DNA from: Candidatus Omnitrophota bacterium
GTDB lineage: Bacteria > Omnitrophota > Gorgyraeia > Gygaellales > Profunditerraquicolaceae
DNA: 40,458 bases
Reading direction: 5' to 3'
NCBI GenBank assembly: GCA_028718225.1
Contig: JAQUMI010000008.1
Location: 1-40,458, forward strand
Shown here: piece by piece, positions 1-40,458 of the stretch
Layout of the letters: each line of letters opens with the position of its first letter
How positions within the stretch are numbered: position 1 is the first letter of the stretch
Notes under the pieces: generated by a model
What the model saw: only the letters and a program-made list of their open reading frames with translations
Databases searched by the model: none
What the model was told of the DNA's origin: nothing
Translations under genes and position numbers: made by a program

Positions 1-279
1 CCCTATTCCCTGGCTGCCGAATGTTTTGTTAAATTAACCCATCTTCAGTTGTTTGATGAAGCAAATAAACGCACCGCCTGCCTTTTATTGAACTTTGTCC
101 TTTTAAAATTAGCAGCCCATTATTGTATCTTAAGCAAGGATAATGCCCATAGATATTTCAAGATAAGCAATGATATTGATTTTCGCCTGGGGAGTATTCC
201 GATCTTTCCGCTGAATAACATCTGGGAAAAGAGGTTAACCCAGCAATTCGCCAAATTTTTAAGCCAGAACTCTTTAAAA
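1..279 (+). other. Segment A: C-terminal part of a Fic/Doc-like domain
   Basis: The frame from base 46 reads QLFDEANKRTA, which matches the Fic/Doc active-site motif HxFx(D/E)(A/G)NKRTA in every position except the catalytic histidine, which is glutamine here. A His does lie two residues further upstream and would need a shifted alignment. The hydrophobic helix that follows the motif in Doc proteins is present. The N-terminal part lies outside the window. Doc/Fic proteins modify targets with AMP or phosphate; the substitution suggests reduced or lost activity. Confidence 0.6.
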
Positions 280-3200
280 TCTTCCTCTAGCCCGGTAGAT
301 CCTGACGGAATATCAGCGAAGATTAGGAAAGAGTACGGTCCGGAGTTGTTGAAAATAACAAGATTATTGGAAAGAGGGGAATTTGAATCGCTGCTAAAGG
401 GTTTTGAAGCGCTTATCAGAAAGGCTTTCCCCGAGGCCAAGCCGTATTTTCTCGCTGAAAAAGGAGCAGTGCTTTCCCGGTTAGGAAGATATTCTGAGGC
501 CATTGACTTATACCGGCAAGCTTACGAAATAGCAAGAGCGGCAGGAATAAGCGATGAAGGTTTTTCTCTTGAGGTTAAAACAAGTGTTGAAATGAACCAG
601 GTCCTTAGTATCTACCAGCATTATAAGATGGAAAGAGAGCCTTTGGTTAAAGTTATTGAGAAGATCGAGCAATCCGTCCAGTCCTATCCGGAAGATATCG
701 ATGTATTGAGAATGGCTGCTTCTATATTGGCTAAGGAGCGGGTTTTTGGCCGGGCAGTTACGATTGCGCAGGCCGGGCTTAAGCTTAACGGGAATGCTTC
801 CGATAAAGCCGAGCTATGTCTGATTATCGGCAGTGTTCACGGCGCAGGTAAGAAGCTAGAGGAAGCAAAAGAGGCCTTTGTGGCTGGTTTGGAATTTTAT
901 CAGGAGAGCTTAAGGGATAAGCATTTTAGGTTCGCCGCAAAGGAAACCGCGGAGAAATTATATACAAATCTAGGAGAGATCTATCAGGAACAGGATAAGC
1001 CTGAAGAGGCTATAGCAGCATGGGAAAAAGCTGTCAGGTTATCAGGGGGGAATAATAGATTAACAGAAAAGATTGCTTTAGCCTGCATAAATTTTGCGCA
1101 TTACCAGAAAGCCCGGGAATATATACAGAATATCTTTAGTAATCATTTTGACGAAGTTCAGGAGTTATTAAGCCAGGTCGATACAGAAGAAGGTTACCGG
1201 TTGATTTTCCAGGAAGGCTTTTCAGGCGCAGAAGAAAATAAACGTAAGAGGTTCGCCGAGAAAATCCTCCAGGCAGAACTGAAGGAACAAGGGAAGGCCG
1301 TTATTGCCCTAAGAGAGATTATAGAAGAAGGCTTGGTTTCGGCGGCAAAGAAAATGAAAGGGAAGCTTAAGCCCCGGCATACCCGCATGCTTGAAGAAGC
1401 AGTGCCGGTTTTGATGGTTTTAGAAGGCCAGTTTTGCGTTAACCCTTATCAGGTCCCCCCGGAGATTAAACGCCGGATCCCCGAGCTCATGGAGTTAGAG
1501 GAAAGAAGCGGAAAAATTTTGCAGTGGTTCAGGAAAGCTTATGCTGATTTTTTAAGCGCTCCGGATGAACAGGCGCAATTTGAGTTTTGTATTAAAAAGT
1601 CCTTGGCTAACCGTAATAATATAATCATCCTGCTTAATTCAATTGATACGCTGGTGGATATAATAGATAGAGAAGTTTGCGTTGTTACAGATGAGCCGTA
1701 CATTGAAAAAATAGATTTTGTTTATTCCAAAGGGGATCCGGACTGCTTGGCCAGGGTTTATGAAGATGCCCAGGCAGGGCGGTATTTTCTTTCTTATGAA
1801 TTTAATCTTGCCTGTGAGCCCGGCTTCCTTGATGAAGAAGAGACAAAGAGAGCCGGTGAATACTTGTCGCAGCGCAAAAGAGCATACCAGGAGGTATTTA
1901 GATATAACCAGGTATTTAATAAAAAGCTGATTGCGGCATTGGCGGATAAGCGTTCTGCCAGAGGCCCTATAGCGGATATAAAGAAAAAGATAGGTTTTCT
2001 GCAGTCAGAAGTTGCAGGGATCACCGTTGGCCCAACAGGGAAATTGGAATTAAAGCCTAAAGAAGACTTATTTTCGGCTTTAAATGAGATGGCTGCTACA
2101 GCCGCAAAATTAAATAGCTCCAGCCCTCTCTTGCCTTTGGAGATTACAGAGGTTGAAGGATTAAAAACCCGGATTGAAGAAGCCGCTGCCAAATTGGACA
2201 AGGCAGGATTTTTTACTGTTCTTGAAAAGGAATTTTTCCATATTTTTAAAATAAGGGGTAATTGGGTCATTTGTGTCCCGGCAAGCTACATTCTAGTAAA
2301 TTTGCTGAAGAAAATATTAGACTTGTCATTTGAGAGGAATGGCGGTTTTAGCATCGGGATGATTTTCGGGGGCGTGGCTGTTAACGGAGAAAAATACGAA
2401 ATAGTTGACCACACCTGGCTAACGGTTTACTCCGGAAACAAAAGGATAATAAGCATAGACCCCACCTATGGGCAGTTTGACGGGGAATTCATCGGCAAAT
2501 TCTTAATTGTTGATTTTGAAGAGTCAAAAAATGCGGGATACCTGGAATGGGATGAATTTTTAGAAACCGAATTTGAAAAATACAGAAAGAGAAATTTCGG
2601 TCAGACCCCCGAAGAGATAATTTATAATTTAAGGAAGAGTTTCCGGGAAATGGCGGAAATCGAGCCGTTGAAGTTTTTATTCCCTCCTAGGCTGCTTCTG
2701 CTTTACGACGAAGGGTCTAAGACAAGAAGGGCAGAAGAAAATCCAGGCGTTATTCTGCCTATATTCAGGGAGAACCCGTTATTTGAAAACATCGATTTTG
2801 ATGCTATCGTAGAACGCCTGTATAGTTACTATTGTTCCAGTTCTCCGCTGGAATATGACTATATATATAGGATGCTGGCTCGGGGTGGCTTTAGCAGCAG
2901 CCCGGTTGAAATTAGTCCAATGCTTAAGCCTTTAAATATTACGTTAGATGACTACAGCATTTATTCTAAATTCGCTGATAATAAGTTGCAGGAAGGCGGC
3001 AAAAAAATAAAGGAGGGTAAGCCTAAAGAGGCATTAAGTTTTTATTTAACAGCCTTAGAGCACCCCTTATTCGGGTATAAGGCAATGCTTGGAAAATTTC
3101 CGCTTCGGCATAAGCTCTATCCTGAATTCGAACAGCAAATTTTAGCGCTGGAAAGCTGCTGCCAAGAAATTATTTCCAGTTACGGGCCAGAGCTAAATAG

Positions 3201-6200
3201 GCAGACCCCGGCAATGTCTTTTACTTATCAGGGGAGATTAAAGGCACTCCATAGCGAACTCAGCAAATTTTTAAAAAAAGACGGCCGGGACATGGATTTG
3301 CCTTTGATAGTGGTGGATGTTGGTATTGGCTCAGACGGCGCTCCTACTACTTTTGACTTAGCCGAAAGTTTATCCGAAGCAGGTTTTAAAAACTTAAGAA
3401 TTTATGGGATTGATAATAATACAGCCTTTTTAAAAAAAGCTGAAGATGCATTAGCCCGCAATGCACTGGCAAGTAAGCCTAACCTTAAGATTAAGTTCCG
3501 GTACGCCCAAGATTTTGATTTTTCCGGCCTAAAAGAGCTGTATGACAGAGAGGCTAATACCGGTAAGGTGGATATGGTTATTGCAGCCAATGTCTTAATG
3601 TATTACGATTCCTATAGCAGAAAAGTAGCTATAGAAAGGATGCTAAAGGTATTGAACGAAAAAGGCATCCTTTCCTTGTCCACCGGCCCCAATGTTGTAT
3701 ACCATGAATATATAGACTTTTCCATCTGTGCCAAGGATGGCATGTATATAGAAGGTTATGAGCAAAGGAGATTATTTGAAGGTTATGGGCGTAAGAGATT
3801 ATTTGCTGATAACAAGCCCTCTTTGTCATTAGAGAAGATTTTGAAAAAGGTCCCTCTTGATTCAGGAAATGGCCTGCTTATAGGCGCGATGAGAAACCCC
3901 AAGGGTACCTTTGTCATAAGGGAAAGAGTTTATGACCAAGAAGATTTTTTACATCTTATTTTAAAGGTTGATACTGATAATTTCAGTGAAGAATTAGCGG
4001 GGTGGAATAATTTTTCGTTAAAAGGGGATAAACTTATTGTTGGATCAAATCGTGATAAAGACGAGATTGAAGTAAAAAAGTTACGCTCTGGAGGGTTAGG
4101 TTCTTTTCTTATCTATTGCATGCTGTGTAAGGCTATAGAAAATTCAGCCAAAGAATATTTTATCTTTTCTCCCCGAACGCCTCTATTTAGCCATTTCGGC
4201 ATCAACCAGGAAAAAGTAGGCAGGAAAACCGGGTATTATATTTATACGGATAGCCTTAAGCCGGAGCAAATCGAACAGGCGCTTATTACTACCAGATCCG
4301 GCGAGAGAAAATTGAATTTTGAATTTATTTATAAAGAAAGAAAAAGCTCTTCGCCTGTAGTGGGCCCGCATCGGGGGCAGGCGGTACCTTTGTCAAAGGA
4401 TACCATCCAATGCAGCACGGAGCTTATTCTGGAAGAGTTAAGGCTTGTACCTTTGCAGTCCGCAGAAGAAAGGCAGATCTATCGCTATAATGGCGATTTT
4501 TTTACCCGGAGGGCCTGGGGAGTTATCGATAACGGCAAATCAAGGGCACTCTTTATCCGTATAGGGTATTTATTTTTCCTGGATTCTACAGCCTACTCCC
4601 GGTTAAGCCCGGCTTTAAAGGAAATTTTGGGACCCAACGTTATTTTATTGCGTAAGCTGTGGTTAAACGAAATAGCCAAATTCCCATTTTCCTGGTATAA
4701 CGCCCCCGTAATTATAAGCATGATGGAGAGAAGGATTACCGCGGATAAAACTATCTTGGATATAGGCGCCGGCTATGGGATTATTTCCTTAACAGCCTTA
4801 AAGCTTGGCTCCTCTTTTGTGCACTTGGTGGATTCTTATTGGCCGGCGTTACTTATTGCAAATATACAGTTAGAATTAAACGGCAAAGTAAGGGGCTTGG
4901 ATTTTCAGTTTCACTGCGGGGATATTACACAGAAGCCCTTTGTAAAAGAGCAGGTGGGAGTGATCAGGAATAATATCCGTGATAGCTCAGAAGAGATACT
5001 TGTTGTTTCAAATATCGGAGTATGGCCGGGAGTGTATACGGCGACAAATGCCCACAGTATCGGTTTAGTCAAGCATTTTCCTGAAATTACACATTTTACC
5101 GGAGCAGGATATACGTATACGCCCTCCCTGAATTTTAAACAGACAAGGCACGACTATGCTTTTATCCGGCGTTTGGGTTTTGAGGTTGAGCCTGAGCCGG
5201 TAAGGGTGGGCCGTACGGAATTAATCGCTAGCTGGAATGCGAAAAGAACCTCTTTGCCTCTAAATAAAATCAGGCCCGGGGCGGCTGCGCTTTCATCTAA
5301 AACCTCTGGTTCTCCGGTAGGTAAAATTGATATCTTTGATTTTGCCAAAATTGCTGGAGATATCATCGGCCGGCAGAGTATTCAAGGGGTGCTTATAGGA
5401 AATAGGTCATCCGGAAAAGTCTTGCTCATTTTAGGCCTTCCAGGTATCGGCAAATCCAGTATCGCTAGGCTATTAGTTTGTGATAAGGAGAGTAGTTACT
5501 TAGAGGAAAATAGCGGCCTTGATTGGGTTTTTCTGGGAGAAGAGATACTGATGCTGATTGTTATGAGCTTTCATGGAGATACTAAGCTGTTCTGTGAAGT
5601 TAGTGAATCCATTCGAGCAGGAGTTTTAGACGCATATCTTTCTTTCCGCTTAGGGAGGGATAATAGCAAGTATATTACGGATATTAAAAGTAAAAATGGA
5701 ATATATGCGCTTAGCGATATACTGGTCTTGGGGTATAACGAAGCAGGTATTTATAATCAAATAAAAATCCTGGAGAATAAGTTGGGCATTAGCTTCCCAG
5801 GCAAAGTCGAAATAAGATCACAAACTATTAAAGAGAGAAGTTTAGAAGAATATTTTAATATTGCTGACAGTATAAGGGCTTTGTCCGGTAATCCTGGCGG
5901 CAGTAAAATAAGCGGTTTAGTATACAGACCCCTTCCTTCCAGTTCGCCGGTGGAAAAAGGAGCCGGGGCAGCGCTAACTTATTCCAGAAAACTTAATTTT
6001 CCGATCACAGATTTTTCGAAAGCTGTTTTCCCGGGAATCAAGATATTTGATTTCGGCTGTGGCCACCCCATGTATCGTAACGTAAGCTGGGAGCAAAGCC
6101 TAAAAAAGCGCTATAAGGGGTTAGAGTATTATGGGGTAGATAATGATGGTTTATGTTTTGCCGAAATCATCGTTGATGCCGCAGGGGCTCTTCTGAACAG

Positions 6201-9200
6201 GTTGTACCGGGCAAGGAGAGATTTAGTTAGAAATATAACCGAGTATAGACGCCAGTCATATCTTGCTAATCTTCCGAAAAGATGGGGCAAGGCGGATATT
6301 GTTACATTACACTCCCCGTATGTTAAGGAAGATTACCTTATGCAGGTTGAGAACGGTACTGTTGTAAAAGCGGTCTATGATAATTTGAAGCCGGGAGGAG
6401 TGGCGCTTATTTTAACAGAGTGGCATATCTATGGGTTAAATGGGGATTTAAACATTACTCCGAAAAGAGTAGTGCGTAAGGCTTTCATGAAGAGCCTAAG
6501 AAATATTTTTGGGCGTGAGAATGTCAGAGAAACGCCGATCCCATCGGGGTATTTCCAAGAAGCATTAGTTTCATACAAGCTTTATAAAGGAAGGAATTCA
6601 AATAATGCTGATTTCGGCATAAGTTTTTTGCAGGCGCAAAAAATACAGCGTCCGGAGGCTAAGAATATATCGGCGGATAGAAATTGTGCTAGCTCTCCGA
6701 TAGCTGTTTCGCCGTGGCCGGCTAACCTAGTGCCTAAGTTGCGCCGGGTAGCGTCCGAATATTTCCCTTATGTTTTTAATAATTCTACGCTGGCAGAGGC
6801 CAAGGATGTTTTTAATCAACGAAGCAATAATTTTTTAAAGGAATTGCTCTCTCTGGTTGGCGGCAGGCCTCTGTCGAATTTAAGTTGGGATTATGAATAT
6901 CCTGTGAGAAGTATAAGATGGCTTGAACTAGCCCTGAAGGATAAATTAAATAATGCTTTTGATGCCGCAATATCATTATGCGAACCGGATTGGGTTGAAA
7001 TAAAAGGCCTTAAAGTCCCCGCAAGCTACCGCGGCAGAGTTAGCTTGAAGGTATTCTTTGATGGCAGGGACTTACATATTATTGTTACTGATAATGGCCC
7101 GGGATACGGGAATGCAGCGGATACTAATTGGAAACGTAACAGAGATATTTATTTCGGAAAGAGGGGCGGAGGTATCGCTTCTATCCGGGATATAGCTAGA
7201 GGTATTATTGTGCCGCATGCCGAAATCAAGAGGGGTGTTATTAGGTCAATAAAATTTAACTTATCCGTAGTGAGCGAATTAAAAAATAGGCTTATCCAGT
7301 CCGTATATATGGAAGACAGGAAAGAAGGGGATAATTTAAAATTTAATCTTCAAGAAACCAGGGAAATCTCAGAAGCCTCTAGCGGCAGCGAAAAATTCAA
7401 ATTTATCAGTAAAGAATTAGAATTCAGTTCGAATGACGCCAGGCAGGTTACGGTAACCGAGTTGATTATCCCCCGGGAATTTTTACAGCCTGTGAGAATG
7501 GCAAAAGAATTAACCGTTAAATATGGGATTATGCCGAAGGGGCCGGTATCTTCTTCGCCTGTAGAAATAGAACAGGCCTTAGCAGTTCTCTATGGAGAAG
7601 AGCGGCTGGAGTATTTCAGAAAAATTAAAAACGCGATTCTTCCTGGGGCAGCGGTGTTGTTCTATCCGGGGTTTGGTTCAGATGTCATATTGCCGCTGTA
7701 TCTTTTTAATCCTGCCGTAATCCTTGCGACAGACGAGCTTCCCTTCTCAGAGGAGGGGTCTAACGGCAGCCGATGGATAGAAGAATACGAGAGATATAAA
7801 GAGGAATATATGTACGATAAGCTTTTCTACGGGTTTTCCAAAACGGAATTACTGGAGGCAATCCGCTTTTTGGGCGCGCCGATTATATGGGAGCTGGAAT
7901 TATTAGGGGTAAAAAGGGAGGATATTAATATCGACGCATACAATAACAACATTGCGAGGGTATCCTTTATGTGGCACTCAAAGGATAAGGGGGATTCGTT
8001 ATATGAAATACGTTTCTTTGGCGGGATGGACCTGAATGATGTCGATAGATACCCTGATTTTTTAAAAGAGTCGATGGAAAAAGCGGACAGTTTTATGCAG
8101 AAAGCTCTCTGGTCGGTAAAGAATAAGTCGCCGGATATGCCGCTCCCAGCCGCTTTAAATTATATCGTTAGCAATTTAAACGGCCCTAAATCCACGGTTT
8201 TATCAGACAGGCGGTTAGGGCTGGACTTTGATTGTTGGGAAGAGGCCTACTATTCAGATGTTCAGTTTGGCCATTACAATGGAGTTGAGAAGGGAGGTTT
8301 CATTTACCGGCGTAAAACGCCGCTTATCCTTTCTGCTGAAAATATTGCCAGTTCGCCGATTATCCGGGATTCAAAAATAAGAGAAGCAATAAGGATCGGG
8401 CCCCTAAAAAGCTCTTCGCCATTAAAGGTATTATTTATAGATTATGAAGGTACATTAGTTTATGACCTTAAACCCAGAAGTGAGGCAGAGCGTCTTTATC
8501 GTTTCCAGCTGGAGTCCGGCGAGAGGATCTTCGTGCCTTTTGATGGCGCAGTCGCTTTTTTAAAAGAACTAAGGAAGCGAAAAATAGAAATAATATGCGT
8601 TTATGGCCTAACGGGAGCCGTTATCTATAAGGCGATAGAAGAAAATCTTTCCGGATTGCGTCCGGTTGACCACGTTAAGGGCGAGAGCAAGAAAAAGATA
8701 ATAGAGGTAGTTTTAAGCAGGAGAGGTATCCCTGCCAGGCAGGCAGCGTTTATTGATAACTTAGCTTCCGAAATCAAACAGGCAGTAGAAATTCCCGGGC
8801 TCACTGTTTTGGGTTTTTCGGCAGGCAACGAGAGTGCGGCAGGAGAATTAATCGCTGCCGGAGCCAGGGGGATTATAAGTGATTATTATGATAACGGCAG
8901 GGAAGCACTTAGGCTTTTGGGAATTATCTCTAAAGAGCCAGCATCTTCCCCTTTAGGCGGCTTTACAAATGATATAGTCCTCTTTCCGGAGAAGGGGAGT
9001 TCGCCCGTAAGAAATTATAATAAGGCATGGCAGCGCCCAATGGTGGGCAGGGGCGGTAGTATCGTAGAAGAGGCTTTTGCCTTACGCGTATCAGTTCAAG
9101 GCTATGCCCAGAAATTATTGAAGATCTTGAGTGATAATAATATACCTGTAAATGGAGCCCTCACCTACGCTATACCTAAAGTTGAAGAGGCTACAAAAGA

Positions 9201-12200
9201 TAAGCCGGCTAAGTGGTTCAAAATGGCAATGCAGCTGGGCATAGAGCTTATCCGGGATGAAGGGATACTCCCCTGTCCTGTTTTGGCTTTAGGCGTCCCG
9301 CCGGCGGTTAATTCTTCCGAAGGATGTATTAATGGATATGCAGATAACCTTAGACGCCTAAGGTCTTTGGTTATGGAAATAAATGAATCTACAAGAGAAG
9401 AGATGCTGAGAAAATTTGCTGCAACCTGGGAACGCCCCTCTGGCAAAGCAGCGGAACAGGTGTTAAGGAAAGAAGTTTATCGGAGGATCACTAGGGTATT
9501 ATCATCCTCCAGCTCTCCGGTAGAAGCGTATTTAGCGAAGCAGTTAAGCGGTTATGGCTATAACGATACTCTGCGCCGCAAGGGCTATGTTGATTGCCAT
9601 GAACAGAAGATAAGGGTTAATTTCTACGGAGAAAGCTACTCCAGAAAGGCCGAGACTTATTTTTATCGTTCCGGGAGGATAATCGTTATAGATAATCATT
9701 ATCTCCATTTATTCAATTTAGCGAGATTTACTGAAGATGGGGTGGTAGCGATAGGCGTAGATATATTGGATATGCTTCGGGAGGGTTACGCTTACGACTC
9801 TAGATCCTTTCAGCAATGGACCGTCGGATGCCTGTTGGCGATGCAGGAGCTTGAGTTTAAAGATAAAATAGTAGTGGATGCCGGCAGCGGCGACGGAGTA
9901 ATAACGTTTGCCGCCCTAGCTTTAGGCGCAAAAAAAATATACGCCCTGGATATGTATGAAGGCTCCCGGAAGGTCATTTTAAAGTCGCTCGGGATAAACG
10001 GTTTTCCGCAGGAGAAAATAAACTTCCAGTATCTCGGATATTTATTTTCTGAATTGAAGAGAAAGGCGCCTTTTGACAAAAAGGCAGATATCTTAGTAGC
10101 TAATTTGACGCAGTTCGGCATTCCCGGGTTAGCCGGGGATTATGATAACTGCCTGAAGAACGACGATTTGGCTGACCTGACCGACTTTTTTAGACCAAAG
10201 ACGGTTATTATTTCCGGCAATGGGAATATCGGGTATCTGAAGCAGCACTTAGCCAGAAAAAAGTTCGCTTACAGGGTTGAGAGAGAATTATATTTTGAAA
10301 ATGAATTTATAGGGGGGGTTTTAAGAGAAGCATCCAGTTCTCCGGCAGTGGGGCTTATGGATACTGCAGCCGGAAGATTAAGAATTCTGGATAATTATCT
10401 ATTCGAACGTTTGATTCGGGAGCCGGGCTTGGATTATAAAAAAGAACTCCTTATCGCAGATGTGGGATGCGGCAAAGGCGCAGTGACCAGCATTGAATTA
10501 AGTGATTACGCCAAGAGAGCCGGTAATTCCCCAAAAGTAACAGTAATCGCCTTGGATAGCAGCCAAGAGGCTTTCGAGAACATCAATATGCTTGATTCCG
10601 AAGGAGTAATTTTTCAAGAAGCAGATTTTCGCTCAAAATATTATTCCGGATTAAGGGTGGACATAGTAAGGTGTATTAATGTCATCCGTTGGCTTAATCC
10701 GTGCGATTTCATTGAAAATATCGCTGCTTTAGCCGGGCCTTTAACCGAAGGCGGAATTTTGATAGTCGGAAATAATGATATAGATGACTACAGGATACTT
10801 ATGGCATTTGTTTATCAGAAAAAAAACAGCGGTCTCTTAAAGAGGCAGATCTTGTTTGGTTTTGTTGGTGAGCGTCTGGATGAAAGATTTCTGGAGGTAA
10901 TTAAGGGTTTCCCGCAAGGAGATAAAGATATCCTCTCTTTCCGCAAGGATATCCCGGAAGCCCGAAGCGATTTCAAGAACGGATATGTTTTTAGCTTTGA
11001 AAGAGGGCTAGGGCAGCTGGGCTATGGAATTGTAAATAAAGACGGCTACAGGCTAACGGTTAAAAATTTTAACCCGCCTAGAATCGGAGCAATTCCGGTC
11101 CTGAATACCTCCAGCTCTCCGGCCAGGAAAGCTACTACTGTCAATCAATTATTTAATCAGCGCCAGATGGTTGCCTTAGAGCTTTTGTGCCAAAATGAGC
11201 CTTATAAAGAAATAGGCAGGGTTTTAAATTTAAGCCACCAGGGAACGGTAAAGAAAATCGTTCATTCAGTCCTTGATGCCTTTGGGCTGGAGCATAATAC
11301 CAAGAAAGCTTGGCCTCAACTGGTAGAGAAGGCTAAGGAATTTTATCCCGGTATCCTGATTAATCCGTTGACTGATACGGAAAAAAATATTTTAACCCTG
11401 ATACAAGAAGGCAGGATAAAGTCTAGGGATATTGCCAGTAGCAGGCACGTGACAGTAGAAGCAAACAAGAGGCATATTCGCGGGATTAAAAATAAACTTG
11501 GTATTAAGGGAAAAGGATTTGGTCCGGCGGTAGCCGAGAAAATCCTGAAGCAGGCCTTAGAGATGAAATTACTTTCTCATATGCAGAATAAGGCGGTATT
11601 CCTTTCTGATGTGCAAATAAATGCATTATCGTTGAGAGCGGCAGGTCTTTCTTATGGAGAGATCAATACGCAGCTTGGGATAGCCAGAAGTGATGTTTTG
11701 TGTAGTCCTGCGTATATCAAGAAAAGGGCGAGGCAGCAACAGATTAAGATAACGCTGAAAAGCGGAAGCCATAATACGCCGTTCGCTACATCTTTGATTT
11801 TAATCAGGGCATTACAAGCTCAAGGCCAACTGCCCAAGGAGCTTGATCTGTCCAGTTTGCAATTAAGGGCAAAAAAGGAAAAATTTGGCTTCGCTAAACT
11901 TGAAATATTGAGGCTCTTAGCTTGCGGGAAGGATCTTAATGAGGTTATGGAGATACAAAAAAGGTCATCTTACGGTTCCCTTTGGGGCCTGCTTAAGAAA
12001 TCTTGCCAAGCCTTAGAGGTAGATATCGAGATTTCAGAGAAGGCCGATTTTCTGCCTCTTCTACAGGCTGCCAGGCGGGAGGGCTTAATAGAAGGATATC
12101 TGACTATGGATGAATTAATTGCTGAAATGGAAAAGAAAATCGAATGCTTAGTTTCCATAGGTATCTTAAAAACAAGAGGCCAAGTATTAGCAGGGTTGGA

Positions 12201-15200
12201 AGAAAGAGCCAAGCGCCGAGGGGATATTATTAGTTTAGCTAGGATAGAGCGTTATTATCAAAACGTCGAGCCGCGTATTAGCATGGAATCTAATTCCATC
12301 AGCGCCGGCTCTCCGTTAGCGAAGAACCATATGGCCAGTCCCCTTTATAAGATGCAGGAGCAGGCATTTACCGGTAGATTATCCAGCTCTCCGGCGGTTC
12401 AAGATTCGGCATTAATGCCGATGAAGTCTTTTTTTGTGAATGCCAGAGTATGGAGCGAACTACCCGATTACTTTACCGAGATAATCACAAGGTCAATAAG
12501 CTGGGCAGAGGGAGATATTTATCCTTATGGTATAAGGGGGAGAAGGACCGCGGTATTTCCTTTAAAGCGCCCTGTTGAATGCAGCAACGGTAAAATTATC
12601 CGGGCCCTGGAGATCAAAGGCATCTTATTTAAAGAAGGAGACTCAGTCAGTCATCCTTTGAAAGAATTATACCGGGTTTTCAAGGTCCCGGAATTGGATG
12701 CGCAGGGTCAGATAATCCTTCGTGATTCAACAGATTTAAAGGGCGGCTTGGCGTATAGAGCTTCCGTCAACGAATACCGGATACTAAAGGAACTTAACGG
12801 CAGAGTCGACAATGACTATGCTTATCCTGTCGGTTACGGCCAATACCGTGATTACCGGAATAAAGATGAGGCTTTTGGGTTTTTCATAAGGGGGGTGAGC
12901 CAATATCCCGGAGAGCGGATATGGGATCTTTTAAGGAGAAGGCACGGGAGCAATCTTTACAATAGTATTTCTTTATGGAGGAAGTACTCCGGTTTATTGG
13001 AAAAGTACGGTTTAGCCCTGCGCGATTTTCATGACGCCGGTTTCTTTCATAATTATCCGCATTTAGGGAATATCTCCTGGAATAGGGAGAGGGAGAGGAT
13101 AATCTTTCACGATTTTGAAACCTGCTTGAGCATAAAAGACGAAGCCCGCGAAAGAAAGGTCAGCTACCGCCTGATGGATTTATTTTCCGCCTATGCCCAC
13201 TTCCTGAATTTTGCTTTTGGCAAACACGAGAATTTTCAGGATTTGTTTTCTTTGGACAGCAGGTTAAGCGCACGCCAAAACCCTTTTATTCCTTTCTTTA
13301 AGGGGTACTTTAACAGTGCGGAAGCAGATTTGCATTCTTTATCCCCGCAGGTTATTGACGGATTCTTCTCCGCAATGATCGAGCCGGTTACAGAAATAGA
13401 TAATGAGATTATCCGGATGCTCTTGGACAGCGAAGTTCCGGGGCAGGATACCGGCAGCAGCCTTTCTTCTAAGGCAAGCTCACCTTTAAATAACCTCCTT
13501 CAAAAAACAATTTCAGTACTGTGCGGGGATTCGGAGGTTAGGCCGGAGCTTTTCCGTTTTATAGAGGAAATTCGCCGCCAGGCACTTGTTCTTCTTTTTG
13601 CCGGTTCTGATATGCGGGAGAATAATGCGTTAGTAGATTATAAATGCCGGGAGCATGATAATTATGATAGTTTATATAGCGAGATAAAACCATTTATCAG
13701 GTTTATCTCCGTTACTCCACTGTATAGCAATATTCTGTGCTTTTTGGCCTGTACCCTAGAGAATTTGAACTGGCATGTGAGGGACGGATTAGCCTTGATA
13801 GTAGTGTATTTTACCAAGGATATGTGGATAATTTCAGTAAACGACAACGGAAGAGGTTTTCGCGATAAAAAAGGGCGGCCGGTGAGAACCGATGAAGTCA
13901 TAAAATGGAAGAAAAGTCTGGGGAAAAACGGCCGAGAAGGCAAGGGACTTACCGTAGCAGCAGGGAGGGAAGCCGACTTAACGGTTATCTCTCAACCCCG
14001 GGAAAGTTCAGTAATAGCTAAGCTGCCATTTATCCTGCATCCTAAGTGCCGCTCTGTATTTAAGATTGAAAATGATCGCAGAAGGGGAACGAGTATAACC
14101 GGTTATTTTTATAGGGGGTTACTTACTCCGGATAAGCAGGAGTGGAAAGAAGAAACTATCGGCCGCCTTGAAGCGGATTTAAAACAGGGGATTTATTCGC
14201 CGATAATTTCCAGTTCGCCGCTAAAAAAGGACCCTAATCAGCAACTTTACCGAAAGGCTATTTTTTATCTTAGGTTTAGAAATGTCGCTGAGGCGAGCAG
14301 GGCGGCTTTGGAATTGGCGTATAAGGATCCAAAATTAGCCTACGATTTTTACTTGAGGTTTATAAGGTTGAATAAACCGGGAGTTTTGGAAGAAGTCCAT
14401 AAAGGCGCTCTAAGGTTGTTGATCGCTTATGATGTTTTGGGGAATGAACTTTTTAAGGAGTTGGCTAGGGTCCGGAACCGTTCCAGTTCTCCGGTTAAAA
14501 TTGGCCGGAAGCATATAGTTGAGATCTGCGGGGCAAGGTTGAAATTGATCCCTTACGGAGATTTTGCTAATGCAAGGGTAGAAATACGCACCGGCGACGG
14601 TAGGGAGGTAGGATTTATATATGGAGTTGGGGAATTTTGTTCTGACGGCCTCAAGAGGTTTGGCCTGAGGGGTATGAAATTAGAAGCGGATTTTAGAGGT
14701 ACGAATCTATCCCTGGGATTAATCAGGGAGTTTATGAAGATTTTTCCCGCAGACTGGATGCATAGAAACCACAATCCTTTGTTAAGTATCATATTCAAGG
14801 AGCATTTTGGATTTGGCCCGGTTAATCCTGATTTTCGCAACCGGGTATATGTTGGCAGGCCAGATGAAAATAAGATCATTCCGCTATTTTTCCCTTACCA
14901 TCAAGAGCCGCAGAAGGCAATTCCGGATAATGGATTGAATTTAGGATTTAAAATAACCAGTACAACCCCTCATCCCTATACGAAAACTTATATTATGACA
15001 GAATATACAGGCTGCGGGAGTTTGCCGGCGGGGGCACTGGTGAGGACTTATAGTTCTGCCGCCTCCTCGCCGTTATATAATAAAAATTTTGAATTAACTC
15101 AAACTAATTTTACTTTAGATAAGGCGTATTCATTATTACGAGAGTGTAAATTTAGCGGAGATTATGATTTAGTATATTCCAGGGCATTATTACGTGAGAT

Positions 15201-18200
15201 TTTAAACTATCCCATTGAAAAAATTATGGTAGTAGGTATGGGATTGAGATATTTACCGTTATTATTGGCTATGGTAGGTAAACAGGTAGTTTTTGTAAAT
15301 AAAGATATAGCACGTCTAAATATTGTGCAGAATGATGCGCGTACAATAAATGCACTTTTAAAAGAGCCAAGGAAAAAATTGCGCATAGAATTTATTCAGG
15401 GTGAGATAGGTTCTTTGGACATAAAAGCCAATAATTTAGAACCAGAAAGTTTTGACCTAGTTACATTCGTTGATTTGATTGGCGGTATCCCTCAAGGAAA
15501 TCCCAGAGATTGGCTTTTAAAGGCCAAAGTATTGCTTAAGCCAGAAGGCTATCTGGTTATTGATGAAGATAAGGCCAGGGAAGGCCAAAGTAGCCTCATT
15601 GATTACTTTTCTGATATTTTTCCTGAATATGAACAGCTAGCAGGGGGAGCTTACCTTAAAGGGGCATGGAATGGAGAACGCAGTAAGAACCGTTTCCTTA
15701 AAATTAAATCATCTATCGGCGCGCCCAAGAGATTATTTGAGGCAGGTTCTTCTTCCCCTGTTTTTTCTTTAAGCTCGGTAATACTATCTGAATTGAAATA
15801 TTGGATGGACAATTATCCGCCGCTAATTAAAAATAAAAAAGCCACTAAATATAATGAATGGGAACCGACCTGTGATGAACCATCAGGGCTAATAGAGCCG
15901 CTGCCGGTTTTAAAAAGACGCCCGCTGAACTATGCTGGTAATGGAGATAAAGGAGAAAAACCTAACTGGAAGACACTAGAAGTAAAAAATTATTTTACTG
16001 TGCAATTTCCCAGTAGAAAAGCCCAAGGGATAATATATCGGGAAATAAAACTCGGCAATAAAGCAGCCCTACGCATGTTTATAGATATAGGATTAGCAAG
16101 AATAGCAGCTCTAGCGGTTAGCTTTATAAAAAGCCTCCCCCGCAAAATAATTCAAGATGAAGATTGCTATGCTGGCGCCCTTGATATCATTCAACATCCT
16201 TTAATTTACAGGTATGTGAGGGATTTAGCGGTAGCTTTTAATTATTTTCCAGATAACGGTACTTTTGAAGGGTTTATCGAAGAGTATTGGAAAAATTTCT
16301 GGCGTAAGGAAATGGCGTGCGAATTAAATAACGGGATTATTCCAGTCCCCCATAATTTTTATCAGCGTAGACACAAAGTAGTAGAGGCAGCACGGGTTTT
16401 AGAAGAATCAGGCCTGTGGGCGAGTTATGAAAGAATCAGCCAGGTATCCGGTATGGATCTGGATAGTGTTCACGCTATGATTGGCGGTTGCCCTCTTGAT
16501 GGAAATATAGTATCTTTTGAGACACCTATCTCTGATAATAGGGAAGAGAGTTTTACATTAGAAGATACTATCGGGTTCGAACCGAATAGCTGGACAGGGA
16601 AATTGACCGTTCTTATAAATTATCTAACTGAGAGAATGAAAAAATGCAGGGTAGGATGGCAGCAACAAATTGTATTTATATACTATCAAATCTTGAAATA
16701 TGGGTGGGCTGAAACCAATGAAGAGTTAGCCAAGAGGGGCTTTACTCCAAAAAATAATCGTAAGCGTATTCACCAAATGGCGCAGGAAGCTGTCAAAAAG
16801 TCCGGATTAAATGCGGAAGTGCTAGAAAAAATTCAAGATGAATTAGGTATAGGCAGTTCTTCTTCGCCGGCAGAACAAAATATCTCTACTCCTTACGTTT
16901 TTTCTATGTCAGCGATTAATCAGAATTATAGGTATACCTTTGATAACTCTATTTATACAATTGCTTTAAGTTTTAGGATACCTCCTTCCCAGATTTTATT
17001 AGCTTTACCGTTTCGGATGAGAATGAACTGGCGTAAAGAAGAGAAACAGTTTATGAAGATCGAGAAGGTATTAGGACGGTTTAATTGTTCGGGCCTGGAA
17101 GAGTTACTTGAGCGCGCATCGGAAATAAGAATAAAAGCTACAAGAGAAGGGTGGAAGGAAACGCAAAAATTGCTTATGTCATTATTCCCTTTTTTACCTA
17201 AAGAAGAGAGAGAACCTAAGTTGGATTTTGTCCCTGAATTTGACTGTAATGAACTTTTTATATTAAACCGGAGCGTTGCTTCTCTGTCTAATCCTGTCTG
17301 TACATCGGGAGATTTTCAAACTACAGACCCTTTTAGCCACGCTAAGGATAATTTTACCTATATAGTGAAAGTATTGCAACTGGAAAGGTTGTTGCATAAT
17401 AATAATGTAGAGGTAAACGCTCTGATTATTTTTTGCGATAATTATTTTACAGAAGCATTGCATTCGTTGATCCGGAAAAATGAGCAGAAGATAAAAATAC
17501 TGCGATATGCCAGGGATCGTGGTTTGCCGATTGTTCTGATACCTTCGCGTCTTTGTGATGATCCAGGGCTCTATGAATATACCAAACAAGCTGAAAAATG
17601 TATCGACGGGTATTCTTATCGTCGGGAGGGGCTGTTAATTCCTTCCAGCTCGCCGTTGCTTAAAGGGCGCAGCCCGATGACAGATAAAAATAACGTTTCT
17701 TTTTTATCAGGAGTATTTTTAGGGGAACTGGGGGTGATCTCTTCGGGTTATGCAGAGTTGAATAGTGTGGTTATTCGGATTTTGAAAAAGCTTAGCGGCC
17801 AGTATTCTTATACCCGGGTTCATTCTGAACGGGTGGCACAATATAGTTTGCTTTTGGCTGAAGAGTTGGCGCAAAAAAAGAATGGTCCGTTTGATTGGGC
17901 AGACTTCCTCTTGAACGCCTATCTTGCCGGGCTCCTGCATGATATTGGTAAGGTTAACATTCCTAAAAAGATTATTAATGGTAAAGCTGGCCTCAATGAA
18001 AAGGAGCTTATCAAAATAAAAACCCATGTTTCTGGAAGTGTCAGGATCCTTAAAAAATATCCTATTTTCCCAAGAGAGGTGATAGACGGCGTCCGGTTCC
18101 ATCATCAGAGATGGAACGGGCAAGGTTACCCATATCAGTTAACCGGAGAGAACATTCCATTAATAGCTTCTATTGTTTCTGTGGCAGACGTATTTGATGC

Positions 18201-19572
18201 TACAACAAATAGGCGCCCTTATCATAAAAAAGTTTTGGATCCTCAAGCTACTAGAAAAAAAATTATATTAGGCAGGGGTACGCAGTTCAACCCTAAAGTA
18301 GTGGATAGTTTTGAAGAGTTATGTTTTGAAAATAAAATTGAGCCTATTATGGAAAATGAGGTCAGTGATTATGTGAGAACGATTATGTCGGGAATAATCG
18401 AGCAGAAAAAAATAGAAACCGCCAGCTCGCCGGTAGACAATTACAAAAAGACCCTTTTCCAGACCTTTAGTTTAGCGATGCAAGGCAAGGATTACCCGGC
18501 CGCATTGAATTGTCTGAAGAAGATTTTATTCCGTTACCCTCACGATGCAGAAGCCATGACTGCTTATCTTAAGGTTACCCGGGAAGCAGGCTCTCTTAGG
18601 GAGGATGCTTTTAGAGATATAAACGAAATAATCCAGGCTAAGCAGTTTTCTTCGGCTGCGTATTATATCCGTTCAGTTTTATACTATGATAAAAAGGATT
18701 TTGCGAATTGTCTGGCGGATTTGTGCCGCGCAGTTGAATCCGCCGACGGAGTAAGCAGTCATGTTTTACAGCTTTTGAATAAAATAATCCGCCTGGATAT
18801 GATATTAGAGAAAGAGCATAAGTTTTACGTCGCCGGTATCTCCCTGGTTCAAGAAATAGAAGATACCGTCCGCAAATTTTTGACCCGCAAAATGTCGCTA
18901 AAGGATTGGGATGTTTCTATCTGGGAAGGGATAAGTTACATAATCCTGGCCAATGCTTTATTAAACAGCGGCAGATACGCAAAAGCTCAGGAGAAACTGG
19001 CTATTGCCCTATCCGCTGAAAATATTGCCGGGATAAAAGCAAGTGGGTTAGAATTAAGCAGGTATTTATCCCGAGGTTTTAATCTGCGGGCGAGCATATC
19101 TTTATTTTTGGCGGAAGAGTCTTTAATCAAGGCAGAATTGGGCTGGGTGAACGGCCTTATTATTTCTAACGAAGATAAATCAGAGATTGAAAAAATGCTC
19201 AGGCAGGCGGATGAGAATATAGCCATGGCCGAGGCCAGCGACAGGACTTATATTGACGGAATTAACCATTTGTGGATACGAGACTTAAGGGGCAAGCTGC
19301 AGTTTATTATTAATAATGATTACGCGCGGATTTTATTAACGATCCCCCATAAAGAGGGCTTACGGGTCTTGCATCAAGCTATTGCGGCGGTCTTACGGAA
19401 AAAGGGTGGCCGCAGGTTCAATCTCGATGAAGTAAATGCTGTTGGAATCAGTCTAAATATGAAAGATGTGGAATGCCTCAAATCAATAGAGGTAATTCAT
19501 ACTATCCAGGATTATCCCCGGACATATTATTATTCCGGGATGAAATTATTTATTGTTCCGTTGCCAAAATAA
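1..19572 (+). CDS. Giant multidomain polyprotein-like protein, 5' end outside window
   Basis: The frame is open from base 1 to the TAA at 19570-19572 (at least 6523 codons). The TTG at 49 used by the ORF track is not the likely start, because the frame continues upstream and already encodes part of a Fic/Doc domain; the gene begins outside the window. Residue numbers here and in the segment entries count from that TTG. The protein is a chain of about 23 segments separated by 26 SSSP-type linkers: Fic/Doc, TPR, transglutaminase, six or seven SAM-methyltransferase folds, P-loop NTPase, two GHKL ATPases, HAD, LuxR-type HTH, kinase-like, GNAT-like, sigma-70-like, HD-GYP and TPR. I see no clear transmembrane helices, so the visible part is probably cytoplasmic. 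Giant genes are known in Omnitrophota, but this domain mix resembles fused regulatory and enzymatic proteins rather than an adhesin or a polyketide synthase. Overall function is unknown; whether it acts whole or is processed cannot be told from sequence. Confidence 0.9.
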   Translation, partial: PYSLAAECFVKLTHLQLFDEANKRTACLLLNFVLLKLAAHYCILSKDNAHRYFKISNDIDFRLGSIPIFPLNNIWEKRLTQQFAKFLSQNSLKSSSSPVDPDGISAKIRKEYGPELLKITRLLERGEFESLLKGFEALIRKAFPEAKPYFLAEKGAVLSRLGRYSEAIDLYRQAYEIARAAGISDEGFSLEVKTSVEMNQVLSIYQHYKMEREPLVKVIEKIEQSVQSYPEDIDVLRMAASILAKERVFGRAVTIAQAGLKLNGNASDKAELCLIIGSVHGAGKKLEEAKEAFVAGLEFYQESLRDKHFRFAAKETAEKLYTNLGEIYQEQDKPEEAIAAWEKAVRLSGGNNRLTEKIALACINFAHYQKAREYIQNIFSNHFDEVQELLSQVDTEEGYRLIFQEGFSGAEENKRKRFAEKILQAELKEQGKAVIALREIIEEGLVSAAKKMKGKLKPRHTRMLEEAVPVLMVLEGQFCVNPYQVPPEIKRRIPELMELEERSGKILQWFRKAYADFLSAPDEQAQFEFCIKKSLANRNNIIILLNSIDTLVDIIDREVCVVTDEPYIEKIDFVYSKGDPDCLARVYEDAQAGRYFLSYEFNLACEPGFLDEEETKRAGEYLSQRKRAYQEVFRYNQVFNKKLIAALADKRSARGPIADIKKKIGFLQSEVAGITVGPTGKLELKPKEDLFSALNEMAATAAKLNSSSPLLPLEITEVEGLKTRIEEAAAKLDKAGFFTVLEKEFFHIFKIRGNWVICVPASYILVNLLKKILDLSFERNGGFSIGMIFGGVAVNGEKYEIVDHTWLTVYSGNKRIISIDPTYGQFDGEFIGKFLIVDFEESKNAGYLEWDEFLETEFEKYRKRNFGQTPEEIIYNLRKSFREMAEIEPLKFLFPPRLLLLYDEGSKTRRAEENPGVILPIFRENPLFENIDFDAIVERLYSYYCSSSPLEYDYIYRMLARGGFSSSPVEISPMLKPLNITLDDYSIYSKFADNKLQEGGKKIKEGKPKEALSFYLTALEHPLFGYKAMLGKFPLRHKLYPEFEQQILALESCCQEIISSYGPELNRQTPAMSFTYQGRLKALHSELSKFLKKDGRDMDLPLIVVDVGIGSDGAPTTFDLAESLSEAGFKNLRIYGIDNNTAFLKKAEDALARNALASKPNLKIKFRYAQDFDFSGLKELYDREANTGKVDMVIAANVLMYYDSYSRKVAIERMLKVLNEKGILSLSTGPNVVYHEYIDFSICAKDGMYIEGYEQRRLFEGYGRKRLFADNKPSLSLEKILKKVPLDSGNGLLIGAMRNPKGTFVIRERVYDQEDFLHLILKVDTDNFSEELAGWNNFSLKGDKLIVGSNRDKDEIEVKKLRSGGLGSFLIYCMLCKAIENSAKEYFIFSPRTPLFSHFGINQEKVGRKTGYYIYTDSLKPEQIEQALITTRSGERKLNFEFIYKERKSSSPVVGPHRGQAVPLSKDTIQCSTELILEELRLVPLQSAEERQIYRYNGDFFTRRAWGVIDNGKSRALFIRIGYLFFLDSTAYSRLSPALKEILGPNVILLRKLWLNEIAKFPFSWYNAPVIISMMERRITADKTILDIGAGYGIISLTALKLGSSFVHLVDSYWPALLIANIQLELNGKVRGLDFQFHCGDITQKPFVKEQVGVIRNNIRDSSEEILVVSNIGVWPGVYTATNAHSIGLVKHFPEITHFTGAGYTYTPSLNFKQTRHDYAFIRRLGFEVEPEPVRVGRTELIASWNAKRTSLPLNKIRPGAAALSSKTSGSPVGKIDIFDFAKIAGDIIGRQSIQGVLIGNRSSGKVLLILGLPGIGKSSIARLLVCDKESSYLEENSGLDWVFLGEEILMLIVMSFHGDTKLFCEVSESIRAGVLDAYLSFRLGRDNSKYITDIKSKNGIYALSDILVLGYNEAGIYNQIKILENKLGISFPGKVEIRSQTIKERSLEEYFNIADSIRALSGNPGGSKISGLVYRPLPSSSPVEKGAGAALTYSRKLNFPITDFSKAVFPGIKIFDFGCGHPMYRNVSWEQSLKKRYKGLEYYGVDNDGLCFAEIIVDAAGALLNRLYRARRDLVRNITEYRRQSYLANLPKRWGKADIVTLHSPYVKEDYLMQVENGTVVKAVYDNLKPGGVALILTEWHIYGLNGDLNITPKRVVRKAFMKSLRNIFGRENVRETPIPSGYFQEALVSYKLYKGRNSNNADFGISFLQAQKIQRPEAKNISADRNCASSPIAVSPWPANLVPKLRRVASEYFPYVFNNSTLAEAKDVFNQRSNNFLKELLSLVGGRPLSNLSWDYEYPVRSIRWLELALKDKLNNAFDAAISLCEPDWVEIKGLKVPASYRGRVSLKVFFDGRDLHIIVTDNGPGYGNAADTNWKRNRDIYFGKRGGGIASIRDIARGIIVPHAEIKRGVIRSIKFNLSVVSELKNRLIQSVYMEDRKEGDNLKFNLQETREISEASSGSEKFKFISKELEFSSNDARQVTVTELIIPREFLQPVRMAKELTVKYGIMPKGPVSSSPVEIEQALAVLYGEERLEYFRKIKNAILPGAAVLFYPGFGSDVILPLYLFNPAVILATDELPFSEEGSNGSRWIEEYERYKEEYMYDKLFYGFSKTELLEAIRFLGAPIIWELELLGVKREDINIDAYNNNIARVSFMWHSKDKGDSLYEIRFFGGMDLNDVDRYPDFLKESMEKADSFMQKALWSVKNKSPDMPLPAALNYIVSNLNGPKSTVLSDRRLGLDFDCWEEAYYSDVQFGHYNGVEKGGFIYRRKTPLILSAENIASSPIIRDSKIREAIRIGPLKSSSPLKVLFIDYEGTLVYDLKPRSEAERLYRFQLESGERIFVPFDGAVAFLKELRKRKIEIICVYGLTGAVIYKAIEENLSGLRPVDHVKGESKKKIIEVVLSRRGIPARQAAFIDNLASEIKQAVEIPGLTVLGFSAGNESAAGELIAAGARGIISDYYDNGREALRLLGIISKEPASSPLGGFTNDIVLFPEKGSSPVRNYNKAWQRPMVGRGGSIVEEAFALRVSVQGYAQKLLKILSDNNIPVNGALTYAIPKVEEATKDKPAKWFKMAMQLGIELIRDEGILPCPVLALGVPPAVNSSEGCINGYADNLRRLRSLVMEINESTREEMLRKFAATWERPSGKAAEQVLRKEVYRRITRVLSSSSSPVEAYLAKQLSGYGYNDTLRRKGYVDCHEQKIRVNFYGESYSRKAETYFYRSGRIIVIDNHYLHLFNLARFTEDGVVAIGVDILDMLREGYAYDSRSFQQWTVGCLLAMQELEFKDKIVVDAGSGDGVITFAALALGAKKIYALDMYEGSRKVILKSLGINGFPQEKINFQYLGYLFSELKRKAPFDKKADILVANLTQFGIPGLAGDYDNCLKNDDLADLTDFFRPKTVIISGNGNIGYLKQHLARKKFAYRVERELYFENEFIGGVLREASSSPAVGLMDTAAGRLRILDNYLFERLIREPGLDYKKELLIADVGCGKGAVTSIELSDYAKRAGNSPKVTVIALDSSQEAFENINMLDSEGVIFQEADFRSKYYSGLRVDIVRCINVIRWLNPCDFIENIAALAGPLTEGGILIVGNNDIDDYRILMAFVYQKKNSGLLKRQILFGFVGERLDERFLEVIKGFPQGDKDILSFRKDIPEARSDFKNGYVFSFERGLGQLGYGIVNKDGYRLTVKNFNPPRIGAIPVLNTSSSPARKATTVNQLFNQRQMVALELLCQNEPYKEIGRVLNLSHQGTVKKIVHSVLDAFGLEHNTKKAWPQLVEKAKEFYPGILINPLTDTEKNILTLIQEGRIKSRDIASSRHVTVEANKRHIRGIKNKLGIKGKGFGPAVAEKILKQALEMKLLSHMQNKAVFLSDVQINALSLRAAGLSYGEINTQLGIARSDVLCSPAYIKKRARQQQIKITLKSGSHNTPFATSLILIRALQAQGQLPKELDLSSLQLRAKKEKFGFAKLEILRLLACGKDLNEVMEIQKRSSYGSLWGLLKKSCQALEVDIEISEKADFLPLLQAARREGLIEGYLTMDELIAEMEKKIECLVSIGILKTRGQVLAGLEERAKRRGDIISLARIERYYQNVEPRISMESNSISAGSPLAKNHMASPLYKMQEQAFTGRLSSSPAVQDSALMPMKSFFVNARVWSELPDYFTEIITRSISWAEGDIYPYGIRGRRTAVFPLKRPVECSNGKIIRALEIKGILFKEGDSVSHPLKELYRVFKVPELDAQGQIILRDSTDLKGGLAYRASVNEYRILKELNGRVDNDYAYPVGYGQYRDYRNKDEAFGFFIRGVSQYPGERIWDLLRRRHGSNLYNSISLWRKYSGLLEKYGLALRDFHDAGFFHNYPHLGNISWNRERERIIFHDFETCLSIKDEARERKVSYRLMDLFSAYAHFLNFAFGKHENFQDLFSLDSRLSARQNPFIPFFKGYFNSAEADLHSLSPQVIDGFFSAMIEPVTEIDNEIIRMLLDSEVPGQDTGSSLSSKASSPLNNLLQKTISVLCGDSEVRPELFRFIEEIRRQALVLLFAGSDMRENNALVDYKCREHDNYDSLYSEIKPFIRFISVTPLYSNILCFLACTLENLNWHVRDGLALIVVYFTKDMWIISVNDNGRGFRDKKGRPVRTDEVIKWKKSLGKNGREGKGLTVAAGREADLTVISQPRESSVIAKLPFILHPKCRSVFKIENDRRRGTSITGYFYRGLLTPDKQEWKEETIGRLEADLKQGIYSPIISSSPLKKDPNQQLYRKAIFYLRFRNVAEASRAALELAYKDPKLAYDFYLRFIRLNKPGVLEEVHKGALRLLIAYDVLGNELFKELARVRNRSSSPVKIGRKHIVEICGARLKLIPYGDFANARVEIRTGDGREVGFIYGVGEFCSDGLKRFGLRGMKLEADFRGTNLSLGLIREFMKIFPADWMHRNHNPLLSIIFKEHFGFGPVNPDFRNRVYVGRPDENKIIPLFFPYHQEPQKAIPDNGLNLGFKITSTTPHPYTKTYIMTEYTGCGSLPAGALVRTYSSAASSPLYNKNFELTQTNFTLDKAYSLLRECKFSGDYDLVYSRALLREILNYPIEKIMVVGMGLRYLPLLLAMVGKQVVFVNKDIARLNIVQNDARTINALLKEPRKKLRIEFIQGEIGSLDIKANNLEPESFDLVTFVDLIGGIPQGNPRDWLLKAKVLLKPEGYLVIDEDKAREGQSSLIDYFSDIFPEYEQLAGGAYLKGAWNGERSKNRFLKIKSSIGAPKRLFEAGSSSPVFSLSSVILSELKYWMDNYPPLIKNKKATKYNEWEPTCDEPSGLIEPLPVLKRRPLNYAGNGDKGEKPNWKTLEVKNYFTVQFPSRKAQGIIYREIKLGNKAALRMFIDIGLARIAALAVSFIKSLPRKIIQDEDCYAGALDIIQHPLIYRYVRDLAVAFNYFPDNGTFEGFIEEYWKNFWRKEMACELNNGIIPVPHNFYQRRHKVVEAARVLEESGLWASYERISQVSGMDLDSVHAMIGGCPLDGNIVSFETPISDNREESFTLEDTIGFEPNSWTGKLTVLINYLTERMKKCRVGWQQQIVFIYYQILKYGWAETNEELAKRGFTPKNNRKRIHQMAQEAVKKSGLNAEVLEKIQDELGIGSSSSPAEQNISTPYVFSMSAINQNYRYTFDNSIYTIALSFRIPPSQILLALPFRMRMNWRKEEKQFMKIEKVLGRFNCSGLEELLERASEIRIKATREGWKETQKLLMSLFPFLPKEEREPKLDFVPEFDCNELFILNRSVASLSNPVCTSGDFQTTDPFSHAKDNFTYIVKVLQLERLLHNNNVEVNALIIFCDNYFTEALHSLIRKNEQKIKILRYARDRGLPIVLIPSRLCDDPGLYEYTKQAEKCIDGYSYRREGLLIPSSSPLLKGRSPMTDKNNVSFLSGVFLGELGVISSGYAELNSVVIRILKKLSGQYSYTRVHSERVAQYSLLLAEELAQKKNGPFDWADFLLNAYLAGLLHDIGKVNIPKKIINGKAGLNEKELIKIKTHVSGSVRILKKYPIFPREVIDGVRFHHQRWNGQGYPYQLTGENIPLIASIVSVADVFDATTNRRPYHKKVLDPQATRKKIILGRGTQFNPKVVDSFEELCFENKIEPIMENEVSDYVRTIMSGIIEQKKIETASSPVDNYKKTLFQTFSLAMQGKDYPAALNCLKKILFRYPHDAEAMTAYLKVTREAGSLREDAFRDINEIIQAKQFSSAAYYIRSVLYYDKKDFANCLADLCRAVESADGVSSHVLQLLNKIIRLDMILEKEHKFYVAGISLVQEIEDTVRKFLTRKMSLKDWDVSIWEGISYIILANALLNSGRYAKAQEKLAIALSAENIAGIKASGLELSRYLSRGFNLRASISLFLAEESLIKAELGWVNGLIISNEDKSEIEKMLRQADENIAMAEASDRTYIDGINHLWIRDLRGKLQFIINNDYARILLTIPHKEGLRVLHQAIAAVLRKKGGRRFNLDEVNAVGISLNMKDVECLKSIEVIHTIQDYPRTYYYSGMKLFIVPLPK
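298..2115 (+). other. Segment B: TPR-type helical repeat region with coiled tail
   Basis: Residues 84-689 are helical, with TPR-like units such as RYSEAIDLYRQAYEIA and KPEEAIAAWEKAVRL in the first 300 residues. These units usually bind other proteins. The later part (about 400-680) is charged and helical with no family I recognise. A second TPR block ends the protein, so the visible part is bracketed by TPR regions. Confidence 0.7.
2131..2835 (+). other. Segment C: transglutaminase/papain-fold-like domain
   Basis: A possible Cys-His-Asp triad is visible: Cys742 in WVICVPAS, His788 in DHTWLTVY and Asp804 in SIDPTYGQF. The order, the spacing and the aromatic after His fit the transglutaminase-like protease fold, where the hallmark is a histidine in a strand followed by a strand ending in Asp-Pro. 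The Cys context is not canonical, so the assignment is moderate. The substrate is unknown. Confidence 0.5.
2908..4344 (+). other. Segment D: SAM methyltransferase fold followed by GNAT-like domain
   Basis: After a short helical stretch, residues 1086-1096 carry a class I methyltransferase motif I (VVDVGIGSDG). It is followed by an acidic strand end (YGIDNN), the strand VDMVIAANVLMYY and a strand-turn LNEKGILSLSTG typical of motifs II-VI. The C-terminal part (about 1310-1430) contains GGLGSFLIYCMLCKAI followed by a strand, resembling the acetyl-CoA-binding loop and helix of GNAT acetyltransferases; that second assignment is weak. Confidence 0.6.
4360..5304 (+). other. Segment E: PrmA-like SAM methyltransferase fold
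   Basis: Motif I is clear (TILDIGAGYGIISL, Asp1571), preceded by a region resembling the N-terminal substrate domain of 50S L11 methyltransferase-like enzymes. The strand ILVVSNIGVW occupies the motif IV position, but the usual D/N-P-P is absent. The substrate is unknown. Overall layout is the same as segment L, suggesting the two are distant paralogues. Confidence 0.65.
5320..5937 (+). other. Segment F: P-loop NTPase
   Basis: A clean Walker A motif, LGLPGIGKSSIA, has its lysine at residue 1802. It follows a strand after GVLIGNRSSGK, an arrangement that recalls the HPr kinase C-terminal domain. No HPr kinase signature loop is visible, so only a nucleotide-binding P-loop fold is supported. 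Confidence 0.6.
5953..6687 (+). other. Segment G: SAM methyltransferase-like fold
   Basis: Motif I reads IFDFGCGHPMYR (Asp2001). It is followed by YYGVDNDG at the ribose-binding strand, ADIVTLHSPY at the motif IV strand and LKPGGVALILTEW at the motif VI turn. This is a typical class I Rossmann methyltransferase order. The substrate is unknown. Confidence 0.62.
6703..7548 (+). other. Segment H: GHKL (histidine-kinase-like) ATPase
   Basis: An N-box-like LNNAFDAA (Asn2302) is followed by a G1 box VTDNGPGYG (Asp2348) and a glycine-rich GKRGGGIASI (G2 position). These are the three ATP-binding elements of the GHKL fold shared by histidine kinases, MutL and gyrase B. No phospho-acceptor His domain is seen nearby, so this is an ATPase module only. 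Confidence 0.65.
7564..8346 (+). other. Segment I: unrecognised alpha/beta domain
   Basis: I do not recognise this family. The N-terminal part has a strand-glycine turn (AAVLFYPGFGSDVILPLYLF) followed by a strand ending in Asp-Glu, which could be a much diverged nucleotide-binding Rossmann fold. The rest is mixed helix and strand rich in Asp, Tyr and Trp. Confidence 0.35.
8425..8940 (+). other. Segment J: HAD-superfamily hydrolase-like domain
   Basis: The segment opens with VLFIDYEGTLV, equivalent to HAD motif I (DxDGT): the nucleophile Asp2798 is kept but the second acid is Glu. A conserved Lys region (GESKKK) and a motif IV-like FIDN follow at the expected spacing. It is therefore a small HAD domain, possibly inactive or with altered specificity. 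Confidence 0.6.
9010..9501 (+). other. Segment K: unrecognised helical domain
   Basis: About 165 residues, largely helical, with a conserved-looking loop (LALGVPPAV) in the middle. I do not recognise a family. It lies between two linker copies, so it behaves as a unit like its neighbours. Confidence 0.35.
9523..10332 (+). other. Segment L: PrmA-like SAM methyltransferase fold
   Basis: Motif I is VVDAGSGDGVITF (Asp3277). It is followed by KKIYALDMYEGS at the ribose strand and ADILVANLTQFG at the motif IV strand (NLTQF in place of NPPY). An N-terminal domain of about 110 residues precedes it, as in segment E. The substrate is not predictable. Confidence 0.65.
10348..11109 (+). other. Segment M: SAM methyltransferase fold, CheR-like order
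   Basis: Motif I reads LLIADVGCGKGAV (Asp3471), then VTVIALDSSQEAF at the ribose strand and VDIVRCINVIRWL at the motif IV strand. A strand after TEGGILIVGNND fits the motif VI turn. The Cys-Ile-Asn-Val pattern recalls the CRNVL strand of CheR-type methyltransferases, but this is only a resemblance. Confidence 0.62.
11125..12303 (+). other. Segment N: three tandem LuxR/GerE-type helix-turn-helix units
   Basis: Three units of similar build start near residues 3702 (FNQRQMVALELL), 3774 (LTDTEKNILTLI) and 3852 (LSDVQINALSLR). Each has a four-helix GerE-like pattern: a helix ending in a small-residue turn, a recognition-like helix (for example VEANKRHIRGIKNKLGI), and a trailing helix. Such units bind DNA in LuxR/NarL regulators, normally one per protein. 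The remaining 180 residues are helical and unassigned. Confidence 0.6.
12397..13473 (+). other. Segment O: protein-kinase-like domain with altered catalytic loop
   Basis: The stretch LRDFHDAGFFHNYPHLGN, followed by IIFHDFE, matches the catalytic and DFG-like loops of Kdo/RIO/aminoglycoside-type kinases (H-x-D-x-H-x-x-N and DFE). The catalytic Asp is replaced by Tyr4336, while the metal-binding DFE is kept. An N-lobe-like beta region with an AYRASVNEYRILKEL helix precedes it. It is likely a pseudokinase or a strongly altered kinase. Confidence 0.55.
13489..14208 (+). other. Segment P: second GHKL ATPase-like domain
   Basis: A G1-box VNDNGRGF and a glycine-rich lid with GKNGREGKGLTVA are visible in the order seen in sensor-kinase ATPase domains. 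The upstream N-box region (TLENLNWHV) is only loosely conserved. As in segment H there is no dimerisation and phospho-acceptor His helix. Confidence 0.55.
14224..14481 (+). other. Segment Q: short helical module
   Basis: An 86-residue, all-helical stretch between two linkers. It could be one or two degenerate helical repeats. No family is recognised. Confidence 0.3.
14497..15060 (+). other. Segment R: GNAT-like fold
   Basis: The strand LKLIPYG, the strand-turn EVGFIYGVG and the element LEADFRGTNLSLGLIREFM followed by a strand resemble the layout of GNAT acetyltransferases, where a RxxGxG/A loop binds acetyl-CoA; here the loop reads RGTNLS. It could be a degenerate acetyltransferase. Confidence 0.35.
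15076..15747 (+). other. Segment S: methyltransferase-like Rossmann domain, AT-rich
   Basis: The strand IEKIMVVGMGLRYLPLLL followed by VVFVNKD fits motif I and the ribose strand of a class I methyltransferase, with Met-Gly in place of the usual Gly-x-Gly acidic context. A strand FDLVTFVDLIGG and the turn LKPEGYLVIDED follow in the motif IV and VI positions. Codon use is visibly more A/T-rich than in the preceding segments. Confidence 0.5.
15763..16854 (+). other. Segment T: sigma-70-family-like domain
   Basis: Three landmarks occur in the order of a sigma factor. There is a region 2-like helical stretch (about 5335-5425). A region 3-like start PVPHNFYQRR (5432) is followed by a helix-turn-helix and PISDNREESFTLEDTIG (5493), matching the 'P-I-x-[DE]-x-E-x-S-x-L-x-D-x-I' signature of primary-type sigma factors. 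A region 4-like helix-turn-helix (WQQQIVFIYYQI onward, 5537-5600) ends it. Region 2.4 promoter-contact residues are poorly conserved, so function is uncertain. Confidence 0.6.
16873..17643 (+). other. Segment U: unrecognised domain, AT-rich
   Basis: About 257 residues with an N-terminal mixed part and a C-terminal alpha/beta part (VNALIIFCDNYFTEALHSLI, then LPIVLIPSRL). No family recognised. It shares the A/T-rich codon use of segments S and T. Confidence 0.3.
17659..18420 (+). other. Segment V: HD-GYP domain (c-di-GMP phosphodiesterase type)
   Basis: All hallmark motifs are present in order: HSERVAQYS, LLHDIGK (His5964, Asp5965), the metal-binding His in KTHVSGSVRIL, FHHQRWNGQGYP (His6018, His6019) and VADVFDATTNRRPYHK. 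These match active HD-GYP phosphodiesterases, which hydrolyse cyclic di-GMP. It is the best preserved enzyme in the chain and lies about 1.3 kb upstream of PilZ genes, whose products usually bind the same messenger. Confidence 0.85.
18436..19572 (+). other. Segment W: C-terminal TPR-like region
   Basis: Residues 6130-6507 begin with clear TPR-like helices (LAMQGKDYPAALNCLKKIL; ANALLNSGRYAKAQEKLAIAL) and end with a small alpha/beta stretch before the stop codon. It presumably binds partners or supports assembly of the giant protein. Confidence 0.6.
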
Positions 19573-19607
19573 CTTATAGGCAGCTGCTGAAAAAATTAAT
19601 TTATTTA

Positions 19608-19636
19608 TTGGACATTTTAGTAAATAGCAGGATAAT
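19608..19636 (+). promoter_or_regulatory. Possible promoter of the PilZ genes
   Basis: TTGGAC (19608-19613) and GATAAT (19631-19636) are separated by 17 bases, in the 110-base gap after the giant gene. The -10 matches 5 of 6 sigma-70 consensus bases but the -35 only 3 of 6. Plausible, not strong. Confidence 0.35.
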
Positions 19637-19682
19637 ATTGTTAAGTTGGCTTGTCTCAGCAGGTTAGAGCAAGGAGGGTAAA

Positions 19683-20039
19683 ATGGAAGAGCGCCGGAGC
19701 GTAGCGCGGTGGCAGATTAATAAAGAGGCGGGCTTGACCGTAGAGGAAGGGTTAAAGCCTATCCCTTGCGTGGTGGAAGATATAAGCATTCAGGGAATGC
19801 GCATCTCTTCGCGCAAGGCACTTTTTCCGGAAGTTTTCGCAAATTTTAACCTGGCCCTGACGGAAGATTTCGCGTTTAAGGCCGGGGCACAGCTAGCCTG
19901 GCAGGATAACGCATATGAAAGGAATATCTACGGGCTTTCTTTTAACCGGATCGAAGAATCGGCGAGAAACCGGATAAGCGAATATGTCAAAGATAATTTT
20001 CCCGGCGAGTTAGCCAAACAATGGTGGAAAGGCTTATAA
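19683..20039 (+). CDS. PilZ domain protein
   Basis: A 118-residue single-domain PilZ protein. The c-di-GMP-binding signature is complete: RSVAR near the N-terminus (RxxxR) and DISIQG about 28 residues later (DxSxxG). Start at ATG 19683 is supported by AGGAGG six bases upstream. PilZ proteins bind cyclic di-GMP and pass the signal to motility, secretion or polysaccharide systems by protein contact. It is the first gene after the giant HD-GYP-containing gene and abuts the next PilZ gene with no gap (TAA then ATG), so the two are co-translated. Partner and output are unknown. Confidence 0.85.
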   Translation: MEERRSVARWQINKEAGLTVEEGLKPIPCVVEDISIQGMRISSRKALFPEVFANFNLALTEDFAFKAGAQLAWQDNAYERNIYGLSFNRIEESARNRISEYVKDNFPGELAKQWWKGL

Positions 20040-20699
20040 ATGCAGGAGCATAGAAAATTACCCAGATGGCTGGTGAACCGGCAAGCCAGTATCAAGTTGG
20101 AAGGCCAGGCCCGGGAAATCCTTTGCCGGATTAAAGACATTAATTTTAAAGGCATGCAGATTGCCTTAAGCTATAAACTTAACGTAGATAGCTATGTAAG
20201 ATTTAGCCTGGCTTTGTCCGGTGAGTCTTTTTTAGAGACTCAGGCCTGGGTGGCCTGGCACAAGCAGCTAGACGGCTGCGATATTTACGGTTTATATTTT
20301 AATAAATTGAATAAAGAGGATGAAGACAAAATTTATCAATTTCTTTACCATAATATTCAAAAGGGAGCTTCAAAAGGAGGTGAGAATATGGAAGACCGTA
20401 GAATATTCCAGAGGTTCAACTACAGGCTGGGGGCCAGGTTGCTTAACCTGAATAATGGTAATGAAATGGCAGCTGAAACCAGTGATGTCAGCGCCAAGGG
20501 TATCGGGTTAGTGCTTAAACAGGAGGTAGTCATTAATACTCCGCTTGAGGCCTGGCTTCATATCCCGGACACAAGCGAGCCGCTTTATGCCAGGGGTATC
20601 GCAGCCTGGTCAAAACGGGATAGCGATAATCAGTACCGTATAGGCATGGATTTAGAGAGGGCAGATTTGATGGGTTTGTCCAGAATTTTAAGAGTTTAA
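20040..20699 (+). CDS. Tandem PilZ protein with internal start site
   Basis: A 219-residue protein with two PilZ domains. The first (residues 1-115) has RKLPR and DINFKG, where Asn replaces the Ser of DxSxxG. The second (117-219) has RIFQR and DVSAKG and looks canonical. The start codon follows the previous stop directly. A near-perfect ribosome binding site (AAAGGAGGTGAG) lies inside the frame just before Met117, whose downstream sequence MEDRR resembles the N-terminus of the upstream PilZ protein. The gene therefore looks like two adjacent PilZ genes joined by loss of the stop codon, and both a long tandem form and a short single-domain form may be made. Three PilZ domains in a row suggest graded or redundant c-di-GMP sensing. 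Confidence 0.82.
   Translation: MQEHRKLPRWLVNRQASIKLEGQAREILCRIKDINFKGMQIALSYKLNVDSYVRFSLALSGESFLETQAWVAWHKQLDGCDIYGLYFNKLNKEDEDKIYQFLYHNIQKGASKGGENMEDRRIFQRFNYRLGARLLNLNNGNEMAAETSDVSAKGIGLVLKQEVVINTPLEAWLHIPDTSEPLYARGIAAWSKRDSDNQYRIGMDLERADLMGLSRILRV
20373..20390 (+). promoter_or_regulatory. Internal ribosome binding site and ATG in the tandem PilZ gene
   Basis: AAAGGAGGTGAG followed by AATATG (ATG at 20388-20390) is a stronger Shine-Dalgarno than the one for the main start. It encodes the hinge KGGEN between the two PilZ domains, so translation can probably restart here to give a 103-residue protein. Confidence 0.6.
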
Positions 20700-20717
20700 A
20701 AAAGAGTTTAAAAGAGC

Positions 20718-20746
20718 TTGACCTTGCCTTAAAAATATGTTAAATT
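20718..20746 (+). promoter_or_regulatory. Sigma-70-type promoter of the sugar transport cluster
   Basis: TTGACC (5 of 6), a 17-base spacer and TAAATT (4 of 6) lie 90 bases upstream of the solute-binding protein gene, in an A/T-rich gap of 135 bases. No clear LacI- or ROK-type operator palindrome is visible next to it. Confidence 0.5.
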
Positions 20747-20791
20747 TTATATTCTTACCTAAATAAAGTAAGGAATAAAATCTAACTTAAT

Positions 20792-20811
20792 CCTGCCTGC
20801 CGACAGGCAGG
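20792..20811. repeat. GC-rich hairpin CCTGCCTG/CAGGCAGG in 5' leader
   Basis: A perfect 8-base inverted repeat with a 4-base loop lies between the promoter and the start of the solute-binding protein gene, immediately before purine-rich GGAGAAAGG. Related GCCTGCC/GGCAGGC hairpins occur at 27342-27360 and, with a G-U pair, at 33951-33967, so it belongs to a dispersed family. It could stabilise the message or modulate access to the ribosome binding site. Confidence 0.6.
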
Positions 20812-20834
20812 GAGAAAGGCGAGGGTTAGCAACT

Positions 20835-22133
20835 ATGCGTCAGAGTAAACTATTATCAATTCTTATAATAACCGCGTTTTTATTCCTATCCGCAGGGTGC
20901 ACCGCTAAAGGCGATTCCGGCAAGAATATTACTATCTGGCACTGGATGACTGACCGCGAGCCGGCGTTTAAGGAATTAGCTAAAAGATATGAAGCTAACT
21001 CCGGCATAAAAGTAAATTTTGAGCTTTATGCGCCATCGGATGCTTATTCGCAGAAGGTGCGCGCAGCCGCGCAAGGCTCAAACCTTCCGGATATCTTCGG
21101 GATATTAGGAGAGAAGAGAGATTTTGCTTCTTTTATCAAAGGCGGCTTTATCTTGGATCTTACTCCTTATATGCTGGAGGATAAGGCGAAGTGGAAGAAC
21201 AGCTTTTTTGCCAAAGCCCTGGCGGTAGATGAATTTAGTGCCGGAAACAGCTACGGCGTTGCCCCGGGTATTTATGGCGTGCCTATTGATATTATGACCA
21301 TAGAGATGGTTTATAACAAGTCTTTATTTAAGCAATTAGGCCTTAATCCCAACCAACCTCCGCAGACCTTTGAGAGGTTATTAGAGATTGGCAGGAAGCT
21401 GAAGGCAGCCAATCTGCAAGGGTTAGTTTCCGGTTGGGGCGAGATCTGGATGATCGACTGCCTTGCCAGTAATTACGCCTTTAACATAATGGGCAAGGAT
21501 AAGGTTATTGCCACCATAAAGGGCGAAGTGCCCTATACGGACCCGGGCTGGGTCAAGGTTTTATCTTTATTTAAAGATATGCAGGAATCCGGCCTTTTGG
21601 CCAGCGGCGTAGTGACCATGGTCAATAAGACTGCCGAACAGCTATTTGCCAATGAAAAAGCAGTCTTTGCTTTTAACGGTTCCTGGTGCGTGAATGTTTA
21701 TAAGGGGATGAATCCGCGCCTTGAATACGGCGCGTTCCTGCCGCCCAAGGCTTCCAATAAATATCCGATGGCTATCTGGGGAGGAGCAGGTTCATCCTTT
21801 ATGGTCAGCAGCCGCTCAAAAAATAAAGAAGAGGCAATCAAATTCCTGCGCTGGCTTACCGAAGCGCCTCAGCAGGCTTACCTGGCAGAGAGTACCAATA
21901 ACCTTCCGGCAAATAAAAATAGTTTGAATTGGATCCCGCCGGTTATGGCGGATTTTGCCAAGGCGATGGATAATGCCACGCATCCGAATGTCTGGGGGGT
22001 CTCGGAATTTTCTCCGGTCATTGAAGCCTTGGACAAGGGGATCCAATCCATAATCATCGGAGAAAAAACTCCGGAACAGGTAGCCCGGGAAGTTCAGAGG
22101 GTTAAAGAACGCGAATTAGCCAAAAAGAGATGA
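20835..22133 (+). CDS. ABC transporter sugar-binding lipoprotein
   Basis: A 432-residue family 1 extracellular solute-binding protein. The N-terminus is a lipoprotein signal (hydrophobic run ending LFLSAGC, lipidated Cys22), so the mature protein is membrane-anchored outside the cytoplasm. It has the usual family opening (ITIWHWMTDREPAFKELAKRY), the internal hinge strands and a C-terminal KNKEEAIKFLRWL helix seen in maltose/oligosaccharide-binding proteins. It delivers a sugar to the two permeases encoded next. The stop overlaps the next start as ATGA, implying coupled translation. The sugar cannot be read from the sequence; the neighbouring glycosidases suggest an oligosaccharide released from a beta-linked glycan. 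Confidence 0.9.
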   Translation: MRQSKLLSILIITAFLFLSAGCTAKGDSGKNITIWHWMTDREPAFKELAKRYEANSGIKVNFELYAPSDAYSQKVRAAAQGSNLPDIFGILGEKRDFASFIKGGFILDLTPYMLEDKAKWKNSFFAKALAVDEFSAGNSYGVAPGIYGVPIDIMTIEMVYNKSLFKQLGLNPNQPPQTFERLLEIGRKLKAANLQGLVSGWGEIWMIDCLASNYAFNIMGKDKVIATIKGEVPYTDPGWVKVLSLFKDMQESGLLASGVVTMVNKTAEQLFANEKAVFAFNGSWCVNVYKGMNPRLEYGAFLPPKASNKYPMAIWGGAGSSFMVSSRSKNKEEAIKFLRWLTEAPQQAYLAESTNNLPANKNSLNWIPPVMADFAKAMDNATHPNVWGVSEFSPVIEALDKGIQSIIIGEKTPEQVAREVQRVKERELAKKR

Positions 22134-23002
22134 AAATTAAAGCCTCTTTAGAAAACTACCTTTTTGTTTTACCTGCCGTAACCATTTTCGCGATATTCTA
22201 TATCATACCTTTTATTTCCGTTTTCCAGCTTAGCTTTTACGATTGGGATGGGATACTTCCCACCAAGATTTTTATCGGCTTGAGTAATTTTAAGGAGATT
22301 GTCGCGGATAGGATCTGGTGGCAGTCGCTCTGGCAGTCAGGGTACATAACTTTAATCGCGCTTACCTTTCAGAACGCTATTGCTTTTTTGCTTGCCTGGG
22401 CCTGCGACCGCGAAATCCGGATGAAACATTTTTACCGGGTGATCTTTTTTATCCCGCCGGTCCTCTCCGAAGTAGTCGTCGGCCTGGTCTGGCAGTGGAT
22501 ATTAAACGGAAATTACGGGATTTTAAACCACTGGCTGGCTTATTTTGGTTTTACGAATTTAACCCATAATTGGCTCTCTGACCCGAATACGGCCTTGACC
22601 ACCGTCGCGATTGTGCACTGCTGGAAAGGTTTTGGCTGGGGGTTTTTATTATTCCTGGCGGGCCTACAGACTATCCCGCGCGAGCTTTATGAGGCAGCGC
22701 GCGTTGACGGCGCCAATGCCTGGAACTCTTTTAAGAACGTTACGATACCCCTTATGATACCGGTAGTGGTATTGGTAGGGATACTGACGATCTTGGGGAC
22801 AATGCAGGTTTTTGTTTTGATTTATACGATGACCGGAGGCGGGCCGGGATACCATACGGAGGTCCCGGTATTAAGAATATTGGCTTCTATGCGCGGTTCA
22901 TCGCGTTTTGGCTATGCCTGCGCGCAGGGTATAACGTTCGGCGTGATTTTATGTATGGTTTCTTTTGCCCAATACCTGATTAACAAGAAAGCGAAAGCTT
23001 AA
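22130..23002 (+). CDS. ABC sugar permease, MalF/UgpA type
   Basis: A 290-residue inner-membrane permease with about six transmembrane helices. The EAA loop that docks the ATPase is clear (LYEAARVDGANAWNSFKNVTIPLM, near residues 184-207). It pairs with the next permease to form the membrane channel for the sugar bound by the preceding lipoprotein. The start overlaps the upstream stop by four bases. Family and topology assignment are firm; substrate is not known. Confidence 0.92.
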   Translation: MKIKASLENYLFVLPAVTIFAIFYIIPFISVFQLSFYDWDGILPTKIFIGLSNFKEIVADRIWWQSLWQSGYITLIALTFQNAIAFLLAWACDREIRMKHFYRVIFFIPPVLSEVVVGLVWQWILNGNYGILNHWLAYFGFTNLTHNWLSDPNTALTTVAIVHCWKGFGWGFLLFLAGLQTIPRELYEAARVDGANAWNSFKNVTIPLMIPVVVLVGILTILGTMQVFVLIYTMTGGGPGYHTEVPVLRILASMRGSSRFGYACAQGITFGVILCMVSFAQYLINKKAKA

Positions 23003-23005
23003 AAA

Positions 23006-23854
23006 ATGCGTTCAGCCCTTTACTACAAAGCAAAAAATACAGGAATAAATCTAGTCATCCATTTCTTTATGCTGACTGTAGCAGTGACCTGTATTTTCCC
23101 CCTGCTCTGGATGATCTCCTCAAGTTTGAAGACCCAGGAAACAATTTTTAAAGACATGTCGCTTATCCCTAAAGTCTTCCACTTTGAAAATTACTACCGG
23201 GCATGGGTTGAAGGAGGCTTTGGCCGCTATTTTCTGAACAGCGTCTCCTATACGGTAATTGTGGTCGTCGGAATAATTATTATTTCTTCCATGGCTGCTT
23301 ATGCTTTCTCGCGGCTGAAGTTTCCCGGGAAGAATATCCTCTTTTTCATGTTTATCGCGGCGATGATGATTCCTATACAGGGGAGCTTTGTGGCGCTTTA
23401 CGTGCTGCTGAATAAGCTGCATTTAAGGAATACGCCGTTGGGTTATATCCTCTGCATGATTAACGTGGGGCTGTCCGCCAGCATATTCTTACTGAAGACT
23501 TTTTTTGACAAGATGCCTAAGGAATTGGAAGATGCTGCGCGTATCGACGGTTGTTCAAAGCTCGGTATCTGGTGGCACGTGGCTTTGCCTTTATCCAAGC
23601 CGGTATTAGCGGTGGTGGTGGTCTTAAACGCGCTGAATGTCTGGAATGAATTTATCCTGGCCTTGATTATCTTTGATTCCCGGCCGCTTATGCCGCTGCA
23701 GGTGGCTTTGATGGCTTTTCAGGGAGAATTTGTCACGCAGTATCCGCTTTTAATGGCGGGCTTAACCATCGCGGTGCTGCCTATTATAGGCCTCTATCTT
23801 TTGATGCAGAAATATATTATCAAGGGAGTTACGCAGGGAGCGGTTGTCGGATAA
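23006..23854 (+). CDS. ABC sugar permease, MalG/UgpE type
   Basis: A 282-residue second permease subunit. It carries the MalG-type opening (MISSSLKTQETIF) and the EAA loop EDAARIDGCSKLGIWWHVALPL, with about six membrane helices. It begins four bases after the first permease and its stop shares one base with the next start (TAATG), so the transporter and the glycosidase are one translation unit. No ATP-binding subunit follows; it must be supplied from elsewhere, as with shared MsmK-type ATPases. Confidence 0.92.
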   Translation: MRSALYYKAKNTGINLVIHFFMLTVAVTCIFPLLWMISSSLKTQETIFKDMSLIPKVFHFENYYRAWVEGGFGRYFLNSVSYTVIVVVGIIIISSMAAYAFSRLKFPGKNILFFMFIAAMMIPIQGSFVALYVLLNKLHLRNTPLGYILCMINVGLSASIFLLKTFFDKMPKELEDAARIDGCSKLGIWWHVALPLSKPVLAVVVVLNALNVWNEFILALIIFDSRPLMPLQVALMAFQGEFVTQYPLLMAGLTIAVLPIIGLYLLMQKYIIKGVTQGAVVG

Positions 23855-26112
23855 TGTTTAAAATCAAATTAACTTCCAGTCTGGCATTTTGTTTACTTGT
23901 TTTTACGTTGGCTTGTTTTGCCGCGCAGGATAAACCTTCCAGCGGAGAGTTAATCAATAAGGCTTGGGCCAGCCACGGTAAAAAGGATATAGAGGCTACC
24001 CTTAAATACACCCAGGAGCTTATTGATTTATATAAGGATGCAGCGGATAAGCAGGAGGCATCGTTAAAAACAATGCCTAAGGCCAAAAATGAGATTGAAG
24101 ACGTGCAGGTCTTAAATGACGTTGCTACCGCCTATTTTATCCAAGCTGAGTCTTATATGCGCCAGGATAAAACGGAAGAGGCTAAAAGGATTTTTAAAGT
24201 AATTATCAATAAATACCCTTACGCCCAGGCCTGGGACCCGCGCGGCTGGTTTTGGTCGTTGAAACTAGCGGCAGAACAGAGTATTAAGAAGATTGAGACC
24301 GGTTCTATTGAAATCGAGCAAAAAAAGAAAGTCAGCCAGCTTCCCACCAAAATTGTATTGTATGATGCTGGCCGGGAAGATTTTGTCAATTACGAAAAAT
24401 ACGGGGAATTTAAAGATAAAGGGACCAAAGACTATAAATATATTGTTAAAGACCAGGAAGGTTTAAGCGCCGCCGTAGGGGAAGGCATTTATCCGAATAC
24501 CACTTCGGTAAGACGGGACCCGGAGCTGAAAAAGGCGAGAAAAGAGAAGCGCTTAGAAGGGGATGTTTGGGATTTTGTGCATTCCCCGGACCTGGAAGCG
24601 GCATTTTTAAAATGGGCTACCGGCACTGAGCCGCAGGGAGTAAGGTTGTTTTACACTGCGCTTATCCTGGAGAAATCCGGCCTGATTAAACACGCGCTTA
24701 AATGCTATTATTCTATAATCGTGCATTATCCAGCCAGCTACGGCTGGACTTATTGGCATACGCCCTGGTATGTGGGCCAGGCCGCCATTGCCAAGATAAA
24801 TTTTATCCTGAAGAATAATCCGCAACTGGGGACCAGCCTGGAGGGTGCGGATATTAAAATAATCAATGGTTATGATAACGATGTTTCTAACGATATAGCG
24901 GTGGTCAGCCCCGGTAAATTTGTTAAATCCGCAGCCCCCAAAGAATTAAACCCGGCTTTGCCGGAGCCGAAGGTCAAAAAAACTTCCGGCAGCGGTAAGG
25001 TCTATTGCGTGCAATATGAAAACGGGGATTGGCAACTGTTGGTTGATGGCGCGCCTTTTATTATCCAAGCTATTACCTATTCGCCGACTAAAGTGGGAGA
25101 GTCTCCGGATGAAGGAACGCAGACCAGCTGGATGGAGGATGATTTTAACCATAACCACAAGGCCGACGGCCCGTATGACGCCTATTTAGATACGGACCCG
25201 CAAAAAACCCCGCTAGGCGATTTTAAGCTTATGCAGGATATGGGTGTAAACGCCATAAGGCTCTACCATCACCCGATGAAGATAAATAAGGAAGTCCTGC
25301 GGGATATGTATAATAAGTACGGCATACGCGTGATCATGGGTGATTTTCTCGGTAAATACGCGCTCGGCTCAGGCGCTGCCTGGAACCCCGGGACTGATTA
25401 CAATAATGCCGAGCACAAAAAAAATATGCTGGCCTCGGTCAGGCAAATGGTCAATGAATACAAGGATGAGCCTTTTATATTATTCTGGCTCTTGGGTAAT
25501 GAAAATGTTTACGGGTATGCCTGTAATGCCGACACCCAGCCGGACGCCTTTTTTAAGTTTGCCAATGAAGTAGCCAAGGAAATTAAGGCTATTGACCCGG
25601 ATCATCCGGTAGCCCTCGGAAGCGGCGATATTTTATTCCTGGATAAATTCGGCAAAGACAGCCCGGATATTGATATTTTCGGAGTTAACGCTTACCGTGG
25701 GGATTACGGCTTTGGCCGCCTCTGGAAGAGCGTAAAAGAAGAAACAGATAAGCCGGTTTTTGTTACGGAGTTCGGCTGCCCGGCTTATGCCGAAGGGAAA
25801 ACTCCTCAGCAAGCCGAAGACTTACAGTCAGAATATCATCAGGGCTCCTGGCAGGATATCCGGGAGAATATGGCTTTTCAACCCGGAGCCGGTAATGCCT
25901 TAGGCGGCATAGTCTTTGAGTGGCTGGATGAATGGTGGAAGGCGTACGAACCGTATATCCATGATACCAAAGGTTTATGGGCCGGCCCGTTTCCCGACGG
26001 CTTTATGCATGAGGAATGGCTGGGGGTTTGCGGCCAGGGAGACGGTAAAGAGAGCCCGTTCCTGCGGCACTTACGCAAAGCTTATTATACTTATCAGGAA
26101 TTATGGAAATAA
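23854..26112 (+). CDS. Secreted glycosidase-like protein with helical repeat N-terminus
   Basis: A 752-residue exported protein. Residues 1-23 are a signal peptide; residues 24-330 are helical and TPR-like (KTEEAKRIFKVIINKYP). From about residue 385 there is a (beta/alpha)8 clan GH-A-like hydrolase resembling the catalytic domain of family 2: GVNAIRLYHH, FWLLGNEN (putative acid/base Glu) and VFVTEFGCP (putative nucleophile Glu), with VFEWLDEWWK near the end. It should cleave beta-linked glycans outside the cytoplasm, feeding the transporter encoded just upstream. A paralogue without the helical part lies at 27402-28634 and shares the LGNEN, TEFG and EWxDEWWK motifs. The TPR-plus-hydrolase fusion is unusual. 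Exact family and substrate are not certain. Confidence 0.8.
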   Translation: MFKIKLTSSLAFCLLVFTLACFAAQDKPSSGELINKAWASHGKKDIEATLKYTQELIDLYKDAADKQEASLKTMPKAKNEIEDVQVLNDVATAYFIQAESYMRQDKTEEAKRIFKVIINKYPYAQAWDPRGWFWSLKLAAEQSIKKIETGSIEIEQKKKVSQLPTKIVLYDAGREDFVNYEKYGEFKDKGTKDYKYIVKDQEGLSAAVGEGIYPNTTSVRRDPELKKARKEKRLEGDVWDFVHSPDLEAAFLKWATGTEPQGVRLFYTALILEKSGLIKHALKCYYSIIVHYPASYGWTYWHTPWYVGQAAIAKINFILKNNPQLGTSLEGADIKIINGYDNDVSNDIAVVSPGKFVKSAAPKELNPALPEPKVKKTSGSGKVYCVQYENGDWQLLVDGAPFIIQAITYSPTKVGESPDEGTQTSWMEDDFNHNHKADGPYDAYLDTDPQKTPLGDFKLMQDMGVNAIRLYHHPMKINKEVLRDMYNKYGIRVIMGDFLGKYALGSGAAWNPGTDYNNAEHKKNMLASVRQMVNEYKDEPFILFWLLGNENVYGYACNADTQPDAFFKFANEVAKEIKAIDPDHPVALGSGDILFLDKFGKDSPDIDIFGVNAYRGDYGFGRLWKSVKEETDKPVFVTEFGCPAYAEGKTPQQAEDLQSEYHQGSWQDIRENMAFQPGAGNALGGIVFEWLDEWWKAYEPYIHDTKGLWAGPFPDGFMHEEWLGVCGQGDGKESPFLRHLRKAYYTYQELWK

Positions 26113-26158
26113 TTTTTAAGGAGAAAAGCAGCAATCTTATTATGAAAGGGAGGTGTTT

Positions 26159-27304
26159 ATGAAAAAGTTAGTTGCGATTTTAGCGGTCCTGGCTTTAGCT
26201 ATGCCGGTTTTGGCCCTGGCTCAAACCGATACGGCGCAGAAGGAGTTTGTGGTTTATAGCAATAAGAACGCCAGAAATAATCACTATATCCCCTCGGGAT
26301 GGATGGGGGATACCGGCGACATTAAGATGAATGACCAGTCAGCGGATAATCCTAAAAACGGCGCAACATCTATCCAGTTTATTTACAGCGCCAAGAAAAC
26401 TCAAGGTCAGGGTTGGGCAGGTGTTTACTGGCAGAACCCGGCGAACAACTGGGGGAACAAGAAGGGCGGTTTTGATTTAACCGGTATGAATAAACTCACT
26501 TTCTGGGCCCGCGGCGCCAAAGGCGGCGAGGTTCTGCAAAAAGTAATGGTCGGCGGGATAAAAGGTACCTATCCGGATACGGCAACCGTTGAGGTCGGCC
26601 CGATTGAACTCACGGAAAACTGGAAACAGTATACGGTTAACCTTACGGGGCTGGATCTTTCCTATATTAACGGCGGATTCGGCTGGGCGACAACTTCAGA
26701 TTTAAATCCCGACGGAGCAACCTTCTACATTGATGATATTAAATTTGAAGTGGACCCGGCCTTAAAGCCGGAAGGCAAAAAGCAGGAAGCCATGCCTTTT
26801 TATATCTACTCTGACCGCTCCACACCCAGGAACCATTTTATCCCTTCGGGCTGGATGGGCGATTACGGAGATGTAAAATATGACGGCGCTTCCAAGGAAG
26901 ACCCCTACCTCGGGGATAGCTGTATTAAAATAATCTACAATGGCCAGAGGGCTCAAGGTTCAGGCTGGGCAGGTATATTCTGGCAGAACCCGGCGAACAA
27001 CTGGGGGACTGTTGACGCAGGCTTTGATTTATCTAAAGCCACTAAGCTTACTTTCTGGGCCCGCGGCGCCAAAGGCGGCGAGCGCATTGAAGAATTTAAG
27101 GTTGGTGGAATAATGGGCGAGTTTTCTGATTCAGACAGCGTAGTTATCGGCCCGGTCCTCTTGGATAAAGAATGGAAACAATACTCCATTGATCTAAAAG
27201 GTAAGGATATGTCTTATATTATCGGCGGTTTCTGCTGGTCGGCAAATGTCGATAATAACCCTGAAGGCGCTACTTTCTATCTGGATGAGATTAAGTTTGA
27301 ATAA
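26159..27304 (+). CDS. Secreted protein of two duplicated carbohydrate-binding-like modules
   Basis: The ORF track starts at a GTG (26153), but ATG 26159 is preferred: it has GGGAGG five bases upstream and gives a normal signal peptide (MKKLVAILAVLALAMPVLALA). The mature protein is two beta-rich modules of 184 residues in tandem, each opening with YSxxxxxxNHxIPSGWMGD and ending DGATFYIDDIKFE or EGATFYLDEIKFE. The DGATFYIDDIKFE strand and the aromatic loops (GWAGVYWQNPANNW) resemble jelly-roll carbohydrate-binding modules. No catalytic motif is seen. Long stretches of DNA are identical between the modules at an offset of 552 bases, indicating a recent duplication. Placed between two glycosidases, it probably binds their glycan at the cell surface. 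Confidence 0.75.
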   Translation: MKKLVAILAVLALAMPVLALAQTDTAQKEFVVYSNKNARNNHYIPSGWMGDTGDIKMNDQSADNPKNGATSIQFIYSAKKTQGQGWAGVYWQNPANNWGNKKGGFDLTGMNKLTFWARGAKGGEVLQKVMVGGIKGTYPDTATVEVGPIELTENWKQYTVNLTGLDLSYINGGFGWATTSDLNPDGATFYIDDIKFEVDPALKPEGKKQEAMPFYIYSDRSTPRNHFIPSGWMGDYGDVKYDGASKEDPYLGDSCIKIIYNGQRAQGSGWAGIFWQNPANNWGTVDAGFDLSKATKLTFWARGAKGGERIEEFKVGGIMGEFSDSDSVVIGPVLLDKEWKQYSIDLKGKDMSYIIGGFCWSANVDNNPEGATFYLDEIKFE

Positions 27305-27320
27305 GGCTAGTCTACAACTT

Positions 27321-27416
27321 AGGGACGGTTCTCAACACAAGGCCTGCCTGTCCGGCAGGCGGACAAAAGTATCCCCCTATCGGGGACGCTTTAAAATTGG
27401 CTTGAGAACCGTCCCT
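27321..27416. repeat. 96-bp fold-back element (REP-like) with nested hairpins
   Basis: Perfect 15-base outer arms, AGGGACGGTTCTCAA (27321-27335) and its reverse complement (27402-27416), enclose two inner hairpins: GCCTGCC/GGCAGGC (27342-27360) and AAAGTATCCCC/GGGGACGCTTT (27366-27392, with a wobble and a mismatch). The whole could fold as a three-way junction. A related arm pair (GGACGGTTCTA/TAGAACCGTCC) occurs at 37588-37636. Small palindromic elements of this kind are often moved by REP-associated tyrosine transposases, but no such gene is in the window. Confidence 0.75.
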
Positions 27417-28634
27417 ATTATCTGTATCGTCTTTTTATTTTTCCTTTCCGGCTGTAAGCAAGAGCCCAGGGTTTATGTTAAACACTTTAAGAATAAGGAT
27501 TATCAGCTTAGGGTTGACGGCCGCCCTTATATCGTCAAAGGCGTCTGCTATAGCCCTATTCCTATCGGGAAAAACCATGAATATGACTGGTGGTCTGACC
27601 CGGGCAAACCCTGGCTGGTTGATGGTAAATTGATGCAAGAGATGGGTATTAATACGATCCGGCTTTATCAGGCGCACGATGATATTGAAAAAGTAAAGAT
27701 GGTCGTGGGGGATCTATACGAGAAATACGGTATCCGCACTATTTTAGGCAGCTGGCTGGGTTTTTGGGAATACCCCTGCCCATTCTACGGAGACAAAAAA
27801 TTCCGGGATAGGGTAAAGCAAGAAGTAGCGGATATGGTGAATTCCCTTAAGGATGAACCCGGAATACTCCTGTGGGTCTTAGGGAATGAAAATAATTATT
27901 CCTGCCTCGGCCACGTTAACCCCTGGTCAAGCGAAGAAATTGACCGCGAGCCTGACCCGCAGAAGCAAAAAAACATGCGCGCCGAAATTTATTATTCCTT
28001 TGTGAATGAAATCGCCGAAGAGCTGCACAGAATCGATCCAAACCATCCAGTGGCCCTGGGTAACGGGGAGCTGGTGGGTTTAGAATACGCCAATAAATTT
28101 GCTCCAAAAGTGGACCTGGTCGCCTGTATTATCTACCGCGGCAAGACTTTCGGCAACCTTTTTCGGTCATTAAGGGCAACATTCGATAAGCCGGTTTTGA
28201 TATCGGAATTCGGCGCGGATTGTTATGACGCGTATTCAAAAAAGGAAGACCAGAATATGCAGGCGTTTTTTCTAGAGTCGCAGTGGCGCCAGATTTACGA
28301 AAACCTTGCCGGGAATAAAAATGGAGCGGGAAATTGTTTAGGCGGGACAATGTTTGAATGGACGGATGAGTGGTGGAAACATAACCCGGATGACCCTGCC
28401 GGTTGGGGCGGGCATGATAAGGCCTCTAATTGGACTAACGGCAGTTATTATTATGATATTAAGGTAGAAGGCAATAAGAATATGAACGAGGAGTGGTTCG
28501 GGATAGTGGCTCTATCCCCAGGCCCCGCTAGCGAGTTGGATATACGCTCTCCGCGCAAGGCCTACTATGTAATCAGGGAGTTTTGGAAAAAGCCCGATTT
28601 AAATAATAGGAAAAAGAAAGTGAAAACCAGATGA
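27402..28634 (+). CDS. Glycosidase-like lipoprotein
   Basis: The track start (ATG 27246) overlaps the previous gene by 59 bases and gives an implausible leader. The TTG at 27402 gives a textbook lipoprotein signal (MRTVPIICIVFLFFLSGC), so I take it as the probable start although no good Shine-Dalgarno precedes it. The mature enzyme is a compact (beta/alpha)8 clan GH-A-like hydrolase: GINTIRLYQAH, LWVLGNEN (putative acid/base) and VLISEFGAD (putative nucleophile), then FEWTDEWWK. It is a paralogue of the upstream 752-residue protein without the helical part. It should act on beta-linked glycan at the cell surface. Its stop overlaps the next start (ATGA). Substrate unknown; start uncertain. Confidence 0.75.
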   Translation: MRTVPIICIVFLFFLSGCKQEPRVYVKHFKNKDYQLRVDGRPYIVKGVCYSPIPIGKNHEYDWWSDPGKPWLVDGKLMQEMGINTIRLYQAHDDIEKVKMVVGDLYEKYGIRTILGSWLGFWEYPCPFYGDKKFRDRVKQEVADMVNSLKDEPGILLWVLGNENNYSCLGHVNPWSSEEIDREPDPQKQKNMRAEIYYSFVNEIAEELHRIDPNHPVALGNGELVGLEYANKFAPKVDLVACIIYRGKTFGNLFRSLRATFDKPVLISEFGADCYDAYSKKEDQNMQAFFLESQWRQIYENLAGNKNGAGNCLGGTMFEWTDEWWKHNPDDPAGWGGHDKASNWTNGSYYYDIKVEGNKNMNEEWFGIVALSPGPASELDIRSPRKAYYVIREFWKKPDLNNRKKKVKTR

Positions 28635-30271
28635 AAAAATCCAAATTTCAAATTAAAAAATATTTAGTTTTTTTGTTTGCCGCCGGAATTTTTAATTTCA
28701 TTTATCATCCGGGTTTGGGCAGCGGTTATTTATCTGCCGCGGAATTAGAGCCAAAGACCCCGGAGGCCTTAACTAAATGTATCCGGGAAGCAGGCAAGGC
28801 CAGTCCGGCTTGCCTGGAAGAATTAAAAAATATATATTTTAAAGATAACCGCTACGGCGATTTTGTAGAATTATTGAAGGGTCTGTTTCCGGCAGATAAG
28901 GCAATTGAGCCTTCCCTGAATTACTATATTGCCTTGAGCCGTTACTCCCAGCTTAAATATCTGGAGGAAGCTAAGAGTTGGGACGAATATTTTGCCCGGG
29001 GCAATGAATATCGCGATGATATCGTCAACGCCTCAGAGAAAGCGATTAAAGCTACCAGTTTGGCTGAACCGGTGCAGGTTTATAGCAAGCTTTTATTATT
29101 CCAGTTTCACAAAGACCAGCAGGATGCTTTTGCAGACGGCGCTTTAACGGACCTGGTGGCTTCGGCTATGGCCTATGCACGGTCCGGAGGCGATATAAAG
29201 ACCGTTAAAGATATCGCGGATAAACTTTCTTACTATGGCGAAAAAGGCAAGGCCAAAGAACTGTATAAAATCTATGCCCAGAAATTATCCGGTTCCCAAA
29301 TCCAGGATAAAGGGGTAAAGGATATTGCCGCTAATTTTTATAAAGAAGGCAACCTGGAATTAGCCGAGAATATCTACGATATTTATATTAATAGGATTTT
29401 TCCGGCCTTACCTCCAGAAGAGATGGCCCAGGAGCTAACCGATATAGCCAGGGATTTTGTTTATAGGGATAACGCTCTTTGCGATACGTCTTATGCCGAG
29501 AAACTATTTAGGAAGATAGAAGAAGTAGGAGGTCAACAAGCCTTTGACGAGGAGCTAATGTACTTGCGCGGATTCAACTTAGAGAAATCCAAGGCTTATG
29601 CTCAAGCCAAGGATATTTACCTTGATTTTATAGCCCGGTTCCCGCATTCTAGCCATAAAGATGAGCTGATTTATAAAATAGGAATTATCCATACCTATGT
29701 ATTAAGGAATTTAGAAAAAGGCAGGGATTATTTCAAACAGTTGAGCCAGAAGCTTTCTCTTCTGCCTTATGATTTAGCCGGTTTGTACCAATTAGGGCTG
29801 TTAAGCCAATGGAAAGGTTCTTTATCCGAAGCCAAGGGGTATTATGATAAGTTGCTGCAAAAGATCGGCGATACTGACCCGGATAGATTGGCCCTGACTC
29901 AAGAAAGATTAGCAGAAATAGCGCAAGGCGCGCCTCTTGAGTACAATCTTAAAATGGGCCTGGATACAGCTTTAAAAGAAGAATACGCCAATCTGGATAT
30001 GAGCAGGCTCAGTTTAGAATCCAGTTATTATCAACCGGGTAAAAATACAGAACTTGATTTATCCTCTGTTTCATCTTTGGGTCCTAGCGGATGCCTGCAG
30101 GTGGAGTTACAATACCTCTGGTCAGGAGATTTGGGAGGGGCCAGGCCCGCCGTAACCCAGCCCGCATTCAAAACTTCTTATAGAGCAGCCGGCACAGAAC
30201 TTATCATTTTGGTTTTAGTTTCACCAGAAGGCATAGCTGAGCGCAGTATTGACCTGATTGACGTACATTAA
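28631..30271 (+). CDS. Secreted TPR protein with C-terminal beta domain
   Basis: A 546-residue protein with an N-terminal hydrophobic signal (YLVFLFAAGIFNFIYHPGL) and many helical TPR-like repeats through about residue 440 (AKAYAQAKDIYLDFIARFP type; YDLAGLYQLGLLSQWKGSLSEAKGYYDKLL). The last 90 residues are beta-rich and unassigned. It is the last gene of the transport and glycosidase operon, starting inside the glycosidase stop (ATGA). TPR proteins in this position may organise enzymes or capture glycan outside the cytoplasm; the role is inferred only. No terminator hairpin is obvious after it. Confidence 0.7.
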   Translation: MKKSKFQIKKYLVFLFAAGIFNFIYHPGLGSGYLSAAELEPKTPEALTKCIREAGKASPACLEELKNIYFKDNRYGDFVELLKGLFPADKAIEPSLNYYIALSRYSQLKYLEEAKSWDEYFARGNEYRDDIVNASEKAIKATSLAEPVQVYSKLLLFQFHKDQQDAFADGALTDLVASAMAYARSGGDIKTVKDIADKLSYYGEKGKAKELYKIYAQKLSGSQIQDKGVKDIAANFYKEGNLELAENIYDIYINRIFPALPPEEMAQELTDIARDFVYRDNALCDTSYAEKLFRKIEEVGGQQAFDEELMYLRGFNLEKSKAYAQAKDIYLDFIARFPHSSHKDELIYKIGIIHTYVLRNLEKGRDYFKQLSQKLSLLPYDLAGLYQLGLLSQWKGSLSEAKGYYDKLLQKIGDTDPDRLALTQERLAEIAQGAPLEYNLKMGLDTALKEEYANLDMSRLSLESSYYQPGKNTELDLSSVSSLGPSGCLQVELQYLWSGDLGGARPAVTQPAFKTSYRAAGTELIILVLVSPEGIAERSIDLIDVH

Positions 30272-30294
30272 TTTCGCTTACCCGTTAAAAATAC

Positions 30295-30323
30295 TTGACT
30301 TATAATCTGATTAGTAGTATAAA
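30295..30323 (+). promoter_or_regulatory. Sigma-70-type promoter upstream of ROK regulator
   Basis: TTGACT (5 of 6), a 17-base spacer and TATAAA (5 of 6) precede the ROK gene by about 40 bases. A second TTGACA-like box starts at 30328, and TATAAT overlaps the spacer at 30301. The spacing and matches make it one of the better promoters in the window. Confidence 0.65.
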
Positions 30324-30364
30324 TAATTGACAATATTTGCCACGGAGCAAAGGATTATGAGTTG

Positions 30365-31597
30365 ATGCGTGCAATTGATTTACAAAAAGAAGCCCTTAGC
30401 GAAAAAGAAAGACGCAATATCGAGATATTGGATATCTTAAGGAAGCGTGGACCGATAAGTCGTCCGGATATTTCGCGGGATATGGGCATAAATGTGGTAA
30501 CCATCTCCAGTTGCATAGATGAATTCATAAAACATAACCTGGTCTTTGAAAAATCACTGGATGTCTCTGAGGGCGGCCGCAGGCCTGTCCTGTTGGATTT
30601 AAATTCCAAGGCAGGTTTTGTCATCGGCGTGGGTTTAAACCTTATGAATATGGTCGGGCTATTGGTAGATTTTAAGGGCAATATTATTACCAAGACCCAG
30701 GTTAGCCGGCCGAAGGCTTCGGTGAGTGAGATTTCCGAATCTATACTGGAAATCGTGCGCGAGATATTACGGCGCTCCAAAGAATACGCCTCCAGTATAC
30801 ACGGTATCGGCGTAGGGATTGCCGGGTTGATTAATAAGAATGACGGCTCGATTCACTGGCCGCAGAAGACCGGCCATTATTATACTTATGCGACGGTAGA
30901 TGTGCCGTTAAAGGACTTGCTGGAAAAAGAATTCAATCTGCCTACTTTAATGGAGAACGATGCTACCAGCGCTTGTTTTGGGGAATATTGGCTGGGCCTG
31001 GGAGATAACTACAAGAATATCCTGTATATGTTTTCCGGCGTAGGATGCGGTATAATGATTAACGGCGACCTTTACCGCGGCGCTCAAGGGTATGCCGGAG
31101 AAGTCGCTATTTATAATTACAAAGAGCAGGATAATTTTAATTGTCAGTCAGGCAATGATTGTTTTCTCAAGCGTTGGGATATAGACTTGGGGATTGTGGA
31201 AGATGTAAGAGCAAGTCTGCTTAGGGATACAGAAAAAGAAGAAGAGTTTTCCAGGGTTACCCGGACTGCGGTAGAAAATATAGATTTAAAAACGGTATTT
31301 ACCGCAGCGCGGGCGCAGAATGTCCTGGCTTTAAGGGCCCTGGAAAGTGCCGCCAGGAGGCTGGGCGTTAAGATTGCTTACCTGGTTAACCTGCTTAACC
31401 CGCAAATAGTAGTTATTGGCGGGGGCCTGGAGGAAGCAGGCGATGAGTTCTTAAGGAAGATAAGTTCCACGGTAAAAGAGTGGGCATTCAGAGAGTCGGC
31501 CGAGAGTTTAAAGATTACCTATTCACAGTTAAGAGAAAATACAGTTGCCTTGGGCGCAGCCAGTTTAGTAATGCAAAGGGTCTTTGCACAGCTTTAA
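30365..31597 (+). CDS. ROK-family transcriptional regulator (NagC/XylR type)
   Basis: A 410-residue regulator: an N-terminal winged helix-turn-helix (about residues 15-70, RRNIEILDILRKRGPISRPDISRDM) followed by a ROK sugar-kinase-like domain (GIGVGIAGLINKN, ENDATSACFGEYW). The catalytic Asp of the ExN-D motif is kept, but the GEIGH-type metal/active-site His is replaced (AGEVAIYN) and the zinc-finger motif is incomplete (CQSGNDC), which fits a sugar-sensing repressor rather than a kinase. I use ATG 30365; the track's TTG three bases earlier is also possible. It has its own promoter and is downstream of the sugar cluster, which it probably controls. Effector sugar unknown. Confidence 0.85.
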   Translation: MRAIDLQKEALSEKERRNIEILDILRKRGPISRPDISRDMGINVVTISSCIDEFIKHNLVFEKSLDVSEGGRRPVLLDLNSKAGFVIGVGLNLMNMVGLLVDFKGNIITKTQVSRPKASVSEISESILEIVREILRRSKEYASSIHGIGVGIAGLINKNDGSIHWPQKTGHYYTYATVDVPLKDLLEKEFNLPTLMENDATSACFGEYWLGLGDNYKNILYMFSGVGCGIMINGDLYRGAQGYAGEVAIYNYKEQDNFNCQSGNDCFLKRWDIDLGIVEDVRASLLRDTEKEEEFSRVTRTAVENIDLKTVFTAARAQNVLALRALESAARRLGVKIAYLVNLLNPQIVVIGGGLEEAGDEFLRKISSTVKEWAFRESAESLKITYSQLRENTVALGAASLVMQRVFAQL

Positions 31598-31613
31598 TCC
31601 ATAAGGAGGATAA

Positions 31614-32771
31614 ATGGAGCAGAAGGCAAAGTTGATTATAGTGGGTTTGGCTATATTTACTCTAGCCTGCCTTTTTCTTTTTATACAGGCATCTGGCGGG
31701 AAACAAGGCCTGATTCGCGAGAGGAACGACTTAAAGGCGGAAAATACAGCCCTTAACGCCAAGGCGGATAGATTAACTGTTGCTATACGCGGCTACGAAA
31801 CTAGGATTACCTCTTTAAGCCAGGATTTTGAAAATATTTCCGCGCAGAAGGAAAGCCTGGAAAAGAAATATGCAGCTGCGCTTAGGGAGAAAGAAGACCT
31901 GGAGAAGAAAATAAAAGAACAGGCTGATTGGCAAGCAGCAATTTCGCGGCAGGAAACTGTTTCCCAGACCGGCGATGAATATTGGGCGGGAATCTTAAGG
32001 GCCAAAGGAGAACTGGAATTACAACTGAGCAGTCTAAGGAGCGAGTTTAAATCACTGCAGATAAATAATGAACAGCTTCAGAGAGAAAAAGAAAGCTTTG
32101 GGCTGGACCTGAATAACTTAAAGCGCGAAAATGACGATTTGAAGCGCCAGGTTGATTATAACCAGAAATTAATGGATAGTATCGCCCAGGAATTAGTCCG
32201 GGAAAAGAACGATAAGGCGCAAATTCAGCGTAATTACAGAATGGTGAAAAGCGAAAATTCGTTATTGACCCGTCAGGTACAGAGCCTGAATAATCGCAAG
32301 ATAAGCCTGGATAAAAAGATTAAGGAGCTGGGAGAGGGTAAGGATGTGTTAGAGCGCAGGCTTTCTGAAATGGAAAATATGCTTACCAGCGGAGTTGCGC
32401 AGATAGATAGTTTGCAGACCTCCGATATTAAAAGCGGCGCCGCAACAGAGGCGATCCAGGGGGAAAAGCGGGATTCCGTAGAACTACCGGCAATAGTGGT
32501 AAGGCCACAACCCGAAGGGGCATCAGATAAGACAAGTAGTCCTGCCGGCCTGGACTTAACCAATAAAATCCTGGCAGTAAATAGGGATAATGGTTTTGTG
32601 ATTATAGATTCAGGCCAGGAAGCAGGCCTAAAGGAGGGAGACGCCTTTAAGGTATACAGGGGCGATAAGCCCATTGCCAGTATTGAGGTAATCCAGGTCA
32701 GACGGAATATTTCCGCCTGCGACATAAAGAGAGAAGCCGAGACGATTAAGATCGGCGATATAGTCAAATAA
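31614..32771 (+). CDS. Membrane-anchored coiled-coil protein
   Basis: A 385-residue protein with one N-terminal transmembrane helix (LIIVGLAIFTLACLFLFIQ), then about 230 residues of heptad-rich coiled coil, a Pro/Ser/Ala-rich link and a C-terminal beta domain (about 310-385: ILAVNRDNGFVIIDSGQEAGLKEGDAFKVYR). The terminal domain resembles small beta-barrel domains found at the ends of envelope proteins. A strong AAGGAGG precedes the start. It sits between two sugar-responsive regulators, 16 bases after the ROK gene, but its shape suggests an envelope or structural role. No family name is supported. Confidence 0.7.
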   Translation: MEQKAKLIIVGLAIFTLACLFLFIQASGGKQGLIRERNDLKAENTALNAKADRLTVAIRGYETRITSLSQDFENISAQKESLEKKYAAALREKEDLEKKIKEQADWQAAISRQETVSQTGDEYWAGILRAKGELELQLSSLRSEFKSLQINNEQLQREKESFGLDLNNLKRENDDLKRQVDYNQKLMDSIAQELVREKNDKAQIQRNYRMVKSENSLLTRQVQSLNNRKISLDKKIKELGEGKDVLERRLSEMENMLTSGVAQIDSLQTSDIKSGAATEAIQGEKRDSVELPAIVVRPQPEGASDKTSSPAGLDLTNKILAVNRDNGFVIIDSGQEAGLKEGDAFKVYRGDKPIASIEVIQVRRNISACDIKREAETIKIGDIVK

Positions 32772-32794
32772 TTCCTAAACCGTTTTTATTATAA

Positions 32795-33823
32795 ATGACA
32801 CGCACTAAGAAAAGTCCCTCCAAAAGTATATCTATTGAAGATGTTGCCCGCCTGGCCGGGGTTTCCATTACTACCGTCTCGCGCGTAATCAATAAAGTAG
32901 GCCAAGTCCAAGAAAAAAACCGCGCCAGGGTAGCCAATGCCATTAAAGAGTTAAAATTCCAGCCTTCCATATTCGCCCAGCGTCTGGCTACAGGCAAGAG
33001 CAATGTTGTGGCTTTACTTATCCCGCGCTATGAAGGAGTCTTCTATTCATTCTACGCTTTGGAATTGATCCGGGCAACCGGCACGCTCTGTGAAGCATTT
33101 AAGCTGGATTTATTATTGCATTTAACCGATAGCCATAGCCGTGAACCTTTAAACCTAAGGGGTGTAGGCGGGGTAATATTTTCGGATATTATCGGTACGC
33201 GCCATCAGATCGAAGAGGCTATTAAAACCGACTTGCCTTGTGTAGTAATTAATAATTACGTTGAAGATTTACCGGTAAGTTGCATTGCTATTGATAATTC
33301 CGGAGGGGCTAAAAATGCAGTTAATTATCTGATTAATCTGGGGCATAAAAAAATAGCGCATATAAGCGGCGATATAACGACTCAGGCTGCGGCTAAGCGC
33401 TTACAAGGTTATGTAGAGGCGCTTAAGGAGAATGGTATCGCCATAAAAGAGGAGTATATATTAAAGACAGATTATTCCCGCGGGCAGGCCAGGGGCGCGG
33501 CAGAAAAATTATTCAAAATGCCCGATGGGCCCAGCGCTGTATTTGTAGCTTCGGACTCTATGGCCCTGGAAGTAATGGCGGTAGCCAGGGAATTAGGAAA
33601 GAATATCCCCGCGGATCTATCGCTTATTGGTTTTGATGATAACCCTTCGGGATTGTACGGCCCGGTGGCTTTGACCACCGTAAGGCAGCCGCTGATTAAA
33701 ATGGCTGAAGAAGGGGTCAAGGAATTGAACCGTTTAATGAGCGCCAAAAAAGGCGCGCTTCCCAAGAAGATCGTCCTGGAGACGGAACTGGTTGTCCGGG
33801 AATCTTGCCGGCCTTTAAAATAA
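32795..33823 (+). CDS. LacI-family transcriptional regulator
   Basis: A 342-residue repressor. The N-terminal HTH is typical (SIEDVARLAGVSITTVSRVI, residues 12-31) with a hinge helix near residue 55 (FAQRLATGKS), followed by a periplasmic-binding-protein-like sugar domain ending with the family signature IGFDDNPSG and TTVRQP. Its effector is probably a sugar or sugar phosphate. With the ROK regulator it gives the cluster two sugar-sensing regulators of different families. No Shine-Dalgarno is visible before ATG 32795; translation may be coupled to the upstream gene, which ends 23 bases earlier. No matching operator palindrome was located with confidence. Confidence 0.9.
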   Translation: MTRTKKSPSKSISIEDVARLAGVSITTVSRVINKVGQVQEKNRARVANAIKELKFQPSIFAQRLATGKSNVVALLIPRYEGVFYSFYALELIRATGTLCEAFKLDLLLHLTDSHSREPLNLRGVGGVIFSDIIGTRHQIEEAIKTDLPCVVINNYVEDLPVSCIAIDNSGGAKNAVNYLINLGHKKIAHISGDITTQAAAKRLQGYVEALKENGIAIKEEYILKTDYSRGQARGAAEKLFKMPDGPSAVFVASDSMALEVMAVARELGKNIPADLSLIGFDDNPSGLYGPVALTTVRQPLIKMAEEGVKELNRLMSAKKGALPKKIVLETELVVRESCRPLK

Positions 33824-33829
33824 GTTCTT

Positions 33830-33845
33830 ACACAATCTGTTGTAT
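33830..33845. promoter_or_regulatory. NrdR-box-like site 1
   Basis: ACACAATCTGTTGTAT fits the NrdR box pattern acaCwAtATaTwGtgt at most conserved positions. It is the upstream one of two sites, spaced 31 bases start to start, in front of nrdJ. Confidence 0.6.
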
Positions 33846-33860
33846 AAATTAAAACTAATC

Positions 33861-33876
33861 ACACAATATATTGTAA
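33861..33876. promoter_or_regulatory. NrdR-box-like site 2
   Basis: ACACAATATATTGTAA matches the NrdR consensus at nearly all positions. The 31-base phase with site 1 (about three helical turns) is the arrangement expected for the ATP/dATP-sensing repressor NrdR, which represses ribonucleotide reductase genes. It ends 7 bases before the -35 box. Confidence 0.72.
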
Positions 33877-33883
33877 TTTTTTG

Positions 33884-33912
33884 TTGACAAGGATTAAACC
33901 GGATGTTATTAT
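33884..33912 (+). promoter_or_regulatory. Strong sigma-70-type promoter of nrdJ
   Basis: A perfect TTGACA -35, 17-base spacer and TATTAT -10 (5 of 6). Transcription would start near 33919, leaving a leader of about 60 bases that contains a small hairpin. Confidence 0.78.
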
Positions 33913-33950
33913 TGTCTGTCAAAAATAAACTAACTTTTTAATTCTTACGG

Positions 33951-33967
33951 CCTGTCCTTTCGGCAGG
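33951..33967. repeat. Short leader hairpin next to the nrdJ ribosome binding site
   Basis: CCTGTC-CTTTC-GGCAGG pairs with one G-U, directly abutting the Shine-Dalgarno stretch GGGAGGGAG. It belongs to the same hairpin family as 20792-20811 and 27342-27360. Confidence 0.45.
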
Positions 33968-33980
33968 GAGGGAGCTAATC

Positions 33981-36293
33981 ATGGATTTAAAGCTATCTGA
34001 AAATGCCTTAAAGGTTTTACAAAGAAGATACCTTAAGAAAGACGAAGATGGCAGGATAATTGAAACGCCCGAAGAATTGTTCAGGCGGGTCGCTTCGGCG
34101 ATCGCCTTGGCCGAGAAGCTTTACGGTAAAAATGAAAAAGAGATACAAAAGTTAGAAGATGATTTTTACCGCGTGATGACAGCTTTTGAATTTCTTCCGA
34201 ACTCCCCCTGCCTTATGAATGCCGGGAAGGATCTTGGGCAGCTCTCGGCATGTTTTGTACTTCCGATAGACGATTCAATGGAGTCAATTTTCGAAAGTTT
34301 GAAAATTACGGCGATGATTCATAAATCCGGCGGCGGCACCGGGTTTTCTTTTTCCCGGCTGCGCCCTAAAAATGCGGTAGTTAAGACTACCGGAGGGATT
34401 GCTTCCGGGCCGATTTCTTTTATGCGCGTTTATGATGCCGCGACCGAAGCCGTAAAACAGGGGGGAACACGGCGCGGCGCGAATATGGGTATCTTAAGGG
34501 TTGATCATCCCGATGTCATGGAATTTTCCACTTGTAAAGAAAATAATAGACAGATCACGAACTTTAATATTTCGATTGCTATTACCGATGAATTTATGCG
34601 CAAATTGGAGCAGGGCAGGAATTATGACCTGGTTGACCCGCATACGCATAAACCGGTAAAGCAGGTTAACTCCAAAGAAGTATTTGATTTAGTAGTTAAA
34701 CAGGCGCATAAGAACGGTGAGCCCGGAATCATATTTATTGACCGGATGAACGAATTCAATCCTACTCCGAAATTGGGAAAGTATGAATCAACGAACCCTT
34801 GCGGAGAGCAGGTTTTATTGCCTTATGAAAGCTGTGACCTGGGCTCCATAAATCTATCCGTCCTCTGTAAAAAAGCGGGGATGCGCTATGAAATTGATTG
34901 GGATAGGCTCAAGGAAGTTACGCACCTAGCCGTGCACTTTTTGGATAATTTAATTGATGTGAATAAGTTTCCCCTGCCCCAGATCGAGAAAGCTACTAAA
35001 GCCACGCGTAAGGTCGGCTTAGGGGTTATGGGTTGGGCCAGCCTTTTAATTCGCCTGAATATTCCTTATAATAGCGATGAGGCGGTGGCCTTAGCGGAAA
35101 AGATAATGTCATTTATCCTAAATGAAGCTACCCGGAAATCTTTGGAATTAGGCTCGGCTAAAGGCACATTCCCGGCTTTTAAGGGGAGCATTTATGACAG
35201 GAAAGACGGTTCAACCAGAATGCGTAACGCCACGCTCACGACTATTGCGCCTACCGGGACAATCAGTATTATTGCCGGCCCTTGTTCTTCAGGGATCGAA
35301 CCTTTATTTGCCATATCTTATTACCGTAACGTCATGGATAATGATAAATTAGTGGAAGTTGAGCCTTTGTTTGAAGAAGTGGCCAAAGACCGGGGGTTTT
35401 ATAGCCGCGAGTTGATGGAAAAAATCGCCGAGAGCGGTTCGCTCCAGCACATTGAGGGGATTCCCGAAGACGTAAAAAGGGTCTTTGTTACCGCGCATGA
35501 TATCGCGCCTGAATGGCATGTACGCATGCAGGCGGCCTTCCAGAAATATGTGCATAATGCCACTTCCAAAACCATAAATTTTCCGCATGAGGCTAGCATC
35601 GAGGATGTGCGTAAGGCTTATTTATTGTCTTACAAGTTAGGTTGTAAAGGTATAACGGTTTATCGCGATAAGAGTCGTGAAGAACAGGTTCTGAATATCG
35701 GTAATTCCGAACAGAAAAAAGACGGTCAAAAGCAAAGCGCCGCCGCCCCGGATTTTAAGAAAGAGATTGCCCCCCGGCCGCGTCCGGAGGTAATCATCGG
35801 GACTACGACCAAGGTCTCTACGGGGTGCGGGAATCTTTACGTTACCATAAATGTAGATGAGGAAGGCCAGCCTTTTGAGTTATTCACCCAGATGGGTAAG
35901 GCCGGCGGTTGCGCAGCCAGCCAGCTGGAGGCAATCGGCCGCCTGGTTTCCCTGGGGTTCCGCGCCGGCATAGAAGTCAAAGCGATCATTGAGCAGTTAC
36001 GTAATATCCGTTGTCCGTCGCCTTCCTGGGAAAAGGGACAACGTATTTTTTCCTGTGCCGATGCCATTGCCCGAGTGGTTGAAAGAAGATTGGTGAATAA
36101 TAAAGCGGCAAAAGCGGCTTTAGAAACTACGCCCATTGCAATGAAACATGCCTGTGACGATGAGCCGGCTAGCGTAGACGTAAGCAGTGATTTAAGAGGC
36201 GATATTGTGGGAGTTTGCCCTGACTGCGGAGGGGCGCTGCGCCATGAAGAAGGCTGCATGAAATGTTATGCCTGCGGTTTCTCGAAGTGTTAA
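33981..36293 (+). CDS. nrdJ: Adenosylcobalamin-dependent ribonucleotide reductase (class II)
   Basis: A 770-residue enzyme that reduces ribonucleotides to deoxyribonucleotides for DNA synthesis, using a radical generated from coenzyme B12 and so not needing oxygen. Diagnostic motifs: FLPNSPCLMNAG, LSACFVLP (active-site Cys), NPCGEQVLLPYESCDLGSINLS (catalytic Cys and Glu) and PTGTISIIAG. Near the C-terminus come a TSCPD-type domain (STGCGNLYVTIN) and a Cys-rich tail (CPDCGG...CMKCYACGFSKC) typical of NrdJ, which shuttles reducing power or binds zinc. Start ATG 33981 has an excellent GGGAGGGAG upstream. Two NrdR-box-like sites and a strong promoter precede it. The next gene begins one base after its stop. 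Confidence 0.96.
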   Translation: MDLKLSENALKVLQRRYLKKDEDGRIIETPEELFRRVASAIALAEKLYGKNEKEIQKLEDDFYRVMTAFEFLPNSPCLMNAGKDLGQLSACFVLPIDDSMESIFESLKITAMIHKSGGGTGFSFSRLRPKNAVVKTTGGIASGPISFMRVYDAATEAVKQGGTRRGANMGILRVDHPDVMEFSTCKENNRQITNFNISIAITDEFMRKLEQGRNYDLVDPHTHKPVKQVNSKEVFDLVVKQAHKNGEPGIIFIDRMNEFNPTPKLGKYESTNPCGEQVLLPYESCDLGSINLSVLCKKAGMRYEIDWDRLKEVTHLAVHFLDNLIDVNKFPLPQIEKATKATRKVGLGVMGWASLLIRLNIPYNSDEAVALAEKIMSFILNEATRKSLELGSAKGTFPAFKGSIYDRKDGSTRMRNATLTTIAPTGTISIIAGPCSSGIEPLFAISYYRNVMDNDKLVEVEPLFEEVAKDRGFYSRELMEKIAESGSLQHIEGIPEDVKRVFVTAHDIAPEWHVRMQAAFQKYVHNATSKTINFPHEASIEDVRKAYLLSYKLGCKGITVYRDKSREEQVLNIGNSEQKKDGQKQSAAAPDFKKEIAPRPRPEVIIGTTTKVSTGCGNLYVTINVDEEGQPFELFTQMGKAGGCAASQLEAIGRLVSLGFRAGIEVKAIIEQLRNIRCPSPSWEKGQRIFSCADAIARVVERRLVNNKAAKAALETTPIAMKHACDDEPASVDVSSDLRGDIVGVCPDCGGALRHEEGCMKCYACGFSKC

Positions 36294-36294
36294 T

Positions 36295-37578
36295 ATGAAA
36301 AAAATATTATATATAGTGCTTGATGGGTTAGGAGACTTGCCCTTAAAACAGTTAGGTGATAAAACTCCGCTGGAAGCAGCGCTTACCGTTAATTTGGACC
36401 GCTTGGCGCAAAAGGGCAAAACCGGCATGGTTTATCCCGTAGGAAAAGGTATTGCCCCTGAATCGGATATCGCGGTAATCAGCCTTCTGGGCTATGACGC
36501 GCATAAATATTATACCGGCCGGGGGCCGTTAGAATCATTTGCCGAAGGCCTGACTGTAAATGACGGGGATGTGGCTTTCCGCGTAAACTTTGCCACAGTC
36601 GCTAAGGATGGAAAAACAATTCAAGACCGTCGCGTAGGCAGGAACCTGTCTACCGAAGAAGCAGCGGCCTTAGCCAATGAAATTAATTCTAAGGTTACCT
36701 TATCCAGCGCTACCTTTGAGTTCAAAAGTACAATCGGCCACCGCGGGATACTGGTAATCAGGGGTATGCATCAGAAGCTCTCCGGATGGATCACCAATAC
36801 TGATCCGGCCTATGACCGCGAAGGTGTCTTTGGGGTAGCTAAGGAAGAATTTGAAAATATAGTTTCTGTATCCAGCCCTATGCCCGGATATGAAAATTCT
36901 CCGGAAGCCAAGGAAGCATCCAAGCTTCTTAACGAGTTTACCGAGAAATCCATCAAGGTTTTAAACGCATCGGCGGTAAATAAAAGACGGATGAGTGAAG
37001 GAAAAATGCCGGGAAATCTGGTTCTCTCCCGGGATGCCGGAGACCATCTGCCTGAATTTACGCCTATCACCAGCGTATTCAATTTAAAATTCGGTTCATT
37101 TGTCCAAATGCCGGTTGAAAAGGGGATTGCCCTTTTAACCGGCATTGATATTATTGATGTGCCGCAGTCAAGCGGCCATCTGGATGTGGATTATCCTGTC
37201 TGGGCAAAAATCGCCCTGGATTCCATCCAGAAATATGACGGTATCTACGTGCATATCAAGGGTCCGGACGAGCCGGCGCATGACGGAGATTTCCAGAAGA
37301 AGAAAGAGTGCGTCGAGGCGATTGATAAATATTTCTTTACCAGCCTCTTAAGCGAGTTAGACCTTTCTAATACTATCATCGCCGTAACTGCGGATCACTC
37401 TACGGTCTGCGCAGTGAAGGCGCATACCGCTGATCCTGTGCCGCTACTTATCTGCGGCGGGAATATCCAGCCGGACGGCTCAATGAGTTTTTCCGAGAAG
37501 GCGGCTAAACTTGGTTCAATCGGAGAGATGCTCGGTCGCGAAATCCTGCCCCTCCTCGTAAAACTCGCCAAAGAATAA
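36295..37578 (+). CDS. apgM: Archaeal-type cofactor-independent phosphoglycerate mutase
   Basis: A 427-residue phosphoglycerate mutase of the ApgM family, interconverting 3- and 2-phosphoglycerate in glycolysis and gluconeogenesis. I use ATG 36295 instead of the track start (36268), since it gives the family's usual N-terminus MKKILYIVLDGLGD and follows the nrdJ stop at once. Alkaline-phosphatase-superfamily metal ligands are visible in VLDGLGD, the phosphoserine region APESDIAV, and the C-terminal VTADHSTVC. The fold is shared with alkaline phosphatase and the enzyme needs divalent metal. This family occurs in archaea and a scatter of bacteria, including anaerobic candidate phyla. It probably shares the nrdJ transcript. 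Confidence 0.93.
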   Translation: MKKILYIVLDGLGDLPLKQLGDKTPLEAALTVNLDRLAQKGKTGMVYPVGKGIAPESDIAVISLLGYDAHKYYTGRGPLESFAEGLTVNDGDVAFRVNFATVAKDGKTIQDRRVGRNLSTEEAAALANEINSKVTLSSATFEFKSTIGHRGILVIRGMHQKLSGWITNTDPAYDREGVFGVAKEEFENIVSVSSPMPGYENSPEAKEASKLLNEFTEKSIKVLNASAVNKRRMSEGKMPGNLVLSRDAGDHLPEFTPITSVFNLKFGSFVQMPVEKGIALLTGIDIIDVPQSSGHLDVDYPVWAKIALDSIQKYDGIYVHIKGPDEPAHDGDFQKKKECVEAIDKYFFTSLLSELDLSNTIIAVTADHSTVCAVKAHTADPVPLLICGGNIQPDGSMSFSEKAAKLGSIGEMLGREILPLLVKLAKE

Positions 37579-37587
37579 AGATAAAGA

Positions 37588-37636
37588 GGACGGTTCTAAT
37601 TTTTTGCTAAAGCGATACTCAAAAATAGAACCGTCC
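37588..37636. repeat. REP-like inverted repeat, possible terminator of the nrdJ-apgM unit
   Basis: GGACGGTTCTA and TAGAACCGTCC form an 11-base perfect stem that extends with a bulge through the adjacent A/T run (ATTTTT/AAAAA). It is followed by CTTTTATT, so it may also end transcription. The arms match those of the 27321-27416 element. Confidence 0.65.
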
Positions 37637-37647
37637 CTTTTATTACG

Positions 37648-37656
37648 TGGTATAAT
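37648..37656 (+). promoter_or_regulatory. Extended -10 promoter giving a leaderless mnmG message
   Basis: TGGTATAAT is a perfect TGn-extended -10. It ends six bases before the ATG of mnmG, so transcription should start at or within a base or two of the start codon. No Shine-Dalgarno is present and no -35 resembling TTGACA occurs at the right distance. Confidence 0.6.
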
Positions 37657-37662
37657 ATTTTT

Positions 37663-39522
37663 ATGAATGATTATGATATTATAGTTGTTGGCGCCGGGCA
37701 TGCAGGTCTGGAAGCAGGTTTGGCTGCCAGCCGCCTGGGTTGTAAAACACTTATGCTGGTCATGGATATCAACTCCATCGGCCGGCTGAGTTGCAATCCG
37801 GCAATCGGAGGCGTAGGTAAGGGCCAATTAGTTAAAGAGATTGATGCTCTTGGCGGAGAAATGGCCAGGGCAGCAGATACCTGCGGAATACAATTCAGGA
37901 TCCTTAATGCTTCTAAGGGCGCGGCGGTGCAGTCATCGCGCGCTCAAATTGATATGGATAAGTACAGCCGGTATATGCGGGAGCTGGTTAAGAATACATC
38001 CGGCCTGGAGGTAAAGGAAGCGGAAGTTAAAAAATTAATTGTTAAAGATAGCCGCGCAAGGGGAGTAATTACTGCTAGAGGCGAGGAAATCGCAGCCGAG
38101 GCGGTGGTGATTTGTCCCGGGACTTTTTTAGACGGCCTGATCCATATCGGTTTAAAGCATTTTAGCGGAGGCCGGATTAATGAAGCGGCTTCAGAAGGGC
38201 TGGCTAGTAACTTAAAATCTCTAGGATTTAATCTCTTAAGGTTTAAGACCGGGACCTGCAGCCGCCTGGATAAAAAGACAATAGATTATACCAGGCTGAT
38301 TATCCAAAACGGAGATGAGCTACCCCGGCCTTTTTCCTTTTTTAACACAGTACTTACGCAGAAGCAAATACCGTGCCATATAACCTACACCAATAAAGAT
38401 ACGCATAAGATAATCCTGGATAACTTAAGTCGTTCTCCGCTTTATACGGGAGTAATTAAGGCTACCGGCGTGCGCTATTGCCCTTCCCTAGAGGATAAAA
38501 TCGTTAAGTTTAAGGATAAGGCAAGGCACCAGATATTTTTGGAGCCGCAAGGCCTGGATTCAGAAGAGGTTTATCCCAACGGCATCTCTACAAGTTTACC
38601 CGAAGATATCCAGCTTAAAATAATACATTCCATTGAGGGCTTGGAAGGCGCAAAGGTAATCCGTTTTGGTTATGGGATAGAACATACGGTGGTTGAGCCT
38701 ACGCAATTGTACCCCACACTGGAAACAAAGCCGGTAAAAAACTTGTATTTAGCCGGCCAGGTTAACGGCACTACCGGCTATGAAGAAGCAGCAGCGCAAG
38801 GCCTGGTTGCCGGAATTAACGCGGTTTTAAGAGTAAGGAATAAAGAACCTTTGATTTTAGACCGCTCCACCAGCTATATTGGAGTTTTAATCGATGATTT
38901 AACGACTAAAGGCACGAATGAGCCGTACCGTATGTTTACCTCGCGGGTAGAGTACCGCTTAATCTTACGCGAGGATAACGCGGATACACGTTTAAGTAAA
39001 ATCGGGCATACTCTAGGGTTATTGGATAAAGAGAAATATAAGCGGGTACAGAAAAAAGCTAAAGATATTGCCGCGGGGATAAGCTTTCTTAAAAATACCA
39101 GAATCAGTCCGGGGATAGAGGTGAATACAATGTTCGAGCGCCTGAATACCGCCGCGCTTAAGAAAGATATAAGCTTAGAGGCATTATTAAAACGGCCACA
39201 GGTCAGCCTGAAGGATATTTATGGGATAGGCGGTTTGAAGATCGCTATCCCCGAATCCGCTAGGCAGGAAATAGAAGTTGAGGTAAAATATAGCGGGTTT
39301 ATTCAGCGCCAGCTTAAAGACGTAGAAAAATTCAAGAACCTGGAAAAAATCCGGATTCCCGGAGAAATAGATTATGCAAAGATACCTGGCCTTTCGGCCG
39401 AGATTAAAGAGAAACTGGATAAATTTAAGCCGTTTAATTTAGGCCAGGCCTCGCGCATATCCGGGGTAACGCCTGCAGCAATATCCATCTTGATGGTTTA
39501 TTTGAGGAAATTTAATGGATAA
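37663..39522 (+). CDS. mnmG: tRNA uridine 5-carboxymethylaminomethyl modification enzyme MnmG
   Basis: A 619-residue FAD protein of normal length. It opens with an FAD-binding Rossmann motif (DIIVVGAGHAGLEAGLAASRLG), followed by the family signature CNPAIGGVGKGQLVKEIDALGGEM and, further on, NGTTGYEEAAAQGL and FTSRVEYRL. With MnmE it modifies U34 of certain tRNAs, which secures reading of A/G-ending codons. The C-terminal helical domain for tRNA and MnmE binding is present. No MnmE gene is nearby. It overlaps the next gene by eight bases. An extended -10 immediately before the start suggests a leaderless transcript. Confidence 0.96.
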   Translation: MNDYDIIVVGAGHAGLEAGLAASRLGCKTLMLVMDINSIGRLSCNPAIGGVGKGQLVKEIDALGGEMARAADTCGIQFRILNASKGAAVQSSRAQIDMDKYSRYMRELVKNTSGLEVKEAEVKKLIVKDSRARGVITARGEEIAAEAVVICPGTFLDGLIHIGLKHFSGGRINEAASEGLASNLKSLGFNLLRFKTGTCSRLDKKTIDYTRLIIQNGDELPRPFSFFNTVLTQKQIPCHITYTNKDTHKIILDNLSRSPLYTGVIKATGVRYCPSLEDKIVKFKDKARHQIFLEPQGLDSEEVYPNGISTSLPEDIQLKIIHSIEGLEGAKVIRFGYGIEHTVVEPTQLYPTLETKPVKNLYLAGQVNGTTGYEEAAAQGLVAGINAVLRVRNKEPLILDRSTSYIGVLIDDLTTKGTNEPYRMFTSRVEYRLILREDNADTRLSKIGHTLGLLDKEKYKRVQKKAKDIAAGISFLKNTRISPGIEVNTMFERLNTAALKKDISLEALLKRPQVSLKDIYGIGGLKIAIPESARQEIEVEVKYSGFIQRQLKDVEKFKNLEKIRIPGEIDYAKIPGLSAEIKEKLDKFKPFNLGQASRISGVTPAAISILMVYLRKFNG

Positions 39523-40183
39523 AAATAAGAATTATGCCAGCTTAAAAAAATTCTGCCTGGACCAGGGGATTGACCTGTTCGGAGTAGCAGATATCCGGAA
39601 AGTAAAAAAAGATTTTCAATTATCCGAGAATTCTCTGGCTGGGTTGGATAAGGCGGTTTGCCTGGGCCTTAGGCTGTCAGGAAGCATACTGGGCGAGATA
39701 TCCCTTGCTCCTACGCGGCTTTATTTTCACCATTACCGTACAGTGAACGCGTGCCTGGACCAGATAGCCTTAAAGGCAGCTAATTTCATCCAGAGAAAAG
39801 GTTTTTCGGCACTGCCTATACCCGCTTCAATAATTTTAGATTGGGAAAATCAGCGAGCCCATCTTTCGCATAAACAAGTGGGAGTTTTAGCGGGCCTGGG
39901 GTGGATAGGCAGGAATAACCTATTAGTGAATAGAAGGCTGGGCAGCCAGTTTCGCTTGAGCAGTATACTGACGGATATGCCCTTAAAACTGGATAAGCCG
40001 TTAAAAGATGATTGCGCTTCCTGCCGCCTTTGTGTTAAGATATGCCCGGCGCAGGCGATCAAGGATAACCCGCAGGATTTTGAACATATTCGTTGTTTTG
40101 AAAAATTGAAAGAGTTCCAGAAGCAAAAATTAGTTGACCAGTATATCTGTGGCGTATGCGTTAATGTGTGTAAAGGCAAATAA
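39515..40183 (+). CDS. Short QueG-like iron-sulfur protein
   Basis: A 222-residue protein related to epoxyqueuosine reductase QueG, which performs the final step of queuosine synthesis in tRNA using cobalamin. It has the family element VLAGLGWIGRNNLL with GS further on, and two 4Fe-4S motifs: CASCRLCVKICP and a final CGVCVNVC with an earlier Cys. QueG is typically about 300-380 residues; this protein stops just after the second cluster and lacks the C-terminal helical-repeat extension. The start overlaps the mnmG stop by eight bases, and both genes concern tRNA wobble modification if QueG-like activity holds. Because of the missing part the exact reaction is uncertain. Confidence 0.75.
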   Translation: MDKNKNYASLKKFCLDQGIDLFGVADIRKVKKDFQLSENSLAGLDKAVCLGLRLSGSILGEISLAPTRLYFHHYRTVNACLDQIALKAANFIQRKGFSALPIPASIILDWENQRAHLSHKQVGVLAGLGWIGRNNLLVNRRLGSQFRLSSILTDMPLKLDKPLKDDCASCRLCVKICPAQAIKDNPQDFEHIRCFEKLKEFQKQKLVDQYICGVCVNVCKGK

Positions 40184-40186
40184 CCC

Positions 40187-40458
40187 ATGGGCGATCTATA
40201 TTTAACCAAGGCAGGCCACCGGAAGTTACTCGAAGAGCTGGAATATTTAAAGACGGTCAAGCGCAGGCAGCTCTCTAAGGCCATCGGCGAGGCTCGGGCA
40301 CACGGCGACATATCCGAGAACGCTGAATATGACGCGGCTAAAGACGCCCAGGGGCTTAACGAGAAGAAAATCGCGGAATTAGAGCAGAAGTTAGCTTCGG
40401 CGCGCATTCTGGATGGGGATATCCGTACGGATGAAGTTCTAATCGGCGCTACTGTCCG
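40187..40458 (+). CDS. greA: Transcription elongation factor GreA, 3' end outside window
   Basis: An open frame from ATG 40187 to the window edge, not in the ORF track because it has no stop. It encodes about 90 residues of GreA, which rescues backtracked RNA polymerase by stimulating transcript cleavage. The N-terminal coiled coil is clear (YLTKAGHRKLLEELEYLK, then the tip loop ARAHGDISENAEYDAAKD with the conserved acidic residues). The start follows the QueG-like stop by three bases, with only a weak AAAGGC upstream. The C-terminal domain lies to the right of the window. Confidence 0.92.
   Translation, partial: MGDLYLTKAGHRKLLEELEYLKTVKRRQLSKAIGEARAHGDISENAEYDAAKDAQGLNEKKIAELEQKLASARILDGDIRTDEVLIGATV

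Follow-up and report, generated by a model that had tools for sequence, protein, structure and literature searches.

Can a sigma factor of the sigma-70 family be built into a protein of several thousand residues, and if so, what may it do there? The question is raised by a window of 40,458 nucleotides, contig C8 of a 1.04-Mb genome with 53 contigs, whose giant ORFs and gene content point to Omnitrophota. One of its open reading frames is uninterrupted for 6,523 codons, from base 1 to a stop at position 19572, in agreement with the length of over 6,500 residues given for the chain in which the original prediction had placed a sigma-70-like domain. The giant protein consists of about 20 long segments divided by separators of the form S(2-5)P[V/L/A/I], i.e. 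two to five serines and a proline followed by one of four residues. In profile searches, the segments included the end of a Fic domain, TPRs, several methyltransferases, a HAD-like domain, a LuxR-type HTH array and an HD domain of the HD-GYP kind, together with weak histidine-kinase-ATPase and kinase-like matches. Three LuxR-type HTHs had been predicted; one GerE match (4e-7) was found and the others are weaker HTH matches within 11122-12393, which makes the count approximate. The features relevant here are the following.

1-19572, + strand: giant modular protein, 6,523 aa in the window, 5' end beyond the contig, stop at 19572
11122-12393, + strand: LuxR/GerE-type HTH array segment in the same chain as segment T (GerE 4.1e-7)
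15748-15762, + strand: separator SSSPV upstream of T, read from the sequence
15763-16854, + strand: segment T, divergent sigma-70 module (regions 1.2-2-3-4), assigned by sister homology, profiles and models
15967-16056, + strand: region 1.2-like helices (FPSRKAQGIIYREIKLGN), from alignment and model helices 69-78 and 85-96
16060-16332, + strand: region 2-like helices that retain core D..I and G.F but have lost the W-W/T/Q positions of promoter melting
16336-16488, + strand: region 3-like three-helix unit (IPVPHNFYQRRHK...), pLDDT 91-96 in one model and 57-72 in the other
16489-16587, + strand: region 3.2-like linker with VSFETPISDNREESFTLEDTIG, from alignment, hhalign and conserved positions
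16600-16812, + strand: region 4-like HTH (TNEELAKRGFTPKNNRKRIHQMAQEAVKK), from alignment and hhalign, model confidence low (45-65)
16855-16872, + strand: separator SSSSPA downstream of T, read from the sequence

The giant in the window does not answer to the description of surface or adhesin-type giants (signal sequence, many transmembrane helices, adhesion domains). No adhesion domain was found by profile search, and its 6,523 residues contain only two marginal hydrophobic windows; the N-terminus is missing, and a signal sequence is possible there. The chain holds no HExxH protease motif and no protease was identified within it; a self-encoded HExxH protease was rejected since the motif is absent. 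Elsewhere in the window, a stand-alone glycoside-hydrolase-like protein is encoded (27246-28634), the C-terminus of which resembles by eye (NEEWFGIVA) that of a 35,009-residue giant from genome G004.

Segment T follows the order of the sigma-70 regions 1.2, 2, 3 and 4. The succession of region 2-like, region 3 and region 4-like elements had been predicted and was upheld; a region 1.2-like stretch (FPSRKAQGIIYREIKLGNKAALR) is added to it. The signature PIxDxxExSxxLxDxI, taken at first for the start of region 3, is fitted exactly by PISDNREESFTLEDTI but marks the end of that region: in canonical sigma factors, the string SLDAPIGEEGD..x..D.IED sits at this end, and region 3 of T begins at IPVPHNFYQRRHK. 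Affiliation with the ECF sigma factors, which comprise regions 2 and 4 only, does not agree with T, as region 3 is present and is the most confident part of both structural models.

On its own, T matched no Pfam family (E up to 10) and no PDB chain sequence in a meaningful way, and tblastn retrieved nothing convincing from 59 relatives or across GTDB species. With a canonical sigma profile (hmmsearch) it was indistinguishable from its shuffles, 5 of 2,000 scoring as well; a narrow RpoD-only HMM was insensitive. Aligned by hhalign as a single sequence to the canonical sigma alignment, T reached E=0.004 with regions 3-4 in register, a result equalled by one of 100 shuffles, and ranked sixth among the giant segments scanned, right behind five sigma-like segments. 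Because T alone lacked matches in Pfam, PDB sequences and tblastn, its sister segments were taken as a bridge to sigma-70.

A second place in the genome was found by the Sigma70_r2 profile on contig C33, in a frame of 2,669 residues that is open at both ends and bears the same separators. Two sigma-like segments (A and B) lie in it, and an array of the LuxR/GerE type seen at 11122-12393 comes before each. Segment B of C33 matches the Pfam profiles of regions 2 (8.5e-4) and 3 (0.012) in order. T and the B segment of genome G018 can be aligned over 352 colinear columns (BLAST, E=8e-4), and an HMM of the B family matches T at 1.8e-3, with none of 2,000 T shuffles as good. The three members of the B family match an HMM of 78 canonical sigma sequences at 2.7e-10 (C33-B), 5e-8 and 8e-8, and a profile-to-profile comparison of the sister family with canonical sigma (hhalign) gave a probability of 98% (E=2.7e-13, 260 columns). 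A profile of T and the three B segments found matches in 75 other genomes of the phylum (E down to 1.6e-9), almost all in frames of stand-alone sigma length, about 270-660 codons. The search with profiles of regions 2, 3 and 4 proposed along with the prediction gave no direct Pfam match for T, but significant sigma matches for its sister family. Synteny with the giants of genomes G005 and G018 places C33 just upstream of the window; A, B and T would on this ground very probably belong to a single gene with no fewer than 9,190 codons, although the ends of C33 and C8 do not overlap.

Two AlphaFold models of T were compared with PDB structures. Model 1 was built on an alignment of four giant segments only, with no canonical sigma among them, and has a confidence (pLDDT) of 38, the helices of region 3 being the exception (57-72). 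Model 2, built on 44 sequences including canonical sigmas and thereby biased by its alignment, unlike model 1, has a confidence of 65 and reaches 91-96 in region 3. All 50 of the 50 PDB matches listed by Foldseek were sigma factors for model 1 (best E 0.012) and likewise for model 2 (best E 2.7e-4). The TM-scores of the T models are at most 0.27 by query length; given these poor values and the pLDDT of 38 and 65, the whole-chain fold and the arrangement of the regions are therefore not established. The structure prediction nonetheless points to a sigma-like fold at low confidence, so that of the two findings named beforehand as jointly contrary, no profile match and an unlike fold, only the former was made. 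The link of T to sigma-70 runs via its relatives and is indirect but consistent; descent from sigma-70 and embedding in a giant chain are supported by the profile chains, the fold matches and intact relatives elsewhere.

Of 66 near-invariant sigma positions, 20 are retained in T, compared with 42-45 in the intact embedded modules. Where core-binding and -10 melting motifs would read DLI-EG and FSTYA-WWI-Q, T reads DIIQHP and FEGFIEEYWKN. Aromatic and polar residues of region 2.4 serve -10 melting in E. coli sigma70, and these are largely replaced in T. As most of the promoter-opening residues are lost, T is read as a degenerate sigma-70-family module, or a sigma mimic, in a polyprotein-like chain; judged from its residues, a role as sigma-like regulator or mimic is favoured over that of an initiating sigma. 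The sister sigma modules have dN/dS values of 0.15-0.18, with the more distant pairs near saturation at synonymous sites; T itself has no orthologue.

The original prediction called a tethered sigma factor highly unusual. The case does not stand alone: several modules of this kind occur in the genus and in at least one other family. G004, of the same genus, encodes two within a complete ORF of 35,009 residues, both ends of which lie inside the contig, and G277, of another family, one in a frame of 3,290 residues; in both genomes the Pfam regions 2, 3 and 4, absent as direct matches in T, are fully present in order and above the cut-offs. In G429, two frames (5,122 and 3,075 residues) hold a module apiece, and regions 2 and 4 exceed the cut-off. 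The 18,962-residue giant of G018 contains sigma-like segments A and B plus another at the C-terminus, in a chain that also holds complete enzymes (debranching enzyme 1e-84, CofD 2e-45, carbamoyltransferase 2e-44). In G002, a divergent sigma module bounded by SSSPL and SASPI lies in a chain of at least 57,099 residues. Sigma modules in giant chains are therefore a recurrent theme, and T is among the most worn of them.

These giants show further particulars. Those of G004 and G002 contain five HExxH motifs each, compared with 0.5-0.9 expected, and 63 and 68 hydrophobic windows, respectively. Both G004 sigma modules directly follow an HExxH motif; near the C-terminus of this giant (G004:C9:33543-138569), which begins with an N-terminal hydrophobic signal-like stretch, the two HExxH-sigma units enclose a transmembrane pair. 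On G277 contig C145, another recurring separator-like string (AYPATMP[LM]S / AYPAYGPI, protein residues 426, 2097 and 2683) flanks modules, the sigma module included, and is followed by two HExxH motifs. The giant of V. archaeovorus reportedly has 39,678 aa. The open frame of G002 (G002:C6:1-171297, at least 57,099 residues, 5' end beyond the contig) is to our knowledge among the largest bacterial frames; it contains 135 SSP motifs and its 5' part starts with short repeats (KIDEQKEVLGG). About 90 kb downstream of it, at about 263950-336000 of the same contig, lie about 72 kb of N.

The separators delimit what is exchanged between such chains. The window giant contains 24 of them, whereas shuffled residues would give 0.46, and V, L, A or I comes next after each SS+P (24/24). 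Serine is encoded here by all six of its codons, and the motif is therefore maintained at the protein level; a DNA-repeat origin of the integron or transposon kind was rejected for the same reason. In a DNA alignment with the G005 giant, the homologous blocks have 22 ends, of which 16 lie no more than 15 nt from a separator (chance expectation 1.2, at most 7 in 10,000 simulations). The G005 giant lacks T and the HD segment at 17656-18432 and carries the segment at 16870-17655 in another place, while the blocks adjoining the T/HD region are about 89-94% identical. Modules are gained, lost and relocated at separators. Segments common to both giants have dN/dS values of 0.08-0.50. Their dS is 0.9-1.3 in the window segments 1-294 and 2128-2847 and 0.13-0.57 elsewhere, a contrast suggesting segment-wise recombination between strains. 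On G005 contig C17, an identical phosphofructokinase-like stretch (IHRIGILTGGGPASGHNEVIASVVEE...) opens two segments, at giant residues 1841 and 2497. Separators of the same form bound exchangeable cassettes in the giants of at least three genera (g1, g13 and g62), and this architecture may hold more interest than the sigma segment itself.

Taken together, T is probably a degenerate sigma-70 module in a giant of separator-joined enzymes and regulators, released by cutting and serving as a sigma-like regulator. The giant strings together complete enzymes and regulators by means of S(2-5)P[V/L/A/I], with T as one of probably three sigma-family modules. Such a chain would be cut at or near the separators and its modules would then act as separate proteins, T contacting RNA polymerase or an anti-sigma factor without starting transcription alone. 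The uniform residue after the proline, the exact cassette boundaries and the complete enzymes in G018 favour cutting at separators, and separators and cassette behaviour appear to point to release at least as strongly as to tethering. That the chain instead stays uncut, with the separators as flexible linkers and the attached T bringing RNA polymerase to a multi-enzyme scaffold, seems rather unlikely to us. Short Ser/Pro separators are typical of linkers, the window giant bears no protease signature, and cassette shuffling at the junctions is equally expected of linkers; yet V, L, A or I after 24 of 24 SS+P is stricter than a plain linker requires, and chains as long as 57,099 residues that include complete metabolic enzymes are hard to fit into one obligatory chain.

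The worn state of T could also be that of a decaying remnant, a sigma cassette heading for loss with little sigma use in a gene that tolerates in-frame fusions. T is missing from the nearest giant (G005) and has no relative of its own in the 59 relatives, and its 20 of 66 conserved positions and its GC3 of 0.34, lower than most of the chain, agree with decay. We nevertheless hold this to be unlikely, given that the frame of T is intact without a stop, the order and length from region 1.2 to region 4 are preserved, and purifying selection acts on the sister modules (dN/dS 0.16-0.18); without constraint, a cassette should pick up stops, truncating the chain. A chance resemblance, T being an unrelated helical domain with an HTH, is highly improbable and largely refuted. 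The missing direct profile match, the hmmsearch score no better than shuffles and the low-confidence models would suit it, but T is colinearly homologous with sister modules that match sigma significantly, and all 50 listed fold matches were sigma factors for the model built without canonical sigma sequences. Returning to a released, sigma-like regulator, a wider scheme is conceivable, though on balance we doubt it: some Omnitrophota may make a share of their enzymes and regulators, among them sigma factors, in the form of giant-polyprotein modules with S-S-S-P-[V/L/A/I] as a constant processing signal, evolve them through the exchange of whole cassettes there, and reprogramme RNA polymerase, their own or, if predatory, that of a host, by the released sigma.

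Giant ORFs of more than 20 kb are common in Omnitrophota, poorly conserved and with few annotated domains, some having many transmembrane helices (Seymour et al. 2023, PMC10066038). They share with the window giant the phylum, the size class and the poor conservation between species, but were described as membrane or extracellular, adhesin-like or with few annotated domains, in contrast to the soluble cytosolic-type modules, regular separators and sigma modules found here; the terms 'sigma factor' and 'polyprotein' are absent from the main text of that study (PMC10066038). In the literature outside bioRxiv, most subscription papers and the V. archaeovorus paper, in which a mention is possible, neither embedded sigma modules nor separators turned up in accounts of Omnitrophota giants, and as far as we found, sigma modules in giant chains were undescribed before. 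Separator-bounded cassettes give the unexplained giant genes of this phylum a testable organisation, which predicts module boundaries, cleavage sites and the ends of peptides in proteomes.

Known sigma factors are free proteins or carry short regulatory extensions. The sigma-70 groups 1-3 (RpoD, FliA/WhiG-type) share with T the order and length of regions 1.2-2-3-4, the region 3.2 signature and the predicted fold, but stand alone (270-600 residues), whereas T lies between separators within a protein exceeding 6,500 residues and keeps 20 of 66 positions. Recurrent sigma-70 modules in chains of 3,000-57,000 residues would be a novel means of storing or controlling the initiation of transcription. 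Among ECF sigma factors, fused extensions are found in IutY, ECF48, ECF52 and ECF53, and some are activated by proteolysis (PMC8999054). For IutY, activation via proteolytic release is established, and the extensions of ECF48/52/53, up to about 400 residues, contain anti-sigma or transmembrane parts (PMC8999054). Like T, these are sigma domains covalently joined to other domains; unlike T, they are devoid of regions 1.2 and 3, both of which T has, amid tens of unrelated modules. PhyR is a response regulator with a sigma-like domain that acts as an anti-sigma factor antagonist (PMC5830050). It thus resembles T in keeping such a domain within a larger protein and differs from it in combining an ECF-like domain with a single receiver domain.
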